64,000 nt of DNA from NCBI RefSeq assembly GCF_000830005.1, contig NZ_CP010407.1, positions 4,654,001 to 4,718,000 on the forward strand, read 5' to 3'. A program made the translations under genes and the position numbers. Position 1 is the stretch's first letter; the number at the start of each line of letters is the position of its first letter. The stretch comes from Streptomyces vietnamensis (GTDB taxonomy: Bacteria > Actinomycetota > Actinomycetes > Streptomycetales > Streptomycetaceae). This document shows, one piece after another, positions 1-64,000 of the stretch. The notes under the pieces were generated by a model that was not told the origin of the DNA, did no database searches, and saw only the letters and a program-made list of their open reading frames with translations.

Positions 1-56
1 TGATCCTTCCCTCACTGACCATGAGGGCGGGTTGGACAACACGGGAGGTCCTGAAG

Positions 57-407
57 ATGCGTGCCCTGGGAAAAATGGCGTCGGTCGGTGTGCTGGCTGC
101 CGGTTTGATTGTTGCGATGACGCCCCCGGCATCTGCCGCCGTGTCCGGCGCCTACTCGGGCGTCGCCTGGAATGTTCGAGCGTCCACTTCGACGACCTCT
201 ACTGTCCTCGTTCGAGTTCATGCCCTGGGCACCGGAAGCCCTGACAAAATCCCCTGCTACACCTCTACGTGCGGCGGTCAGGTTACGGGTGGCTTCTACA
301 AGTGCGGTAGCGGGGGCGGAACCTACAACACCTGGACCCCCCTCAACTACAACGGGCGGAAGGGCTGGGTCGCCGACAGGTGCGTGACGCTCGGGCGCAT
401 CGCCTGA
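57..407 (+). CDS. small secreted SH3-like protein
   Basis: A 116-residue exported protein. The ATG at 57 is preceded by a good GGAGG ribosome site; an in-frame ATG at 21 would add an unlikely N-terminus. Residues 1-24 are a Sec signal peptide (basic start, hydrophobic core with LAAGLIVAM, cleavage near ASA-A). The mature part has the look of a bacterial SH3 domain: an N-terminal NVRAS motif like the NVRSGPS signature, and GWV near the end. Four cysteines (C-x4-C, then two more) could form two disulfides outside the cell. Such Streptomyces proteins are thought to bind cell wall, but no catalytic domain is attached, so the function is unknown. It runs convergently into the PfkB kinase. Confidence 0.75.
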   Translation: MRALGKMASVGVLAAGLIVAMTPPASAAVSGAYSGVAWNVRASTSTTSTVLVRVHALGTGSPDKIPCYTSTCGGQVTGGFYKCGSGGGTYNTWTPLNYNGRKGWVADRCVTLGRIA

Positions 408-428
408 GGACCCGGTAGGACGGCGTAG

Positions 429-1355
429 TCAGGCAAGGGCCGGCTGCGCCGTCACCGTCACCCGCGCCAGCAGCTCCTCGTAAGCCGTCGCGTCGTACTC
501 CCCGGCCACCGGGGAGAGGACCGTCGCCGCCGAGAGGGCGACCGCTCGGGTGAGGCGGTCGGGCCAGGGGGCCTCGTCCACCAGGCCCGAGAGGAGGCCG
601 GCGACGGCTGAGTCGCCGGCGCCCGTGGGGTTGCCCTTCACCGTGGCCGGCGGGGTCGCGCGCCACAGGCCCTCCGGGGTGGCGGCGAGCATGCCCTCGG
701 GGCCGAGTGAGGAGATCACCGCGTGGGCGCCGCGGCGGCGTGCGTCGCGGGTGGCGCGGTGGGGTTCGCGGGAGCCGGTCAGTTGGGCGAGTTCCTCGGC
801 GTTCGGCTTGACCAGGTCGGGGCGGGCGGCGATGCCCCGGCGGAGGGGTTCGCCGCTGGTGTCCAGGAGGACCGGGACCCCGGCCGTCCGGGCCAGGCGG
901 ATCAGTTCCGCGTACGCGCCGACGTGGATGCCCGGCGGGAGGCTGCCGCAGAGGGCGACCGCCCGCGCCCCGTCGAGGAGTTCGGTGAAGCGGGTGCGGA
1001 AGGCGGCCCATTCCGCGGCGGTGACGGTCGGGCCCGGTTCGTTGAGCTGGGTGGTGTCCCCGCTCGCCGTGTCGACGACGGCGACCGTGCGGCGGGTCGT
1101 TCCGGCGGTCTCGACGAGTTCGTCGCGGACCGGCGTGGCCGCCAGCTGGTCCCGTAGCGTCGCGCCCGTCGCGCCGCCCGCGAAGCCGGTGGCGACCGTC
1201 TCGTGTCCGAGGGCGGCGAGCACGCGGGCGACGTTGAGTCCCTTGCCGCCGGGCCGTTCGATGACCTGGGTGATGCGGTGGGAGGCGTGCGGGGTGAGGG
1301 CGGGGACCCGGTAGGTCAGGTCCAGTGCCGTGTTGAGGGTGACCGTGAGGATCAA
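429..1355 (-). CDS. PfkB-family hexose/phosphohexose kinase (1-phosphofructokinase-like)
   Basis: A ribokinase-superfamily kinase of 308 residues, probably transferring phosphate from ATP to a sugar phosphate such as fructose-6-P, fructose-1-P or tagatose-6-P. Visible motifs are the N-terminal MILTVTLNTALD-type strand, GGKGLNVAR for substrate binding, and NPTGAGDSAVAG with the catalytic Asp of the GAGD signature. I chose the TTG at 1355 because it gives the usual family N-terminus and follows a GGGGGTGG stretch; an upstream ATG at 1430 adds 25 unlike residues. It lies 135 bp downstream of nagA on the same strand, so it may complete the GlcNAc route by acting on the fructose-6-P made after deamination. 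The exact substrate is inferred. Confidence 0.85.
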   Translation of the reverse strand: MILTVTLNTALDLTYRVPALTPHASHRITQVIERPGGKGLNVARVLAALGHETVATGFAGGATGATLRDQLAATPVRDELVETAGTTRRTVAVVDTASGDTTQLNEPGPTVTAAEWAAFRTRFTELLDGARAVALCGSLPPGIHVGAYAELIRLARTAGVPVLLDTSGEPLRRGIAARPDLVKPNAEELAQLTGSREPHRATRDARRRGAHAVISSLGPEGMLAATPEGLWRATPPATVKGNPTGAGDSAVAGLLSGLVDEAPWPDRLTRAVALSAATVLSPVAGEYDATAYEELLARVTVTAQPALA

Positions 1356-1490
1356 GACCCGTCCACCCCCCGTACTTCTCGTGAAGTTCTGTGGAACGCC
1401 CGTTCCGACGTTCTGACGGGCACCGATCATGCCAAAGGAAAGGCGGTTGGCCCAGACCCCCGGCCGACCGCCCTTCCGTATGACTCCTGA

Positions 1491-2636
1491 TCAGGCCGCC
1501 ACGGGGTTCAGGATCCACTCGCCCTTGCGCATGACGCCCTTCAGCTCGAACTCGGCGTCGAGGACGACGATGTCGGCGTCCTTGCCGGGCTCCAGGGAGC
1601 CCACCCGGTCGTAAACGCCCAAGAGCCGCGCCGGGTTGGCGGAGATCGCCTGGACGATCGATTCGACCGGCAGGCCGTCGACGGTCGCCGCGCGCTTGAA
1701 GGCGCGGTCCAGGGTCAGGGTGGAGCCGGCGATGGAGCCGCCCTCGACGAGGCGGGCGACGCTGTCCTTCACGTCGACGGCCAGGGGGCCGAGCATGTAG
1801 CGGCCGTCGCCGAAGCCGGCGGCGTCCATGGCGTCGGTGATGAACGCGACGCGCTCCGGTCCCGCGTGGTGGAAGGCGAGCTCCAGGGCGGCGGGGTGGA
1901 GGTGGGTGCCGTCGTTGATGAGCTCGACGGTGATCCGCTCGTCCTCCAGGAGCGCGGCGATCGGGCCGGGGGAGCGGTGGCCGAGGGCGGGCATCGCGTT
2001 GTAGAGGTGCGTGGCGACGGTGGCGCCCGCGTCGATGGCCGCCCGCGTCTGCTCGTACGTGGCGTCGGTGTGGCCGATGGCGGCGATCACGCCGTGCTCG
2101 GCGAGCAGGCGTACGGAGTCGAGGCCGCCGGGCAGCTCGGTGGCGAGGGTGACCATCTTGGCCCGGCCGCGGGCGGCGTCGATCAGCTTGCGGACCTCGG
2201 CCGGGTCGGGGTCGCGGAGCAGCGTCTCGTCGTGGGCGCCCTTGCGGCAGGGGGAGATGAACGGGCCCTCGAAGTGGAGGCCGGCGATCTCGCCCTGTTC
2301 GGCGAGCTCGGAGAGGAGTCCGGCCCGCTGGGTGAGGAAGTCCATCTCGCCGGTGACGAAGGAGGCGACGACGGTGGTGGTGCCGTGCAGGCGGTGGGTG
2401 TGGACGCCCTTGAGGACCTCGTCGACGGTGCCGGAGGTGAAGGACGCGCCGCCGCCGCCGTGGTTGTGCATGTCGACGAAGCCGGGGACGAGCCAGTGGC
2501 CGGTCAGGTCGAGGGTGGGGGCGTTCTCGGGGGCCGAGCCCGCGATGCGGTCGCCGTCGACGATCACGCGTCCGTTCTCGACCGTTCCGGTGGGCAGCAC
2601 GACGTGTGCGCCGGCGAGAACCTGGTGATCGGCCAT
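1491..2636 (-). CDS. nagA: N-acetylglucosamine-6-phosphate deacetylase
   Basis: Hydrolyses GlcNAc-6-P to glucosamine-6-P and acetate in the cytoplasm, the committed step of GlcNAc use. The 381-residue length is normal for NagA. Amidohydrolase motifs are in order: the metal-binding DMHNHGGGG near residue 60, HFEGPFI near 120, GHTDAT near 190, HLYNAM near 215 and the catalytic Asp in ITDAMD near 270. The ATG at 2636 has a GGAGG site and shares one base with the nagK stop (TGATG), so the two are translationally coupled. A DasR-type operator sits upstream of nagK. A longer open frame to 3062 only reads through nagK in the wrong frame. Confidence 0.96.
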   Translation of the reverse strand: MADHQVLAGAHVVLPTGTVENGRVIVDGDRIAGSAPENAPTLDLTGHWLVPGFVDMHNHGGGGASFTSGTVDEVLKGVHTHRLHGTTTVVASFVTGEMDFLTQRAGLLSELAEQGEIAGLHFEGPFISPCRKGAHDETLLRDPDPAEVRKLIDAARGRAKMVTLATELPGGLDSVRLLAEHGVIAAIGHTDATYEQTRAAIDAGATVATHLYNAMPALGHRSPGPIAALLEDERITVELINDGTHLHPAALELAFHHAGPERVAFITDAMDAAGFGDGRYMLGPLAVDVKDSVARLVEGGSIAGSTLTLDRAFKRAATVDGLPVESIVQAISANPARLLGVYDRVGSLEPGKDADIVVLDAEFELKGVMRKGEWILNPVAA

Positions 2637-3595
2637 CAGGCGGAAACCTCCGAGTGGGTGGGGTGCTTGTCGGCGAGCAGGTCCCAGGCGAGGAGGCCCG
2701 CGCCCAGGCATCCGGCGGTGTCCCCGAGGGCCGCCGGGACGATGGCGGGCAGCTTCTGGAACGTGACGCGTTCCTCCACGGCGGCCCGGAGTGGTGTGAA
2801 CAAGGTTTCCCCGGCCTCGGCGAGCCCGCCACCGATGATGAGGGTGCGCGGGTCCAGGAGGGTGAGCGCGGTGACGAGGCCGTCGGCGAGGGCGTCGACG
2901 GCGTCCTGCCAGACCCGTACGGCCGTGGGGTCGCCGGACTCGACGGCCTTCGCGCAGTCGGCGGCGTCCGCCTCGGGGTCGCCGCCGGCCTCGGCCCAGG
3001 CGAGGGAGACGGCGGAGGCGGAGGCGTACCGCTCCAGGCAGCCGCGCTGGCCGCAGCCGCACTCCGTACCGCCGGGGCGGACGACGATGTGGCCGATCTC
3101 TCCGGCGTAGCCGTGGGCGCCGGCCTCGATGCGGTCGCCGATGCCGATGGCTCCGGCGATGCCCGTGCCGAGGGGCACGAAGAGGAAGCGGTCGGCGCCG
3201 TTGCCCGCGCCGATACGGCCTTCGGCGAGGCCGCCGGTGCGGACGTCGTGGCCGAGGGCGACGGGGACGCCGTCGAGCCGGCGGCTGAGGAGTTCGCGCA
3301 TGGGAACGTCGCGCCAGCCGAGATTGGCGGCGTAGACGGCGATGCCGTTCTCCGCGTCGACGATGCCGGGGACGGCGACTCCGGCGGCCGCGGCGGGCTC
3401 TCCGTACCGCTCCTGGCCGAGGGCGCGGAGCTCTTCGGCGAAGCCGAGGATCGTCTCGACCACGGCCTCGGGGCCGCGCTCGCGCCCGGTGGCGCGGCGG
3501 GCCTCGTGCAGCAGGGTGCCGTCCGCCCCGACGAGGGCGGCCTTCATGCCGGTGCCGCCCACATCCAGGGCGATGACGTGTCTCACGGGGGTCAT
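2636..3595 (-). CDS. nagK: N-acetylglucosamine kinase, ROK family
   Basis: A ROK-family sugar kinase of 319 residues that most likely phosphorylates GlcNAc to GlcNAc-6-P, the substrate of the coupled nagA product. It shows the ATP-binding ALDVGGTGMKAALV at the N-terminus, VPLGTGI in the middle and the ROK zinc signature CGCGQRGCLE. GlcNAc rather than glucose is inferred from the coupling to nagA and the DasR-type operator; glucokinase is the alternative. The ATG at 3595 gives the family start; a GTG at 3586 is possible and neither has a strong ribosome site. Promoter and operator lie just upstream at 3615-3630. Confidence 0.92.
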   Translation of the reverse strand: MTPVRHVIALDVGGTGMKAALVGADGTLLHEARRATGRERGPEAVVETILGFAEELRALGQERYGEPAAAAGVAVPGIVDAENGIAVYAANLGWRDVPMRELLSRRLDGVPVALGHDVRTGGLAEGRIGAGNGADRFLFVPLGTGIAGAIGIGDRIEAGAHGYAGEIGHIVVRPGGTECGCGQRGCLERYASASAVSLAWAEAGGDPEADAADCAKAVESGDPTAVRVWQDAVDALADGLVTALTLLDPRTLIIGGGLAEAGETLFTPLRAAVEERVTFQKLPAIVPAALGDTAGCLGAGLLAWDLLADKHPTHSEVSA

Positions 3596-3614
3596 TCTGG
3601 CGCGCGGGGACCTG

Positions 3615-3630
3615 ACAGGTCTAGTCCACT
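3615..3630. promoter_or_regulatory. DasR-type operator (dre) upstream of nagK
   Basis: ACAGGTCTAGTCCACT matches the DasR consensus ACTGGTCTAGACCACT at 14 of 16 positions. It lies 20 bp before the nagK start. DasR is the GntR regulator of GlcNAc metabolism in Streptomyces, relieved by glucosamine-6-P, so the operon should be induced by its own pathway. Binding is inferred from the sequence match. Confidence 0.8.
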
Positions 3631-3712
3631 GGCCAGGATTGTTGCGCTCGGATACAAATTCGGGCCCGATCATGCGCCCATGCTCCCGTCGGAGTTGCGG
3701 AAGTGATACCCG

Positions 3713-3728
3713 AGTGGTGTAGACCTCA
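3713..3728. promoter_or_regulatory. second DasR-type operator, upstream of the sugar-binding lipoprotein
   Basis: AGTGGTGTAGACCTCA matches the dre consensus AGTGGTCTAGACCACT at 13 of 16 positions. It lies about 100 bp before the lipoprotein gene and 83 bp from the nagK operator, so one regulator could control both divergent units. Confidence 0.65.
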
Positions 3729-3828
3729 TGCCCGGGCGCGGGGCAGACTTACGGCCCTGAGAAGAGCAAACACGCAGCTCAGTGCAGATAGACGACAGCT
3801 CAACGAAGAGCAAAAGGTGGATGAAGCC

Positions 3829-5100
3829 GTGGAGCGGCGACGATTCCTTGGACTGACCGCGGCCGCCGCCGCCCTCGGACTGACCGCGACGGTCGCCGGC
3901 TGCGGCTCCCTCGGCGGTGACTCCGGCGACGTGACCCTCAAGCTGGTCGCCGCCGACTACGACCTGACCGGTGGCGACACCACCAAGAAGTACTGGGCCG
4001 ACCTCGTCGCCGCCTTCGAGGCGAAGCACCCCGGGGTCAAGGTCGAGGTCCAGGTCCTCTCCTGGGACGACGTCGACCGCAAGGTCGCCGAGATGGTCAA
4101 GGCCGGCCAGGCCCCCGACGTCGCACAGATCGGCGCCTACGCCGACTACGCCGCCGCCGACCAGCTGTACGCCGCCGACGACCTCCTCTCCATCCCCGTG
4201 CAGGCCAACTTCCTCGGCCCGCTCGCCGCCGCCGGCGAGTACAAGCGCACCCAGTACGGCATGCCGTTCGTCGCCTCCACCCGGCCGCTCTTCTACAACA
4301 AGGACCTCTTCCAGAAGGCCGGCGCCGAGGCCCCCACCACCTGGGACGAGCTCGCCGAGGCCGCCGAGAAGCTCAAGGCCAAGGGCGTCCCCACCCCCTT
4401 CGCGCTGCCGCTCGGCCCCGAGGAGGCCCAGGCCGAGGCCCTCATGTGGCTGCTCAGCGGCGGCGGCGGCTGGACCGACGGCTCCGACCGCTACGCCGTC
4501 GACTCCGACGCCAACATCCGCACCTTCGAATGGCTCCGCACCCACCTGGTCGGCAAGGACCTCACCGGACCGATCGCCCCCGGCAAGCTCAACCGCAAGG
4601 CCGCCTTCGCCGCCTTCGCGAACGGCGAGGTCGGCATGCTCAACGGCCACCCCTCGCTCCTCAAGGAAGCCGCGAAGAAGGGCGTCCGGGTCGGCCAGGT
4701 CCCCCTCCCCGGCGCCGACGGCACGCCCAAGACCTCCATGGGCGTCGCCGACTGGATCATGGGCTTCAAGCAGAACGGCCACCGCAAGGAGATCGGCGAC
4801 TTCCTCGACTTCGTCTTCAGCGACGAGAACGTCCTGAAGTTCGCCGGGGACAACGACCTGCTGCCGGTCACCGTCACCGCCTCCACCCGCATGGAGACCG
4901 ACCCCGAGCACGAGAACCTGCGCGTCTTCCTCAAGGTCCTCCCCGACGCACAGCTCCCGCCGGTCGGCAAGACCTCCTGGGCCCAGGTCAGCGAGAACGT
5001 CAAGCAGAACATCGGCAAGGCGGTCACCCCCGGCGGCAGCCCCTCCGAGGTCCTCGGCCGGATAGGCCGGGCGGCGACGGAGGCGGAGAAGGCCGAGTAA
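3829..5100 (+). CDS. extracellular sugar-binding lipoprotein of an ABC transporter
   Basis: A family-1 solute-binding protein of 423 residues that should capture an oligosaccharide outside the cell. The N-terminus has a twin-arginine stretch (ERRRFLG) followed by a lipobox ending TVAGC, so it is probably Tat-exported and lipid-anchored. The fold is typical: FEAKHPGVKVEVQ, APDVAQIG, YNKDLFQKAG and WDELAEAAEKL. I chose GTG 3829 because GGTGG precedes it at good spacing; GTG 3817 is the alternative. No permease or ATPase gene is adjacent, so it must use membrane parts encoded elsewhere. The dre site upstream suggests a GlcNAc- or chitin-related ligand. Confidence 0.9.
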   Translation: MERRRFLGLTAAAAALGLTATVAGCGSLGGDSGDVTLKLVAADYDLTGGDTTKKYWADLVAAFEAKHPGVKVEVQVLSWDDVDRKVAEMVKAGQAPDVAQIGAYADYAAADQLYAADDLLSIPVQANFLGPLAAAGEYKRTQYGMPFVASTRPLFYNKDLFQKAGAEAPTTWDELAEAAEKLKAKGVPTPFALPLGPEEAQAEALMWLLSGGGGWTDGSDRYAVDSDANIRTFEWLRTHLVGKDLTGPIAPGKLNRKAAFAAFANGEVGMLNGHPSLLKEAAKKGVRVGQVPLPGADGTPKTSMGVADWIMGFKQNGHRKEIGDFLDFVFSDENVLKFAGDNDLLPVTVTASTRMETDPEHENLRVFLKVLPDAQLPPVGKTSWAQVSENVKQNIGKAVTPGGSPSEVLGRIGRAATEAEKAE

Positions 5101-5112
5101 TAGGTTGGTCTT

Positions 5113-5373
5113 ATGACCGACGAAGAGACGGTGGGCGACAACAGCGGGCTCGGGGAGCGCGAGCGGGCCCTCCTCGCCGTCGAGCGCCGCTCCTGGCCCG
5201 GACCCGGTGCCAAGGAGCGGGCCGTCCGCGAGCGGCTCGGCCTCTCCCCGACCCGCTACTACCAGCTCCTCAACGCCCTCCTCGACGACCCGCGCGCCCT
5301 GGCCCACGACCCGGTGACGGTCAACCGGCTGCGCCGGGTCAGGGAGGAGAAGCAGCGACGACGGGAGGGGTGA
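5113..5373 (+). CDS. DUF3263 small helix-turn-helix-like protein
   Basis: An 86-residue actinobacterial protein of the DUF3263 type. The family core is visible: an acidic start, RERALLAVERRSW, then KERAVRERLGLSPTRYYQLL, which looks like a helix-turn-helix, and a basic end. The role is unknown; DNA binding is likely from the fold. It starts 12 bp after the lipoprotein stop and may be cotranscribed. Its stop lies in a short duplicated GGGGTGACCCC motif (5367-5392). Confidence 0.85.
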   Translation: MTDEETVGDNSGLGERERALLAVERRSWPGPGAKERAVRERLGLSPTRYYQLLNALLDDPRALAHDPVTVNRLRRVREEKQRRREG

Positions 5374-5434
5374 CCCCTTACGGGGTGACCCCGGCCACGC
5401 TGACGTGACCCCCGTACGTCGGTAGGGTCGGAAC

Positions 5435-6277
5435 ATGGTCAGCAGCCTCCCGCACCCGACCACACCCGCCGGCCGCGACGGCTTGGCCGCGCTCCTCGCG
5501 CGGCCCACGAAGGCCGTCGTCGCCCTCGACTTCGACGGCACGCTCGCCGAGATCGTCCCCGATCCCGAGCAGGCCCGCGCCCACCCCGGCGCCGTGGCCG
5601 CCCTCGCCGCCCTCGCCCCCCAGGTCGCCTCGATCGCCGTCGTGACCGGCCGCCCCGCCGGGGTAGCCGTCCGCTACGGCGGCTTCGCCGGTGTCCCCGG
5701 CCTCGAGCACCTCGTCGTCCTCGGCCACTACGGCGCCGAGCGCTGGGACGCCGTCACCGGCACCGTGAAGGCCGCCGCCCCGCACCCCGGCGTCGCCTCC
5801 GTCCGCGCCGAGCTCCCGGGCTTCCTGGACCGGTCCGGGGCCTGGCCGGGCGTCTGGATCGAGGAGAAGGGCCGCGCGGTCGCGGTCCACACCCGCCGCG
5901 CCCAGGACCCGGAGGGCGCCTTCGAGGCCCTGCGCGGTCCGCTGGGCGAGCTGGCGGTCGCCCACGGCCTGGTCCTGGAGCCCGGCCGCATGGTCCTGGA
6001 GCTGCGGCCCCCGGGCATGGACAAGGGCGTGGCCCTCGCCAAGTACGTACGGGAGGTGGGCGCCGGGTCCGTGCTGTACGCGGGCGACGACCTGGGCGAC
6101 CTGCCGGCCTTCGCGGCGGTCGAGAAGCTCCGCTCCGACGGCACCCCGGGCGTCCTGGTGTGCAGCGGCTCCACGGAGGTCACGGAGCTGGCCGACCGCG
6201 CGGACCTGTCCGTGGCGGGCCCGTCGGGCGTGGTGGAGTTCCTGACGGAACTGGCGAGGGCGGTACGGGAGGCCTGA
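5435..6277 (+). CDS. otsB: trehalose-6-phosphate phosphatase
   Basis: Dephosphorylates trehalose-6-P to trehalose. This HAD-superfamily enzyme of 280 residues has the nucleophile motif ALDFDGTLAEIVPDP at residues 28-42, the TGRP motif II region near residue 70, a conserved ELRPPGMDKGVAL segment and the metal-binding GDDLGDLPAF near 217. AGGGT precedes the ATG at suitable spacing. Its partner otsA lies 8.5 kb away on the other strand, so the two are not an operon here; an M6 protease and several unrelated genes separate them. A hairpin terminator follows at 6300-6327. Confidence 0.94.
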   Translation: MVSSLPHPTTPAGRDGLAALLARPTKAVVALDFDGTLAEIVPDPEQARAHPGAVAALAALAPQVASIAVVTGRPAGVAVRYGGFAGVPGLEHLVVLGHYGAERWDAVTGTVKAAAPHPGVASVRAELPGFLDRSGAWPGVWIEEKGRAVAVHTRRAQDPEGAFEALRGPLGELAVAHGLVLEPGRMVLELRPPGMDKGVALAKYVREVGAGSVLYAGDDLGDLPAFAAVEKLRSDGTPGVLVCSGSTEVTELADRADLSVAGPSGVVEFLTELARAVREA

Positions 6278-6299
6278 GACGGCCCCGGAGACGCGACGA

Positions 6300-6327
6300 G
6301 GGCGGTACGGGAGTCCCCGTACCGCCC
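6300..6327. terminator. shared convergent terminator after otsB and the M6 protease
   Basis: A perfect 12-bp stem (GGGCGGTACGGG / CCCGTACCGCCC) with a 4-base loop, between two convergent stops. The left arm duplicates sequence from the last codons of otsB (GAGGGCGGTACGGGAG near 6256), so the terminator seems to have arisen by local duplication. Confidence 0.75.
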
Positions 6328-6343
6328 CTTGCACCGTGTGCGA

Positions 6344-8653
6344 TCAGTGCGCGGCCGGGTTGGCGACGCCGATCGTCAGGTCGTCGCCGGCGTCACCGGT
6401 GACCGTGACGCGCACGCCGTGGCCGGCGACCTTCACGCTGGCCTGCGGGGCCGTCGTGTCGTAGTACGCGTTCGGGTCGGTGTCGTCGAAGACCGGGATG
6501 CCCGGGACGGAGGGGGCGCAGGCCGCCAGCGTCTGGACGGTCTGGTTGCCGCCCTTGCCCGCCAGGACCTCCTTGTGGAGGCAGGTCGCGTCCGTGGCCT
6601 CCAGGCCGAAGGTCGCGTCGAAGGGCTGGCGCCGGTTGCTGGGCGCGGTCCCGTCGGCGTACCGGAAGGGCGCCGGGCGGGCGTCGACGGCCATCGCCGA
6701 GCCGCCACCGGGGTGGTTGCTGACGTTGTTGTCGTCGAAGGACCGGTCGACGTACCAGACGAGCATGCCGTTCTGGAACTTGAAGAACTCGACCCAGTCC
6801 GGGGCGGTGATGCCCTTGCTGAACTGGTACGGGCCCTCGGCGAGGAGCGCGTCGGCGCCGACGTACTCGCGGTTCTCGACGAGGTAGTACCGCGGGGCGG
6901 TGGCCGTCTCGGTGCCGGTGGAGATCTTCCAGCGGCCCTGCGCGGTCCAGCCGCCGACGCCCTGCTCGACGTCGTCCGTCGCGAGGGTCGTGCCGCCGGA
7001 GGTCAGCGCGATGTCGTCGAGGAACGCGCCGGCGAAGTGCACGCCGCCGTCGCTCTGGTGGCGGAAGCGGAAGAGGGACGGCTTGCCGGCGGAGTCGTAC
7101 GTGAAGCGCAGGGTCGTCCACTTGCCGCCGGAGGAGCCGGAGACGGGGTCGCCCGCGCGGGCCCAGGTGGCGCCGCCGTCGAGGGAGTACTCGGCGAAGA
7201 GGTAGTCGAAGCCGGCCTCGATCTCGTACCAGGCGCTCGCCTTGACGGTGACCTTCGGGGCGGCCGGGACGGAGCGGGTGAGGGACTGGTTGAGGCCGTC
7301 GGCGGAGCCGGTCCACCAGGCGTGGGTGCCCGAGGTGGGCGTGGCGTAGGTGGTGCTGCTCGTCTTGTCCGGGAGCGCGACGCGGACGGCCTGGGCCTTG
7401 CCGCGGACCTGGAGTGCGGCGGGGCTGAGGGTGTACGTGCCGTTGGCGCCGAGCGGCGCGTCGGCGTAGTTCAGCCAGCCGAGGAAGAGCTTCTCTTCGG
7501 CGCCCATGAGACCGGGGTGGGTGCCGATGCCCTCGTTGGCGGCGGCGCCGTGGCCGAGCCAGGAGCCGGAGCTCATCAGGGTCCAGAAGGCGGTGGAGTT
7601 TTCGCCGCCGTCGGTGTCGTAGAAGTCCGGCAGGCCGAGGTCGTGGCCGAACTCGTGGCAGAAGACGCCGAGTCCGCCGTTCTCGCCCTCGGTGGTGTAG
7701 TCGCCGAGCCAGTACTTGGACTGTCCGATGCGGGCGCCGCCGGCCTTGTTCTGGGTGCCGGAGACGCTCGGGCCGGTCAGGCCGAAGTCGTCGCCGTTCA
7801 CGTACCAGCGGTGGGACCAGATGGCGTCCTCACCCTGCGCGCCGCCGCCCGCGTCCTCGCCCATGCCGGCGTGCACGGCCTGGAAGTGGTCGATGTAGCC
7901 GTCGGGCTCGTCGAAGTTGCCGTCGTGGTCCCAGTCGTTGCGGTCCCAGACGTCGAACTGGGCGAGGTACGCGTCGATCTGGGCGGGCGTCTTGCCGGCG
8001 GCGAGCTGGGCGTTCCACCAGGCGTCGCCGGTGTCCTGGATGAAGGCCCAGGAGCCGCCGTTGTCCTCGACGGCGTTGTCGCCGTAGGTGGAGGCGTTGC
8101 CGGGGACCTTGACCCAGTCCTCGACGGTGTTGGAGACGGAGTAGGCGCCGCTGGACAGCTTCTCGTAGAAGGTCTTCATGGACTCGCCGGAGCCGTTGAA
8201 GAGGTTCTCGTAGTGGGCCTTGGAGAAGTCCGCGGTCCAGGCGTTGGAGTTGTCCGTGCTCCGGTCCGGCTGCGGTATCCGGTTGTGCAGCGGGCCGGGG
8301 ACGGTGCCGAGCTTGCCGGAGCCCTGGTCGCCGAACTCGGAGAGGATCGTGAAGATCTTCTCCTGACGGGTGGCGGTGCTGGTCTTGGTCTCGGCGAACT
8401 TGCCGGGCGCGACCTCGACGACGCCCTTGGCGTTCGCCGTGGCCTTGCCCTTGGCGACCAGGTCGATCGCCTGCTCGCGCAACTTGGTGCGCTGCTTCGT
8501 GAGCGGTCCGGGGCGGTCGTCGGACCGGTGGGCGTTGGAGCCCGCCGGTGCGGCGACGTCCTGGGCTTCCTGCGCGGCGGCGGGGGTGAGCCCCGCGGCG
8601 AGGAGTGCGGTGAGCGCAGACCCGAGGGTCATGCTCACGACAATCTTCTTCAC
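6344..8653 (-). CDS. secreted M6-family (immune inhibitor A-like) metalloprotease
   Basis: An exported zinc protease of 769 residues. Residues 1-27 form a signal peptide ending near TPAAA. A propeptide-like region follows, then the M6 catalytic domain with the zinc motif FCHEFGHDLGLPDF near residue 335 (HExxH plus downstream Asp) and the upstream DHDGNFDEPDGYIDHF typical of immune-inhibitor-A proteins. The C-terminal half has a jelly-roll-like segment (FLDDIALTSGG) and a VEFFKFQNGMLVWYVDRS block also seen in the family. It probably digests extracellular protein. It is alone on its strand, with a promoter region to 8844. Confidence 0.92.
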   Translation of the reverse strand: MKKIVVSMTLGSALTALLAAGLTPAAAQEAQDVAAPAGSNAHRSDDRPGPLTKQRTKLREQAIDLVAKGKATANAKGVVEVAPGKFAETKTSTATRQEKIFTILSEFGDQGSGKLGTVPGPLHNRIPQPDRSTDNSNAWTADFSKAHYENLFNGSGESMKTFYEKLSSGAYSVSNTVEDWVKVPGNASTYGDNAVEDNGGSWAFIQDTGDAWWNAQLAAGKTPAQIDAYLAQFDVWDRNDWDHDGNFDEPDGYIDHFQAVHAGMGEDAGGGAQGEDAIWSHRWYVNGDDFGLTGPSVSGTQNKAGGARIGQSKYWLGDYTTEGENGGLGVFCHEFGHDLGLPDFYDTDGGENSTAFWTLMSSGSWLGHGAAANEGIGTHPGLMGAEEKLFLGWLNYADAPLGANGTYTLSPAALQVRGKAQAVRVALPDKTSSTTYATPTSGTHAWWTGSADGLNQSLTRSVPAAPKVTVKASAWYEIEAGFDYLFAEYSLDGGATWARAGDPVSGSSGGKWTTLRFTYDSAGKPSLFRFRHQSDGGVHFAGAFLDDIALTSGGTTLATDDVEQGVGGWTAQGRWKISTGTETATAPRYYLVENREYVGADALLAEGPYQFSKGITAPDWVEFFKFQNGMLVWYVDRSFDDNNVSNHPGGGSAMAVDARPAPFRYADGTAPSNRRQPFDATFGLEATDATCLHKEVLAGKGGNQTVQTLAACAPSVPGIPVFDDTDPNAYYDTTAPQASVKVAGHGVRVTVTGDAGDDLTIGVANPAAH

Positions 8654-8796
8654 GTGTTCTGCGATCCTTCCGCTTGCCTCATGCGTCTGATGCGCTTCAT
8701 GCGTTTCATGCGCTTCATGGGGAAAAACGGATCGCCTGGGGGAACGATCGCCGCGAGTGTGCCACGGGAAGACCCCTCAGGAGGAGGGGGCGTCAT

Positions 8797-8855
8797 CGAA
8801 TACCGGTCAGCGAATCACCGGTCAGCGAATCACCGGTGAGCGAATCACCGGTCAC
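8797..8855. repeat. 15-bp x 4 tandem repeat over the imine-reductase stop
   Basis: Four copies of CGAATCACCGGTCAG (the first one base short, the last two carrying one substitution each) at 8797, 8811, 8826 and 8841. The last copy contains the stop codon of the imine reductase (8845-8847) and its final Asp-Arg codons. See the finding on stop-anchored duplications. Confidence 0.95.
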
Positions 8856-9735
8856 CGAGCAGCAGGTCCACGACACCGGTCAGATCCTCCTCGCCGCTGC
8901 CGATGTCGAGGCGGCGGCGCATGAGATCGAAGTACGGCCGGAGCAACTCCGTGCTGACGCCCTGCCCTTCGGCCGTGGCCAGGAAGGTGGGGGTCCCGGC
9001 GACCTGCATGGCGAGGTTGGAGACGACGCCGGTGGTGAGGTCGCCGCTCTTGAGCCGCTCGGCGGTCTGCCGGACGAACGGCCCGGCCATGGCGGGGACC
9101 CACTCCCCGAGCAGCGGGGCGAAGGCCACGGGATCGATGTCCTCCCGCCGTACCAGCGCGAAGGCGTGCGCGACACCCGCGAACATCCCGTACATGGCGC
9201 TGAGCAGGGCCACGTCGTGCAGGGCGGCGAACCCGGGATCCTCGCCGACGTACCGGGTCCCGACGGGAACGGCCAGGACCTCGCGACGCGCCTCGAACAC
9301 CTCCCGCGCCCCGCTGTAGAAGACGAACCCACCGGCCTCGGGGACCCCCACCATCGGCGGTACGGCCATGATCCCGCCGTCCAGACAACGAGCACCCCGC
9401 TCCTCGGCCCACGCGGCCCGGGCGCGGGCCTGGGCGGGGGTCGTGGTGGTGAGGTTGACCAGGTCCTTGCCGGCGAGGTCGACGCCGTCGAGGGCGGCGC
9501 CGACGGAGTCGTCGTCGAGCAGACAGACCACGACGAGGTCGCTCGCCGCGACGGCGCCGGCCGCACTGTCCGCGGCCTTCGCCCCCTCGGCGACGAGCGC
9601 CTCGGCGCGGGCCGGGGTGCGGTTCCAGACGGTGAGCGGATACCCGGCGGCGAGCCAGGTGCGGGCGAGGGCGGTGCCCATGGCACCGAGCCCGAGCAGG
9701 GAGACGGGGGTCTTCGGAGGCGTGTTCGCTGTCAT
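8845..9735 (-). CDS. imine-reductase-type NAD(P)-dependent oxidoreductase
   Basis: A beta-hydroxyacid-dehydrogenase-fold reductase of 296 residues. It fits the imine-reductase signatures: GLGAMGTALA with the downstream VWNRTPAR cofactor motif, and CLDGGIMAVPPMVG in place of the hydroxyacid-dehydrogenase substrate motif. A conserved Asp in LHDVALLSAMYG sits where IREDs carry their proton-donor residue. It therefore probably reduces a cyclic imine or related C=N bond with NADPH; the natural substrate is unknown. ATG 9735 is chosen since the family motif begins shortly after; 12 more residues are possible. It is divergent from an HxlR regulator with a perfect palindrome between them. Confidence 0.85.
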   Translation of the reverse strand: MTANTPPKTPVSLLGLGAMGTALARTWLAAGYPLTVWNRTPARAEALVAEGAKAADSAAGAVAASDLVVVCLLDDDSVGAALDGVDLAGKDLVNLTTTTPAQARARAAWAEERGARCLDGGIMAVPPMVGVPEAGGFVFYSGAREVFEARREVLAVPVGTRYVGEDPGFAALHDVALLSAMYGMFAGVAHAFALVRREDIDPVAFAPLLGEWVPAMAGPFVRQTAERLKSGDLTTGVVSNLAMQVAGTPTFLATAEGQGVSTELLRPYFDLMRRRLDIGSGEEDLTGVVDLLLGDR

Positions 9736-9773
9736 GCCCACAAGGCTGCTCCGGCCCTCTGACCTGCTCAAGT

Positions 9774-9791
9774 ACCCACTTTCAAGTGGGT
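9774..9791. promoter_or_regulatory. perfect palindrome between imine reductase and HxlR regulator
   Basis: ACCCACTT-TC-AAGTGGGT, 8-bp arms with a 2-base centre, in the 98-bp divergent intergenic region. HxlR-family dimers bind such palindromes, usually near their own promoter. It is the likely operator for the neighbouring regulator; this is inference from position and symmetry. Confidence 0.7.
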
Positions 9792-9833
9792 GGTTACCCT
9801 GAGGTGAGCGAACAGCTCAGAGGGGTGGAACGC

Positions 9834-10232
9834 ATGGCGACACTGAAGCGACCGGGTGCACCCGACGGCCACGTCTGCGGCATCGACACCGCGATGGAGG
9901 TCATCGGCGGCAAGTGGAAGGTCCTGATCCTCTGGGCCCTCCACGAACAGCCACACCGCCGCTTCGGCGAACTGCGCCGCCTGATCCCGGGCATCACGGA
10001 GAAGGTCCTCGCCTCCCACCTGCGCGAGATGGAGACGGACGGCATCGTCGACCGCGTCTCGTACGAGGAAGTCCCGCCCCGCGTCGAGTACGCCCTCACG
10101 AAGGACGGCATCCGCCTCAACGAGGCCCTCGAACCGCTGGCGGCGTGGGGGAGGGAGCGGCAGCAGGCCGTCGGTCAGCGTCCGACGCCTGCGGCGACGG
10201 AATCGATGACGCCCCGCCACGTCCTGCGGTAG
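9834..10232 (+). CDS. HxlR-family transcriptional regulator
   Basis: A 132-residue winged-helix regulator with the HxlR hallmarks: CGIDTAMEVIGGKWKVLIL at the start, FGELRRLIPGITEKVLASHLREME as recognition helix region, and VEYALTKDGIRLNEAL in the wing. HxlR proteins often sense electrophiles or redox signals and control a divergent oxidoreductase, here the imine reductase. ATG 9834 has an AGGGGTGG site; upstream GTG codons are less likely. Its last 58 bp overlap the convergent nucleotidyltransferase gene. Confidence 0.93.
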   Translation: MATLKRPGAPDGHVCGIDTAMEVIGGKWKVLILWALHEQPHRRFGELRRLIPGITEKVLASHLREMETDGIVDRVSYEEVPPRVEYALTKDGIRLNEALEPLAAWGRERQQAVGQRPTPAATESMTPRHVLR

Positions 10233-10921
10233 CCCTCGCGAAGCGGTCCGCCGACGAGGTCGAGGATGCGGAGGGCCGCGTCGGTCAGCAGTGCCGGGTC
10301 ACCCGTCTCACACAGGTTCCGGTGCCCCTGGAGAAGGGCTCCGCCGCGCTCCCCGTCAGCATCGAGGAGCCGCCTGGGCAGCCACTTCCCGCCGCCCGAC
10401 CACGCGCGGTGGTGGTCGAGGAGCAGGTCGGCGGCGGTGTTGAGGACGACCCCTGCCACCGCCAGGCGTTCGAAGGGATCAGACGCATCCGCCAGATCGT
10501 CCAGAGCGTCGGTCAGCCCGTACCTCTTGGTCTCGACCGTCTCCGGCTCCAGCGCCGGCGGACCCGCGCGGAGGTCGGAATCGGCCAGGGCCCGGGCGCG
10601 TCCGGCCTCCCCGGCGGTGTCGACCAGGACGATGCCGGTGGCGTACATGCTCTGCAGCACTCCACGACGCGCGGCGACGTCTGCGGCGAAGAGCTCCACC
10701 AGACCGGCACGGGTGTGGACGAAGAGTTCCACGAGGCGCCCCTCGAACCGGAGCGTCTCCCGGCAGGTCTCGCCGCCGTCCGCGATGAGCACCGCGATGT
10801 CCAGGTCACTACTGGTGGTCGCCCGCCCCGTGGCGGTGGATCCCGCCAGGACCACGGCGAGCGCGTCGGGAAAACGGGCCTGCACGAGACGTCGGGCCAG
10901 GTCGATCGGGTCGAGATGCAT
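10175..10921 (-). CDS. aminoglycoside-adenylyltransferase-like nucleotidyltransferase
   Basis: A 248-residue protein with the DNA-polymerase-beta nucleotidyltransferase signature: VVLAGSTATGRATTSSDLDIAVL, that is GS followed by the metal-binding D-x-D, near residues 20-43. The rest is helical (VLNTAADLLLDHH), as in AadA/ANT enzymes. It may transfer a nucleotide to a small molecule, or be an antitoxin-like MNT protein; no HEPN partner is adjacent. ATG 10921 puts the catalytic motif at the expected position; no strong ribosome site is seen. It overlaps the HxlR gene tail to tail and is divergent from the SMI1 gene. Confidence 0.75.
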   Translation of the reverse strand: MHLDPIDLARRLVQARFPDALAVVLAGSTATGRATTSSDLDIAVLIADGGETCRETLRFEGRLVELFVHTRAGLVELFAADVAARRGVLQSMYATGIVLVDTAGEAGRARALADSDLRAGPPALEPETVETKRYGLTDALDDLADASDPFERLAVAGVVLNTAADLLLDHHRAWSGGGKWLPRRLLDADGERGGALLQGHRNLCETGDPALLTDAALRILDLVGGPLREGYRRTWRGVIDSVAAGVGR

Positions 10922-10980
10922 GTCCGTCAGCGTTTCATGCCCCTTGACCAGCGGCGACGGGTTTCTCCTCCAGATGTCGC

Positions 10981-11568
10981 ATGATGATCGGCATGAACAC
11001 GGAAGCCTGTGACCCGGCCGAGCTGGCCGCCCTGCACGAGATCTTCGCATCCCGCCCCGACGCGGCGCCGGCCGCCGGCTGGGAGGCGGTGCGGGCGTTC
11101 GAGGCGCAGCACGGGATCGTGCTTCCGGAGCCGTACCGGACGTTCGTGGCGGAGGTCTGTGACGGACTGCCCGACGGACCGCCGTACTACGGACTGCTGC
11201 CGCTCGCGGAGACGCCCTCGGACTGGGGCGAGGGCCGTCCCGAGCGCCTGCTCGCCGAGCCTTTCCCGCTCACGGCGGCATGGCTGTGGGACGAGGACGA
11301 GGACGAGGGCGGGGACGAGACCGCGTTCGAGGCCCGGACAGATGCCGTGTTCGACCACGGCTCGCTGCTCCTCGGCACCGACGGCTGTGGCATGTACTGG
11401 CATCTGGTCGTCACCGGCCCGCAGCGCGGTCACGTCTGGCAGATCGCCGGCGAGGGCGCGATGCCCTTCGGCCCCGCGTCGCCCGACGCGCCGATGCCCG
11501 GCGCCCCCGGCTTCGCGGGCTGGGTCGCCCACTGGGCCCAAGGGCGTGACTGGTTCCCGGACGCGTAG
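10981..11568 (+). CDS. SMI1/KNR4 family protein
   Basis: A 195-residue SMI1/KNR4 (SUKH superfamily) protein. The family core is seen in GWEAVRAFEAQHGIVLPEPYRTFVAEVCDG, with GYYGL-like and ISTDGCGMYWHLVV-like blocks further on, and a C-terminal FAGWVAHW segment. An acidic run DEDEDEGGDE sits in the middle. SUKH proteins are often immunity proteins against contact-dependent toxins, but no toxin gene is adjacent, so this is an orphan. Starts at 10981 or 10993 are both possible. Confidence 0.8.
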   Translation: MMIGMNTEACDPAELAALHEIFASRPDAAPAAGWEAVRAFEAQHGIVLPEPYRTFVAEVCDGLPDGPPYYGLLPLAETPSDWGEGRPERLLAEPFPLTAAWLWDEDEDEGGDETAFEARTDAVFDHGSLLLGTDGCGMYWHLVVTGPQRGHVWQIAGEGAMPFGPASPDAPMPGAPGFAGWVAHWAQGRDWFPDA

Positions 11569-11971
11569 GGAGCGACGGTCCGGCTCTTGAGTGCCCACCC
11601 CGGGCCACGGCCGGGCGGGGCGTGAACCCCGTGCCCCACCGGCCCGGCGGGTTCGACGCAACCGAGGGCCGGGCCCGCAGTCGACCGACCGGCAGAGCCT
11701 CCGGGGCCCCGCTGTGACCTCGGCCCACGAAAGCACGCCACGGCGGCGGGAAAGCCGGACGGTCGTCCGCCACGTGTGTCTCCGGCAACCACCCACCGGC
11801 CCCGGCCACGCTTCCTCGTTGCCACGACCTCCGCCGACGACGGCCCGCAGACGCCCGGGGCGAGGCGGCGCCTCCGAGCGCCGGGGGCTCCCCGTACGGC
11901 GGGGTGCCCTTACCCCCTTAAGACGGAGCAGCCACAACAGGCCACTGACCTGGGCGTACGGCCCAGAGATC

Positions 11972-12034
11972 ACCCAATCTTGGGTATTCTTACCCAGAAT
12001 TGAATAGCGCAAGTATGCTGCTACCCAGTTCTGG
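11972..12034. repeat. ACCCA-type repeats and palindromes upstream of the RepL-like gene
   Basis: Three related motifs lie in 63 bp: ACCCAATCTTGGGT (11972-11985, perfect 6-bp arms), TACCCAGAATT (from 11991) and TACCCAGTTCTGG (from 12022, containing the palindrome CCAGTTCTGG at 12025-12034). They could be operator copies or iteron-like sites for the downstream protein. Confidence 0.6.
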
Positions 12035-12045
12035 ATGAGATCTAT

Positions 12046-12075
12046 GCAGGAATGCATGAGCTGATGCATTCCTGC
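12046..12075. repeat. perfect 12-bp inverted repeat with 6-base loop
   Basis: GCAGGAATGCAT at 12046-12057 pairs with ATGCATTCCTGC at 12064-12075 across the loop GAGCTG. It is unusually AT-rich for this genome, has no T-tract, and ends 30 bp before the RepL-like start, so a cruciform or binding site is more likely than a terminator. Confidence 0.85.
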
Positions 12076-12105
12076 TCGTCCTCTCTTCACCCGTGGGGGT
12101 AGCCT

Positions 12106-12621
12106 GTGCGTGCGGGCCGGAAGGTGACCCGGATCGAGACCGTCAACCGAACGACGGGCGAGGTGAACGACTTCACCGTCCATTCGGCGGTCTCAGTCGT
12201 GGCCGGTCTCTGGTTCAGAGGAGGAGGGTTCACCACGATGGGATACGCGGCACACCTGGCACTCGCCGACGCCGATCTCAGCGCGGCGTCCTTCAAGCTC
12301 TTCCACAAGATGTGCGCCATCCAGAACCGCAAGGACCATGGCTTGGTCATCGTCGAGAACCAGACCAAGTTCGCCGAGCAGGTCGGCATGTCCCAGTCCT
12401 CGGTGTCCCGGGCTCTCCGTCAGCTCGCCGACCAGGGATTCATCTACGCCGACGGCCGGAACTGGCGGCTCCGCGCCGACTTCGTGTTCAACGGCAACGG
12501 CGCCGCCCAGGGCCGGGCCATCCCGAACATCCCCGCCGATGCCCCCGATCCGTACGCCGGGAAGGGCACGGGGCTGACGGTCATCGACGGCGGCAACGGC
12601 GGCGACAACGACGGGGCCTGA
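12106..12621 (+). CDS. RepL-like winged-helix protein
   Basis: A 171-residue protein that resembles the RepL plasmid replication family in layout: an N-terminal TTGEV strand, a helical middle (SFKLFHKMCAIQN), a MarR-like winged helix with TKFAEQVGMSQSSVSRALRQL and a closing LRADFVFNGNG where RepL proteins have a NPxxxFKG-type end. It could be a replication initiator remnant or simply a regulator of the next gene. The GTG at 12106 follows GGGGGT at good spacing. Repeats and a long inverted repeat lie just upstream. The C-terminal tail (DGGNGGDNDGA) is low complexity, and its stop lies in the first copy of a 21-bp direct repeat. Confidence 0.5.
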   Translation: MRAGRKVTRIETVNRTTGEVNDFTVHSAVSVVAGLWFRGGGFTTMGYAAHLALADADLSAASFKLFHKMCAIQNRKDHGLVIVENQTKFAEQVGMSQSSVSRALRQLADQGFIYADGRNWRLRADFVFNGNGAAQGRAIPNIPADAPDPYAGKGTGLTVIDGGNGGDNDGA

Positions 12622-12628
12622 GGGGCGG
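12608..12628 (+). repeat. 21-bp direct repeat, copy 1
   Basis: A 21-bp sequence beginning ACGACGGGGCCTGAGG and ending GGCGG, identical to 13081-13101. This copy contains the stop codon of the RepL-like gene. Confidence 0.95.
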
Positions 12629-12633
12629 TCCTC

Positions 12634-13116
12634 ATGGGCCTCTCGCCGGACTGCCTGGCTCATCTCCAGCGCGCCGTCGTAGCTGGGCTGTGGCGCTACA
12701 CGACCACACCGGTGGTGAAGCCGTACTACGTGCGCGGATGCATCCCGGACCCGAACGAGGCGAGGGTGACCGTTGCGCTGTGGGCCGGTCCCGAGGCGCG
12801 AGAGAAGAAGAACCTCTTCCTGTCCATCCCTCTCGTGTCCGGCGGGCTGCCCGTCTCGGCGGCGCAGGTCACCTTGGGGCTGCTTCGACTGGGGCGGGGA
12901 ACCCATCTGTTCGGCTTTGCAGGCCACCGGTTCGACGGCAAGCGTGTCCTCGATGGCAGTGCGTTGGTCGAGGGCGTCCCTCCCCTGCCCCTGCCCGGGA
13001 GGACCGACGAACGACAGGGACCGAAAGGCTTCTACTTCGAGGGACCAGGACGGCTGAAGAAGTATGGAGACTTACGGCCGACGACGGGGCCTGAGGGGCG
13101 GGCCCGGGGGCCTGCG
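12634..13116 (+). other. unknown coding stretch with no stop, running in frame into a P5CR-like gene
   Basis: An ATG at 12634, 12 bp after the RepL-like stop with GGGGCGG at good spacing, opens 161 codons of Streptomyces-like composition with no stop before the P5CR-like start at 13117. The protein contains ARVTVALWAGPEAREKKNLFL and GTHLFGFAGHRFDGK; I recognise no family. Either the gene lost its stop by recombination at the 21-bp repeat, whose second copy (13081-13101) is read here in another frame, or the product is a 441-residue fusion. The P5CR domain is complete without it, which favours loss of a stop. Confidence 0.45.
13081..13101 (+). repeat. 21-bp direct repeat, copy 2
   Basis: Identical to 12608-12628. 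The repeats bracket 452 bp carrying the unknown coding stretch. Here the repeat is read through rather than ending a gene. Confidence 0.95.
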
Positions 13117-13959
13117 ATGCTGATCGCCATGAGTGGGCATCAGGCGGTTGGTGTGGTGGGTCTCGGCCGTATGGGTCTGACCCTGGCGGCCGGTTTCAGT
13201 ACGGCGGTCGGACCCGGCCGGCTGTTCGCGGCGGGGCGGTCCCCGGCCAGTGTCGCGCGGCTCCGGGAAGCCGTGCCCGGCGCGGTGGTCCTGCCGCCGG
13301 CGGAGCTGCCCCGTCAGGCCGGCCTGATCGTCCTGTGCGTGCGGAACGCGGATCTGCCGGCAGTACTCGACGAACTGCGGCCCCGGCTCACGGCCCGGCA
13401 CATCGTCATCACCGTCAACAACGGCCTGCCGCTCCGGGCGCTGGCGGAGGCCGTTCCCGGGCCGGTGGCCAAGCTGATCCCGAGCGTCGGCAACGACATC
13501 GGCGCCGGTGCGACGCTCCTGGTACCCGGTCCGCGCCTGACGGCGCAGGACACCGAGGGCCTTCTCGTGCTGCTCCGGCCCTTCTCGACCCCGTTCGTGA
13601 TCGAGGAGGGCCAGGGGCGGGCGGCGACCGACCTCGCCTCCTGCGGCCCGGCCCTGGTGGCCGGCGCCGTCAGGGCGATGGTCGACGCACAGCAGGAACG
13701 CGGCGCCCCGCTGTCGCGGGAGCTGGCGGAACAGCTCGTCGCGCAGAGCCTGCACGCCCTGAGCCGACTGATCGACCGAGGCGCCCGCCTGGACGACATC
13801 GTGGACCGCGTCGCGGTCCCCGGCGGCAACACCGCCGCCGCCCTCGACGCCGCCGAGAACGACCTCGCCGCGGCATGGCGCGCCGCGTTCCAGGCGACGG
13901 CGGACAACGAACGGTCAAAGCCCGCACCGCAGTTGGGTGAAGGGGTGAAGCGGGCCTGA
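13117..13959 (+). CDS. pyrroline-5-carboxylate-reductase-like oxidoreductase
   Basis: A 280-residue P5CR/ProC-fold protein. It has an N-terminal Rossmann motif VGVVGLGRMGLTLAAGF, the strand LIVLCVRNADLP, VAKLIPSVGNDIGAGATLL matching the P5CR RxMPN-type region, and the C-terminal dimerisation domain with VAVPGGNTAAALDAAE, the family PGGxT signature. Whether it makes proline or acts on another imine is unclear; the active-site loop differs from housekeeping ProC, and ComER-like paralogues exist. ATG 13117 follows CGGGGGC; ATG 13129 is also possible, and a 161-codon in-frame extension begins at 12634. Confidence 0.7.
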   Translation: MLIAMSGHQAVGVVGLGRMGLTLAAGFSTAVGPGRLFAAGRSPASVARLREAVPGAVVLPPAELPRQAGLIVLCVRNADLPAVLDELRPRLTARHIVITVNNGLPLRALAEAVPGPVAKLIPSVGNDIGAGATLLVPGPRLTAQDTEGLLVLLRPFSTPFVIEEGQGRAATDLASCGPALVAGAVRAMVDAQQERGAPLSRELAEQLVAQSLHALSRLIDRGARLDDIVDRVAVPGGNTAAALDAAENDLAAAWRAAFQATADNERSKPAPQLGEGVKRA

Positions 13960-14331
13960 CCCTGCCGCCGCGTCTACCATCGGCGGCACCACCGGCGTAT
14001 GACGCCGGATCGGGTCGCGCCCGGCCTGCTGCGAGTGACACGCTGCCGGGTTCCGCGCCGGGCGGCTGAACGCGTGCGCGTGCGCGAGATCGATGACGAC
14101 GAGGGGTCCGCCATGGCCTTCTGGCTCGGGCGTTGGCGTCGCGGGGGCCTGCCTTCACTCGTTTGAACGCCGCTCCGGGGCCGTATGCGCTAAGCATGAT
14201 CGTTTCTTCGGTGAACCCGAAGAACCTACGGGCGCGGCCGGGGCGGATGGGGTGGCGTGCGCGGATAGATCTTGGGGCGGCCCGCGACGGTTCGCGGGTC
14301 TCTCCTTCCGACCGAGTGAAAGCGAATCCCT
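13960..14331. other. 372-bp gene-free region
   Basis: Just after the P5CR-like stop is a small hairpin, CCGGCG-TATGA-CGCCGG (13992-14008), a possible weak terminator. I see no tRNA or credible gene in the rest. The last 100 bp should hold the promoter of the secreted protein gene at 14332, but no clear -35/-10 pair stands out. Confidence 0.5.
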
Positions 14332-14706
14332 GTGCTGAAGAAGTCTCTCGTCGTGGCCGCGGCCGCGACGATGGCGTTCGCGGCTGCCGGCGTTGCGGTT
14401 GCCGACGATGTGGTGCGTGTCGTGGAGAGCGCCGAAGTGACCATCCCGGTCGCGAGCGGCGGGTACCCGGGCCGCGCGGTGGCGCAGGCCGAGTGTCCGG
14501 CCGGGGAGACGCGGACCGGCGGCGGCGCCCTGGTGACCGCAGGGAACTCGTACGCCGACCGGTACGCGGTCGGCGCGAGCGTCCCCGTCAAGGGCGAGGG
14601 CTGGTGGGCGTTCGCGACGAACACCGACCCCAACAACCCGGGCAAGCTGAAGGCCTACGCGATCTGCGCGAAGGTCGTCAAGAACCCGACCCTCGTCACC
14701 CCGTGA
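14332..14706 (+). CDS. small secreted protein of unknown function
   Basis: A 124-residue exported protein starting at GTG 14332 (a weak GAAAG site upstream). Residues 1-24 are a Sec signal peptide (KKSLVVAAAATMAFAAAGVAVA-D, split here by the cleavage site). The mature part has ECPAGETRTGGGALVTAG and a final AYAICAKV, so it has two cysteines that could pair. The CPAG...GGG pattern recurs in small Streptomyces secreted proteins of unknown role. It is followed by a strong terminator shared with convergent otsA. Confidence 0.75.
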   Translation: MLKKSLVVAAAATMAFAAAGVAVADDVVRVVESAEVTIPVASGGYPGRAVAQAECPAGETRTGGGALVTAGNSYADRYAVGASVPVKGEGWWAFATNTDPNNPGKLKAYAICAKVVKNPTLVTP

Positions 14707-14801
14707 TCGGGGCCGTAGGTCGGCAGCGGTAGCTGTAGCCGTAGCGGTGAAGCGCGGCCTGGTGCGTGACGGCCAGGCCGCGTCACCGGCTGAGGCGGTC
14801 C

Positions 14802-14841
14802 CTAGGGCCTGTCCGGCGGATCAGGGTCGGACAGGCCCTAG
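14802..14841. terminator. bidirectional terminator between the small secreted protein and otsA
   Basis: A perfect 14-bp stem, CTAGGGCCTGTCCG (14802-14815) with CGGACAGGCCCTAG (14828-14841), 12-base loop. The right arm includes the otsA stop codon (14838-14840). Confidence 0.85.
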
Positions 14842-16190
14842 CTCCTGAGCGCTTCCAGTTGGGCCAGGAACCAGCGCTGGGGTGGGAGGGACACGGCCGT
14901 GGCCGCCAGGCGTTTCGTGCGGTCCGCGCGTTCGGACGGGGGCATCGTCAGGGCCGTGCGCAGGGCCTCGGCCGTCTCCGTCACGTCGAAGGGGTTCACC
15001 GCGAGGGCGTCCTCGTGGAGTTCCTCGTACGCCCCCGCCTCCCGGGAGAGGACCAGCGCGCAGCCCGTCTCCGAGACGACCGGTATCTCCTTCGCCACCA
15101 GGTTCATGCCGTCGCGCACCGGGTTCACCAGGGCCACGTCCGCCAGGCGGTAGGCGGCCAGGGAGCGGGTGAAGTCGTCCTCCACCGAGACCAGGACCGG
15201 CTGCCAGTCCGCCGTGCCGAACTCCGCGTTGATCTCCGCCGCCAGGGACCTCACCGCCGCCGTGTACGCGCGGTAGGCCTCCAGGTCCTGGCGCGAGGGG
15301 TATGCCGAGGCCAGGTGGACCACCCGGTCGCGCCATTCCGGGTGCGCGGTCAGGAGTTCCCGGTAGGCCTGCAGGCCTCTCAGGATGTTCTTCGAGAGTT
15401 CCGTGCGGTCCACCCGGACGATCGTCTTCCTGTCGCCGATCTCCTGACGCAGGCGCGCCAGGCGGTCGTCCACCTCCGGGCGGTACGCCAGTGCCCGCAG
15501 CTCCTCGCCGTCCACGCCCAGGGGGTACGTGGCCACCTGCGTCCGTCCCAGGTCGCCCGCGCCCGCCTCGAAGGCCTCCGCCCACGCGCGTGTGTGGAAG
15601 CCCAGGACGTCCGCGCCGAGCATCCCCCGGAGGAGTTCCTCGCGGATGTCGGTGGGGAGCATCCGCAGGTACGCGGGTGAGGCCCAGGGCGTGTGCGTGA
15701 AGTGGGCGATCCGCAGGTCCGGGCGGAGGTCCCTGAGCTGCCCCGGGACCAGCGCCAGGTGGTAGTCCTGCACCAGGACCGCCGCGCCCTCCGCCGCCTC
15801 CGCCGCCAGGGTCTCCGCGAAGGCGCGGTTGTAGCTCCGGTACGACTCCCAGCGGCGGTGGAACTCCGCGTCGAACACCGGTTCGCGCGGAATGTCGTAG
15901 AGGTGGTGGTGGAGGAACCACAGCACCGAGTTCGCGATGCCGTTGTACGCGTCGGTGTAGGTCGCCGGGTCGATGTCCAGCATGCGCACGCCCGGCTCGG
16001 CCGTTCCGCGTCTCACCGCCTCCCGGTCGCCCTCGCCCAGGGCCGCGCACACCCAGAGGCTCTCCCGGGCGTCGATGGTGCTCAGGGCCGATGCCAGGCC
16101 GCCGCCGCCCTTGCGGGCGTCCAGCGATCCGCCCTCGCCGAGCGCGTACGAGACCGGGCCCCGGTTGGATGCCACCAGCACAGTTGCCAT
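14838..16190 (-). CDS. otsA: trehalose-6-phosphate synthase
   Basis: A GT20 glycosyltransferase of 450 residues that joins a nucleotide-activated glucose to glucose-6-P, giving trehalose-6-P for OtsB. Motifs are VASNRGPVSY at the start, the GGGGLASAL loop for glucose-6-P, VLVQDYHLALVPGQLR near 135, IAHFTHTPWAS near 160, VDRTELSKNILRGLQAYRE (the R and K that bind the nucleotide-sugar phosphates) near 260, and VNPVRDGMNLVAKE near 350. The start is immediate and unambiguous. It is monocistronic, with a GpgS-like transferase gene behind it on the same strand. Confidence 0.95.
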   Translation of the reverse strand: MATVLVASNRGPVSYALGEGGSLDARKGGGGLASALSTIDARESLWVCAALGEGDREAVRRGTAEPGVRMLDIDPATYTDAYNGIANSVLWFLHHHLYDIPREPVFDAEFHRRWESYRSYNRAFAETLAAEAAEGAAVLVQDYHLALVPGQLRDLRPDLRIAHFTHTPWASPAYLRMLPTDIREELLRGMLGADVLGFHTRAWAEAFEAGAGDLGRTQVATYPLGVDGEELRALAYRPEVDDRLARLRQEIGDRKTIVRVDRTELSKNILRGLQAYRELLTAHPEWRDRVVHLASAYPSRQDLEAYRAYTAAVRSLAAEINAEFGTADWQPVLVSVEDDFTRSLAAYRLADVALVNPVRDGMNLVAKEIPVVSETGCALVLSREAGAYEELHEDALAVNPFDVTETAEALRTALTMPPSERADRTKRLAATAVSLPPQRWFLAQLEALRS

Positions 16191-16309
16191 GTGGCGAACC
16201 TAGCCCGTCCCGTAAACGCTCAAACGTACGTATACGAGACGGGTCGATTCGGCCACACGGAGTTGCCGGACGGGGCTGTCGCGGGTCGGGCGTGTCCACC
16301 GCGAGCGCT

Positions 16310-16382
16310 CGCCCGTCACCTCGCCGCGCACCCGCCCGTCACCTCACCGCGCGCACCCGCCCGTCACCTCACCGTGCGGCCT
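16310..16382. repeat. 23-25-bp x 3 repeat reaching the gpgS stop
   Basis: CGCCCGTCACCTC... recurs at 16310 (with one change at the left edge), 16333 and 16358, with spacers GCGCAC. The third copy runs up to the stop codon of the glucosyltransferase gene at 16382. It fills half of the otsA-gpgS gap. Confidence 0.85.
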
Positions 16383-17335
16383 CACGCCACCCGGCGGCGC
16401 GCGTACTCCGCGATCTCGGCCATCGGCGGCCGCTCCTCCGTGTCCACCGCGTACGTCCGCGGCTCGAAGCCCTGTTCGCCCCGCTCGAACTGCGTCAGCC
16501 TCGGCCGTACGAGATGCCCCCGGGACAGCCGCAGCTGCGCCGTCCGGTAGATCGCCGCCGCCATCCGGCCGAGCGCCTGCCCGTCCTGGTGCCGGTGCTT
16601 GCGCACCCCCACGTCCACCTGTGCGAGCGCGTCCAGGCCCACCGTGTGCAGGGCGTCCACGAGCAGCCCCAGCTCCACTCCGTAACCGACGGGGAACGGG
16701 AGCCGTTCGAGGAGCGAGCGCCTCGCCGCGTACTCGCCGCCCAGCGGCTGCACGAAGCCGGCCAGCTGCGGCCAGTGGAGGTTCAGGAGCGGGCGGGCCA
16801 CCAGTTCCGTGACCCGGCCGCCCTGACCAGGGGTGTCTCCGAACGGGCGGTCGTACATCGCCTTCACGAAGTCCACGTCCGGGTCCGTGAGCAGCGGGCC
16901 CACGATCCCCGTCACGAAATCCGCCGAGAAGTCCCGCAGGTCCGCGTCCACGAAGCAGACCACGTCCCCGCTCGTCACCATCAGTGACCGCCAGAGCACC
17001 TCGCCCTTGCCGGGGACCGCCGGTATCCGGGGGAGTATCGCGTCCCGCGCGACCACCCGCGCGCCGGCCGCCGCCGCCACCTCCGCCGTACGGTCCGTGG
17101 AGCCCGAGTCGATCACCACCAGCTCGTCGACGAGGGGGACGGACTCGGTCATCAGCTCGCGGCGGATCACGGAGACGATGTCCCCGACCGTCGCCTCCTC
17201 GTTCAGCGCGGGCAGCACGACGCTGACCTTCGTCCCCCGCTTGGCGGCGAGCACCCGGTCCAGCGGGCGGTCGGACACGGACCAGGACCGCCGGGCCAGC
17301 CAGCGCTCCACTTCCTCCAGCAACGTGATCTCCAT
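16382..17335 (-). CDS. gpgS: glucosyl-3-phosphoglycerate synthase-like GT-A glycosyltransferase
   Basis: A GT-A glycosyltransferase of 317 residues resembling actinobacterial GpgS, which moves glucose from a nucleotide sugar to 3-phosphoglycerate. It has KVSVVLPALNEEATVGDIV at the nucleotide site, VIDSGSTDRT, the metal-binding VCFVDADLRDF near residue 145, PLGGEYAARRSLLERLPFPVGYGVE and the C-terminal KHRHQDGQALGRM. ATG 17335 gives the usual start; a start at 17410 is possible and the ribosome site is weak for both. Nearby otsA and otsB suggest a shared role in glucose-based osmolytes or methylglucose polysaccharide. Its leader faces the thrC riboswitch. Confidence 0.8.
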   Translation of the reverse strand: MEITLLEEVERWLARRSWSVSDRPLDRVLAAKRGTKVSVVLPALNEEATVGDIVSVIRRELMTESVPLVDELVVIDSGSTDRTAEVAAAAGARVVARDAILPRIPAVPGKGEVLWRSLMVTSGDVVCFVDADLRDFSADFVTGIVGPLLTDPDVDFVKAMYDRPFGDTPGQGGRVTELVARPLLNLHWPQLAGFVQPLGGEYAARRSLLERLPFPVGYGVELGLLVDALHTVGLDALAQVDVGVRKHRHQDGQALGRMAAAIYRTAQLRLSRGHLVRPRLTQFERGEQGFEPRTYAVDTEERPPMAEIAEYARRRVA

Positions 17336-17439
17336 CTCGCGGATCGGACGTCGGTCTCCACCTTCGAAGCCTTCGGTTACAGTCTTGAACAACGCGGATG
17401 CCCGATGCATGTCGGGGTGCCGCCCGCGTCTCACAATCG

Positions 17440-17556
17440 AATACCGCTCATCCAGAGGGGCAGAGGGAAACGGCCCGTTGAAGCCCCGGCAACCCTCCAG
17501 TCGGTTACTCGTCCTCCAGCGAGGTCCCCGGCTAGGGAAGGTGCCAAATCCGTCTC
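17440..17556 (+). promoter_or_regulatory. SAM-I (S-box) riboswitch upstream of thrC
   Basis: The conserved S-box core is clear: AGAGGGGCAGAGGGA, then ACGGCCCGTTGAAGCCCCGG and CAACC, a variable P3/P4 region, and GGTGCCAAATCC closing the core at about 17540-17551. Only bounds of P1 are approximate. It lies about 50 bp before thrC, with no obvious T-tailed terminator, so control is probably at translation. SAM binding should reduce threonine synthase when methionine and SAM are plentiful, or tune the threonine/methionine branch. Confidence 0.88.
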
Positions 17557-17606
17557 ATGGCGAAAAATTCGTCATGGGAAAGATGAGGAGAAAGGGCCTC
17601 GCCTCC

Positions 17607-18893
17607 ATGGCTGCACAGACCGCCGTACCCACCAGCACCGTCGACCTCGGTCCCGCTTCCGGGCTTTCCTGTCGCGAATGCGGTGAGGTCTTCCCGCTCG
17701 GCCCGATCTTCGCCTGCGAACTCTGTTTCGGACCGCTCGAAGTCGCGTACGACCTTCCCACCGGTGACCCCGAGGCGCTGCGCAAGCAGATCGAGGCCGG
17801 CCCCGCCAACATCTGGCGCTACGCCCCCCTCCTGCCCGTCCCCGCCGACGTCGCCGAGAAGCCCAACCTGAACCCCGGCTGGACCAAGCTCATCCAGGCC
17901 GACAACCTCGCCGCCGCGATCGGCGTCGAGCCCGGCAAGCTCTTCGTCAAGGACGACTCCGGCAACCCGACCCACTCCTTCAAGGACCGGGTCGTCGCCC
18001 AGGCGCTCGAAGCCGCCCGCGCCTTCGGCTTCACCACCCTCTCCTGCTCCTCCACCGGCAACCTGGCCGGCGCCGTCGGCGCCGCCGCCGCCCGCGCCGG
18101 CTTCCGCTCCTGCGTGTTCATCCCGCACGACCTGGAGCAGGGCAAGGTCGTCATGGCCGGTGTCTACGGCGGTGACCTCGTCGCCATCGAGGGCAACTAC
18201 GACGACGTCAACCGCTTCTGCTCGGAGCTCATCGGCGACCCGCTCGGCGAGGGCTGGGGCTTCGTGAACGTCAACCTCCGCCCGTACTACGGCGAGGGCT
18301 CCAAGACGCTCGCGTACGAGATCTGCGAGCAGCTCGGCTGGGTCATCCCCGACCAGCTCGTCATCCCGATCGCCTCGGGCTCGCAGCTGACGAAGATCGA
18401 CAAGGGTCTGCAGGAGCTCATCAAGCTCGGCCTCGTCGAGGACAAGCCGTACAAGATCTTCGGCGCCCAGGCCGAGGGCTGCTCCCCGGTGTCGGCGGCC
18501 TTCAAGGCCGGGCACGACGTCGTACGGCCCCAGAAGCCGAACACCATCGCCAAGTCCCTCGCCATCGGCAACCCGGCCGACGGCCCGTACGTCCTCGACA
18601 TCGCCCGCCGGACCGGCGGCGCCGTGGAGGACGTCGACGACGAGCAGGTCGTCGACGCCATCAAGCTGCTCGCGCAGACCGAGGGCGTCTTCGCCGAGAC
18701 CGCGGGCGGCGTGACCGTCGGCGTCACCAAGAAGCTCGTCGAGGCCGGTCTCATCGACCCGAGCCTCACCACCGTCGTCCTCAACACCGGCGACGGACTC
18801 AAGACCCTGGACGCGGTGGCCGAAACCTCTCAGGCGACCGCCACCATCCGCCCGAGCCTGGACGCGTTCCGCGACGCCGGCCTGGCGCTCTGA
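17607..18893 (+). CDS. thrC: threonine synthase
   Basis: A PLP enzyme of 428 residues that turns O-phosphohomoserine into threonine. It has a zinc-ribbon-like N-terminus (LSCRECGEVFPL...CELCFGPLE), common in the actinobacterial/archaeal type. The PLP lysine is in NPTHSFKDRV near residue 118, and the phosphate-binding loop is SCSSTGNLAGA. GSQLTKIDKG and TGDGLKTLD complete the family pattern. ATG 17607 is chosen, with AAAGG about 11 bases upstream; in-frame ATGs at 17574 and 17583 lie in the riboswitch expression region. It is followed after 14 bp by a MoaD/ThiS-like gene. Confidence 0.95.
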   Translation: MAAQTAVPTSTVDLGPASGLSCRECGEVFPLGPIFACELCFGPLEVAYDLPTGDPEALRKQIEAGPANIWRYAPLLPVPADVAEKPNLNPGWTKLIQADNLAAAIGVEPGKLFVKDDSGNPTHSFKDRVVAQALEAARAFGFTTLSCSSTGNLAGAVGAAAARAGFRSCVFIPHDLEQGKVVMAGVYGGDLVAIEGNYDDVNRFCSELIGDPLGEGWGFVNVNLRPYYGEGSKTLAYEICEQLGWVIPDQLVIPIASGSQLTKIDKGLQELIKLGLVEDKPYKIFGAQAEGCSPVSAAFKAGHDVVRPQKPNTIAKSLAIGNPADGPYVLDIARRTGGAVEDVDDEQVVDAIKLLAQTEGVFAETAGGVTVGVTKKLVEAGLIDPSLTTVVLNTGDGLKTLDAVAETSQATATIRPSLDAFRDAGLAL

Positions 18894-18907
18894 AAGGTAA
18901 CGAAGAC

Positions 18908-19186
18908 ATGGCCGTGAACGTCCGCATCCCCACCATCCTCCGCACCTACACGGGCGGGCAGTCCGAGGTCCAGGCCGAGGGCGCGACCCTCGCCGAGGTC
19001 ATCGCGGACCTGGAGAAGAACCACACCGGCATCGCCGCCCGCGTCCTGGACGACCAGGGAAAGCTGCGCCGCTTCGTCAACGTCTACGTCAACGACGACG
19101 ACGTGCGCTTCGAGCAGGGCCTGGAGACGGCCACCCCGGCCGGCGCGGGCGTCTCGATCATCCCGGCCGTCGCCGGAGGCTGCTGA
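18908..19186 (+). CDS. MoaD/ThiS-family sulfur carrier ending in Gly-Gly-Cys
   Basis: A 92-residue ubiquitin-fold sulfur carrier, probably CysO-like. The fold is seen in VRIPTILRTYTGG, TLAEVIADLEKNH and RRFVNVYVNDDDVRF. Working carriers end in Gly-Gly so that the C-terminus can be adenylated and turned into a thiocarboxylate; here the codons end VAGGC, with one extra encoded cysteine. The final residue must be removed by a JAMM/Mec-type protease before activation, as in the QbsE type, or the protein is used differently. It follows thrC by 14 bp, and a terminator follows at 19227. Link to cysteine or methionine sulfur supply is inferred. Confidence 0.88.
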   Translation: MAVNVRIPTILRTYTGGQSEVQAEGATLAEVIADLEKNHTGIAARVLDDQGKLRRFVNVYVNDDDVRFEQGLETATPAGAGVSIIPAVAGGC

Positions 19187-19226
19187 TCCTCGGCTGAGCC
19201 TTCGCCGAGGCCTACCGGTCAGTACG

Positions 19227-19263
19227 AATTGCCCCTTCCGCGCGATAAGCGGAAGGGGCAATT
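19227..19263 (+). terminator. terminator after the thrC-MoaD unit
   Basis: A perfect 15-bp stem, AATTGCCCCTTCCGC with GCGGAAGGGGCAATT, around a 7-base loop, 40 bp after the MoaD-like stop. Confidence 0.9.
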
Positions 19264-19595
19264 CTGCATGGTTGAGCGCGGTAGAGTTGGGGAAGTCCCC
19301 TCCGCTGCGCATGCCGAACGCATATGAGAATGCGTCTCCGCACGACAAGAAGCAGCCAAAGTGCCTGCACGTTGTGTACGTTCTGCGTGCTTTGCCGGGC
19401 CCGACTTGCCCCGTGATCCAGGGGATTATCCCCAATTCCCCTTTCCGGCGCGCCCAGAATTCTCGGTCGAATGACCTGTTGCAGAGGGCAGTTGGGCAGA
19501 TACATTCAGCGGCGGTCGACGCGTTCCGGCGCAGGGTCTGACCCGGGTCCGCGAGGTGCGGTCCCGCGCAAGGGCCAGTAATAGGGGAGTTAGGC
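19264..19595. other. 332-bp leader/promoter region of the cold-shock gene
   Basis: No convincing gene; a short open frame from 19272 has no family likeness or ribosome site. The stretch is AT-richer than its surroundings, as long 5' leaders of cold-shock genes are. It contains a small imperfect inverted repeat GGGGATTATCCCCAATTCCCC at about 19422 (written here as one 21-base region, arms GGGGATT and AATTCCCC). Confidence 0.45.
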
Positions 19596-19799
19596 ATGGC
19601 TCAGGGCACCGTCAAGTGGTTCAACGCGGAGAAGGGCTACGGCTTCATCGCGGTAGACGGTGGTGCGGATGTTTTCGTCCACTACAGCGCGATCCAGATG
19701 GATGGCTACCGCAGCCTCGAAGAGGGCCAGCGGGTCGAGTTCGAGATCTCGCAGGGCCAGAAGGGTCCGCAGGCGGACATGGTCAAGCTCGCCGTCTGA
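19596..19799 (+). CDS. CspA-family cold-shock protein
   Basis: A 67-residue cold-shock domain, the whole length of the family. The RNA-binding motifs are both present: RNP1 as KGYGFIAV and RNP2 as VFVHYSAI, after the [14 protein letters not shown] start. It binds single-stranded RNA or DNA and acts as an RNA chaperone in the cytoplasm. AGGGGAG precedes the ATG. It is monocistronic, with a strong terminator at 19834 and then a tandem repeat array before groEL. Confidence 0.97.
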
Positions 19800-19833
19800 G
19801 CGCGGCGCGATCGGCCACCGACGCAACGCCGTC

Positions 19834-19869
19834 GAGGGGTCCGCATCCCTGAGGGGATGCGGACCCCTC
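19834..19869 (+). terminator. cold-shock gene terminator
   Basis: A perfect 16-bp stem, GAGGGGTCCGCATCCC with GGGATGCGGACCCCTC, and a 4-base loop. Its right arm is the start of the 19-bp tandem array that follows. Confidence 0.92.
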
Positions 19870-20031
19870 GTGCGTTCCCGGACCCCTCGTGCGTTCCCGG
19901 ACCCCTCGTGCGTTCCCGGACCCCTCGTGCGTTCCCGGACCCCTCGTGCGTTCCCGGGCTCCTTGCGCGTTCTCGGGTCCCTGGTGTGCTCCCGGGCCCT
20001 TCGCGCGTTCCCGGCCCCCTCGTGCGTTCCG
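19861..20031 (+). repeat. 19-bp x 9 tandem array downstream of the csp terminator
   Basis: Unit GGACCCCTCGTGCGTTCCC. Five identical copies run from 19861 to 19955, followed by four diverged copies (19956, 19975, 19994, 20013). The GGACCCCTC part equals the end of the terminator's right arm, so every unit could pair with the terminator's left arm. There are no spacers, so it is not CRISPR. Confidence 0.97.
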
Positions 20032-20072
20032 CCCCGGCCACCCCCTGGTCACCTCCCGAAACGCGAGAGTCG

Positions 20073-21894
<1,822 letters not shown>

Positions 21895-21944
21895 TCCTGA
21901 CGGATCGGCAGTTCATCGCTGAACGCGCAACCCGCGAACGCGAA

Positions 21945-21980
21945 CGAGGGCGGCACCCCCACCAGGGGGTGCCGCCCTCG
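21945..21980 (+). terminator. groEL terminator
   Basis: A perfect 16-bp stem, CGAGGGCGGCACCCCC with GGGGGTGCCGCCCTCG, and a 4-base loop, 50 bp after the stop. Confidence 0.92.
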
Positions 21981-21988
21981 GGCGTTTC

Positions 21989-22040
21989 TCAGTGACGCTG
22001 ATCAGGGGCGCCGATCAGTGACGCTGATCAGGGGCGCCGA
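21989..22040. repeat. 26-bp x 2 exact tandem repeat abutting a stop codon
   Basis: A 26-bp unit beginning TCAGTGACGCTGATCAGG occurs at 21989 and 22015; a third partial copy begins with the stop codon of the next (minus-strand) gene at 22041. Confidence 0.95.
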
Positions 22041-23726
22041 TCAGCGCACGTCGACGTAGTCCCCGCCGGCCGAGGCCGGGGAGTTGAAGTGCCGGTAGTC
22101 GCCGAAGCAGTAGATCCGCCAGCTGCCGTCGGCGCTCGCCCTCGCCTTCAGGGAGACCTTTCCGGCGGAGCTGGAGCGACCGGAGGCCACGGTCTTCCAG
22201 GTCGTCGAGCCCTTCGCCTGGAACTGCAGGACGACCGGAGCGTTCCCGTACGCCCGCCAGGCCCCGTCCCAGTAGTGCTGGAGCCCGCCGGTCGCGGTCA
22301 CGTACCCGCCCTTGGCGACCGGCTCGGGGCCGGCGTTCAGGGAGACGATCCGGGTGTCGTTGCGGGCGAGCCGGAAGGACCCGGAGCCGGACTCCGCGAA
22401 CTGGTCGCTGGTCAGGTGCCGGACCCGGAACCAGCCGCCGCGGCTCGCGGCCTTGAGCGTGAACGCGTTGTAGTACGAGTCGCTCACGCTCGTCGTGGCG
22501 ATCTTCTTCCAGCCGCCGTCGACGGACTGTTCCAGCTGGATGTACTGCGCCCCCATGATGGACGTCTCCCCTCCGTACATGGCGCGGAAGGTGCCGGTGA
22601 CCGTGACCCGGCCGTCGGCGGAGAGGCCGATGGACGTGAGGTCGGTGCGGGACTCCTTGGGGATGGCGAGCGGCCCGTAGACCGATTCGAAGTTCAGGTA
22701 CCGGTCCGGGGATTCGACCGTCCAGCCGCCCGCCTCCCCGCCCGAGGCGGCGACGAGCTTCGCGCTGAAGCGGCCGTCCGCCCCCGTGGAGACGGTCACG
22801 GGCGTGCCGATCCCGTACTGGGGGGCGCCGATGCGCACCCGGACGGGTTCGTTCGCGACCGGCGCGTTCCCGGCCGCCGGGTCGGTCATCCGGCCGCTGA
22901 TGGTGACGGTCGTGCCGTTGAGCGCCCGCTTCTTGTCGGCGGTGGCCGTGACGGTCACCTTGCGCGGCACCCATTCGTAGACGCTGTGGGGCGTCTCGAC
23001 GGAGCCGTGGACCTCGGCGGTGTCCTCCGAGAAGGACGCCCAGACGTTGCTGTAGCTGCCGAGGTCCTCGCTGGTGATCGGGTACGCCTCGCCCTTGAAC
23101 CGGCCGGTCGCGTCGGTGACGGCCTGGGCCGTGGGGGCGGTCTCCCTGGGGACCAGCCGGTAGGAGACCGAGCGGCCCTCCAGCGGCACCGCGTCCCCGG
23201 ATCCGGGCTGGATCCCGACGAGGGTGCCGGAGGGGTAGGTGTTGCGGTCGGTGTAGGTGGGCTTGCTGAGGCTGAAGGCGGGCATCGCCGGGCGCAGCCG
23301 GAAGTCGAGCTGTCCGGCGTCGGTGCGGGTGAGCTTGTTGCCGAGCGAGTCGGTGGCGGTGACGTCGATGGAGTACGTGCCGAGGGCCGGGATGGTGCCG
23401 CCGTCCTCGACGAGCTTCAGCGTGGCCTCGTCGGGCAGCCGGAAGGTGTTGGCGAGCCTCGGGTCCCAGACGGGTCCCGGGGTGAGCGACGGGATGTCGG
23501 CGAGGACGGTGTCGCCCTGCCGGATCCGGGCCGAGACGGCGGTGACCTTGGCCTGCGGCGCGTCGGTCCAGGCGGTCACCTGGAAGATGCCGCGCTGGGC
23601 GTCGTCGGTGACCGCCCGGCCGATGCCGACGGTCGGGGTGCCCTCGGCGAGGGCGGGGGCGGTCGACGCGGCCAGTGCCACGGCCGCGACGGCCGCCGTC
23701 AGGGAGAGGCGGAGGTCAGCGCGCAT
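22041..23726 (-). CDS. secreted Ig-like repeat protein (paralogue A)
   Basis: A 561-residue exported protein. Residues 1-28 are a signal peptide ending APALA-EG. The rest is beta-rich with repeated Ig-like modules: KKRALNGTTVTISGRM, then two C-terminal modules built around GGYVTATGGLQHYWDGAW and TTWKTVASGRSSSAGKVSLKA. These modules recur in Streptomyces secreted proteins and have no catalytic residues, so binding or structural use outside the cell is likely. It overlaps the upstream paralogue's stop by about 11 bp (start ATG 23726; ATG 23741 also possible), so the two are coupled. Both end in a similar tail (YVDVR here, YIDAR there). Confidence 0.8.
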   Translation of the reverse strand: MRADLRLSLTAAVAAVALAASTAPALAEGTPTVGIGRAVTDDAQRGIFQVTAWTDAPQAKVTAVSARIRQGDTVLADIPSLTPGPVWDPRLANTFRLPDEATLKLVEDGGTIPALGTYSIDVTATDSLGNKLTRTDAGQLDFRLRPAMPAFSLSKPTYTDRNTYPSGTLVGIQPGSGDAVPLEGRSVSYRLVPRETAPTAQAVTDATGRFKGEAYPITSEDLGSYSNVWASFSEDTAEVHGSVETPHSVYEWVPRKVTVTATADKKRALNGTTVTISGRMTDPAAGNAPVANEPVRVRIGAPQYGIGTPVTVSTGADGRFSAKLVAASGGEAGGWTVESPDRYLNFESVYGPLAIPKESRTDLTSIGLSADGRVTVTGTFRAMYGGETSIMGAQYIQLEQSVDGGWKKIATTSVSDSYYNAFTLKAASRGGWFRVRHLTSDQFAESGSGSFRLARNDTRIVSLNAGPEPVAKGGYVTATGGLQHYWDGAWRAYGNAPVVLQFQAKGSTTWKTVASGRSSSAGKVSLKARASADGSWRIYCFGDYRHFNSPASAGGDYVDVR

Positions 23727-25413
23727 CGATGTACTTCGCATTCGTCTGGCTGTAGAAGTAGCTGCCCGTGGTGTTGAGGTAGAGCGCCCAGGAGCCGTCG
23801 CCGTAGGCGGTGGCGCGGTAGCTGAAGTTGCCGTAGCTGTTGGTGGTGAGGGTCTTGGTCACCCAGTACCACTGGGTCTCGCCCTTGGGCTTGTAGAGCA
23901 GGGTCAGCGTGACTCCGCCGAGCGGCTTCCAGACGCCGCCGACCTTGCGCTGGACGGTGCCGGAGACGGTCATCTTGCCGTTGACCACGGGCTGGGTGGG
24001 GCTGATGGTGAAGGCGGAGAAGCGGGTGAACGTGCGGGCCCGCTTCAGGGCCGTGCCGGTCTTGGCGACGAACTCGTTCGTCTCCGGGTGGTGGACGCGG
24101 TACAGCGCGCTCTCGTAGCCCGTGGTGGCGAGGGTGTAGTTGCAGTAGGCGTCGGTCCCGCCGGAGCGGAGGGTGCGCCAGGTGTGTCCGCCGTCCAGGG
24201 AGGCCTGGAGCTGCACCGGCTGGGCGGGCTCGCAGTATCCGGATCCGGTGCCGATCCGGCCCTTGGCGGTGACGGTCCGGTACTCGTCGAGGGTGATCGC
24301 GTACGAGGAGTACGAGAACTGCTGCGGGACGGCGATGTCGGTCTTGTCGTACACGTGGTTGCTGCCCTGGAAGTACACCGAGGGCCGCAGGGTCGTGTAG
24401 ACGAAGTCGGTGCTGTACTGGGCCTTCGCGGGGAAGCTGAAGGTGCCGGTCGCGGAGGAGGCGGCGCCGCCCAGTACGTTCACCGCCGTCCGGTCGTAGT
24501 ACCCCGGTTCGGTGCCGGTTGCGACGACGGGGGCTCCGGCGAAGGGCTTCCAGGTGCCGTCGACGTATCGCTCCACGTGGCCGGTGACCTGCACGTTCGT
24601 ACCGGCGAGCACGCGGTACTTGTTCAGGTCGGAGGCGATCCGGTAGACGAGCGGCTCGATGCCCAGGTGCTGGATCCGGGCCGGGTCGTCCGGGTCGTTG
24701 TCCGTGCCGGTGGTGAGGACGGTCGCGGTGCCGTCGTTGACCTCGGAGTTCGGGGTCAGCGGCAGGGAGAAGGTGCCGTCCGCGAGCGTGGTGGCGGTGG
24801 CGGTCATGGTGCGGGTTCCGCCGTCGATGTTCAGCATCACCTGCACCTTGGTGCCCTCGGGGGCGGTGGTGCGGGCGCCGGTGGCCGGGTTCCAGAGGGT
24901 GGTCGTGCCGGAGAGCACGGCCTGTCGCCGGTCGTAGCTGGTGGTGTCGCGGTCCCAGGAGACGGAGGAGACACCGACGTGCGGCTGGTAGGAGTAGGTG
25001 CCGGACCACTGCTTGGTGGTCTCCCCGGGCAGCCGGTAGTCGACCCGGACCGGGTAGTTCCCGAGCGCGGTGCCCTCGGGGAGGACGATCGGCGCGTCCG
25101 TTTTCCAGGCGTAGTTGTCCGAGGTGAGCGCCTCGGTGGAGGCCAGGACGGCGGCGTCCGGGGCGGTGGAGGCCAGCACGCTGACCTTGATCCAGAGCGC
25201 GCTCGCGGGCAGCGCCAGGCGGTAGCGCCCGTCGTCCAGCGTGCTGCCGGTCGTGGCCGGCCAGTCCGCGTGCGCGGCCGGGGCGTGGATGACGGCGGGC
25301 GTGATGACACCCGCCGAGAGGGCGAAGACGGCGGCCGCACGGACGAAGGCGTGCGGAAGCCTGCGCGTTGAGCGCGGCAAAGGGACCCCCCACAGGTCTG
25401 AGATCGCGGTCAC
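23716..25413 (-). CDS. secreted Ig-like repeat protein (paralogue B)
   Basis: About 565 residues, exported: a basic start (RSTRRLPHAF) is followed by a hydrophobic core and a cleavage site near AAHA-DW. Beta-rich modules are repeated, with KMTVSGTVQRKVGGVWKPLGG and YGNFSYRATAYGDGSW near the C-terminus, matching the layout of paralogue A. The start is uncertain: GTG 25413 gives a long signal region, while TTG 25380 has a GGGGGGT ribosome site and may be the true start. It is the first gene of a two-gene unit and is divergent from an AHSA1 gene. Confidence 0.75.
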   Translation of the reverse strand: MTAISDLWGVPLPRSTRRLPHAFVRAAAVFALSAGVITPAVIHAPAAHADWPATTGSTLDDGRYRLALPASALWIKVSVLASTAPDAAVLASTEALTSDNYAWKTDAPIVLPEGTALGNYPVRVDYRLPGETTKQWSGTYSYQPHVGVSSVSWDRDTTSYDRRQAVLSGTTTLWNPATGARTTAPEGTKVQVMLNIDGGTRTMTATATTLADGTFSLPLTPNSEVNDGTATVLTTGTDNDPDDPARIQHLGIEPLVYRIASDLNKYRVLAGTNVQVTGHVERYVDGTWKPFAGAPVVATGTEPGYYDRTAVNVLGGAASSATGTFSFPAKAQYSTDFVYTTLRPSVYFQGSNHVYDKTDIAVPQQFSYSSYAITLDEYRTVTAKGRIGTGSGYCEPAQPVQLQASLDGGHTWRTLRSGGTDAYCNYTLATTGYESALYRVHHPETNEFVAKTGTALKRARTFTRFSAFTISPTQPVVNGKMTVSGTVQRKVGGVWKPLGGVTLTLLYKPKGETQWYWVTKTLTTNSYGNFSYRATAYGDGSWALYLNTTGSYFYSQTNAKYIDAR

Positions 25414-25546
25414 GCCCTCAGCCGGGCGGCCGCGTGGCAGAACTTTAGCGCTCACCTGTTGAACATGTTCATTCCCTTTACGGGGATGCCGGGGCGGGGC
25501 GCCGGGGTGATCCTGGAATGGGCCCTTCGTGAAGGGAATCGGAGCG

Positions 25547-26020
25547 ATGGTCACCCTCCTGACGACGCCGGCCGACCGCGAACTGGTCATCACCCGCACC
25601 TTCGACGCCCCGCCGGACCGCGTCTGGGAGGCCTGGACGCGGCCCGAGCACGTACGGGAGTGGTACGGGGCGGCCGGACTGACCACCTCCGTCGTCGACA
25701 TCGACCTGCGGGCGGGCGGCGCCTGGCGCTGGGGCCAGACCGGGCCCGACGGCCAGGAGATCGTCTTCTCCGGCAGGTACGAGGACGTCGTCCCGGTGGA
25801 ACGGCTCGACTACACGGAGGTCTTCGAGCAGATGCCGGACGCCGAGCCGGTCCGCGTGACCCTCACCTTCGACGCGACCCCCGACGGCGGTACGGCCCTG
25901 ACCAGCACCTCCTTCTGGCCCTCGAACGAGATCAGGGACCAGGCGCTGGCGGCGGGCATGGAGACGGGGGTGAGGGAGCAGTACGACCGGCTGGCGGAGC
26001 ACCTGGCGGGGATGCGGTGA
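25547..26020 (+). CDS. AHSA1/SRPBCC-domain protein
   Basis: A 157-residue START/Bet v1-like protein of the AHSA1 family, with a hydrophobic ligand cavity. Family motifs are ELVITRTFDAPPDRVWEAWTR at the start, WYGAAG, and the acidic FSGRYEDVVPVERLDYTEVFE in the middle. Its ligand is unknown. ATG 25547 has purine-rich sequence upstream (AAGGGAATCGGAG); GTG 25529 is an alternative. It converges on a methyltransferase gene across a tandem repeat. Confidence 0.88.
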   Translation: MVTLLTTPADRELVITRTFDAPPDRVWEAWTRPEHVREWYGAAGLTTSVVDIDLRAGGAWRWGQTGPDGQEIVFSGRYEDVVPVERLDYTEVFEQMPDAEPVRVTLTFDATPDGGTALTSTSFWPSNEIRDQALAAGMETGVREQYDRLAEHLAGMR

Positions 26021-26052
26021 GTGCGAGTGCGGGGGTGCGCTGAGCCCCCGGC

Positions 26053-26100
26053 GGGTCACCGACAGGGTCAGCGACAGGGTCAGCGGCGGGGTCAGCGGCG
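26053..26100. repeat. 12-bp x 4 tandem repeat over the methyltransferase stop
   Basis: GGGTCACCGACA, GGGTCAGCGACA, GGGTCAGCGGCG, GGGTCAGCGGCG at 26053, 26065, 26077 and 26089. The last copy contains the stop codon (26092-26094) of the methyltransferase. Confidence 0.93.
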
Positions 26101-26826
26101 GAAGAGGGCCGTCCAGAGGAAGGACTCGCCGAAGGTCGGGGATTCGGCGGATCGAGCGCGCATGCGGCGGAGCTCGATCTCTGTCAGGTCGGAGAAGATC
26201 GCGCGGAGCGAGGCGTCGGTGTACGCGAGCCCGCCGTGCAGCTTGCCGTCGCGGTAGAAGTCGGCGTCCGGGAGTTCGGAGCCCATGCCGCCCTCGCCGG
26301 CCGCGAACGTGGTGAGCGCGAAGTGGCCGCCGGGGGCGAGGGCGCGGTCGAGGAGGGCGAGGTAGCTGACGCGGCGGTGCGGGGGCAGGTGGTGGAAGCA
26401 GCCGGAGTCGTAGATCAGGTCGTACGGCCCGTCGAGCGCGGCGGTGAAGGCGTCCCCGCACACGAACCGGACGTTCGCGTCTGACGCGGCGGCCCGTTCC
26501 TCCGCCCAGGCGATGGCGGTGGGCGAGAGGTCGACGCCGGTCACCTCGAAGCCGAGGGACGCGAGGTGCAGGGAGTTCCGGCCGGGCCCGCAGCCGAGGT
26601 CGAGGACCTTGCCGCCGGCCGGGAGCAGGCCCTGCTCGACGTACGACACGAGGTTCTCGTCGGGCTTCGCGACGAAGAACGGCACCGGCTTGTCCCGGTC
26701 CGCGTAGAACCCGTCCCACCAGTCGGCCCCGCCCTCGGTCCACCGGTCGGCGCCGGGCGAGAACAGGCCGTCGAGCAGGGTGAGTACGTCGTCGATGCTG
26801 CGGATGGTGCGGGCGGTCTCGTGCAT
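26092..26826 (-). CDS. class I SAM-dependent methyltransferase
   Basis: A 244-residue methyltransferase with motif I VLDLGCGPGRNSLHLA near residue 75, the acidic VTGVDLSP loop and the post-motif block YDLIYDSGCFHHLPPH, which resembles thiopurine/tellurite-type methyltransferases. A WWDGFYADRDKPVPFF region near residue 40 is also typical of that group. The substrate is unknown, perhaps a thiol, halide or metalloid. ATG 26826 follows GGAGGGGAGATC, a very good ribosome site; the open frame continues upstream without coding likeness. Confidence 0.87.
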   Translation of the reverse strand: MHETARTIRSIDDVLTLLDGLFSPGADRWTEGGADWWDGFYADRDKPVPFFVAKPDENLVSYVEQGLLPAGGKVLDLGCGPGRNSLHLASLGFEVTGVDLSPTAIAWAEERAAASDANVRFVCGDAFTAALDGPYDLIYDSGCFHHLPPHRRVSYLALLDRALAPGGHFALTTFAAGEGGMGSELPDADFYRDGKLHGGLAYTDASLRAIFSDLTEIELRRMRARSAESPTFGESFLWTALFRR

Positions 26827-27191
26827 GTGGATCTCCCCTCCGAGTCCCCCAAGAATACGGGGAGTTGGGGTAAAAGCCCAGGTCAGGGGCGGTGTGGCGA
26901 TCTCCTGTGCGGGTGTCTGCGGGGCTCGTCGGTGAAGGGCGGGGCCCTGGGGCGGAATCGGCGCGCGAGGGGCACGGCGGGCGCCCCCAGGGGCGGGGAG
27001 GGGCCTTCTCGGGCGCAGGCCGGGAAACTTTCGGAACTCACGGCTCGCGTGAATGTACGATCCGTCTGCCGACAGGGGGGGTCCCGCCGGCCTCCGGCCG
27101 CGCGGCCCGTTCCGCCCTGCCGTCCTGCCCGTCACGCCTGCCCTCCCCCCGTCGTACCCGTCTTCACACCCGTACGAGGGGACACAGGGAC
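26827..27191. other. 365-bp gene-free divergent region
   Basis: It separates the methyltransferase from the FG-GAP protein. Open frames here do not look coding. A GGAACTC sequence about 27030 could be an ECF-sigma -35 for the secreted protein gene, but no matching -10 is certain. Confidence 0.4.
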
Positions 27192-30100
27192 TTGTCCGTC
27201 CGAAGAGTCGTCGCGCTCGCACTGAGCACGGCCCTTGGCATCACCGGCCTGACGGCCGTCGCGCCGTCCGCCGTGGCGGCGTCCGACGCGCCGTACGAAG
27301 TGACGATCGCCGCGCCGCCGAGCGTCACTCCGCCGCCCCAGGCCGTCTTCGGCGCGGGCACCGGTCTCCAGGCCTCCGACCCCGACCCCGCCAAGGGTAT
27401 GCGCTGGCAGAGCTTCGCGGGTGGCCCGGTCGCGTACCACCAGGCCTGCGACTCCACCGACAGGATGGCGTTCCACGGCGACCGGTTCGCGTGCCTCGAA
27501 TACCACCAGGGCACCCAGGACGCCACGATCCACGACTGGACCACCGGCGTCACCGTGACCCGCCCGCGTCCCGCGGGCCAGATCTGGCTGCGGGCCTTCG
27601 GCACGGACCGTCTGCTCAGCTACAGCAAGGACGCCGACGGCGCCGTGACCCTGCACCTTCCGGGGTACGGCGAGGGCGCCCCGGCGGACGTCGACGTCAC
27701 GACGACCGAGAAGATCACCCAGGACCCCGAGGTCCTGGCCTTCGACACCAACGGTGCCGTCGTCATGTACACCCGGGCATCCGGTGGTTACGGCGTCGGG
27801 CTCGTCGACTTCGCCGCCGCCACGCTCGTCCCGCTCGCCGAGCCCGCGGCCGGTGTCCCCTTCGGCCTGAAGGCGGCGCTCAGCGCCGACCGCATCGCCC
27901 TCTACGGCGCGTACGGCATGACGGAGGCGCTTGTCGTGCCCCGTGCCACGCCCGCGGGTCCGGCCACCACGGTCAAGCTGCCGAGCACCGACGCAAGGCA
28001 GGACCGTCTCGCCTTTGCCGGCGGCTGGCTCGTGGGCGCCTACAGCACCTACGAATCGGGTCCGCTCAAGGCCACCGCGCTCGCCACGGGCGCGACCCGT
28101 GACCTGGGCGTCCTCGTCGCCGGGGACTCCGAGCTCCGGGTCGGCACGGACGGCACCCCCTACTTCGTGGGCGGCACCGACTCCACCCACTGGGGCGTCC
28201 GGAAGGTCACCCTCGACGCGGCCGGCGCGCCCGTCACCGCGCAGGTCCTGAACACTCCGCCGAAGCCGGTCTCGCGGTGGGGTCTGACCGTCGCGAACGG
28301 CCGGGTCACGACCGAGCAGACGGACGTCTACCGCGGCCTCCAGGGATACGACGTGGCCCTCACCGAGCCGCGCACGGCCGCCTCGGTCTGGAGCTGCGCT
28401 GTGACCCCGGGCACCTCGCCGTGTGCCGAGCCCGCCGGTCCGGGGATCGTCGGCGCCCGTTGGGCCGACACCGGGGACGGCCGCCTGGTCACGCTCGGCG
28501 CGGACGACCTTCCGCCGTTCCGCGGGGAGGCGCCCTGCAGCTGGTGCGTCCCGACGGTGTACGTGGCGCCGGCCGGGCCGGGCGCGACCACCCGCAAGAT
28601 CACGCTGGACACCACGCGCAGGCTCAAGCCCGCCCGGTTCTACAACGCCTCCGGCCGCTACGTGCACTTCATGGCCACCGAGAACTACGAAGCCAAGTCG
28701 GTCGTCGCGGACATCGAGACCGGCAAGGTCCTCTCGGTCTCCGCGAACACGAACCAGTCCCTGTGGGGCACCTGGCTCTGGACCGCTTCGACGGCGAACG
28801 ACACCGTCTCGGCCGTCGACCTGCGCACCGGATCCACCGTCGCGACGGTGGACCTCGGAACGGACTGCGGCACCTTCGACTTCGAGGTCGTCGGCAAGTG
28901 GATCTACGCCCGGTGCCAGGACAGCACGTCCACCGTCGTGTACGACAGCGAGAAGAAGACCTCGGTCCGCTTCCAGGTGTCCCCGTACGCCCGGCCGTCG
29001 CTGGGTGACGGCTTCATCGCCTACACCGAGTCCAACGGCGCCGAGGACGACCGGCTGAGCGTGGTCGACGTCCGCTCCGGCGCGCCCGTCACCCGTGCCG
29101 TCGGAACCCTCGGCGGCGACATCAGCAACAACGGCCAGAACTGGACGATCGACCGCTTCGGCGGCGGCCTCGCGTTCATCGACCCCCAGCAGAAGATCCA
29201 CGTGGTCGGCCTCGGCGGCCCGACCAGCCGTGTGACCGTCCTCGACTCGGCCGTACCGGCGTCCGTGAACCTGAAGTCCACCACCTGGAAGCCGCGGTGG
29301 ACCCTGTCCAAGCCCGTGAAGTGGTCGCTCGTACTCAAGCGCAAGGCGACCGGCGCGACCGTCCGCACCCTCACCGGTGAGGGCCGTGGCGTCGCCGCGC
29401 CCGTCTGGGACGGGAAGGACGCGACCGGGAAGCTCGTAGGGAACGGCGCCCACACCTGGACCCTGACGCTGAAGCCGGCCGACGGCCAGGGCGCCGACCT
29501 CGTCCAGTCCGGGACCCTGTCCGTGACCGGCGGCGCCGCCGTCTGGCGGGACCTCGCCGGGGACGACGCGTACGGGGATCTGCTGGTGATGGACACGACC
29601 GGGCTCGTGTCGATGTACCGGGGCACGGGCACGGGCGCGCTGTCGGCCCGGATCGCCGGTACGGGGACGAAGTTCGCGACCTCGTCCGTCCTCGTCCCGA
29701 CGGGCGACCTGAACGGCGACCGGTGCGCCGACGTCTACGCGCGCGTGGGCGACCAGCTGCGCGCCTACCGGCCCGGCTGCGGGAAGGTCGTCTCGGCCTC
29801 CTCGCCGTACACGCTCGTCGGCTCCGGCTGGGGACAGTACGACGTGATCACGTCCTCCGGCGACGTGAACGGCGACGGATACGCCGACCTGGTGGTCCGC
29901 CAGGCGTCCACCGGTGACGTGTACTTCTACGGCGGCACCGCCGACCACCGGGTCAAGGCCCGGGTGAAGATCGGCGCCAATTGGAAGCTGTACAAGAAGC
30001 TCGTCGGCGCCGGCGACCTCAACGGCGACGGCCGCGGCGACCTCCTCGGCGTGGACGCCTCGGGCGTGCTCTGGCGGTACTACGGCACCGCGACCGGCGG

Positions 30101-30308
30101 CGTCACCACGCGCGCGAAGGTCGGCTCCGGCTGGGGCGGGTACTCCTCGCTCGTCGGCGTCGGCGACCTGTCCGGGGACGGCCGCGCCGACCTCCTGGCC
30201 CGCGACACCGCCGGGAAGCTGTGGCGCTACAGCGGCACCGGGACCGGGGCGTACGGGACCCGGGTGGCCATCGGCAGTGGGTGGAGCACCTTCAAGGGGC
30301 TGTACTGA
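27192..30308 (+). CDS. large secreted FG-GAP/VCBS repeat protein
   Basis: A 1038-residue exported protein, starting at TTG 27192 with GAGG and GGGA upstream; no ATG or GTG fits the signal peptide (SVRRVVALALSTALGITG, cleavage near AVAAS). Residues 60-700 look like a beta-propeller of short repeats. At about 740 is a FlgD-like Ig segment, WDGKDATGKLVGNGAHTW. The C-terminus has four FG-GAP/VCBS calcium-binding repeats, DLNGDRCADV (838), DVNGDGYADL (892), DLNGDGRGDL (942) and DLSGDGRADL (991). No catalytic motif is seen; binding or adhesion outside the cell is likely. It stands alone, followed by a terminator. Confidence 0.88.
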   Translation: MSVRRVVALALSTALGITGLTAVAPSAVAASDAPYEVTIAAPPSVTPPPQAVFGAGTGLQASDPDPAKGMRWQSFAGGPVAYHQACDSTDRMAFHGDRFACLEYHQGTQDATIHDWTTGVTVTRPRPAGQIWLRAFGTDRLLSYSKDADGAVTLHLPGYGEGAPADVDVTTTEKITQDPEVLAFDTNGAVVMYTRASGGYGVGLVDFAAATLVPLAEPAAGVPFGLKAALSADRIALYGAYGMTEALVVPRATPAGPATTVKLPSTDARQDRLAFAGGWLVGAYSTYESGPLKATALATGATRDLGVLVAGDSELRVGTDGTPYFVGGTDSTHWGVRKVTLDAAGAPVTAQVLNTPPKPVSRWGLTVANGRVTTEQTDVYRGLQGYDVALTEPRTAASVWSCAVTPGTSPCAEPAGPGIVGARWADTGDGRLVTLGADDLPPFRGEAPCSWCVPTVYVAPAGPGATTRKITLDTTRRLKPARFYNASGRYVHFMATENYEAKSVVADIETGKVLSVSANTNQSLWGTWLWTASTANDTVSAVDLRTGSTVATVDLGTDCGTFDFEVVGKWIYARCQDSTSTVVYDSEKKTSVRFQVSPYARPSLGDGFIAYTESNGAEDDRLSVVDVRSGAPVTRAVGTLGGDISNNGQNWTIDRFGGGLAFIDPQQKIHVVGLGGPTSRVTVLDSAVPASVNLKSTTWKPRWTLSKPVKWSLVLKRKATGATVRTLTGEGRGVAAPVWDGKDATGKLVGNGAHTWTLTLKPADGQGADLVQSGTLSVTGGAAVWRDLAGDDAYGDLLVMDTTGLVSMYRGTGTGALSARIAGTGTKFATSSVLVPTGDLNGDRCADVYARVGDQLRAYRPGCGKVVSASSPYTLVGSGWGQYDVITSSGDVNGDGYADLVVRQASTGDVYFYGGTADHRVKARVKIGANWKLYKKLVGAGDLNGDGRGDLLGVDASGVLWRYYGTATGGVTTRAKVGSGWGGYSSLVGVGDLSGDGRADLLARDTAGKLWRYSGTGTGAYGTRVAIGSGWSTFKGLY

Positions 30309-30335
30309 CCCGCACCCCGCACCCCGCACGCACCC

Positions 30336-30372
30336 CCGAGGGCCCGGCCGCACCGCGCGGCCGGGCCCTCGG
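30336..30372. terminator. terminator after the FG-GAP protein
   Basis: A stem of 16 bp, CCGAGGGCCCGGCCGC with GCGGCCGGGCCCTCGG, and a 5-base loop, between convergent genes. Confidence 0.88.
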
Positions 30373-30401
30373 GCATTCGGTGCGGCCGGTGCCTCGGGCG
30401 T

Positions 30402-31124
30402 TCAGGCCCGCGGGGCCACCAGCTCCTCGTCCTGCCCCGAGCGCCGCAGCGACTCCGCGACGAAGCCGTTCGCCTTCAACTCCTCGATCGTGTCGCGGAG
30501 GAACGCGACGGTCTCGGGACGGCGGCCGACCGTCGTCCCGACGGCCTGCCGGATCTCCATGAACCGGCCCTCGATCAGCCGCACGTCCGGGTGCGCGGCG
30601 GCGTACGCGGTGAGCGGCTGACGGATGCCCGCACCCACCTCCAGGCCCTCGGCCCGGAACGTGTCGACGCCCTCCTCGCCGCGCACCACGGTCGCGTGGG
30701 CGAGGTTCCGCGACAGGAACAGGTCGTAGGCGGAGCCCTTCTTGACCCCGATGCGCACGCCCGGCGCGTCCACCTCCTCGACGGTACGGAGCGCCGAGTC
30801 GCGCGGCACGGCGTACACGCCCTCGATGACGACGTACGGGGCGGTGAACGCGACCTCCGTCTCCCGGGCCGGGTCCACGGCGAGGAAGCAGAGGTCCGCC
30901 CGGCCGTCCGCCATCGCGTCGAAGGACTTCCGCGCAGCGTCGAAGCAGAGCAGCTCGACGCCGACGCCGAGCCGGGCCGCGATCTCCCGCGCCAGGTCCA
31001 CGGTGATCCCGGCCGGCGCCTCGGGAGTGCCCTGGGCGAGCACGGGGTTCCCGAGGTTGATCGAGGCGCGGAGGGTGCCGGTGGGGGCGAGGTCGGAGGC
31101 GAGGGACTTCGGAGCGGTCGTCAT
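30402..31124 (-). CDS. family-3 solute-binding-like protein without a signal peptide
   Basis: A 240-residue protein with the polar amino acid binding fold (SBP_bac_3): GTLRASINLGNPVL, GITVDLAREIAARLGVGVE, DLCFLAVDPARETEVAFTAPYV, RIGVKKGSAYD. Transporter binding proteins of this family carry a signal or lipobox; this one starts MTTAPKSLASDLAPTG and has none, and no permease gene is near. It may act in the cytoplasm as a sensor or dehydratase-like enzyme (cyclohexadienyl dehydratase shares the fold). It sits 10 bp after an aldo/keto reductase gene on the same strand. Confidence 0.8.
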   Translation of the reverse strand: MTTAPKSLASDLAPTGTLRASINLGNPVLAQGTPEAPAGITVDLAREIAARLGVGVELLCFDAARKSFDAMADGRADLCFLAVDPARETEVAFTAPYVVIEGVYAVPRDSALRTVEEVDAPGVRIGVKKGSAYDLFLSRNLAHATVVRGEEGVDTFRAEGLEVGAGIRQPLTAYAAAHPDVRLIEGRFMEIRQAVGTTVGRRPETVAFLRDTIEELKANGFVAESLRRSGQDEELVAPRA

Positions 31125-31134
31125 GGGGCGGAGT

Positions 31135-32061
31135 CTAGGCCTCGGCCTTCCGGTGGACGCGGTCGAGGAGCTCCAGCTCCTCGGGGGTGAGACGGAGGGC
31201 TCCGGCGGCGACGTTGGCGGTCAGGTGGGCGGGGTCGCCGGTGCCGGGGATGGCGAGGAGGTGGGGGCCCTGGTGGAGGGTCCAGGCGATGCGGACCTGG
31301 GCGGGGGTGGCGTCGTGGGCCGCGGCGACGGCGAGGACCTCCTCGCTCTCCGGGGCGGTCGCCCCCGTCTCGCGTCCGGCGGCGGCGATCGCGTAGAAGG
31401 GCACGAACGCGATGCCCTGTTCGCCGCAGTGGCGGACGAACCCGTCGTACTCGGGGCGGACTCCGATCCCGTACATGTTCTGCACGCAGACCACCGGCGC
31501 GATCTCCCGTGCCTCGGCGAGGTGCGCCGGGGTGATGTTGGAGAGGCCGAGGTGGCGGATGAGGCCCGCCTCGCGGAGCTCGGCGAGCGCGCCGAAGCGC
31601 TCGGCGACCGAATCGGTGCCGACGACACGGAGGTTGACGACGTCGAGGTGGTCGCGGCCGAGCTGCCGCAGGTTCTCCTCGACCTGGGCGCGCAGCGCGG
31701 CGGGGGTGTGGGCGTGCTCGCTCCAGGCACCGGAGGCGTCCCGGGCCGGGCCGACCTTGGTGGTGATGACGAGGTCGTCGGGGTAGGGACCGCCGAGGGC
31801 GCTGTTGATCAGCTCGTTCGCGGAGCGCAGCGGCGAGAAGTAGAAGGCGGCCGTGTCGATGTGGTTGACGCCGAGGTCGACCGCCTTGCGGAGTACGGCT
31901 ATCGCGCGGTCGCGGTCCCTCGGCACGGCGTTCGCGACGAGCGCCTCGCCGCGCTGGGGCAGCCGCATGGCACCGAACCCGACGCGGTTGACGGCGAGGT
32001 CACCGCCGAGGGCCCAGGTGCCGGAGGCGGAGGCGTGGGGGGCATTCGTGGTTGTGGTCAT
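31135..32061 (-). CDS. aldo/keto reductase
   Basis: A 308-residue NADPH-dependent AKR with a TIM barrel. Catalytic residues are visible: Asp in NHIDTAAFY with the Tyr four residues on, Lys in LVITTKVG and the HLDVVNLR strand where the fourth catalytic residue usually is His. LSNITPAHL and TPAQVRIAWTL belong to the cofactor side. ATG 32061 has a GGGAGA site; the longer open frame to 33627 is antisense to the next gene. The substrate is unknown. It probably forms an operon with the binding-like gene below it. Confidence 0.9.
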   Translation of the reverse strand: MTTTTNAPHASASGTWALGGDLAVNRVGFGAMRLPQRGEALVANAVPRDRDRAIAVLRKAVDLGVNHIDTAAFYFSPLRSANELINSALGGPYPDDLVITTKVGPARDASGAWSEHAHTPAALRAQVEENLRQLGRDHLDVVNLRVVGTDSVAERFGALAELREAGLIRHLGLSNITPAHLAEAREIAPVVCVQNMYGIGVRPEYDGFVRHCGEQGIAFVPFYAIAAAGRETGATAPESEEVLAVAAAHDATPAQVRIAWTLHQGPHLLAIPGTGDPAHLTANVAAGALRLTPEELELLDRVHRKAEA

Positions 32062-32226
32062 GGCGGGGATGATCTCCCGGGGGAGGGGGCGGCGCCAGCG
32101 GATTGCCCTCCCGGGCCCACGACGGGGTGGGTCGCAATTCCGCCCGGGTGTGCGGGGGTTGGCCCCACCCCCGATCCGCCCGCCTGCCGGATGGGGGCCG
32201 GAAGGCGTGTCCGCGAGGCTGTGCGC

Positions 32227-33726
32227 ATGACAACGAACCGTGGACGCAAGGCCCTGATGCTCGCTCTCTCCGTCGCCGCCGTGGCCGGTGCCGGACTCGT
32301 CGGGGGTGCGGTCACCCCGGCCGCCGCCGCAGCCGCCGGGCTCGAGTGGCACGACTGCGACCCCGCCGTGAAGCCGCTGCCCGGGCAGCAGTGCGCCACG
32401 CTCCCCGTCCCCCTCGACTACGCCGACCCCGACGGCGAGCAGATCGGCCTCGCCGTCGCCCGGCTGCGCAGCACCCGGCCCGAGGCGCGGCGCGGCACGC
32501 TCATGGTGATCCCCGGCGGTCCGGGGAGCTCCGGTGTGCAGCGGCTCGGGCAGAAGGGGGCCGCCCTCGCGAAGGAGATGGACGGCGCGTACGACCTCGT
32601 CGCCTTCGACCCGCGCGGGGTCGGCGGTTCCGCCAAGGCCCGGTGCGGCTTCGACGAGGACGACCGGCGCCTGGTGACCCTGCGGTCCTGGCCCGCCGCC
32701 GACGGCGGCATCGGCGAGAACGTGGCCCGCTCCCGCCGGATGGCCGAGGCCTGTGCGCGGAACGGTGGTGCGATGGTCCGCGGCCTCACCACGGCCAATC
32801 AGGTCCGGGACCTCGACCGGCTGCGGCAGGCGCTCGGCGAGCGGAAGCTGTCCGCGTGGGCCGTCTCGTACGGGACGTACGTGGCCGCCGTGTACGCCCA
32901 GAAGTTCCCGGAGCGCACCGATCGTTGGGTCCTCGACAGCAGCGCCGACCCCGACCCGAAGCACGTCGCGCAGGGCTGGCTCGCGGGCATGGCGCGCGGC
33001 GCCGAGGACCGTTTCCCCGACTTCGCCGCCTGGGCGTCCGACCCGGCGCGCCCGGAGGGCCTGCGGCTCGCCGAACGCCCGGAGGACGTACGGCCGTTGT
33101 TCCTCGACCTCGCCGCCCGGCTCGATCGTGAGCCGCGCGCCTCGGCCACCCCCGGCGTACCGCTGAACGGCACCGTCCTGCGCCAGGCCCTCCAGCAGGC
33201 CCTCTACTCCGACGCCTCCTTCCCCGCCTTCGCCCGCCTCGTGTCCCAGGCCCTCGACCCGGCGGGCGTCCCCGTGCTGCCGCCCGAGCTGGCCGGGCCC
33301 ATGCCCGACGAGGCGGCGACCGTCAGCGTGGGCGTGATCTGCAACGACGTGGACTGGCCCCGTTCCGTACCGGCGTACGAGCGGGCCGTCGCCGCCGACC
33401 GGACGCGGTACCCGCTGACCGCGGGCATGCCCGCGAACATCACGCCCTGCGCCTTCTGGAAGGGCGGCGCGGTGGAGAGGCCGACCCGGATCACCGACCG
33501 GGGCCCGTCCAACGTGCTCATGATCCAGAACCTGCGCGACCCGTCGACCCCGCACTCCGCCGGCCTCAAGATGCGCGAGGCCTTCGGCGGCCGGGCACGC
33601 CTCGTCTCGGTCGACAAGGGCGGCCACGCGGTCTACCTCGGCAACGGGAACGCCTGCGGCGACCGCACGGTGACCCGCTTCCTGACGGAGGGCGTGCGGC
33701 CGGCGGAGGACGTCCTCTGCAAGTGA
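32227..33726 (+). CDS. exported alpha/beta-hydrolase, tripeptidyl aminopeptidase (S33) type
   Basis: A 499-residue secreted hydrolase. The signal peptide (residues 1-37) ends in an alanine-rich cleavage site. The oxyanion loop is VIPGGPGSSGVQ near 100, the nucleophile elbow WAVSYGTYVAA near 215 (Ser; the usual first Gly is Ala), and the C-terminal TAP-like domain carries the Asp (QNLRDPSTP) and His (DKGGHAVYL) near 435 and 465. Streptomyces Tap/Slp enzymes of this kind remove N-terminal tripeptides from secreted proteins. It ends 4 bp from the convergent murQ stop. Confidence 0.9.
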   Translation: MTTNRGRKALMLALSVAAVAGAGLVGGAVTPAAAAAAGLEWHDCDPAVKPLPGQQCATLPVPLDYADPDGEQIGLAVARLRSTRPEARRGTLMVIPGGPGSSGVQRLGQKGAALAKEMDGAYDLVAFDPRGVGGSAKARCGFDEDDRRLVTLRSWPAADGGIGENVARSRRMAEACARNGGAMVRGLTTANQVRDLDRLRQALGERKLSAWAVSYGTYVAAVYAQKFPERTDRWVLDSSADPDPKHVAQGWLAGMARGAEDRFPDFAAWASDPARPEGLRLAERPEDVRPLFLDLAARLDREPRASATPGVPLNGTVLRQALQQALYSDASFPAFARLVSQALDPAGVPVLPPELAGPMPDEAATVSVGVICNDVDWPRSVPAYERAVAADRTRYPLTAGMPANITPCAFWKGGAVERPTRITDRGPSNVLMIQNLRDPSTPHSAGLKMREAFGGRARLVSVDKGGHAVYLGNGNACGDRTVTRFLTEGVRPAEDVLCK

Positions 33727-33730
33727 CGGC

Positions 33731-34651
33731 CTACGCGTGGAGCGCCGTGCGCAGGTGTCCCTTGGACGCGGTCAGCCGCTGGTCGGCGGTCTTGGCGTCG
33801 ACGTCGGCGAGGATCATCAGGATCGCGGTCTTCACCTCGCCGTCGGCGGCGGCGAGCGCCGTCTCGATCTGCTCGTCGGGCGCGCCGGTGGCGAGGGCGA
33901 CGATCCGCCGCGAGCGGGCCTGGAGCTTGTCGTTGGAGGCGCGGACGTCGACCATCAGGTTTCCGTAGGTCTTGCCGAGGCGGATCATCGTGATGGTCGA
34001 GATCATGTTGAGGACCAGCTTCTGCGCCGTGCCCGCCTTCAACCGGGTGGATCCGGTGAGGAGTTCGGGGCCCGTCACGACCTCGATGCCGTGCTCGGCG
34101 GCGGCGGCGAGCGCGCTGTCCTCGTTGCAGGAGAGGCCGATGGTCAGGGCGCCGTGGGCGCGGGCGTGTTCGACGGCGCCGACGGCGTACGGGGTGCGGC
34201 CGGAGGCGGAGATGCCGACGACGGTGTCGTCGGCGGTGAGCCCGAGGGCGGTCAGGTCGGCCACCGCGAGTTCCTCGGAGTCCTCGGCGCCCTCGACGGC
34301 CTTGACCATGGCGGACGGGCCGCCCGCGATGAGGCCGACGACCTGCGAGGGGTCGGTGTTGAAGGTGGGCGGGCACTCGCTGGCGTCGAGGACGCCGAGG
34401 CGGCCCGCGGTGCCGGCGCCCATGTAGACGAGGCGCCCGCCGCGGGCCATCCGCTCGGCGGTGGCGTCGATGGCGGCGGCGATCGCGGGGAGCTGCCGGG
34501 CGACGGCCTCGGGGACGGTCCGGTCCTCGCCGTTCATGGTGCGGGCGATGTCCAGGGTGGGCAGCCGGTCGATCTCGGCGAGCTCGGGGCGGAAGGCCTC
34601 GGTGGTGAGGGTGGCCAGCTGGGCGCGGAGTTCGGAGTACGAGGTGGACAC
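33731..34651 (-). CDS. murQ: N-acetylmuramic acid 6-phosphate etherase
   Basis: Cleaves the lactyl ether of MurNAc-6-P to give GlcNAc-6-P and D-lactate, feeding recycled cell wall into the NagA route at the left of this window. The 306-residue SIS-domain protein has GRLVYMGAGTAGRLGVLDASE near residue 70 (two parts of the sugar phosphate site), VGISASGRTPY, and GSTRLKAGTAQKLVLNMIST, the family signature. It is downstream of an RpiR-type gene on the same strand, with an 87-bp gap that holds a partial duplication. Confidence 0.96.
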   Translation of the reverse strand: MSTSYSELRAQLATLTTEAFRPELAEIDRLPTLDIARTMNGEDRTVPEAVARQLPAIAAAIDATAERMARGGRLVYMGAGTAGRLGVLDASECPPTFNTDPSQVVGLIAGGPSAMVKAVEGAEDSEELAVADLTALGLTADDTVVGISASGRTPYAVGAVEHARAHGALTIGLSCNEDSALAAAAEHGIEVVTGPELLTGSTRLKAGTAQKLVLNMISTITMIRLGKTYGNLMVDVRASNDKLQARSRRIVALATGAPDEQIETALAAADGEVKTAILMILADVDAKTADQRLTASKGHLRTALHA

Positions 34652-34705
34652 GGGGGCTCTTTCGGTACGGCGGCGTCGTCGGCGCCTGTGGTCAGGGGAG
34701 GCTCG

Positions 34706-34770
34706 GCGGGTGCGGGCGAGTGGCGGTGGGCGACCGGCTCAGCGGGTGCGGGGCGAGTGGCGGTGGGCGA
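34706..34770. repeat. 28-bp duplication across the RpiR stop
   Basis: A 28-bp block beginning GCGGGTGCGGGCGAGTGG at 34706 recurs at 34742 with one extra G. The second copy lies in the last codons of the RpiR gene (stop at 34739-34741). Confidence 0.88.
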
Positions 34771-35656
34771 GGGCCTCGTACGAGGCGGCCAGGGCAGGGG
34801 CCGCCGTCTCGTACGTGCGCTGCGTGACGCAGGTGAACAGGCAGTCCACGACCAGGAGTTGGCTGGTGCGGGACGACATGGCCGCGGGGCGCAGCTCGCT
34901 CTCGCGGGCGGTGGAGGTGGTCAGTACGTGGTCGGCGTACTGGGTGACGGGGCCGTCCGGGCGGCCGGTGATCGCGACCGTCGTCGCGCCGTGGTCGAAG
35001 GCCACCCGGAGGGGTTCTATGACGTCGCCGGTGGAGCCGGAGTGGGTGATGGCGATGGCGACGTCGCCGGAGCGGAGCTGCACGGCGTTGGTGACGGCGA
35101 GGTGCGGGTCGCTGTGGGCGTGCGCGATCAGCCCGATCCGGAGCAGTTTCTGGCCGAGGTCCTGGGCGACGAGGCCGGAGGCGCCGATGCCGTAGATGTC
35201 GATGCGGCGGGCGGTGGCGAGGGCGGCGACGGCGGCGCCGAGCTGGACGGTGTCGAGTCCGGCGGCGGTGTCGGCGAGGGTCTGCTGCTCGTCGTAGGCC
35301 AGCTTGGCGACGACGTCGGCGATCGGGTCGTCGACGGCGATGTCGGCGGTGACGGCCGGGGCGCGGCCGGACTGCTGCTGGGCGGCGAGGCCGGCGAGGG
35401 CGAGGCGCAGGTCGCGGTAGCCGGGGTAGCCGAGGAGCCGGGCGGTGCGGACGACGGTCGCCTCGCTGGTGCCGGTGAGCTCGGCGAGGCCGGTGACCGT
35501 GAGGGCGGCGCAGCCGGCCGGGTCTCCGGCGACGGCCTCGGCGACCCGCTGCATGGAGCGGGTCATGGACGGCGCGAGGGTGCGCACCTTGGCGGCGAGG
35601 GCGGCGGGGGCGGGCGGCGCGCCGCTGGTGAAACTTTCCTTCACGTCATTGGTCAC
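34739..35656 (-). CDS. RpiR-family (MurR-type) transcriptional regulator
   Basis: A 305-residue regulator with an N-terminal RpiR helix-turn-helix (LTVTGLAELTGTSEATVVRTARLLGY near residues 52-77) and a C-terminal SIS sugar-phosphate domain (IDIYGIGASGLVAQDLGQKL; AIAITHSGSTGDVIEP). Upstream of murQ, it most likely senses MurNAc-6-P or GlcNAc-6-P and controls the pair. GTG 35656 is the best start, giving MTNDVKESF; a second GTG at 35644 is possible. Two palindromes at and before the start could be its autoregulatory sites. Confidence 0.92.
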   Translation of the reverse strand: MTNDVKESFTSGAPPAPAALAAKVRTLAPSMTRSMQRVAEAVAGDPAGCAALTVTGLAELTGTSEATVVRTARLLGYPGYRDLRLALAGLAAQQQSGRAPAVTADIAVDDPIADVVAKLAYDEQQTLADTAAGLDTVQLGAAVAALATARRIDIYGIGASGLVAQDLGQKLLRIGLIAHAHSDPHLAVTNAVQLRSGDVAIAITHSGSTGDVIEPLRVAFDHGATTVAITGRPDGPVTQYADHVLTTSTARESELRPAAMSSRTSQLLVVDCLFTCVTQRTYETAAPALAASYEALAHRHSPRTR

Positions 35657-35674
35657 ACGTGAAAGATACTTTCG
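35628..35674. promoter_or_regulatory. possible RpiR/MurR operator palindromes
   Basis: GTGAAACTTTCCTTCAC (35628-35644, 5-bp arms) lies in the first codons and TGAAAGATACTTTCG (35660-35674, 5-6-bp arms with a 3-base centre) just upstream of the regulator start. Both have the TGAA(A)...(T)TTCA form seen at RpiR-family sites. The assignment is inferred. Confidence 0.5.
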
Positions 35675-35768
35675 CGCGGACGGGGGCGGCAAGACCCCGT
35701 GGGTCTTCTTCGGCCCCGGATCCGGAGGGGACCTTCGCCCTTCCCCCTGCTCGGGTGACAATGACTCC

Positions 35769-36125
35769 ATGGACGACATCGACCCCGTGGAGCAGGCGCT
35801 GCACGCCGCCCGCGCGCTGGTGCTGGCCGACCTGGTGGCCCGGGAGGTGGCCGCCGCAGAGGTCGTGTCGATGGTGGAGGACGCGGTGACCCACCGACGC
35901 TGGTGGGTCGAGCAGTGGCCCGAGGGGGTGTCGTACGTCGCCGGGCTCGTCGCCCAGGACGTGCAGGACGCCCTGCTCGAACGGTACGGACGCTGGCCGC
36001 TCTGCCCGGTCTGCGCCTCGGGCGACCCGCACGCCCTCGACGTGGAGCCGGAACTCGGCCCGGACCCGCACTGGGTCTGCGGCAAGCAGGGCGTGGTGGT
36101 GGCCCCCGTGGGCGGCCTGACGTGA
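35769..36125 (+). CDS. unknown protein with a possible zinc-binding C-terminus
   Basis: A 118-residue protein with a helical N-terminal half (EQALHAARALVLADLVAREV) and a C-terminal CPVCASGDPHALDV...HWVCGKQG segment. The C-x2-C and the later H/C could bind a metal. I recognise no named family. It is coupled to the following DUF4031 gene by a 4-bp GTGA overlap, so the two probably work together. Confidence 0.72.
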   Translation: MDDIDPVEQALHAARALVLADLVAREVAAAEVVSMVEDAVTHRRWWVEQWPEGVSYVAGLVAQDVQDALLERYGRWPLCPVCASGDPHALDVEPELGPDPHWVCGKQGVVVAPVGGLT

Positions 36126-36391
36126 CCCTCTACATCGACCCGCCGACCTGGCCGGGCCATGGCCGCATGTGGTCGCACCTGGTCAGCGACGTCTCCTTCG
36201 AGGAGCTGCACGCCTTCGCCGCCTCGATCGGCGCCCCGCCGCGCGCCTTCGAGCGGGACCACTACGACATCCCCTCCGACCGGTACGGGGACGCGGTGGC
36301 GGCGGGCGCGATCGAGGTCGGCTCGAAGGAACTGCTCCGACACCTCACGGAGGCGGGACTGCGGCGGCCGAAGGGAAGGCCGGTCGCCTGA
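36122..36391 (+). CDS. DUF4031 protein
   Basis: An 89-residue member of DUF4031, with the family start MTLYIDPPTWPGHGRMWSHL followed by VSDVSFEELHAFAASIG and DHYDIPSDRYGDAV. The role is unknown. The GTG start overlaps the stop of the previous gene (GTGA). Confidence 0.88.
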   Translation: MTLYIDPPTWPGHGRMWSHLVSDVSFEELHAFAASIGAPPRAFERDHYDIPSDRYGDAVAAGAIEVGSKELLRHLTEAGLRRPKGRPVA

Positions 36392-36413
36392 GCGCCGGGC
36401 GAGCCGGGCCCGT

Positions 36414-36470
36414 GCTGTGAGTCCCGGCCGAGGCTGTGAGTCCCGGCCGAGGCTGCGGGTCTCAGCCGAG
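36414..36470. repeat. 19-bp x 3 tandem repeat over the cpt stop
   Basis: GCTGTGAGTCCCGGCCGAG at 36414 and 36433 (identical), and a diverged third copy at 36452 that contains the stop codon (36462-36464) of the chloramphenicol phosphotransferase-like gene. Confidence 0.92.
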
Positions 36471-36995
36471 CTTGTCGGCGATGGCGCGGGCGCACTCCAG
36501 GGACTCGGCGCGCGTGGTGTCCACCTCGATGTCGTACTCCACGCCCTCGTGCACGATCAGCGCCTGCTGTGCCGCCATGCCGACGGTCCGGTCGCCCCGG
36601 GCGATCTCCCTGCCCTCGGCGACCGCGCTGTCGCACCGGACGCCGACCCACAGCACGGGCAGGTCGCCGAGGGCCTCGCGCCAGCGCTGCTGGGAGGCGG
36701 CCCCGCCGAGGAACACGTCGTCGACGACGATCCTGGCGCCGGCCCGGGCCATCGCCACGAGCCCTCCGGCCCAGGCGGCCTCGAGGGCCCGGAACCCGGC
36801 GCCGACGCTGACCCCGCCGACGGCGTCGAAGACGATCCCGCCGTCGGAGTCCTGCATCTTCGCGGGCAGCGCGTCGATGAACGAGTCGACCCCGAAGGCC
36901 AGCCACGGTTCCGGAAGGACGGCCTGCAGGCACCGTACGATCCCGGACTTCCCCGAGCTGGACCCGCCGTTGAGAATGATCATCCGCGTCGGCAC
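36462..36995 (-). CDS. cpt: chloramphenicol 3-O-phosphotransferase-like kinase
   Basis: A 177-residue P-loop kinase that closely follows my memory of the S. venezuelae chloramphenicol phosphotransferase, including length. Walker A is [16 protein letters not shown] at residues 9-24, the catalytic Asp is in [14 protein letters not shown] near 37, and [16 protein letters not shown] and [14 protein letters not shown] follow. It should inactivate chloramphenicol by phosphorylating its primary hydroxyl. It is 89 bp downstream of a Cmx-type exporter on the same strand, which supports the role. No chloramphenicol biosynthetic genes are in the window. Confidence 0.88.
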
Positions 36996-37084
36996 CGCGC
37001 CACCCTAGGCGGCGCGGTGGCGACCCGCATCCGATTTCGGCCGACCCTGACGAGCACGGTCTCCTCCGGCGGGCCGCCCCGTCC

Positions 37085-38359
37085 TCAGCAGGGTGCTTCG
37101 GCGGGCTGTTCCTTCTTCTGGGGCGTGCCCGAAGTGACCACGCGGGACGTGGACTTGTGGAGCTTGAGGGCGACCGCTGCCGTGGCCAGGCCCAGGGCCG
37201 TCATGGCGGCGCCCGCCCAGGCCGTGGAGGCGTAGCCGAGGTCGGCGTCGATGACGGTGCCGCCGAGCCAGGGGCCGCCGGTGTTGCCGAGGTTGAAGGC
37301 GGCGGTGGTGGTGGCGCCCGCGAGGGTGGGGGCGGCGCCGGCGACGTTGAACATGCGGGCGTTGAGGGCCGGGGCCGTGTAGAAGGCGGAGACGCCGAGG
37401 AGGAAGGTCAGGAGGATCGTCGCGATCGGGCTGGGCGCCAGGAGGGCCAGGGCGATCAGGAAGACGGTCGACGCGGCGATGCCGCTGAGCAGTACGCCGA
37501 AGAGGTGGGCGTCCGCCACGCGGCCGCCGATCGTCGTACCGACCAGGGCACCGATGCCGAAGAGGCCGAGGACGGCCGAGACCCAGCTCTCGTCGAGGCC
37601 GGAGACGTCGGTGAGGAGCGGGGCGAGGTAGGAGAAGGCGCAGAACACGCCGCCCGCCGCGAGCGCGGTGATCGTGACGGCGAGGAGGACCTGGCGGTCG
37701 CGGTAGATGGCCAGCTCCCGCTTCAGGCGGGGCTTGGTCTCGGGGAGCGGGAGGTGCGGGATGCGGGTGACGACGCCGATCAGCGCGATCGCGGAGGCCG
37801 CGCCGACCGCCCAGAACGCCGACCGCCAGCCGAGGTGCTCGCCGAGGAACGCGCCCGCCGGGACGCCGAGGACGTTGGCGATGGACAGGCCGCCGATCAT
37901 GACCGCCATCGCCTTGGCGCGCGAGCCGACCGGGACCATCGCGATGGCGACGGCCGCGCCGACCGCCCAGAAGCCCGCGCAGGCGAGCGCGCTCACCACG
38001 CGCGAGGCGAAGAGGACGGCGTAGTTCGGGGCCAGCGCGCCGGCGATCTGGCCGAGGCCGAAGACGGTGATGAGCGTGACGAGGGTCGTCTTGCGGGGGA
38101 GGCGGAGCGTCGCCACGGCGAGCAGCGGCGCGCCGACGACCATGCCGATCGCGAAGGCGGAGATGAGCAGTCCGGCGCGGGGGATGGAGACGTTCATGTC
38201 CTCCGCTATGGGCGGCAGGAGCCCGGAGAGCATGAACTCGCTCGTGCCGAGCGCGAAGACCGACAGGCCGAGGATGTAGACGGCCAGGGGCATGCGGGTG
38301 CGGGGCTCGGGGATGGTCGCGGGGGCGGTGGTCGTGTGCTCGGCTGAGGGAGACGGCAT
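37085..38359 (-). CDS. Cmx/CmrA-type chloramphenicol efflux MFS transporter
   Basis: A 12-helix DHA1 exporter of about 424 residues. The helix-1 sequence MPLAVYILGLSVFALGTSEF with MLSGLLPPIAEDM after it is the hallmark of the Cml/Cmx chloramphenicol exporters, and ISAFAIGMVVGAPLLA with the LPRKTT loop is the MFS A motif region. Starts are uncertain: ATG 38392, 38359 and 38293 are in frame; I use 38359, and 38293 would give the family's shortest form. It is the first gene of a pair with cpt. Arabinose or another drug is a possible alternative substrate. Confidence 0.8.
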   Translation of the reverse strand: MPSPSAEHTTTAPATIPEPRTRMPLAVYILGLSVFALGTSEFMLSGLLPPIAEDMNVSIPRAGLLISAFAIGMVVGAPLLAVATLRLPRKTTLVTLITVFGLGQIAGALAPNYAVLFASRVVSALACAGFWAVGAAVAIAMVPVGSRAKAMAVMIGGLSIANVLGVPAGAFLGEHLGWRSAFWAVGAASAIALIGVVTRIPHLPLPETKPRLKRELAIYRDRQVLLAVTITALAAGGVFCAFSYLAPLLTDVSGLDESWVSAVLGLFGIGALVGTTIGGRVADAHLFGVLLSGIAASTVFLIALALLAPSPIATILLTFLLGVSAFYTAPALNARMFNVAGAAPTLAGATTTAAFNLGNTGGPWLGGTVIDADLGYASTAWAGAAMTALGLATAAVALKLHKSTSRVVTSGTPQKKEQPAEAPC

Positions 38360-38447
38360 GACATGCGTCAACCTGCGGTTTGTGCCTGTCATTCCGGGAT
38401 CGTCGGACTTCTCGGGATCCGAGACGGCCGCCGCCCTGGTGAACCCG

Positions 38448-38486
38448 AAGGGGCCCGGAACCGTGCGTGACGGTTCCGGGCCCCTT
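38448..38486. terminator. terminator downstream of valS
   Basis: A perfect 17-bp stem (AAGGGGCCCGGAACCGT with ACGGTTCCGGGCCCCTT) and a 5-base loop, just past the valS stop at 38498 and before the exporter start on the same strand, so the two units are separated. Confidence 0.92.
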
Positions 38487-38497
38487 CGTCGTACGGG

Positions 38498-41128
38498 CTA
38501 CGCCTGCGGCAGCTTGTCCAGCTGGGCCTGGATGCGGGCGATGTCCTCGTCCGCCTTGGCGAGCCGGCCCTTGATCTTGTCCACGACGTTGTCGGGGGCC
38601 TTCGCCAGGAACGCCTCGTTGCCGAGCTTGCCCTCGGCCTGGGCCTTCTCCTTCTCGGCCGCCGCGAGGTCCTTCGTGAGCCGCTTGCGCTCGGCGGCCA
38701 CGTCGATCGTGCCCGAGAGGTCGAGCGCGACGGTGGCACCGGCGACCGGCAGGGTGGCGGTGGCGGCGAAGCCCTCGCCCTCCGGCTGGAGGCGCAGCAG
38801 CTGGCGGATGGCCGCCTCGTGCGGGGCGAGCGCGGTGCCGGTCAGCTCCAGGCGGGCCGGGACCTTCTGGCCGGGCTGGAGGCCCTGGTCGGAGCGGAAG
38901 CGGCGGACCTCGGTGACGACCTGCTGGACGAGCTCGATCTCGCGCTCGGCGGCCTCGTCGCGGAAGCCACTGTCCTTCGGCCACTCCGCGATGACGACCG
39001 ACTCGCGGCCCGTCAGCGTCGTCCACAGGGTGTCCGTGACGAACGGGACGATCGGGTGGAGCAGCCGCAGGGTGACGTCGAGGACCTCGCCCAGGACGCG
39101 CGCCGAGACCTTGGCCTGCTCGCCGCCCTCGAAGAACGTGGTCTTCGACAGCTCGACGTACCAGTCGAAGACCTCGTCCCACGCGAAGTGGTAGAGGGCG
39201 TCGGCGAGCTTGGCGAACTGGTAGTCGTCGTAGAAGGCGTCCGCCTCGGCGACGACCTTGTTCAGGCGGGACAGGATCCAGCGGTCGGTCGCCGACATCG
39301 CGGAGGCGTCCGGCAGCGGGCCCTCGACCGTGGCGCCGTTCATCATGGCGAAGCGGGTCGCGTTCCAGATCTTGTTGGCGAAGTTCCGGGACGCCTGGAC
39401 CCAGTCCTCGCCGATCGGGACGTCGACGCCCGGGTTGGCGCCCTTGGCCAGGGTGAAGCGCAGGGCGTCGGAGCCGTACTTGTCCATCCAGTCCAGCGGG
39501 TTGACCGTGTTCCCGAACGACTTCGACATCTTCTTGCCGAACTCGTCGCGGACCATGCCGTGGAACGCGATCGTGTGGAACGGCGGCTGCCCGTCCATCG
39601 CGTACAGGCCGAACATCATCATGCGGGCGACCCAGAAGAACATCAGGTCGTAGCCGGTGACCAGGACGGAGTTCGGGTAGAACTTCTCCAGGTCAGGGGT
39701 CTGCTCGGGCCAGCCGAGCGTCGAGAACGGCCACAGGCCGGACGAGAACCAGGTGTCGAGGACGTCGGTGTCCTGGGTCCAGCCCTCGCCCGTCGGCGGC
39801 TCCTCGTCGGGGCCGACGCAGACCAGCTCGCCGTCGGGGCCGTGCCAGACGGGGATGCGGTGGCCCCACCACAGCTGGCGCGAGATGCACCAGTCGTTGA
39901 GGTTGTCGACCCAGTCGAAGTACCGCTGCGACATGTCGGCCGGGTGGATGTTGACCCGGCCGTCGCGGACCGCGTCGCCGGCGGCCTTGGCGAGCGTCTC
40001 GACCTTGACCCACCACTGCATCGACAGGCGCGGTTCCAGCGTCGTCTTGCAGCGCGAGCAGTGGCCGACGGAGTGGACGTACGGGCGCTTCTCGGCGACG
40101 ATCCGGCCCTCGGCGCGCAGGGCGGCGACGATCGCGGAGCGGGCCTCGAAGCGGTCCAGGCCCTGGAAGGGGCCGTGGACGGTGATGACGCCGCGCTCGT
40201 CGAGGACCTCGATGGACTCGAGGTCGTGGCGCTGGCCGATGGCGAAGTCGTTCGGGTCGTGCGCCGGGGTCACCTTGACGGCGCCGGTGCCGAACTCCGG
40301 GTCGACGTGCGTGTCGGCGACGACCGGGATCGTACGGTCGGTCAGCGGCAGCTTGATCCGCTTGCCGATCAGGTGGGCGTACCGCTCGTCGTCCGGGTGG
40401 ACGGCGACGGCGGTGTCGCCGAGCATCGTCTCCGCGCGGGTCGTCGCGACGACGATGGTGTCCTCGCCCTCGCCGTACTTCATGGAGACGAGCTCGCCGT
40501 CGTCGTCCTGGTAGTCGACCTCGATGTCGGAGATGGCCGTCAGACAGCGCGGGCACCAGTTGATGATGCGCTCGGCGCGGTAGATCAGACCGTCGTCGAA
40601 CATCTTCTTGAAGACGGTCTGGACGGCGCGGGACAGGCCCTCGTCCATGGTGAAGCGGTCCCGGCTCCAGGCCAGGCCCTCGCCGAGGCGCCGCATCTGG
40701 CCGGCGATCTGCCCGCCGGACTCGGCCTTCCACTCCCAGACGCGCTCGACGAAGGCCTCGCGGCCCAGGTCGTGGCGGGACTTGCCCTCCTTGGCGAGCT
40801 CGCGCTCGACGACGTTCTGGGTGGCGATGCCGGCGTGGTCCATGCCGGGCTGCCACAGCGTCTCGAAGCCCTGCATGCGCTTGCGGCGGGTGAGGGCGTC
40901 GATCAGCGTGTGCTCGAAGGCGTGGCCGAGGTGGAGGGAGCCGGTGACGTTCGGCGGCGGGATGACGATGGTGTACGCCGGCTTGTCGCTCTTCGCGTCC
41001 GCCTCGAAGTACCCGCGCTCTACCCAGCGCTCGTACAGCGGCCCCTCTACCTCGGCCGGCGCGTACTGGGTCGGCAGTTCGGGGGTCGGCGCTGTCTGCT
41101 GCTGAGTGTTGTCGGTCACGACGGCCAT
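38498..41128 (-). CDS. valS: valyl-tRNA synthetase
   Basis: A complete class I synthetase of 876 residues that charges tRNA-Val. It has the HIGH motif as [25 protein letters not shown] and CSRCKT zinc knuckles, [19 protein letters not shown] of the editing domain, [11 protein letters not shown] and the KMSKS motif in [10 protein letters not shown], and a C-terminal coiled coil ([20 protein letters not shown]). In Streptomyces the housekeeping valS normally lies next to folC; that is not so here, so this could be a second copy. A second ValRS would be a candidate resistance enzyme. The upstream region has no T-box. Confidence 0.96.
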
Positions 41129-41152
41129 TCTAAGGGCGGGCCTCCGGTTGCT

Positions 41153-41245
41153 CTCGGCCCTCGCCCGCCGGTGCCGTCGCGGGCTCGGCCCTCGCCCGCC
41201 GGTCCCGCCGCCGGCTCAGCCCTCGCCCGCCGGTCCCGTCGTCAG
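41153..41245. repeat. 31-bp x 3 tandem repeat over the HD-protein stop
   Basis: A unit beginning CTCGGCCCTCGCCCGCCGGT starts at 41153, 41184 and 41215 (one base changed in the third). The third copy holds the stop codon (41216-41218) and final Pro-Ala-Gly-Glu-Gly codons of the HD protein; the others fill the gap to valS. Confidence 0.93.
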
Positions 41246-41893
41246 TTCCGCCAGCTCCCGTTCCATGTTCGCCCGTGCCTTCTCCTCCCAGACGGCCGCC
41301 CCGTACGGCGTACGGAAGAGGCGGGGGAGGCCGAGGAGGTGGCGGAGGACCGCGGCGCGGCCTTCGCGGAAGGCGGGCTCGGGGACGAAGGCGTACTCCT
41401 CGCGGACCGCGGCCGCATACCCCCCGTACGTATCGGGGTCGGTGGCCAGGATCGCGAGGTCCGCGTCGCAGAGGGTCTCGCCGTTGAGGTCGCCGGCAGC
41501 CGGGTCGTGGCTGGTGGTGAGGCGGACCAGGCGGGCCACCTCGGTCACCTCGCGCGGGGTGAGGCCCGCCTCGGTGAGGGCCTTCTCGGCCAGGGCCGCC
41601 GAGCGTTCCTCGTTCTCCGAGCGGTCCGGGCGGTAGACGGCGTCGTGGAACCAGGCGGCGAGCCGTACGAGCTCCAGCTCGCCGCCCTCCCCGCCCTGGT
41701 CGGCGAGCTCGTCGATGCGGTCCAGGACCGCCCGGAGGTGGTCGACCGTGTGGTAGCGGCGCTGCGGTTCGGCCCAGCGGGACAGCAGGTTCCGGCCGTA
41801 CGGGGCGGGGTCGGGGCCCTCGCGGCCGGAGCGGGCGGCGAGCAGGGTGGTGTTCCAGCGCTGGAGCAGGGCGGGGTCCTGGTCGGCGGTCAT
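41216..41893 (-). CDS. HD-domain phosphohydrolase-like protein
   Basis: A 225-residue HD-superfamily protein. Metal ligands are seen in RRYHTVDHL near residue 45 and LAAWFHDAVYRP near 75 (His-Asp), with later TTSHDP and CDADLAILA. Such proteins hydrolyse nucleotides or phosphates; the substrate is unknown. ATG 41893 is chosen by the family start; the frame is open upstream. It is directly upstream of valS on the same strand, separated by a repeat. Confidence 0.87.
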   Translation of the reverse strand: MTADQDPALLQRWNTTLLAARSGREGPDPAPYGRNLLSRWAEPQRRYHTVDHLRAVLDRIDELADQGGEGGELELVRLAAWFHDAVYRPDRSENEERSAALAEKALTEAGLTPREVTEVARLVRLTTSHDPAAGDLNGETLCDADLAILATDPDTYGGYAAAVREEYAFVPEPAFREGRAAVLRHLLGLPRLFRTPYGAAVWEEKARANMERELAELTTGPAGEG

Positions 41894-41993
41894 GGGGGCA
41901 TTCTGCCCGGCCGGGGGTGCGGAGGGGGTGCTTCCCGCGCGTCGCCGCAAGCGCGGAGGCGACGCTTCCCACGCGCTCTCATCTCACCCTTAC

Positions 41994-42047
41994 ATACCCC
42001 CCATGGGTATGCTACGGTGCTCCGCACAGGTACCCCCTAGGGGTATG
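41994..42047. promoter_or_regulatory. two CsoR-like palindromes before the DHA2 exporter
   Basis: ATACCCCCCATGGGTAT (41994-42010) and GTACCCCCTAGGGGTATG (42030-42047) are symmetric C-run/G-run elements of the form TACCCC-N-GGGGTA. CsoR/CstR-family repressors of copper or persulfide response use such sites. The two centres are about 37 bp apart, in the 179-bp divergent region between the HD protein and the exporter. The regulator itself is not in the window. Confidence 0.6.
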
Positions 42048-42072
42048 CAGCAGCGAGTGAAGGGTCAGGGCA

Positions 42073-43509
42073 ATGTCAACCGTCAATCCCCGGCGCTGGT
42101 GGGCACTTGTCGTGCTCGCGGCCGCTCAGTTCATGGTCATCATGGACACCTCGATCATCGGGGTCGCGCTCCCCGAGATGCAGAAGGACCTGGGCTTCTC
42201 GCAGAGCGAGCTCCAGTGGATCTTCAACGCCTACGTGATCGTCTTCGGCGGTCTGCTGCTCCTCGGCGGACGCCTCTCCGACCTCGTCGGAGCCCGCAAG
42301 ATCTTCGTCTCCGGCTGGGCCGTCATGATCGCCGGTTCGGTCGTGGCCGCCGCCGCGCAGACCGCCTGGGTCGAGATCGTCGGCCGCGCCGTCCAGGGCG
42401 TCGGCGGCGCGCTGATCGCGCCCTCCGCGATGACCCTGCTGATGATGCTCTTCATGCACGACCCGAAGGAGCTCGGCAAGGCGATGGCGCTCTACGGCGC
42501 CGCCGCTCCCGCCGGCGGTACCGCGGGCGTCTTCCTCGGTGGTGTCTTCACCGAGTGGGTGAGCTGGCAGTGGGTCTTCATCATCTACATCCCGATCGGC
42601 CTCGCGACCCTCGCCGCGACCAAGCTTCTCCCGAACGTCGAGTCCCGCCGCGGCTCCGTCGACATCCTCGGCGCCGTCGCCGTCACCGCCGGTCTCGCGC
42701 TCGCCGTCTTCGCCGTCGTCCGTGCCCCCGAGGTCGGCTGGGGCGCCACCGCCACGATCCTGGAGCTGGCCGGCGCCGTCGTCCTCCTGATCCTCTTCTT
42801 CGTGATCCAGAAGAGCATCCGCGAGCCCCTCATGCCGCTCAGCGTCTGGCGGGTCCCGCGCCTCGGCTCGGCCAACCTGGCGATGACGCTGCTCGGCGCC
42901 GCGTGGATCCCGATGTGGTACTTCCTCAACCTGTACCTCCAGCAGGTCCTCGGCTACGGCGCCTTCGAGTCCGGTGCCGCGCTCCTCCCGATGACCGTGC
43001 TCCTCATGATCTTCATGACGGCCATCACGGCCCGGCTCATGATGAAGGTCGGCGCCAAGCCGCTCATCGCCGGCGGTCTGCTGGTCCTCGCGGCCGGTCT
43101 GGTCTGGCTCTCCGCCGTCGAGCCCACCGGCACCTTCCTGGTCGACGTCCTGCCGGCCTCGCTGGTCGCCGCGCTCGGCATGTCCCTCGCCTACATCCCG
43201 ACGATGATGAGCGCGATGGCCAACGCCCCGCAGGAGCAGGCGGGCCTCGCCTCCGGCATCGTCAACACCACCTACAACGTCGGCTCCGCGCTCGGCCTCG
43301 CCGCGCTCACCGCCGTCGCCATGTCCCAGGGCGCCAACGAGCTCGGCAACCTGCCGAAGCTGACGGACGGCTTCTCGTCCGCCTTCATCGGCGCCGCGAT
43401 CATCGCCGCCGTCGGCGGTGTCGTCACCCTCCTCGTCATGAAGGGCGACAAGGCGGTCGCGGCCGAGGCCGCCGCCCCCGCGCCGCAGGGCGAGAAGGTC
43501 GCAGCCTGA
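42073..43509 (+). CDS. DHA2-family (EmrB/QacA-type) MFS exporter
   Basis: A 478-residue transporter with the 14-helix DHA2 layout. Helix 1 has the motif FMVIMDTSIIGVALPEM, motif A is GGRLSDLVGARK, and motif C-like APAGGTAGVFLGG is in helix 5. It should export hydrophobic drugs or a secondary metabolite by proton antiport. ATG 42073 has GAAGGGTCAGGG upstream. Two TACCCC-GGGGTA palindromes precede it, and a terminator follows. It could serve the biosynthetic genes downstream, but has its own transcription unit. Confidence 0.92.
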   Translation: MSTVNPRRWWALVVLAAAQFMVIMDTSIIGVALPEMQKDLGFSQSELQWIFNAYVIVFGGLLLLGGRLSDLVGARKIFVSGWAVMIAGSVVAAAAQTAWVEIVGRAVQGVGGALIAPSAMTLLMMLFMHDPKELGKAMALYGAAAPAGGTAGVFLGGVFTEWVSWQWVFIIYIPIGLATLAATKLLPNVESRRGSVDILGAVAVTAGLALAVFAVVRAPEVGWGATATILELAGAVVLLILFFVIQKSIREPLMPLSVWRVPRLGSANLAMTLLGAAWIPMWYFLNLYLQQVLGYGAFESGAALLPMTVLLMIFMTAITARLMMKVGAKPLIAGGLLVLAAGLVWLSAVEPTGTFLVDVLPASLVAALGMSLAYIPTMMSAMANAPQEQAGLASGIVNTTYNVGSALGLAALTAVAMSQGANELGNLPKLTDGFSSAFIGAAIIAAVGGVVTLLVMKGDKAVAAEAAAPAPQGEKVAA

Positions 43510-43520
43510 CCCGAAGACAG

Positions 43521-43566
43521 AAGGGGCCGCCCGATGTCCGTACCACCGGACGTCGGGCGGCCCCTT
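43521..43566 (+). terminator. terminator after the DHA2 exporter
   Basis: A 20-bp stem (AAGGGGCCGCCCGATGTCCG with the matching CGGACGTCGGGCGGCCCCTT, one G-U pair) and a 6-base loop followed by TT. Confidence 0.9.
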
Positions 43567-43603
43567 TTCCGTACTCAGGTTCCGTACTCAGGAAGGAATC
43601 CCC

Positions 43604-44773
43604 GTGGAGCTGAACACCCGCGCCGTGCACGTCGTCAACGATCCTTTCCCCAGCGGTGGTCGGCCGCTCTCCGTGCCCATCGTGCAGTCCTCCGCCTTCG
43701 CCTTCGACTCCGCCGCCGAGCTCGCCGACGCGATGGCCGACCCCGACGGGCGGTACGTCTACAGCCGCCGCGGCAACCCGACCGTACGGGCCCTGGAGCA
43801 GACCCTCGCGGGCCTGGAGGGGGGCGAGGGGGCCATCGCCTTCGCCTCGGGGATGGGCGCCATCAGCGGCGTGCTCCTCGCCCTGCTCAAGCCCGGCGAC
43901 CGGGTGGTCGCCCAGCGCTGCCTGTACGGGGGGACGCACGCGGTCCTGGCGGATCTGGCCGAGCGGTACGGCATCGAGGTCGTACGGATGTCCGGCGACG
44001 ACCCGGCCGAGTTCGAGGCCGCCGCCGTCCACCCCGCCACCCGGCTCCTCGTCCTGGAGACGATCGCCAACCCCACCGGCCAGGTCCCCGACCTGCCCGG
44101 CCTCCTCGCCGCCGCCCGCGCCCTCGGGGTGACGAGCCTGGTCGACAACTCGCTCGCCTCGCCCGTCCTGTGCCGCCCCCTGGAGCTCGGCGCCGACGTC
44201 GTCGTGCACTCCACCACCAAGTACCTCTCCGGGCACTCCGACGTCCTCGGCGGCGCCGCCGTCTTCGCGGACGACGCCCTGCTCCGCCGGGTCTGGCCCC
44301 GCACGGTCGAACTCGGCGCCTGCGCCGACCCGTTCGCGGCCTGGCTCACCCTGCGCGGGATCCCCACCCTGCCGCTGCGGATGCGCGAGCACTGCGCCAA
44401 CGCCGCCGCCCTCGCCGAGCTGCTCGCGACCCGCGCCGGCGTCACGGCCGTCCACTACCCGTGGCGCGCCGGCCATCCCTCGTACGACACCGCCCGGAAG
44501 GTCCTCGCCGGCGGCGGCGGGCTGCTCTCCTTCGAGCTCGCCGGGGGCCGGGAGGCAGGCCGCGCCTTCATCGAACGCGTACGGCTCGCGAAGCTCGCGC
44601 TGTCGCTCGGCGGCGTGGAGACGCTCGTCGCGCATCCCGCGTCCACCTCCCATCGCGAGCTGGACGAGGGCGAGTTGGCGGCCGCGGGGATCGCTCCCGG
44701 GCTCGTGCGGATGTCGGTGGGGATCGAGGACGTCGAGGACCTGTGGGAGGACCTACAGCAAGCACTGGGATGA
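43604..44773 (+). CDS. cystathionine gamma-synthase/gamma-lyase family PLP enzyme
   Basis: A 389-residue trans-sulfuration PLP enzyme. It has YSRRGNPTVRALEQTLAGLE, IAFASGMGAISGV (PLP phosphate loop), LETIANPTGQVPDL, and the PLP lysine in VVHSTTKYLSGHSDV near 207. It could make or split cystathionine, or act as methionine gamma-lyase or an O-acetylhomoserine sulfhydrylase; the motif set does not decide. GTG 43604 has AAGGAAT upstream. It ends in a T-tailed terminator, so it is not part of the next operon, but it would provide homocysteine or cysteine to the SAM cycle encoded there. Confidence 0.9.
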   Translation: MELNTRAVHVVNDPFPSGGRPLSVPIVQSSAFAFDSAAELADAMADPDGRYVYSRRGNPTVRALEQTLAGLEGGEGAIAFASGMGAISGVLLALLKPGDRVVAQRCLYGGTHAVLADLAERYGIEVVRMSGDDPAEFEAAAVHPATRLLVLETIANPTGQVPDLPGLLAAARALGVTSLVDNSLASPVLCRPLELGADVVVHSTTKYLSGHSDVLGGAAVFADDALLRRVWPRTVELGACADPFAAWLTLRGIPTLPLRMREHCANAAALAELLATRAGVTAVHYPWRAGHPSYDTARKVLAGGGGLLSFELAGGREAGRAFIERVRLAKLALSLGGVETLVAHPASTSHRELDEGELAAAGIAPGLVRMSVGIEDVEDLWEDLQQALG

Positions 44774-44796
44774 GGGGCCCCCAGGGCCCCTCTTTT
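44772..44796 (+). terminator. intrinsic terminator with T-run
   Basis: Stem GAGGGGCCC with GGGCCCCTC, 3-base loop, followed by TTTT. This is one of the few classical T-tailed terminators in the window, and it insulates the operon starting at 44800. Confidence 0.92.
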
Positions 44797-44799
44797 GGG

Positions 44800-44829
44800 T
44801 TGACAAAATAAATGGTCGATTCGTAGATT
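44800..44829 (+). promoter_or_regulatory. vegetative promoter of the biosynthetic operon
   Basis: A perfect -35 TTGACA (44800-44805) and -10 TAGATT (44824-44829) with 18-bp spacing, in a markedly AT-rich patch (AAAATAAATGGTCGATTCGT). The -10 lies about 47 bp before the first gene start. The patch could also hold an operator (a TetR-like half-site AATGGTCGATT), which is inference. Confidence 0.8.
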
Positions 44830-44875
44830 GGGTGATGCCAGGAAACGTTGACTCCTAGGTCAAGGGGGGCGCGTG

Positions 44876-45415
44876 ATGCGCTACTTCGAGGACTTCCGGC
44901 CCGGCGACGTCCACGAGCTGGGCACCGTCACCGTCACGGCGGAGGAGGTGCTGGAGTTCGGCAGGCGCTTCGACCCGCAGCCCTTCCACACGGACCCCGA
45001 GCTCGCGAAGGACTCCCCGTTCGGCGGTCTGATCGCGAGCGGGTTCCACACCCAGGCGATGTTCATGCGCCGCTACGTCGACGGACTGCTCGCCTACAGC
45101 GCCTGTACGGGCTCGCCCGGCATCGACGAGGTCCGCTACCTGCGGCCCGTCCGCCCGGGCGACGTCCTCACCGCGCGCGTCGAGATCCTCGGCTCCACCC
45201 CGTCGCCGTTCAATCCCGCCACCGGCACCGTCAAGCCGCGGTGCACGCTCGTGGCCGCCGACGGGACGGCCGTGTTCAGCATGATCCTGCACAGCATCTT
45301 CCGCCGGCGCCCCGCCGACTCCGAGGCCGACCATCTGTCGTCGATGCCCGCGGCCGAGGACCCCGTCGCCTGTGTGCGACCGGCCAAGACCTGTGTCCCG
45401 GCCATGAGCGCCTGA
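44876..45415 (+). CDS. MaoC-type hydratase/dehydratase
   Basis: A 179-residue hot-dog-fold hydratase. The catalytic Asp/His motif FDPQPFHTDPELAKDSPFGG lies at residues 32-51, as in R-specific enoyl hydratases, and the later IASGFHTQAM and VRYLRPVRPGD blocks are family-typical. It would add or remove water at an enoyl thioester, here probably on the carrier protein encoded downstream. The ATG at 44876 is best spaced from GGGGGG; an adjacent GTG (44873) is possible. It is the first gene of the operon. Its C-terminal tail is longer than usual (about 30 residues, two cysteines). Confidence 0.86.
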   Translation: MRYFEDFRPGDVHELGTVTVTAEEVLEFGRRFDPQPFHTDPELAKDSPFGGLIASGFHTQAMFMRRYVDGLLAYSACTGSPGIDEVRYLRPVRPGDVLTARVEILGSTPSPFNPATGTVKPRCTLVAADGTAVFSMILHSIFRRRPADSEADHLSSMPAAEDPVACVRPAKTCVPAMSA

Positions 45416-45488
45416 CGAACCGTTCCTTCGTCGGGCCCCTGAACACGGCCGTCCGAATCTCCGCAACCCAACCGAAGGGGGACCTCCT

Positions 45489-46328
45489 GTGGAGGCCGTA
45501 TCCCGCACCGCCCAGTGGACCGCCGCCGCGCGCGCCCTGGAGACCGAGCGCGAGGACCGGCTGTTCGCCGATCCCTACGCGCGCACCGTCGCCGACGAGA
45601 TCGGCTTCGAACTGCTCGCGCGCTACGACGGCGGCGGCATCGTGCCGTTCCTCGCCATCCGCACCACCTACCTCGACCGGGCCATAGTCAAGGCGGTGGA
45701 GGAGCGCGGCATCCGCCAGGTCGTCTTCCTCGCCGCCGGCATGGACACCCGCTTCTTCCGGCTTCCCTGGCCCGACGGCGTCACCGTCTACGAGCTCGAC
45801 CGCCCGGCCCTCCTGGAGGCCAAGGCCGAGATGCTCAAGGACGAGCCGCGGCCCGCCGGCCGGACCCGCGTCACCGTCCCCGTCGACCTCACCCGGGACT
45901 GGACCGGCCCCCTGAAGGAGGCCGGCTGGAAGAGCGAGGAGCCCGTCCTGTGGGTGGTCGAGGGCCTGCTGTTCTTCCTGCCCGAGCAGGCCGTACGGAC
46001 CCTCATCTCGCTGCTCGCCTCGCACGCCGCGCCCGGCTCCGTGCTGCTCGGCGACGTCATCTCGAAGTCCGCCCTGGAGAACCCGCTCGCCCGGAGCTTC
46101 ATGAAGGCCCTGGAGGAGGACGGCAACCCGTGGCTCTTCGGCACCGAGGAGCCCGAGGCGCTGCTCGCCGACTGCGGCTGGGCCGTACGCGAGGTCAAGC
46201 AGCCCGGTGAGGACGGCGCCGCCTTCGACCGCTGGCCCTACCCGGTCCCGGCCCGCTCCGTACCGCGCATGCCGAGGTCGTTCTTGTTCACGTGTGACAC
46301 GCCGGCGTACGAGGAGAAGGCCGCATGA
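45489..46328 (+). CDS. leucine carboxyl methyltransferase-family SAM methyltransferase
   Basis: A 279-residue PF04072-type methyltransferase. It has TAQWTAAARALETEREDRLF at the start, IRTTYLDRAIVKAVEERG, the SAM-binding VVFLAAGMDTRFFRLPW, YELDRPALLEAKA and LWVVEGLLFFLP. Members usually methylate carboxylates or hydroxyls of polyketides and other natural products. GTG 45489 is preceded by AAGGGGG. The stop overlaps the next start (ATGA). Confidence 0.9.
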   Translation: MEAVSRTAQWTAAARALETEREDRLFADPYARTVADEIGFELLARYDGGGIVPFLAIRTTYLDRAIVKAVEERGIRQVVFLAAGMDTRFFRLPWPDGVTVYELDRPALLEAKAEMLKDEPRPAGRTRVTVPVDLTRDWTGPLKEAGWKSEEPVLWVVEGLLFFLPEQAVRTLISLLASHAAPGSVLLGDVISKSALENPLARSFMKALEEDGNPWLFGTEEPEALLADCGWAVREVKQPGEDGAAFDRWPYPVPARSVPRMPRSFLFTCDTPAYEEKAA

Positions 46329-47368
46329 GCGCCCACGACTTCCACCAGAAGGTCATCACCGACGCGGGCGCGGCCGTCCGCGGCCTGACCGTCGCCCTCG
46401 GCGAGCGCCTCGGGCTCTACAAGGCCCTGGCCGCCGACGGTCCGCTCACCGCCGAGCAGCTGGCGGAGAAGACCGGCACGAACACGCGCTACATCGAGGA
46501 GTGGCTGCACGCCCAGCTCTCCGCCGGGTACGTCGAGCGGCACCCCAGCTCCCTCACGTACACCCTGCCCGCCGACCACGTCGAGGTCCTCGCCGACCCG
46601 AAGGCCGTGACGTACGCCGCCGGGTTCTTCACCGCCCTCAAGGCGCTGTACGCCACCGAGGACCTGCTCGTCGACGCATACCGCACCGGCGACGGCGTCG
46701 GCTGGGCCGAGCACGACGCGGCCCTCGACACCGGCATGGGCTCCTTCTTCCAGCCCACGTACGAGCACAAGCTCGTCCCCGACTGGCTGCCCGCCCTCCA
46801 CCAGGTCACCGACAAGCTGGCGAACGGCGGCACCGTCGCCGACGTCGGCTGCGGCGTCGGCCACACCACCCTCCTCATCGCGAAGGCCTTCCCGAACGCC
46901 ACCGTCCACGGCTTCGACTACTCCGAGGAGGCCATCTCCATCGCGCGCGAGCTCGCCGAGGAGGCCGGCCTCTCCGACCGGGTCGTCTTCGAGGTCGCCT
47001 CCGCCGACGACTACCCCGGCTCCGGCTACGACCTGGTGTGCTTCTTCAACGCCCTGCACGACATGGGCGACCCCGTCGCCGCCGCCCAGCACGTCCACAA
47101 GTCCCTCGACGCGGACGGCACCTGGATGCTCGTCGAGTCCAACGTCTCCCCGCAGGACATCGACACCCAGACCCCCGCCGCCCGCATGTTCATGGCCCTG
47201 TCCGCCGTGATGTGCCTGCCGGTCGCCGTCGCGCAGCGCGGCCCGCACGCCCTCGGCAACCACTCCGGCGAGAAGGCCTTCCGCGCCATCGCCGAGGAGG
47301 CCGGCTTCACCCGCTGGCGGCGCGCCACCGAGACCCCGGTCAACGCGGTCTACGAAGTCCGCCCGTAA
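46325..47368 (+). CDS. winged-helix class I SAM methyltransferase
   Basis: A 347-residue methyltransferase with an N-terminal winged-helix dimer domain (LGLYKALAADGPLTAEQLAE, Rv2258c-like) and a C-terminal SAM domain with motif I VADVGCGVGHTTLLIAKAFP near residue 175 and FFNALHDMGDP. Small-molecule O- or N-methyltransferases have this layout. Its ATG overlaps the previous stop by 4 bp. With the carboxyl-type methyltransferase beside it, the pathway uses at least two methyl transfers, matching the SAM-cycle genes downstream. Confidence 0.9.
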   Translation: MSAHDFHQKVITDAGAAVRGLTVALGERLGLYKALAADGPLTAEQLAEKTGTNTRYIEEWLHAQLSAGYVERHPSSLTYTLPADHVEVLADPKAVTYAAGFFTALKALYATEDLLVDAYRTGDGVGWAEHDAALDTGMGSFFQPTYEHKLVPDWLPALHQVTDKLANGGTVADVGCGVGHTTLLIAKAFPNATVHGFDYSEEAISIARELAEEAGLSDRVVFEVASADDYPGSGYDLVCFFNALHDMGDPVAAAQHVHKSLDADGTWMLVESNVSPQDIDTQTPAARMFMALSAVMCLPVAVAQRGPHALGNHSGEKAFRAIAEEAGFTRWRRATETPVNAVYEVRP

Positions 47369-47392
47369 CCCCACGTCGCGAGGAGCGAGACC

Positions 47393-48286
47393 ATGGGCGT
47401 GACCGCCCCCCTGCCCGTCACCGACCGCTTCATGGAGGTCCTGAGCCGCCTCAGCGAGCGTTCGGTCGAGGACTACTACAACCCGTACCAGACCTTCCGG
47501 TGGCCCGAGACGCTGGAGGAGAACCGCTTCTGGATGACGCCGGAGCTGCTCACCGTCTACGGCACCGAGCACTACGACACCCTCGGTGAGGAAACGCTTC
47601 AGTGCCTGTCGAAGTGGGAGTCGATCAACTTCTACAGCCTCAACGTGCACGGCATCCGCGAGCTCCTCATCGAGGTCGTCGGCCGCATCCACATGCCCGG
47701 CTTCGAAGTCCCCTCGGACTTCTTCCACCACTTCATCGGCGAGGAGAACGAACACATGTGGTTCTTCTCCGAGTTCTGCCGGCGCTACGGCCACAAGATC
47801 TACGGCTCCACCGCCATGCGCGCCGACGCCGCCTGGGAGCCGGAGGTCGAGAACTTCCTCGTCTTCACCCGCATCCTCTTCTTCGAGGAGCTCGTCGACC
47901 ACTACAACTCCCGGATGGCGAAGGACGATTCCCTCTGCCACACCATCCGCGAGGTCAACCGCATCCACCACCAGGACGAGTCCCGCCACATCGCCTTCGG
48001 GCGCGAGCTGGTCTCCCTCCTCCACCAGCGGATGTGCCAGGCCGTGAGCGCCGAGCGGGTCCGCGAGGTCGAGGCGTACCTCAAGCGGTACGTCGTCTAC
48101 AGCATCAACTCCCTCTACAACCCGCACGTGTACAAGGACGCCGGCATCGCCGACCCGCTCGGCCTGCGCAACGCGCTGATCGCCGACGAGTCCCGGCGCG
48201 CCCACGAGCGCAAGGCGGTCCGCAAGCCGCTCGCCTTCTTCCTGAAGACCGGGATCTTCTCGGACGACACCCTGCCCGTCCTCTGA
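47393..48286 (+). CDS. AurF-type non-haem diiron N-oxygenase
   Basis: A 297-residue diiron oxygenase of the AurF/CmlI family, which oxidise amines to hydroxylamine, nitroso or nitro groups with O2. The iron ligands are visible: Glu in EEETLQCLSKWESIN-like helix (TLGEETLQCLSKWESINFYS), EExxH in FIGEENEHMWFF near 118, Glu in RILFFEELVDHYN near 160 and DExxH in IHHQDESRHIAFG near 192. GAGGAG precedes the ATG. Its place between the methyltransferases and a carrier-protein ligase suggests that it acts on an amine held on the carrier, as CmlI can, but the substrate is not known. Confidence 0.88.
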   Translation: MGVTAPLPVTDRFMEVLSRLSERSVEDYYNPYQTFRWPETLEENRFWMTPELLTVYGTEHYDTLGEETLQCLSKWESINFYSLNVHGIRELLIEVVGRIHMPGFEVPSDFFHHFIGEENEHMWFFSEFCRRYGHKIYGSTAMRADAAWEPEVENFLVFTRILFFEELVDHYNSRMAKDDSLCHTIREVNRIHHQDESRHIAFGRELVSLLHQRMCQAVSAERVREVEAYLKRYVVYSINSLYNPHVYKDAGIADPLGLRNALIADESRRAHERKAVRKPLAFFLKTGIFSDDTLPVL

Positions 48287-48317
48287 GAGACGCCCTCACC
48301 CGAGAGGTGCACCGATC

Positions 48318-49190
48318 ATGACCACGACCACCCCCGAGCAGAACGTCGGGGCGACCACGGGACTGCCCACGCTCGGCCCGGAGGGGACCCGCCTGCTGCG
48401 GCTCCTCGACGACACCTTCGAGGGCTGGGGGGTGGCCGCGGGCGCCCGCCCCATGACCATGCCCCCGCTCCTCCCGGCCGCCGACCTGGCCAAGCTCGAC
48501 TACTACGACAACTTCCCCCACCAGGCCGTCGTCGCCGCCCCGCTCGACCTGGAGCGCCGCGCGACCACGCCCTTCGACACCACCGCCGGCCGCTTCCCGA
48601 GCGACGCACTCGAACCCGCCGCGCTCGGCCTGCCCTCGGCCTCCTGCTACGCCGTCTACCTCACCCACCAGGGCACCCGGGTCGCCGACGACACCCTCGT
48701 CACGATCTGCTCCTGGTGCTTCCGCAAGGAGACGCACTACGAGGGCATGCGGCGCCAGCTCGGCTTCCGCATGCGGGAGGTCGTCGCCATCGGCACCCGC
48801 GAGCACGCCGAGAACCACCTCGCCGAGTTCACCACCCGCATCCAGTCCTTCGCGAAGGCCCTCGACCTGCCGCTGCGCAGGGAGGCCGCCTGCGACCCCT
48901 TCTTCGACAAGGGCAGCTCCAAGGCCGTCCTCCAGCGGCTCACCCCGGTGAAGTACGAGTTCCTGTACGAGGACCTGGCGATCGCCTCGGTCAACACGCA
49001 CCGGAACTTCTTCGGCGAGCGCTGCGACATCACCCTGGCCTCGACCGGCGGACCGGCCTTCACCAGCTGTGTCGCCTTCGGCCTGGAGCGCTGGCTGTCG
49101 GCGCTGACCCGCCGCCACGGCAGCTGGGAGTCCGCCGAGCGGGCCGTCCTCGAAGCCGGTGCGAGCGGCGCGGCCGGGCCGGTGATCTGA
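48318..49190 (+). CDS. class-II-synthetase-like amino acid:carrier protein ligase
   Basis: A 290-residue protein resembling the Bradyrhizobium aa:CP ligases: a stripped atypical seryl-tRNA synthetase core that adenylates an amino acid and loads it on a carrier protein instead of tRNA. Motif 2 is CSWCFRKE (Arg136, Glu138) and motif 3 is FGLERW (Arg258). Cys110, Glu154 and Cys251 fall at spacings (44, 97) that closely match the zinc ligands of that family (45, 103). It lacks a tRNA-binding domain. The following PPTase and free carrier protein genes are its obvious partners. Gly, Ala or Ser are likely substrates; this cannot be read from sequence. Confidence 0.78.
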   Translation: MTTTTPEQNVGATTGLPTLGPEGTRLLRLLDDTFEGWGVAAGARPMTMPPLLPAADLAKLDYYDNFPHQAVVAAPLDLERRATTPFDTTAGRFPSDALEPAALGLPSASCYAVYLTHQGTRVADDTLVTICSWCFRKETHYEGMRRQLGFRMREVVAIGTREHAENHLAEFTTRIQSFAKALDLPLRREAACDPFFDKGSSKAVLQRLTPVKYEFLYEDLAIASVNTHRNFFGERCDITLASTGGPAFTSCVAFGLERWLSALTRRHGSWESAERAVLEAGASGAAGPVI

Positions 49191-49191
49191 C

Positions 49192-49635
49192 GTGCCGGCC
49201 CGTCCCGCCGCCCCGCCGGCGGGCGGCCTGGGGTGGGCGAACCTCGGCATGGACATCGTGTCCGTCAACCGTGTCCGCAGGCTCCTCGCCCAGTACGGGG
49301 AGCGGTTCTTCGAGCGGATGCTCACCCCCGGCGAGCTCGCCGACTGCCGCACCTCCTCCGGGCTCGACGTCCTGAGCCTGTGCGGGCGGATCGCGGCGAA
49401 GGAAGCGGCGTTCAAGACCTTACGGGTCCGCGGCAGGTTCCTGCCCTGGCCGGACATCGTCGTGCGGCGCTCCGAGGGCGGCTGGCCGCTCGTGGAACTG
49501 CACGGGCCCGCGGCCGAGATGGCCGCCGAGTCCGGGATCACCGAGATCACCGTGTCCATCAGCCACGACGTGGACTACGCGGTCGCGGTCGCCGCCCCGA
49601 TCATCGCCCCCACCCCTTCCTCATCGAACAGCTGA
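49192..49635 (+). CDS. AcpS-type phosphopantetheinyl transferase
   Basis: A 147-residue holo-ACP synthase homologue with the metal site [12 protein letters not shown], the [12 protein letters not shown] core and VSISHD. It should attach 4'-phosphopantetheine to the Ser of the carrier protein encoded 14 bp downstream. The GTG start follows the previous stop by one base; the first 18 residues are Pro/Ala-rich and may be a wrong extension, since AcpS proteins begin at GMDIV. A dedicated AcpS beside its carrier is unusual; the housekeeping copy should be elsewhere. Confidence 0.86.
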
Positions 49636-49649
49636 CAAGGAGAACAACC

Positions 49650-49904
49650 ATGGCCGACGGCCTGCAGACGGTGAAGAACTGGATCCTCGAGCGTCACCCC
49701 GAGCGCGACGACATCGCCGCCGACCTCGACCTGATCGAGAACCGGCTCATCGACTCGCTGTCCTTCGTCGAGTTCGTCTTCCTCCTGGAGCAGGAGAGCG
49801 GCACCGCCATCCAGATGGAGACCCTGGAGGTCGACTCCATCCGCACCCTCGGCGCCATCGAGCAGCACTTCTTCACGGCCAAGGTGGAGGTGGGCCAGGC
49901 ATGA
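49650..49904 (+). CDS. free-standing acyl/peptidyl carrier protein
   Basis: An 84-residue four-helix carrier protein. The phosphopantetheine Ser is in the motif [18 protein letters not shown] near residue 36 (D-S-L). AAGGAG precedes the ATG, and the stop overlaps metK (ATGA). Given its neighbours it should receive an amino acid from the synthetase-like ligase and present it to the diiron oxygenase and other enzymes. Confidence 0.9.
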
Positions 49905-51109
49905 GCCGTCGCCTGTTCACCTCGGAGTCCGTGACCGAGGGACATCCCGACAAGATCGCCGACCGGATCAGCGACACCATCCTCGACGCGCTCCTCGCCG
50001 AGGACCCCCACTCCCGGGTCGCCGTGGAGACCCTGATCACCACCGGTCAGGTCCACATCGCCGGCGAGGTCACCACCTCCGCGTACGCGCCGATAGCCCA
50101 GCTGGTGCGCGACGCCGTCCTCGACATCGGCTACGACTCCTCCGCGAAGGGCTTCGACGGCGCCTCCTGCGGCGTGTCGGTGTCCATCGGCGCGCAGTCG
50201 CCGGACATCGCGCAGGGCGTCGACACCGCCCACGAGGCGCGCGTCGAGGGCGTGGACGACGAGCTGGCGGCCCAGGGCGCCGGCGACCAGGGCCTGATGT
50301 TCGGCTACGCCTGCGACGACACGGCCGAACTGATGCCGCTGCCGATCGCGCTCGCCCACCGGCTCTCCCGCCGCCTCACCGAGGTCCGCAAGGACGGCAC
50401 CGTGCCGTACCTGCGTCCGGACGGCAAGACGCAGGTGACCATCGAGTACGACGGGGACCGCCCGGTCCGCCTCGACACGGTCGTCGTCTCCTCGCAGCAC
50501 GCCGCCGACATCTCGGTGGAGGGCCTGCTCACCCCGGACGTCCGCGAGTACGTCGTCGAGCACGTCCTCAAGCAGCTCGTCGAGGAGGGCGTCAGCCTGG
50601 AGTCCGACGGCTACCGCCTGCTCGTGAACCCGACCGGCCGCTTCGAGGTCGGCGGCCCGATGGGCGACGCGGGCCTGACCGGCCGGAAGATCATCATCGA
50701 CACGTACGGTGGGATGGCCCGGCACGGCGGCGGCGCGTTCTCCGGCAAGGACCCGTCGAAGGTGGACCGCTCGGCGGCGTACGCGATGCGCTGGGTCGCG
50801 AAGAACGTCGTCGCGGCCGGTCTCGCCAAGCGCTGCGAGGTGCAGGTCGCGTACGCGATCGGCAAGGCGGAGCCCGTCGGCCTCTTCGTCGAGACCTTCG
50901 GCACGGGCACGCTCCCGGACGAGAAGATCCAGGAGGCCGTGAGCGAGGTCTTCGACCTGCGCCCGGCGGCGATCATCCGCGACCTGGACCTCAAGCGGCC
51001 CATCTACGCGGCGACGGCGGCGTACGGCCACTTCGGCCGCGAACTCCCCGAGTTCACCTGGGAGCGCACCGACCGCGTGGAGCGGTTGAAGAAGGCAGCG
51101 GGGGTCTGA
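49901..51109 (+). CDS. metK: S-adenosylmethionine synthetase
   Basis: Makes SAM from methionine and ATP. The 402-residue protein is full length, with [13 protein letters not shown] at the start, [12 protein letters not shown], the P-loop-like [20 protein letters not shown] and [15 protein letters not shown]. It starts inside the carrier gene stop (ATGA). As a member of a biosynthetic operon it is probably a second copy besides the housekeeping metK, boosting SAM for the two methyltransferases. Confidence 0.96.
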
Positions 51110-51114
51110 GGGAG

Positions 51115-52098
51115 ATGCGCATCGCTGTCACGGGATCCATCGCGACCGACCATCTGATGACCTTCCCCGGCTGGTTCAGCGAGCAGCTGCTCGCCGACCG
51201 GCTCGACCGGGTCTCCCTGTCGTTCCTCGCCGACAACCTGGAGGTCAGGCGCGGCGGAGTGGCAGCGAACATCGCCTTCGGACTCGGCGTCCTCGGCCTG
51301 CGGCCGGCCCTCGTGGGCGCGGTCGGCGCGGACTTCGAGCCGTACCGGGTCTGGCTGAAGGACCACGGCGTGGACACCGACTCGGTGCGCGTCAGCGAGT
51401 CGCTCCACACCGCCCGCTTCGTCTGTACCACCGACCGGGCCCAGAACCAGATCGCCACCTTCTACGCCGGGGCGATGGCCGAGGCGCGCGAGATCGACCT
51501 CCGCGAGGTCGTCGCCCGCACCGGCCGCCTGGAACTGGTCCTGGTCTCCCCGGACGACCCCGAGGCCATGCTCCGGCACACCCGCACCTGCCGTGACCTG
51601 GGGATCCCCTTCGCCGCCGATCCGTCGCAGCAGCTGGCGCGGCTCGACGGGGAGCAGGTGCGGGAGCTGGTGGACGGGGCCCGGTTCCTGTTCACCAACG
51701 AGTACGAGACGGCCCTCCTCCTGGAGAAGACCGGCTGGCCGGAGGCGGAGGTGCTGAGCCGGGTCGGCACCTGGGTCACCACCCACGGCGAGGCCGGCGT
51801 CCGCATCCGCGGCGAGGGCCGGGATCCGTCGGCGGTTCCGGCCGTGGAGGTCCCGGCGGTCGTCGACCCGACCGGCGTCGGCGACGCCTTCCGGGCCGGG
51901 TTCCTCGCGGGGACGCTGTGGGGCGTGCCGGAGCGGTGCGCGGCACAGCTGGGCTGCGCGGTCGCGGCGACCGTCCTCGACTACGTGGGGACGCAGGAGT
52001 ACCGGCTGCACCGGGACTCCCTCCTCGACCGGATCAGGACGACGTACGGGGTGGGCTGCACGGCCACCCTGGTCACCCATCTGAGGGGGCTGTCATGA
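51115..52098 (+). CDS. PfkB-family kinase, probable adenosine kinase
   Basis: A 327-residue ribokinase-family enzyme. It has MRIAVTGSIATDHLMTFPG, the RRGGVAANIAFGLGVLG substrate motif and VDPTGVGDAFRAGFL with the catalytic Asp. This form with LEVRRGGVAANIA resembles actinobacterial adenosine kinase. Between metK and metH/ahcY, it most likely removes the adenosine released by AhcY, pulling that reversible reaction forward. It starts 5 bp after metK and overlaps metH by 4 bp. Confidence 0.88.
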   Translation: MRIAVTGSIATDHLMTFPGWFSEQLLADRLDRVSLSFLADNLEVRRGGVAANIAFGLGVLGLRPALVGAVGADFEPYRVWLKDHGVDTDSVRVSESLHTARFVCTTDRAQNQIATFYAGAMAEAREIDLREVVARTGRLELVLVSPDDPEAMLRHTRTCRDLGIPFAADPSQQLARLDGEQVRELVDGARFLFTNEYETALLLEKTGWPEAEVLSRVGTWVTTHGEAGVRIRGEGRDPSAVPAVEVPAVVDPTGVGDAFRAGFLAGTLWGVPERCAAQLGCAVAATVLDYVGTQEYRLHRDSLLDRIRTTYGVGCTATLVTHLRGLS

Positions 52099-55000
52099 GC
52101 GAAGCCCGGCGGTCGCTCAGGGAGGAGTTCGCGACGCGGGTCGTCGTCGCCGACGGGGCGATGGGCACCATGCTCCAGGCCGCCGACCCGACGATGGACG
52201 ACTTCACCGGCCTCGAAGGCTGCAACGAGATCCTCAACCTCACCCGCCCCGACGTCGTCGCCTCCGTCCACGACGCCTACTTCTCGGTCGGCGTGGACTG
52301 CGTCGAGACCAACACCTTCGGGGCGAACCTGGCCGCGCTCGCCGAGTACGGCATCGAGAACCGGGTGTACGAACTGTCCGAGGCGGGCGCCCGGATCGCC
52401 CGGGGGGTCGCCGACGCCCACACGGCCGTCGACGGCCGCCCCCGCTGGGTCCTCGGCTCCATGGGACCCGGTACGAAACTGCCGACCCTGGGCCACGTCA
52501 CGTACGAGCCCCTCCGCGAGGCCTTCCAGCAGAACGCCGAGGGCCTGATCCGCGGCGGCGCCGACGCCCTGCTCATCGAGACCTCGCAGGACCTGCTCCA
52601 GACGAAGGCGGCCGTCATCGGCGCCCGCCGGGCCCTGGACTGGGTCGGCGTGGACCTGCCGGTCATCGTGCAGGTCACGGTGGAGACGACCGGCACGATG
52701 CTGCTCGGCTCCGAGATCGGGGCGGCGCTGACGGCCCTGGAGCCGCTCGGCATCGACATGATCGGCCTGAACTGTGCCACGGGCCCGGTGGAGATGGCCG
52801 AGCACCTCCGCCACCTGTCGCGGCACGCCCGCATCCCGATCTCGGTCATGCCGAACGCGGGCCTGCCGGTGCTGACCTCGGACGGCGCCCACTACCCGCT
52901 GTCGCCGTCCGAACTGGCCGACGCCCAGGAGCAGTTCGTACGGGAGTACGGGCCGGCGCTGGTCGGCGGCTGCTGCGGTACGACTCCGGAGCACCTGCGG
53001 GAGATCGTGGAGCGGGTGCGGGGCGCGGCCGTACTCGACCGGCAGCCGGTCGCGGAGCCCGGCGCCTCGTCCCTGTACAGCCACGTCCCGTTCCGGCAGG
53101 ACACCTCGTACCTGGCGATCGGCGAGCGGACCAACGCCAACGGCTCGAAGAAGTTCCGCGAGGCCATGCTCGAGGGCCGCTGGGACGACTGCGTGGAGAT
53201 GGCCCGCGACCAGATCCGCGAGGGCGCGCACATGCTCGACCTGTGCGTGGACTACGTGGGCCGCGACGGCGTCGCGGACATGGCGGAGCTGGCGGGCCGT
53301 TTCGCGACGGCGTCGACGCTGCCGATCGTGCTCGACTCCACCGAGGTGGGGGTGCTGCGGGCCGGCCTGGAGAAGCTCGGCGGCCGGGCGGTCGTCAACT
53401 CGGTCAACTACGAGGACGGCGACGGGCCCGAGTCGCGGTTCGCGCAGGTCACGGCCCTCGCGAAGGAGCACGGCGCGGCGCTGATGGCGCTGACGATCGA
53501 CGAGGAGGGGCAGGCGCGGACGGCCGAGCAGAAGGTCGCGATCGCCGAGCGGCTCATCGCCGACCTCACGGGGAAGTGGGGGATCAGGGAGTCCGACATC
53601 CTGATCGACACCCTCACGTTCACGATCTGCACGGGCCAGGAGGAGTCGCGGGGCGACGGCATCGCGACGATCGAGGCGATCCGCGAACTGAAGCGCCGCC
53701 ACCCGGACGTGCAGACCACGCTGGGCCTGTCGAACATCTCCTTCGGTCTCAACCCGGCGGCGCGGATCGTCCTCAACTCCGTCTTCCTGGACGAGTGCGT
53801 GAAGGCGGGCCTGGACTCGGCGATCGTGCACGCCTCGAAGATCCTGCCGATCGCGCGCCTGGAGCCGGAGCAGGTGGAGGTGGCGCTCGACCTGATCCAC
53901 GACCGGCGGCGGGAGGGCTACGACCCGCTGCAGCGGCTGCTTGAGCTGTTCGAGGGGGCGACGGCGAAGTCCCTGAAGGCGGGGAAGGCCGAGGAGCTGC
54001 TCGCGCTGCCGCTGGAGGAGCGTCTGAAGCGGCGGATCGTCGACGGCGAGAAGAACGGCCTGGAGGCCGACCTCGATGCGGCACTGTCGGAGCGGCCGGC
54101 GCTGGAGATCGTCAACGACGTGCTGTTGGACGGCATGAAGACGGTCGGTGAGCTGTTCGGCTCCGGCCAGATGCAGCTGCCGTTTGTGCTCCAGTCCGCC
54201 GAGGTGATGAAGACGGCGGTGGCCTATCTGGAGCCGCACATGGAGAAGTCGGATGCCGAGGGCAAGGGGACGATCGTCCTGGCGACGGTCCGTGGCGATG
54301 TCCACGACATCGGCAAGAACCTCGTGGACATCATCCTGTCCAACAACGGCTACAACGTCGTCAACATCGGCATCAAGCAGCCGGTCTCCGCGATCCTGGA
54401 GGCCGCCGAGGAACACAACGCCGACGTCATCGGCATGTCCGGCCTGCTGGTGAAGTCCACCGTGATCATGAAGGAGAACCTGGAGGAGCTGAACGGCCGC
54501 GGGTTGGCCGCGAAGTACCCGGTGATCCTGGGTGGGGCGGCCCTGACCAGGGCGTACGTCGAGCAGGACCTGCACGAGCTGTACCAGGGCGAGGTCCGCT
54601 ACGCCCGCGACGCCTTCGAGGGCCTGCGGCTCATGGACGCGCTGATGGGCGTGAAGCGGGGCGTCCCCGGGGCCGTACTCCCGGAGCTGAAGCAGCGCAG
54701 GGTGCCCAAGCAGCCGGTGGTGCTTCCGGAGGTCCGGGAGCCCGAGCCGGCCGGCCGCTCCGACGTGGCCGCCGACAACCCCGTACCCGAGCCCCCCTTC
54801 CTCGGAACCAAGGTCGTCACCGGCATCCCGCTCGCCGAATACGCCCCCTGGCTCGACGAGACCGCCCTCTTCAAGGGCCAGTGGGGTCTCAAGGACAACG
54901 GGACCATCGACTCGGAAGGCCGACCGCGCCTGCGGGCGCTGCTCGACCGGATCGAGCGGGAGGGCCTGGTCGAAGCGGCCGTCGTGTACGGCTGGTTCCC

Positions 55001-55562
55001 CTGTGTGTCCAAGGGCGACGACCTGATCGTCCTGGACGAGGACGGAGGCGAGCGGACCCGCTTCTCCTTCCCCCGCCAGCAGCGGGGCCGCCGCCTCTGC
55101 CTGGCCGACTTCCACCGTGCCGAGGACTCCGGCGAGGTGGACGTGGTCGCCCTCCAGGTCGTCACCGTCGGATCGCGGATCGGGGAGGAGACGGCCCGGC
55201 TCTTCGCCGCCGACGCCTACCGCGACTACCTCGAACTGCACGGTCTGTCCGTGCAGTTGGCGGAGGCGCTCGCCGAGTACTGGCACGCCCGGGTGCGGGA
55301 GGAGTGGGGCATCGGCGCCGCCGACCCCGCCGGCCTGGAGGGCATGCTGCGCACCGAGTACCAGGGCTGCCGCTACTCCCTCGGCTATCCGGCCTGCCCG
55401 GACCTGGAGGACCGGGCGAAGATCGCCGAGCTGCTCCGCCCGGAGCGGATCGGGGTCGAGCTGTCGGAGGAGTACCAGCTCCATCCCGAGCAGTCGACGG
55501 ACGCGATCGTGGTCCACCACCCGGAGGCGAGCTACTTCAACGCGGGAGGCCGACGGCTGTGA
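52095..55562 (+). CDS. metH: cobalamin-dependent methionine synthase
   Basis: Transfers the methyl of 5-methyl-tetrahydrofolate to homocysteine through B12. The 1155-residue protein has four modules: homocysteine domain 1-310 ([13 protein letters not shown]; zinc cysteines in VGGCCGTTP near 290), folate domain about 330-600 ([14 protein letters not shown]), B12 domain about 640-880 ([14 protein letters not shown] near 734, with the Co-binding His) and reactivation domain to the end. ATG overlaps the kinase stop by 4 bp, and the stop overlaps metF. No cobalamin riboswitch is seen within the operon. Confidence 0.97.
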
Positions 55563-56422
55563 CCCCCACCTTCTCCTTCGAGTTCTTCCCGCCGAAGAGC
55601 GACAAGGGCGAGCAGACCCTGTGGGACGCGATCCGGCGCGTGGAGGCGTTGAAGCCGGACTTCGTGTCGGTGACGTACGGGGCGGGCGGCTCGTCCCGCG
55701 ACCGGACGATCGAGGTCACGAAGCGGATCGTGACGGAGACGACGATGCGGCCCGTCGCCCATCTGACGGCCGTCGGGCACTCGGCCGCCGAGCTGCGGGC
55801 CATCATCGGCGCGTACGCGGACGCCGGCGTACGGGACGTGCTCGTGCTGCGCGGCGACCCGCCGGGCGATCCGCGGGGGGAGTGGACCCCGCACCCGGAC
55901 GGATTCCGTCACGCGTACGAACTCGTCGAACTGGTCCGGTCGCTGGGCGAGTTCAGGATCGGGGTGGCGGCCTTCCCGGAGGGCCACCCGAGGTCCGTCG
56001 ACGCCAGGAGCGATCTGGCGCACTTCGTCGCGAAGTGCCGGGCGGGTGCGGACTACGCCATCACGCAGATGTTCTTCGACCCCGAGGACTACCTGCGGCT
56101 GCGGGACCGGGTCGCCGCCGCCGGCTGCGACACCCCGATCATCCCGGAGATCATGCCCGCCACCGACGTACGCCAGATCCGGCGCTTCGCCGAGCTGAGC
56201 GACGCGGCCTTCCCCGAGGACCTGGCGCACCGCCTGGAGGCGGCGAAGGACGACCCGGCGGCCTCGTACCGCATCGGGGTCGAGCACGCGACGCGGATGG
56301 GCCTGCGGCTGCTCGACGAGGGCGCGCCGGGCCTGCACTACATCACGCTCAACAAGTCGACGGCGGCCCTGGAAATCCACCGAACCATCATGAGTGCAAG
56401 GAGAGTTGCAGCGCATGTCTGA
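55559..56422 (+). CDS. metF: 5,10-methylenetetrahydrofolate reductase
   Basis: A 287-residue FAD enzyme that makes the 5-methyl-tetrahydrofolate used by MetH. It has [46 protein letters not shown] and the [15 protein letters not shown] region. GTG start overlapping the metH stop (GTGA), so translation is coupled. Its end overlaps the ahcY start by 8 bp. Confidence 0.96.
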
Positions 56423-57809
56423 CTTCACCGATTACAAGGTCGCCGACATCTCGCTGGCCGCCTTCGGCCGGAAGGAGATCACGCTGGCCGAGCACGAGAT
56501 GCCCGGCCTGATGGCGATCCGCCGCGAGTACGCCCAGACCCGGCCGCTGGCCGGGGCCCGGATCACCGGCTCCCTGCACATGACCGTGCAGACGGCCGTC
56601 CTCATCGAGACCCTCGTCGCCCTCGGCGCCCAGGTGCGCTGGGTGTCGTGCAACATCTACTCCACCCAGGACCACGCGGCCGCCGCGATCGCCGCCGCCG
56701 GGATCCCGGTCTTCGCCTGGAAGGGCGAGACCCTGGAGGAGTACTGGTGGTGCACCGAGCAGGCCCTGACCTGGCCCGGCGCCGAGGGCCCCAACATGAT
56801 CCTGGACGACGGCGGGGACGCGACCCTCCTGGTCCACAAGGGGGTGGAGTACCAGAAGACCGGCGTGCTGCCGGAGGCCTCCAACGAGGAGCTCGCGGTC
56901 GTCCGCGCCCTGCTTGAGTCCACCACCCTGGACTGGGCGGCGATCGCGGCCGGCATCCGGGGCGTGACGGAGGAGACCACCACGGGCGTGCACCGGCTGT
57001 ACGAGATGCACCGCGAGGGCGCCCTGCTCTTCCCGGCGATCAACGTGAACGACGCGGTGACGAAGTCGAAGTTCGACAACAAGTACGGCTGCCGCCACTC
57101 CCTGATCGACGGCATCAACCGCGCCACCGACGTCCTCATCGGCGGCAAGACGGCCGTCGTGTGCGGCTACGGGGACGTCGGCAAGGGCTCGGCGGAGTCG
57201 CTGCGCGGCCAGGGCGCCCGGGTGATCGTCACGGAGATCGACCCGATCTGTGCGCTGCAGGCGGCGATGGACGGCTACCAGGTCGCCACCCTGGAGGACG
57301 TGGTGGAGACGGCCGACATCTTCATCACCACCACCGGCAACAAGGACATCATCATGGCGTCCGACATCGCCCGGATGAAGCACCAGGCCATCGTCGGCAA
57401 CATCGGTCACTTCGACAACGAGATCGACATGGCGGGTCTGGCGCAGATCCCGGGGATCGTGAAGGACGAGGTGAAGCCGCAGGTCCATACCTGGACGTTC
57501 CCCGACGGCAAGGTCGTCATCGTGCTCTCCGAGGGCCGGCTGCTGAACCTGGGCAACGCGACCGGGCATCCCTCGTTCGTGATGTCGAACTCGTTCGCGG
57601 ACCAGACGCTGGCGCAGATCGAGCTGTTCACGAAGACGGCGGAGTATCCGGTGGGGGTGTACACGCTGCCCAAGCAGCTGGACGAGAAGGTGGCGCGGCT
57701 GCACCTGGACGCGCTGGGCGTGAAGCTGACGACGCTGCGTCCGGAGCAGGCGTCGTACATCGGGGTCCCGGTGGAGGGACCGTACAAGCCGGACCACTAC
57801 CGCTACTGA
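56415..57809 (+). CDS. ahcY: adenosylhomocysteinase
   Basis: Splits S-adenosylhomocysteine into adenosine and homocysteine, relieving product inhibition of the methyltransferases. The 464-residue length, [18 protein letters not shown], the NAD-binding [16 protein letters not shown] and the C-terminal KPDHYRY (Lys and Tyr contacting NAD) are all typical. AAGGAG stands 12 bases before ATG 56415; an upstream in-frame start at 56394 is less likely. With metK, the PfkB kinase, metH and metF it completes a SAM cycle in one operon. Confidence 0.97.
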
Positions 57810-57815
57810 GGCCGC

Positions 57816-58481
57816 ATGTGTACCGACGACACCCGTGATCCGTGGCTCCCGGACAGACTCCTCCGTACGGAACGGGACCTGCTGATGCCGCTCCTCCGGC
57901 GCACACCGGAGGCGGCGTACGAGCTCCGCACCGCGTGTCCCGGCTGGACCGCACGGCAGGTCCTCGCCCACTGCGGGGCGGCGCTCGTCCGGATCGTCGA
58001 GGACCGCCTGGAGGAAGGAGTCTTCCTGCCGGAGGCCAACGCGTGTGACGTGGCGGAACGCGAGGACTGGCCGGTGGGCCGGATCCTCGACGAACTGGAA
58101 CGAGGCCTGACGGAGGCGGGGCCGGTCATCGCGGCGCGCGAGGACGGCCGGCTCGACGCGGTCGCCCTGGGGGAGTGGGTCCACGCCGGAGACGTACGGG
58201 AGGCCTTCGGCGAGCCCGGCGCGTACTGCGGCGCGGCCCTCGACCTGGCGCTCCCGCTGTTGTCGGTGACGAGCCGGCGCCGGGAGACGCCGCGCCTGGT
58301 CGGCGTCCTCGCGGACCGGAAGAGGGAGGTGGCCCTCGGCAACGAGATCGAGGGCCGGCCGGCAGCCCGCTTCCACGGCGACGCGGCCACCTTGATCCGC
58401 ATCTATTCGGGACGCCCGCTGGTCAGGACGCGTTACGAACTGACGGGCGCCACGGAGCAGGAACTTCTCATCTACCGCTAG
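57816..58481 (+). CDS. DinB/mycothiol-dependent maleylpyruvate isomerase-like protein
   Basis: A 221-residue protein of the MDMPI/DinB superfamily: TACPGWTARQVLAHCGAALV near residue 38 holds the conserved CPGW and the first metal His, and EWVHAGDVREAFG near 117 the next ones. The C-terminal part (TGAATEQELLIYR-like, TGATEQELL) is the SCP2-like tail seen in the family. Members use mycothiol for isomerisation or conjugation. It follows ahcY by 6 bp, so it may belong to the operon, perhaps for detoxifying a reactive intermediate. That link is inference. Confidence 0.8.
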   Translation: MCTDDTRDPWLPDRLLRTERDLLMPLLRRTPEAAYELRTACPGWTARQVLAHCGAALVRIVEDRLEEGVFLPEANACDVAEREDWPVGRILDELERGLTEAGPVIAAREDGRLDAVALGEWVHAGDVREAFGEPGAYCGAALDLALPLLSVTSRRRETPRLVGVLADRKREVALGNEIEGRPAARFHGDAATLIRIYSGRPLVRTRYELTGATEQELLIYR

Positions 58482-58521
58482 GTCGGGCCGGGTCGGGCCG
58501 GGCCGGGTCGGGCCGGGGAGG
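58482..58521. repeat. 10-bp tandem repeat after a stop codon
   Basis: GTCGGGCCGG is repeated about four times (one copy with a 5-bp insertion-like variant), starting at the base after the MDMPI-like stop. Confidence 0.85.
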
Positions 58522-58699
58522 GGCACCGCATCTCTGCCCCTCTCCTTTCCGCTCCTCTCCTCCTGCCCCCGCATTTCTCGCGCATTTCTAGGGGTGGGCA
58601 CGGGTCGGCACGCGCCGGCTCCCCGGGATAGGAACGGGTGAACCCACCCCCGCCCATCCCGTCGCCCCCACCGCGGGCCCGCAGATCGAAGGGACCCTC

Positions 58700-61600
58700 A
58701 TGCCCACGCTCGACCGGCACCTCCGCGCCCAGGCCGCACGACGACCCGACGACATCGCCGTCGTCCTGGCCGATGAGACCCTGAGTTTCGGGGAGCTCCA
58801 CGAGGGCGCCGCCGTCCTCGCCGGGTACCTCCGCACCCTCGGTGTCACCGCCGACCAGCGGGTCGGCGTCCACGTCGAACCGTCACTCGAACTGATGATC
58901 GGCACATGGGGTGTCGTGCTCTCCGGCGGCGCCTACGTCCCGCTCTCCCCGGAGTACCCGGAGGAGCGGCTGCGCTACATGATCGAGGACAGCGGCGCCC
59001 GGATCGTGTTCACCCAGGAACAGTTCCGCGCCCGCGTGACCGAGTTGGCCCCGCCCGGCACGACCGTCGTCACCCTCGAGGACGCCGCCCGGCACGCCCG
59101 GTGCCCCGCCGGTGACGAACGGCCCGTCGCCGATGCCGGGTTGGACCCGGACCGGCTCGCGTACGTCATCTACACCTCGGGCTCCACCGGCAAGCCCAAG
59201 GGCGTGATGGTCGAGCACCGTTCGATCGTCTCCCAGATGGAGTGGATGGCCGCCGAGCACCGGCTCGGCCCCGGCGAGACCGTCGTCCAGAAGACCCCGA
59301 TGAGCTTCGACGCCGCCCAGTGGGAGATCCTCGCCCCGGCCGTCGGCGCCCGCGTCGCCATGGGCCCGCCCGGCGTCTATCGCGACCCCGAGGGTCTGAT
59401 CGACACCGTGCGGCGGCACGGCGCCACCATGCTCCAGGGCGTGCCGACCCTCCTCCAGGCCCTCGTCGACACCGAGCGACTCGGCACCTGCACCAGCCTG
59501 CGCCGCGTGTACTCGGGCGGCGAGATCCTCTCCCGCAACCTCGCCGTACAACTGCTCGCCGAGCTCCCGGCCGCCGATCTGATCAACCTCTACGGCCCCA
59601 CCGAGTGCACCATCAACGCCTCCTCCCACACGGTGGACCGCGCGACGGTCGCCGACGGCCCGGCCGCGATACCGATCGGCAGACCGGCGTACGACACGAC
59701 CTTCCACATACGCGACGGCGAGCTGTGCATCGGCGGGGTCCAGGTGGCGCGGGGGTACCTGGACCGTCCCGAGCTCACCGCCGAGCGGTTCATCACGAGC
59801 GAGACCGGCGAGCGGCTGTACCGCACCGGAGACCTGGCCCACCTCAACGACGACGGCACCGTCCAGTTCGCCGGCCGCGCCGACAACCAGATCAAGCTGC
59901 GCGGCTTCCGCGTCGAGCTGGACGAGATCGCGCTCGCCATCGAGGACCACGACTGGGTCAAGAACGCGGCGGTCATCGTCAAGGACGAGCCCCGCACCGG
60001 CTTCCAGAACCTCGTCGCCTGCGTGGAGCTGTCGCCGAAGGAGGCGGCCCTGATGGACCAGGGCAACCACGGCGCCCACCACCAGTCCAAGGAGTCGAAG
60101 CTCCAGGTCAAGGCCCAGCTGTCGAACGCCGGCACCCGCGGGGACGCCGAGCTGGCGGGCTGCCCGGTGGTCCAGCTGCCGGGCGGGACGCCGACGGAGC
60201 GGATGCGCCGTACGGTCTTCGCCCGCAAGACGTACCGCTTCTACGAGGGCGGCGAGGTCACCCGCGCCGACGTCCTCGCGACCCTGGCCCGCCGCCCCGA
60301 GGGCATCGGCTCCCGCCAGGTCGGCAGCCTCACCTCGGCCGACCTCGGTGAAATCCTGCGCTGGTTCGGGCAGTTCACGAGCGAAGAGCGGCTCCTCCCG
60401 AAGTACGGCTACGCCTCACCGGGCGCGCTGTACGCGACGCAGCTGTACGTGGAGGCGCGCGGGATCGCGGGCCTGGAGCCGGGCACGTACTACTACCACC
60501 CGGTCCGCCACCGCCTGTACCTGACCGACCCGCTGCCGGAGGACGGCGGACCGTCCCTCCGCCTCCGCTTCCGGGGCAAGCGGGAGGCCATCGAGCCCGT
60601 CTACAAGAACAACATCCAGGAAGTCCTGGAGATCGAGACCGGCCACATGCTCGGCCTCTTCGAGGAGATCCTGCCCGGCTACGGCCTCGACGTCCGCGCG
60701 TGCGCCGACGGCGCGTGGGAGGTCGTCCCGTACGACGAGGAGACGCGCACAGACCTGGAGGCCCCGGAGGTGGACGTCTACGTCCAGGCCCACGGCGACC
60801 GCGTCCGGGACCTCCCGGAAGGCCAGTACGTCTATACCGGCCGGGGCGCCCTGACCCCCGTCTCCCCCTCCCTCGTCGAGAAGAAGCACGTCATCGCCAT
60901 CAACCAGGCGGTGTACGAGCGGGCCTCGCTCGGCGTCACCGTCGTCAGCCGGACGGCGGCTACGGAGCGCGCGTACGTCGACCTCGGGCGGACCCTCCAG
61001 CGGCTCCAACTCGGCGGCCACGGACTCGGGTTCATGTCCTCCGGCTACAGCTCCAAGTCCGGCCACCCCCTTCCCGCCGCCCGCCGCGTGGACGAGATCC
61101 TGGCGGCGGCGGGACGGGCGACCGGCCCCTCGTACTTCTTCGTCGGCGGCCGGGTGAGCGAGGAGCAGCGGCTGAGCGAGGGGATGTACGAGGACACGGT
61201 CCACATGAAGGGCCCGGCGGAGATGATCCGGGACGACCTCGTGCACCACCTGCCGGACTACATGATCCCGAACCGGGTCGTGGTCCTGGACCGGCTGCCC
61301 CTGTCGGCGAACGGCAAGGTGGACGCGAAGGCGCTCGCCGACCTCGCCGTGGTCAACGCGGGCCTGCACGGCCGCCCGCACGTCCTGCCCCGTACCCGTA
61401 CGGAGAGCAGGCTCGCGGAGGTCTGGGCGGCGGCGCTCAAGTACGAGGAGGTCGAGGCGGTCTCCGTCCTGGACGACTTCTTCGAGTCCGGCGGCAACTC
61501 GCTGATCGCGGTCGCGCTGGTGACCAGGATCAACCGCGAGTTCGGGGCTTCGCTCCCGCTCCAGGTCCTCTTCGAGCGCCCGACGATCGAGAAGCTCGCC

Positions 61601-62419
61601 CACCGGCTGGACGGCGCCGCGGCCACCCCCGCGTCCCGTCTCGTACGGCTCCACGCGGCCGGCGCGCAGTCGCCGGTGTACTGCTGGCCGGGGCTCGGCG
61701 GGTACACGATGAACCTGCGGCACCTGGCCGAGGAGGTCGGCATCGACCGGCCCTTCTACGGGGTGCAGGCGCACGGCATCAACCGGGGCGAGGAGCCGTA
61801 CGCGACCATCCGCGAGATGGCCGCCGCCGACGTGGCCGCGATCCGCCGCCGCCAGCCCACCGGCCCGTACACGCTGTGGGGCTACTCCTTCGGCGCCCGC
61901 GTCGCCTTCGAGTCGGCACACCTGCTCGAGGCGGCGGGGGAGCAGGTGGAGCACCTCTTCCTGATCGCGCCGGGCTCCCCGAAGGTCCGGTCGTCGGAGG
62001 CGGGGCGGGGGACGGGCGGGGCGACGTACGACAACCCGGCGTTCGTGACGATCCTGTACTCGGTCTTCGCGGGAGCGATCGACGCGAACGTGACGGCGGG
62101 GGACCGGGAGGGCTTCGTGGCGTACGTCGCGGAGAACTTCCCGGCCCTGGACCCGGACCTGATCTCCCGGATCGTCGCGATCGTCGAGGAGACCTTCGAG
62201 TTCACGTACACCTTCCGGGAGTTGACGGAGCGGCAGGTGAAGTGCCCGGTGACGCTCTTCAAGGCGGAAGGCGACGACTACTCCTTCCTCGAGCGGGCCA
62301 CGGGCTGGTCCACCCGCCCGCCGACGGTCGTGGAACTGGACGCGGACCACTACAGCCTGCTGCGCCGGCCGGACCTGACGGAGCTGGTCAAGAAGATCCG
62401 CTACCGCCTGGGGCTGTAG
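58700..62419 (+). CDS. indC: indigoidine synthetase-type NRPS (A-Ox-T-TE)
   Basis: A 1239-residue single-module NRPS that closely follows the BpsA/IndC blue-pigment synthetases. The adenylation domain (1-450) has YTSGSTGKPKG near 157, FDAAQWE, NLYGPTECT and GRADNQIKLRGFRVE near 392. An FMN oxidase domain is inserted before A10 (about 450-815), with ARKTYRFYEGG, PKYGYASPGALYATQ, KNNIQEVLEIETGHM and LGFMSSGYSSKSG. A10 is LPLSANGKVDAKAL near 865, the carrier Ser is in FESGGNSLIA near 930, and the thioesterase has LWGYSFGARVAFES near 1060 and DADHYSLL. It should turn two L-glutamines into indigoidine. The usual indA/indB neighbours are absent. Confidence 0.93.
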   Translation: MPTLDRHLRAQAARRPDDIAVVLADETLSFGELHEGAAVLAGYLRTLGVTADQRVGVHVEPSLELMIGTWGVVLSGGAYVPLSPEYPEERLRYMIEDSGARIVFTQEQFRARVTELAPPGTTVVTLEDAARHARCPAGDERPVADAGLDPDRLAYVIYTSGSTGKPKGVMVEHRSIVSQMEWMAAEHRLGPGETVVQKTPMSFDAAQWEILAPAVGARVAMGPPGVYRDPEGLIDTVRRHGATMLQGVPTLLQALVDTERLGTCTSLRRVYSGGEILSRNLAVQLLAELPAADLINLYGPTECTINASSHTVDRATVADGPAAIPIGRPAYDTTFHIRDGELCIGGVQVARGYLDRPELTAERFITSETGERLYRTGDLAHLNDDGTVQFAGRADNQIKLRGFRVELDEIALAIEDHDWVKNAAVIVKDEPRTGFQNLVACVELSPKEAALMDQGNHGAHHQSKESKLQVKAQLSNAGTRGDAELAGCPVVQLPGGTPTERMRRTVFARKTYRFYEGGEVTRADVLATLARRPEGIGSRQVGSLTSADLGEILRWFGQFTSEERLLPKYGYASPGALYATQLYVEARGIAGLEPGTYYYHPVRHRLYLTDPLPEDGGPSLRLRFRGKREAIEPVYKNNIQEVLEIETGHMLGLFEEILPGYGLDVRACADGAWEVVPYDEETRTDLEAPEVDVYVQAHGDRVRDLPEGQYVYTGRGALTPVSPSLVEKKHVIAINQAVYERASLGVTVVSRTAATERAYVDLGRTLQRLQLGGHGLGFMSSGYSSKSGHPLPAARRVDEILAAAGRATGPSYFFVGGRVSEEQRLSEGMYEDTVHMKGPAEMIRDDLVHHLPDYMIPNRVVVLDRLPLSANGKVDAKALADLAVVNAGLHGRPHVLPRTRTESRLAEVWAAALKYEEVEAVSVLDDFFESGGNSLIAVALVTRINREFGASLPLQVLFERPTIEKLAHRLDGAAATPASRLVRLHAAGAQSPVYCWPGLGGYTMNLRHLAEEVGIDRPFYGVQAHGINRGEEPYATIREMAAADVAAIRRRQPTGPYTLWGYSFGARVAFESAHLLEAAGEQVEHLFLIAPGSPKVRSSEAGRGTGGATYDNPAFVTILYSVFAGAIDANVTAGDREGFVAYVAENFPALDPDLISRIVAIVEETFEFTYTFRELTERQVKCPVTLFKAEGDDYSFLERATGWSTRPPTVVELDADHYSLLRRPDLTELVKKIRYRLGL

Positions 62420-63149
62420 CGTCGCCGTCCCCCGTGACCGGGGGCTTGGTGTGAAGGATGGCCCGGGCCTGTTCGGCGGCCCGGGCCGTGCTTTCGGAGA
62501 CGAAGTCGAGGAAGCGGGCGACGTTCTCCAGGCGGTGGCCGGCCGGAGTGTCGGAGCCGAGGACGGTGACGCCCTGCCGCGCGGTCTCGACGATCTGCGC
62601 GATGGACCGGGCGGAGGCCGTCATCGCCTGGTACCAGACGTCGTCGTCGACGACGTAGCGCTCGCGGCGGCGGTCGTCGCGCTCCCGGCGGATGAGGTCC
62701 TGGCTGTCGAGGAACGCGACGGCCTTGGAGACGGACGCCGGGCTGACCTGGAGGCGCTCGGAGAGCTCGGACGCGGTGAGACTGCCCGTGTCCGCGAGCG
62801 TGAGGCTGGCCATGACGCGGGCCATCATCTTGGGCATGCCCGAGGCCATCATGACGGTCGTGAGCGTCTCCTCGTACGCGCGCACGGCCTCGGCGTCGCG
62901 CCCATGGGCCTGCGGGGCGGCGGAAGTCCCCTTGGGTGCGGCCGGCTTGCGGCGGTGGGCGCGGTGCTCGGTGGCGCGGTGGGCGAGGTCGGCGCGGTAG
63001 TTGGTGGGGCCGCCGTTGCGCATGACCTCGCGGGTGATGGTCGAGGTCGGGCGTTCGAGGCGGCGGGCGATCTCCGCGTACGCGAGGCCGTCGGCGAGCC
63101 CCAACGCGATCTGCTGACGTTCGGGCTGGGTGAGCCTGCCTCCGGGCAT
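62388..63149 (-). CDS. regulator fusing an IS30-type HTH to a MarR/GbsR-type domain
   Basis: A 253-residue predicted regulator. Residues 1-65 read like the N-terminus of IS30 transposases (LTQPERQQIALGLADGLAY then EIARRLERPTSTITREVMRN). After a Pro/Ala-rich linker, residues 95-215 are a MarR/GbsR-type winged helix (MASLTLADTGSLTASELSER then LQVSPASVSKAVAFLDSQ, and the wing RRERDDRRRERYVVDDDVW). ATG 63149 has GAAGGAG. No transposase catalytic domain is present. The gene is divergent from a DUF4097 gene, its likely target, and its 3' end overlaps the convergent NRPS by 32 bp. Confidence 0.85.
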   Translation of the reverse strand: MPGGRLTQPERQQIALGLADGLAYAEIARRLERPTSTITREVMRNGGPTNYRADLAHRATEHRAHRRKPAAPKGTSAAPQAHGRDAEAVRAYEETLTTVMMASGMPKMMARVMASLTLADTGSLTASELSERLQVSPASVSKAVAFLDSQDLIRRERDDRRRERYVVDDDVWYQAMTASARSIAQIVETARQGVTVLGSDTPAGHRLENVARFLDFVSESTARAAEQARAILHTKPPVTGDGDATAPGGSGSS

Positions 63150-63210
63150 CGCGGTCTCCTTCTTCGTCCGTTCGTCCGTGATGGCGTCAGCATAGCGTTC
63201 ACCGGCAATC

Positions 63211-63264
63211 CATTGCAACGGCATGAAGGGGTGTTGTTGCATTAGATTCAGAACCATTGCAATG
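63211..63264. promoter_or_regulatory. clustered TTGCAATG boxes in the divergent promoter region
   Basis: CATTGCAAC (63211-63219), TTGCATTAG (63237-63245) and the perfect palindrome CATTGCAATG (63255-63264) lie in an AT-rich 55-bp patch between the regulator and the DUF4097 gene, with further CGCAATG and CGCAACG half-sites downstream. They are probable operators for the regulator; binding is inferred. Confidence 0.6.
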
Positions 63265-63401
63265 AAATCCATCAACTGACCTGCGTAGATCCTGTTTTCA
63301 CGCAATGAAGTGCTTGCCGGAGTCTCGAACGCAACGTAGCTTTTCCTTCATCGGAAAGAGCGAGGCGAACAAGCGCCCGCTCCACACGAAGGAGAAGCAC
63401 C

Positions 63402-64000
63402 ATGCAGAACTTCGCCACCCCCGCCGCCATCGTCGCCACCTTCGCCGTCCCCGCCGGCCGCATCCACCTCATCGCCGCCGACCGCACCGACACCACCGTC
63501 GAGGTCCTGCCGGCCGACCCCTCCAAGAGCCGCGACGTGAAGACGGCCGAGGAGACCGAAGTCGCCTACGCCGACGGTGTCCTGCGCATCGAGGTCCCGA
63601 AGCCGAAGAACCGGATCCTCGGACACGCCGGCGCCATCGAGGTGACGGTCCAGCTCCCGGCCGGCTCCCGGATCGAGGCCCAGGCCGCCGCCGCCGAACT
63701 CCGCGCCGTGGGCCGGCTCGGCGACGTCGCCTTCGAGGGCGCGTACAGCCGGATCAAGGTCGACGAGGCCGCGACCCTCCGCCTCACCGCGGTCGACGGC
63801 GACGTCGAGGTCGGCCGCCTGGCCGGCTCCGCCGAGATCAGCACCGCACGGGGTGACATCCGCATCGCCGAGGCGGTGGGCGGCTCGGTCGTCCTGAACA
63901 CCCAGATGGGCGACATCACGGTCGGCGCCGCGGCGGGCGTCTCCGCCTCCCTGGACGCCGGTACGGCCTACGGCCGGGTCGCCAACTCCCTGAAGAACGA
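63402..64000 (+). CDS. DUF4097 beta-strand repeat protein (cut by window end)
   Basis: The first 199 codons of a DUF4097 protein, with no stop before the window ends. It shows the repeated beta-helix pattern of the family: IHLIAADRTDTTVEVLPAD, GAIEVTVQLPAGSRIEAQA, LTAVDGDVEVGRLAGSAEIS and LNTQMGDITVGAAAG. No signal peptide is seen. GAAGGAG precedes the ATG at 63402. It is divergent from the HTH-MarR regulator, an arrangement common in Streptomyces. The role is unknown. Confidence 0.88.
   Translation, partial: MQNFATPAAIVATFAVPAGRIHLIAADRTDTTVEVLPADPSKSRDVKTAEETEVAYADGVLRIEVPKPKNRILGHAGAIEVTVQLPAGSRIEAQAAAAELRAVGRLGDVAFEGAYSRIKVDEAATLRLTAVDGDVEVGRLAGSAEISTARGDIRIAEAVGGSVVLNTQMGDITVGAAAGVSASLDAGTAYGRVANSLKN

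Follow-up and report, generated by a model that had tools for sequence, protein, structure and literature searches.

A conserved NRPS/PKS-free gene cluster of Streptomyces vietnamensis with a proposed glycine nitronate pathway

What does an operon make that combines a carrier-bound amino acid, an N-oxygenase, two methyltransferases and a SAM cycle, and where does it end? We addressed both questions in a 64-kb window of S. vietnamensis DNA (the whole stretch analyzed, 64,000 nucleotides of contig NZ_CP010407.1). In our view the cluster probably takes glycyl-ACP to a nitronate and an O-methyl nitronate with no NRPS or PKS, and tailoring, possibly including sulphur and amide steps, would follow.

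Extent of the operon

The twelve genes from MaoC to AhcY are all open and on the + strand, with intergenic gaps of -8 to 73 bp when the AhcY start is taken as 56415. The gene coordinates thus bear out the same-strand arrangement described in the earlier note, and profile searches of the encoded proteins returned the families that it had named (Table 1). The twelve-gene operon is real, but the cluster exceeds this description. A thirteenth, MDMPI-like gene inside it begins 6 bp beyond AhcY, and in relatives the conserved unit extends upstream to genes for an MFS transporter and a PLP enzyme. The MFS gene was found in 17 of the 17 first-fetched loci whose AurF is at least 80% identical (L037-L053). 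A five-gene block, described below, lies outside the window.

The operon had been placed behind one strong promoter and a T-tailed terminator. The sole sigma-70-like site in 41900-58800 does precede MaoC (TTGACA-18-TAGATT, 44800-44829, 10 of 12 consensus matches), but one site against 0.5 expected in shuffles is weak by itself. A T-tailed, terminator-like hairpin (44772-44792) was detected between the PLP-enzyme gene and MaoC, just upstream of this site, in a region holding 4 terminator-like sites against 3.3 expected; on the + strand, none was found after AhcY or the MDMPI-like gene in a scan to 58800. Both calls before MaoC (44772..44829) are consensus matches only.

Table 1. Genes of the cluster and the adjoining NRPS-like gene (positions in the window)
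Product	Coordinates	Strand	Profile or structural match
MFS transporter, first gene of conserved unit	42073..43509	+	Pfam MFS_1
PLP enzyme, Cys/Met metabolism family	43604..44773	+	Pfam Cys_Met_Meta_PP 398.7 bits
MaoC-like hotdog (de)hydratase	44873..45415	+	Pfam MaoC_dehydratas
LCM/TIGR00027-type SAM methyltransferase	45489..46328	+	TIGR00027 216 bits (cut-off 93.55); PF04072
Second SAM methyltransferase (MT2), Rv2258c-like N-terminal domain	46325..47368	+	PF21320, PF13847
AurF-family diiron N-oxygenase	47393..48286	+	PF11583 115.8 bits (gathering cut-off 29.6)
Amino acid:carrier protein ligase, class II, SerRS-like	48318..49190	+	PDB 3mey Bll0957, E=1.1e-26
AcpS-type phosphopantetheinyl transferase	49192..49635	+	PF01648; TIGR00516 over cut-off
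Acyl carrier protein (ACP), DSL serine	49650..49904	+	PF00550 22.2 bits (cut-off 20.8)
MetK, SAM synthetase	49901..51109	+	TIGR01034 554 bits
PfkB-family sugar/nucleoside kinase	51115..52098	+	PF00294
MetH, B12-dependent methionine synthase	52095..55562	+	TIGR02082 1397.6 bits
MetF, methylenetetrahydrofolate reductase	55559..56422	+	TIGR00676 330 bits, over cut-off
AhcY, S-adenosylhomocysteine hydrolase	56415..57809	+	PF05221 498 bits (scored from earlier GTG 56394; start 56415 is an interpretation)
MDMPI/DinB-like protein	57816..58481	+	TIGR03083 77.7 bits (cut-off 50)
NRPS-like protein	58700-62419	+	AMP-binding, carrier, thioesterase domains

The locus had been described as free of PKS and NRPS genes, yet an NRPS-like gene adjoins it. 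Its position on the same strand, 218 bp behind MDMPI, and its AMP-binding, carrier and thioesterase domains would suit a missing condensing enzyme fed by the operon product. We consider this highly improbable and rejected the gene for that role: when 16 downstream flanks (8-9 kb), all from relatives with an AurF at least 80% identical, were searched, it turned up in 7 and was not found in the other 9, several of which carry PIG-L and its block there instead. No assembly-line gene co-inherited with the core was found, and to that extent the description stands.

Conservation of the ligase, carrier protein and oxygenase

The earlier note had staked its reading on relatives keeping the ligase, the ACP and the oxygenase together, and they do. 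The ligase lies at most 3 kb from the oxygenase in 87 of 89 homologues (AurF E <= 1e-20; 392 same-genus genomes). In a second collection, consisting of the best 80 of 258 named loci and overlapping the first in species, 79 of these 80 nearest loci have the ligase and the ACP, and 78 have the LCM methyltransferase. The genome searches scored a limited number of candidates per genome, six in several of them, so that absences are not absolute. On these counts the oxygenase, the ligase and the ACP form a true conserved unit. What this analysis observed directly is which genes are present, the families they belong to and their co-inheritance. A carrier protein, a diiron oxygenase and a methyltransferase are kept together, the combination expected of a glycine-nitronate O-methylation pathway.

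The association is looser on the side of the ligase. Two loci (G181:C5 and L209) have an AurF without the ligase in a stretch uncut there, and 60 of 148 ligase matches have no such AurF alongside; the ligase is therefore not specific to N-oxygenase chemistry. The source genome has six AurF-family genes, two of which adjoin a ligase gene. The full cluster form occurs in 31 of the 392 sampled genomes of the genus, about 8% of species. At E <= 1e-55 the AurF clade was detected in 3 of 396 genomes of the phylum (1 of 236 genera), and a scan of named loci found it in other actinobacterial genera as well. LCM homologues carry generic names wherever one is given among the best 120 of 473.

We then classified 92 non-redundant loci by the genes on the AurF strand: 56 were of the LCM type, 13 of the NMO type and 23 of neither, and none had both there (L070, of the LCM type, carries a 34% NMO relative on the opposite strand). 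Some of the 23 are cut by contig ends and many are intact, indicating that fates other than LCM or NMO exist. Placed on the AurF tree, these labels need 8 changes compared with 32.5 in shuffles. NMO is a Pfam nitronate monooxygenase that stands beside the ligase, ACP and oxygenase in sister loci, where it replaces the methyltransferase; the shared intermediate should therefore be a nitronate. As far as PMC9967187 recounts He & Ryan (2021), nitronates derived from glycine are either O-methylated or denitrified. The LCM-or-NMO split matches this reported split, and we therefore read the core as leading from glycyl-ACP to an O-methyl nitronate.

Predicted opening steps and SAM supply

The oxygenase scores above the PF11583 gathering cut-off and so belongs to the AurF family. 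E76, E118, H121, E165, H192, E196 and H199 are invariant in 17 aligned sequences, and the motifs E118xxH121 and H192xxxE196xxH199 are in place, giving the predicted six metal ligands and the seventh His of N-oxygenases. Ligand order and the E..H and H...E..H spacing match the Dob3 listing in the relevant part of PMC13061610. A profile of AurF homologues matched no PDB chain.

Residues 41-273 of the 290-residue ligase align to Bll0957 (3mey), and a tRNA-binding domain would not fit. Three residues, C110, E154 and C251, do not vary in 11 rows and align to 3mey, at positions that we take to be zinc ligands. The protein resembles the Bll0957-type ligases in catalytic-core sequence, short length and the aligned Cys/Glu/Cys; unlike them, it is tied to an N-oxygenase. 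Scored with the NCBIfam aminoacyl-ACP ligase equivalog PRK07080 (cut-off 357), it reaches 135 bits, which makes it a relative of that ligase and not the equivalog itself.

The class II ligase would activate an amino acid, most likely glycine, and load it onto the AcpS-primed ACP. The AurF-type diiron enzyme would then oxidise the amine on the carrier, giving a nitronate (aci-nitro thioester) that the TIGR00027 methyltransferase would O-methylate. By analogy with the literature, glycine, nitronate and O-methylation are the most likely assignments. The order proposed earlier, namely loading, N-oxidation and methylation, fits the published glycine pathway and is revised here to glycine and nitronate O-methylation.

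The oxygenase might instead stop at the oxime, a four-electron oxidation, and the methyltransferase would then yield an O-methyl oxime, as for the glycine-derived oximes in althiomycin and akazaoxime, with no nitronate formed. The sections of PMC9967187 on oximes describe an aldoxime from carrier-bound glycine via a diiron oxygenase, and PMC12154687 reports, in the part concerned, AurF-type enzymes reaching nitroso, nitro and nitronate levels. However, the nitronate monooxygenase that replaces the methyltransferase in sister loci fits a nitronate better, and we consider the oxime unlikely. A hydrazine/diazo or N-nitroglycine pathway, as outlined in parts of PMC13061610 and PMC13274452, was rejected, as there are no hydrazine-forming genes among the operon families.

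Carrier-bound glycine, a diiron oxygenase and a methyltransferase are shared with the enteromycin carboxamide pathway, to the extent that PMC9967187 and PMC12154687 relate He & Ryan (2021), and the denitrification alternative described there corresponds to the NMO branch (13 of the 92 loci). Judged by those descriptions, the present cluster seems to differ in loading by a class II ligase and in its MaoC, mycothiol-type genes, PLP enzyme, MT2 and SAM cycle. The akazaoxime/A-76356 cluster, as presented in sections of PMC9967187, shares the diiron oxygenase and a nitronate O-methyltransferase acting on glycine but uses NRPS and PKS modules, none of which is co-inherited here.

The SAM-cycle genes would regenerate SAM for both methylations. 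MetK and MetH are each one of three copies in the genome, which has a second MetK-MetH-AhcY set elsewhere. PfkB is kept in four loci lacking MetK, MetH and AhcY (L054, L188, L190 and L206). The 'private SAM cycle' of the earlier note therefore does not belong to the operon core: it is missing from several otherwise similar loci that retain the rest and, judged by this distribution, is an accessory module. SAM-regeneration cassettes occur in other streptomycete clusters, those for furaquinocin and furanonaphthoquinone. These cassettes have the MetK, PfkB, MetH, MetF and AhcY set in common with this operon, whereas here it adjoins a carrier-bound amino acid pathway. Our literature search for SAM cassettes of this kind found nothing.

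Distant block and mycothiol-type genes

Outside the window, and separated from the operon by about 31 kb in the source genome, lies a block of five genes: a PIG-L deacetylase gene with AsnB-like, SDR, PrpF-like and class I MetRS-like genes alongside. The genomes with PIG-L at 82% identity or more (31 of 392) are exactly those whose AurF is at least 80% identical. The MetRS-like protein is present at 65% or more in 31 of these 31 genomes and the AsnB-like protein at 64% or more in 30; neither was found at such identities in 39 hand-chosen comparison genomes, some of which have AsnB relatives at 44-55% and MetRS relatives up to 53%. No match to the MetRS-like protein at E <= 1e-30 was obtained in 30 of these 39; it is therefore distant from ordinary MetRS, and we rejected it as a drug-target copy conferring self-resistance.

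It could be that the operon is a high-output methylation module only and that the PIG-L block is a distinct old neighbour on the chromosome, inherited along with it through common descent. The distance in the source genome would agree with this, and as all 31 positives belong to one genus, descent alone could yield part of the pattern. However, the absence of AsnB-like and MetRS-like proteins of such identity from the comparison genomes argues, for these two genes, against the block being a core region. The distance from AurF to PIG-L is 10-12.4 kb in 7 of the 24 genomes with both on one contig, which therefore places PIG-L directly behind the operon in those 7. The block is also present in S. 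oceani and Streptomyces sp. HNM0574, both without the SAM cycle. We thus find a mere methylation module improbable, while common descent of one chromosomal region may account for part of the co-inheritance.

For the preferred pathway, every step after O-methylation is proposed from family resemblance only. MaoC, whose D34 and H39 fall in columns at least 93% conserved (26 rows), might perform a (de)hydration or elimination on the carrier-bound product. The MDMPI-like protein, which we propose to be a thiol transferase, and PIG-L would act as a mycothiol-type pair, transferring a thiol to that product, and the PLP enzyme might then cleave a C-S bond. MT2, whose nearest solved structure is TnmJ (8g5s), would add the second methyl group, and the AsnB-like and MetRS-like proteins of the distant block might form an amide or ester.

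The PLP enzyme is of the cystathionine gamma-synthase/methionine gamma-lyase type, with methionine gamma-lyase as its best PDB match and none of 25 listed NCBIfam models at or over cut-off. The lysine of its SxTK motif (K206) is in a column at least 93% conserved (26 rows), and we propose a C-S lyase or gamma-replacement enzyme, presumably from a family other than that of the lincomycin/celesticetin PLP enzyme. In the MDMPI-like protein (Pfam MDMPI_N 23.0 and DinB_2 21.0 bits, each slightly below cut-off), H52 and H123 are kept in 21 rows. The position expected for the metal-binding Glu, counted by spacing, is Gly in 21 of 21 rows, and most have a Glu one residue further on; a search against PDB gave no match to align with. 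A PIG-L domain was found in the block hydrolase, and three relatives are nearer to the BshB than to the Mca models but do not reach the cut-offs of the BshB, Mca and MshB models.

Lincomycin and celesticetin biosynthesis (LmbV, LmbE, LmbF and LmbG), so far as PMC4351081 and PMC5518657 set it out, likewise involves a protein of the DinB/MDMPI type, a PIG-L/LmbE-type hydrolase, a methyltransferase and a PLP enzyme that processes a cysteinyl residue. The likeness of MDMPI, PIG-L and the PLP enzyme to these mycothiol steps suggests sulphur transfer; in contrast to them, the MDMPI here seems to be without the metal Glu, and we do not claim membership.

Alternatively, MDMPI and PIG-L may serve self-protection: the reactive nitronate or a breakdown product would be conjugated to mycothiol and the adduct trimmed for export, with the PLP enzyme supplying methionine and a sulphur-free product. 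A mycothiol S-transferase and a conjugate amidase are a known detoxification pair in the account given in PMC4351081, an MFS transporter belongs to the unit, and the PLP enzyme is of a methionine-metabolism family. However, that enzyme is retained in L054, L188, L190, L198, L202 and L206 without MetK, MetH, MetF or AhcY in the fetched stretch; it therefore does not track methionine supply, a role for which we rejected it. In addition, 14 same-genus genomes with the LCM cassette, where the nitronate would be equally reactive, lack MDMPI in the stretch fetched and gave no match to PIG-L at E <= 1e-40. Self-protection is possible, and we retain it as a tentative alternative to sulphur transfer into the product.

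A more specific variant of the sulphur route would resemble glucosinolate formation, as a bacterial NRPS/PKS-free counterpart of this plant chemistry. Glycine would give the aci-nitro thioester, and after O-methylation MaoC would remove methanol or water to leave a nitrile-oxide-like electrophile. MDMPI would add mycothiol to it and PIG-L would trim the adduct; the PLP enzyme would cleave the C-S bond, leaving a thiohydroximate that MT2 would S-methylate and the AsnB-like and MetRS-like enzymes would join to an amino group. We regard a thiohydroximate-type product as doubtful.

The opening chemistry is known, but we could match neither the gene set as a whole nor its product to a described system. 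A search of open-licence papers found no matching cluster or product, and the earlier statement that no known product fits still holds. The gene set is now well bounded. Here a class II synthetase-like ligase probably initiates carrier-bound glycine nitronate chemistry; the cluster brings its own SAM supply and holds a second, class I synthetase-like protein, the MetRS-like one. Being free of NRPS and PKS, such a cluster could escape finders keyed on them. If the mycothiol-type genes add sulphur, nitronate chemistry would be joined to mycothiol-derived sulphur, a pairing that to our knowledge occurs nowhere else. Should the glucosinolate-like route be true, the cluster would define a new, thiohydroximate-type class of natural products made without NRPS or PKS.

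Extent and conservation of the operon

The twelve same-strand genes described in the earlier note were all found (44873-57809, + strand), with intergenic gaps of -8 to 73 bp. A promoter called strong and a T-tailed terminator had also been proposed. A sigma-70-like site and a hairpin do exist, but both are weak taken alone (1 sigma-70-like match observed versus 0.5 expected, and 4 terminator-like sites versus 3.3). A 13th gene, coding for a mycothiol-isomerase-like (MDMPI) protein that scores above the TIGR03083 cut-off, starts 6 bp past ahcY. The genes for an MFS transporter and a Cys/Met-family PLP enzyme, located upstream, are part of the same conserved unit.

The genes for the MFS transporter, PLP enzyme, MaoC, TIGR00027-type methyltransferase (LCM), second methyltransferase (MT2), AurF oxygenase, amino acid:carrier protein ligase, AcpS, ACP, MetK, PfkB and at least part of MetH occur in the same order in 17/17 loci (L037-L053, the first fetched of 31 genomes with AurF at least 80% identical; the stretch ends before the end of the unit in L052 and L053). 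No MetF was detected in L047-L050, four of these 17 loci. Residue conservation agrees with the proposed enzymes: the 17 aligned AurF sequences share all AurF-type ligand positions, and the ligase has Cys/Glu/Cys positions, presumably zinc ligands, that line up with those of Bll0957 and do not vary across 11 rows.

Features in and downstream of the operon region
Feature	Position	Strand	Remark
T-tailed hairpin	44772-44792	+	directly before MaoC
Sigma-70-like site	44800-44829	+	directly before MaoC
NRPS-like gene	58700-62419		AMP-binding, carrier and thioesterase domains
PIG-L orthologue, own genome	G000:C1:4743049-4743849		~31 kb past MDMPI

Linkage of ligase and oxygenase, and the fate of the proposed nitronate

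Searches of 392 same-genus genomes yielded 89 AurF matches in 75 genomes (E ≤ 1e-20) and 148 ligase matches in 111 genomes (E ≤ 1e-15). A ligase gene starts within 3 kb of AurF in 87 of the 89 AurF matches; AurF has no ligase in its 8-kb flanks in G181:C5 (L105), and none nearby in G102:C489, where it lies at a contig end. In a second collection, ligase and ACP were present in 79 and LCM in 78 of 80 loci, which are the nearest of 258 named loci, biased to the window's near relatives and overlapping in species with the first set. The exception L182 is a 3.6-kb contig, and L209 is a real miss, with no ligase, ACP or LCM across 10 kb downstream (its upstream side ends at 1.7 kb). Ligase, ACP and oxygenase are thus kept together in relatives, the outcome on which the reading in the earlier note depended.

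Sixty of the 148 ligase matches have no such AurF nearby, and the ligase is therefore used in other systems as well. Nine of the 16 fetched ligase-only loci (L142-L146, L153-L156) carry ligase and ACP, no AurF, and a condensation-domain-like gene on the opposite strand, and would represent another use of the ligase. The S. vietnamensis genome has six AurF-family genes and two ligases, each beside one of two AurF-family genes.

We infer that an amino acid would be loaded on the ACP, N-oxidised to a nitronate and O-methylated, which are the best-supported steps and, in our judgment, fairly probable. Regarding the INTERMEDIATE question, loci divide by the partner gene that shares a strand with AurF, ligase and ACP and lies ≤8 kb away. 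By this rule, 122 of 163 fetched loci, in overlapping sets, have LCM, 15 a nitronate monooxygenase (NMO) homologue, 26 neither and 0 both; with near-copies removed, the 92 loci comprise 56, 13 and 23, respectively. Opposite-strand relatives occur in L070 (LCM type; NMO relative, 34%) and L114 (neither type; LCM relative, 47%). The NMO gene of L071 scores 132.8 bits against Pfam NMO, and its sole NCBIfam match is FabK, far under the cut-off. Mapping the three labels onto the AurF tree takes 8 changes versus 32.5 in shuffles, with a long-branch warning. Both branches are present in the own genome, at the window locus (LCM) and at L076, at 0.845 Mb (NMO). This split is the pattern expected of a shared nitronate; O-methylation and denitrification of glycine-derived nitronates are attributed to He & Ryan (Nat. 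Chem.) in passages of PMC9967187 and PMC12154687. MaoC might then perform an elimination from the O-methyl nitronate, which is chemically possible because its Asp/His pair, presumably catalytic, is kept.

L076 (G000:C1:836346-856200) is a second AurF-ligase-ACP cassette, accompanied by a condensation-domain gene and an ABC transporter. Seven LCM-type sister loci (L061, L066, L067, L069, L225, L226, L233) have a KAS III gene in place of MaoC, together with a pre-ATP-grasp protein, an ornithine-decarboxylase-like enzyme, an extra ACP and an acyl-CoA dehydrogenase; they probably make different products from the same starter.

A co-inherited downstream block

A PIG-L deacetylase is frequent in loci without the SAM cycle. 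At ≥82% identity, it is found in exactly the 31/392 genomes with AurF ≥80%, and at 56-57% in G265 (L057), G311 (L056) and G285 (L054), each with an LCM cassette with MDMPI. G179 has PIG-L at 47% and no AurF or ligase match. Fourteen genomes whose LCM cassette lacks MDMPI within the fetched stretch (G146, G060, G241, G090, G349, G363, G056, G181, G303, G158, G375, G066, G002, G278) had no PIG-L match at E ≤ 1e-40.

Adjoining PIG-L are genes for an AsnB-like amidotransferase, a PrpF-like protein, an SDR and a MetRS-like protein of class I. The PrpF-like protein scores under the cut-off in the own genome and exceeds it in L190. The MetRS-like gene is present at ≥65% in 31/31 positives (split into three parts in G224) and the AsnB-like gene at ≥64% in 30/31, G038 having only a 44% relative elsewhere. 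At those thresholds neither occurs in 39 hand-chosen comparison genomes, nine of which contain a different cassette or, in G179, PIG-L alone; the best other MetRS-like match is 53% (G012), and four others have AsnB-like matches at 54-55%. MetRS-like relatives (48-52%) also occur at L252:9484-11790 and L253:8358-9962, near genes whose starts we take to resemble lysine/ornithine N-monooxygenases; the start of the gene after the MetRS-like one in L240 (17706-17999) presumably resembles MshA of mycothiol synthesis.

In 7 of the 24 genomes with both genes on one contig (G076, G321, G365, G009, G074, G038, G362), PIG-L lies only 10-12.4 kb from AurF and hence directly behind the operon; in the remaining 17 the distance is 16-42 kb. 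In the own genome the intervening DNA includes the NRPS-like gene, in which a long stretch separates the AMP-binding domain from the C-terminal part, and which may be an indigoidine-type synthetase; it is beside the operon in 7/16 flanks of near relatives. Common descent of one chromosomal region is a partial alternative explanation for the co-inheritance of the block; the Fisher value for the association takes no account of kinship among the genomes and is given no weight here. The cluster is larger than the operon first described.

MDMPI, PIG-L and the PLP enzyme resemble the lincomycin proteins LmbV, LmbE and LmbF, respectively, described in passages of PMC4351081 and PMC5518657 as DinB-type, Mca-like and PLP proteins. 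In contrast with the lincomycin-type mycothiol step, two His are kept in the MDMPI-like protein, but the position where spacing predicts the metal Glu is occupied by Gly in 21/21 rows. Moreover, three PIG-L relatives fall below the cut-off of every equivalog model. These two observations make detoxification, rather than lincomycin-like sulphur steps, a serious rival role for MDMPI and PIG-L.

Nested gene sets and the SAM cycle

The gene sets are roughly nested, from the core (AurF, ligase, ACP, LCM) outwards through MaoC or KAS III, MDMPI and PIG-L, the PLP enzyme, MT2 and PfkB, and the AsnB-like to MetRS-like genes to the SAM cycle. Exceptions are L202 (PLP enzyme without MT2), L195 (MT2, no PLP enzyme or PfkB detected) and L198 (MT2 without PfkB). 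PfkB is kept without MetK, MetH or AhcY in the fetched stretches of L054, L188, L190 and L206, and so may not be solely an adenosine kinase.

The 'private' SAM cycle of the earlier note is indeed encoded in the operon, but the downstream block occurs without it in L188 and L190, two further exceptions to the nesting. As a second MetK, MetH and AhcY are grouped near 0.75 Mb in the own genome and a third MetK and MetH lie elsewhere, it is an add-on module. In the second set (L251, G000:C1:745001-765000, ~6180-14290), MetH and MetK are 88% and 90% identical to the window's copies. Its AhcY is 100% identical in the blastp alignment, which suggests recent exchange between the two sets.

No known product was matched to the cluster. 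The biosynthetic cluster is real and co-inherited; its opening chemistry is probably known already, here in a new and larger setting.
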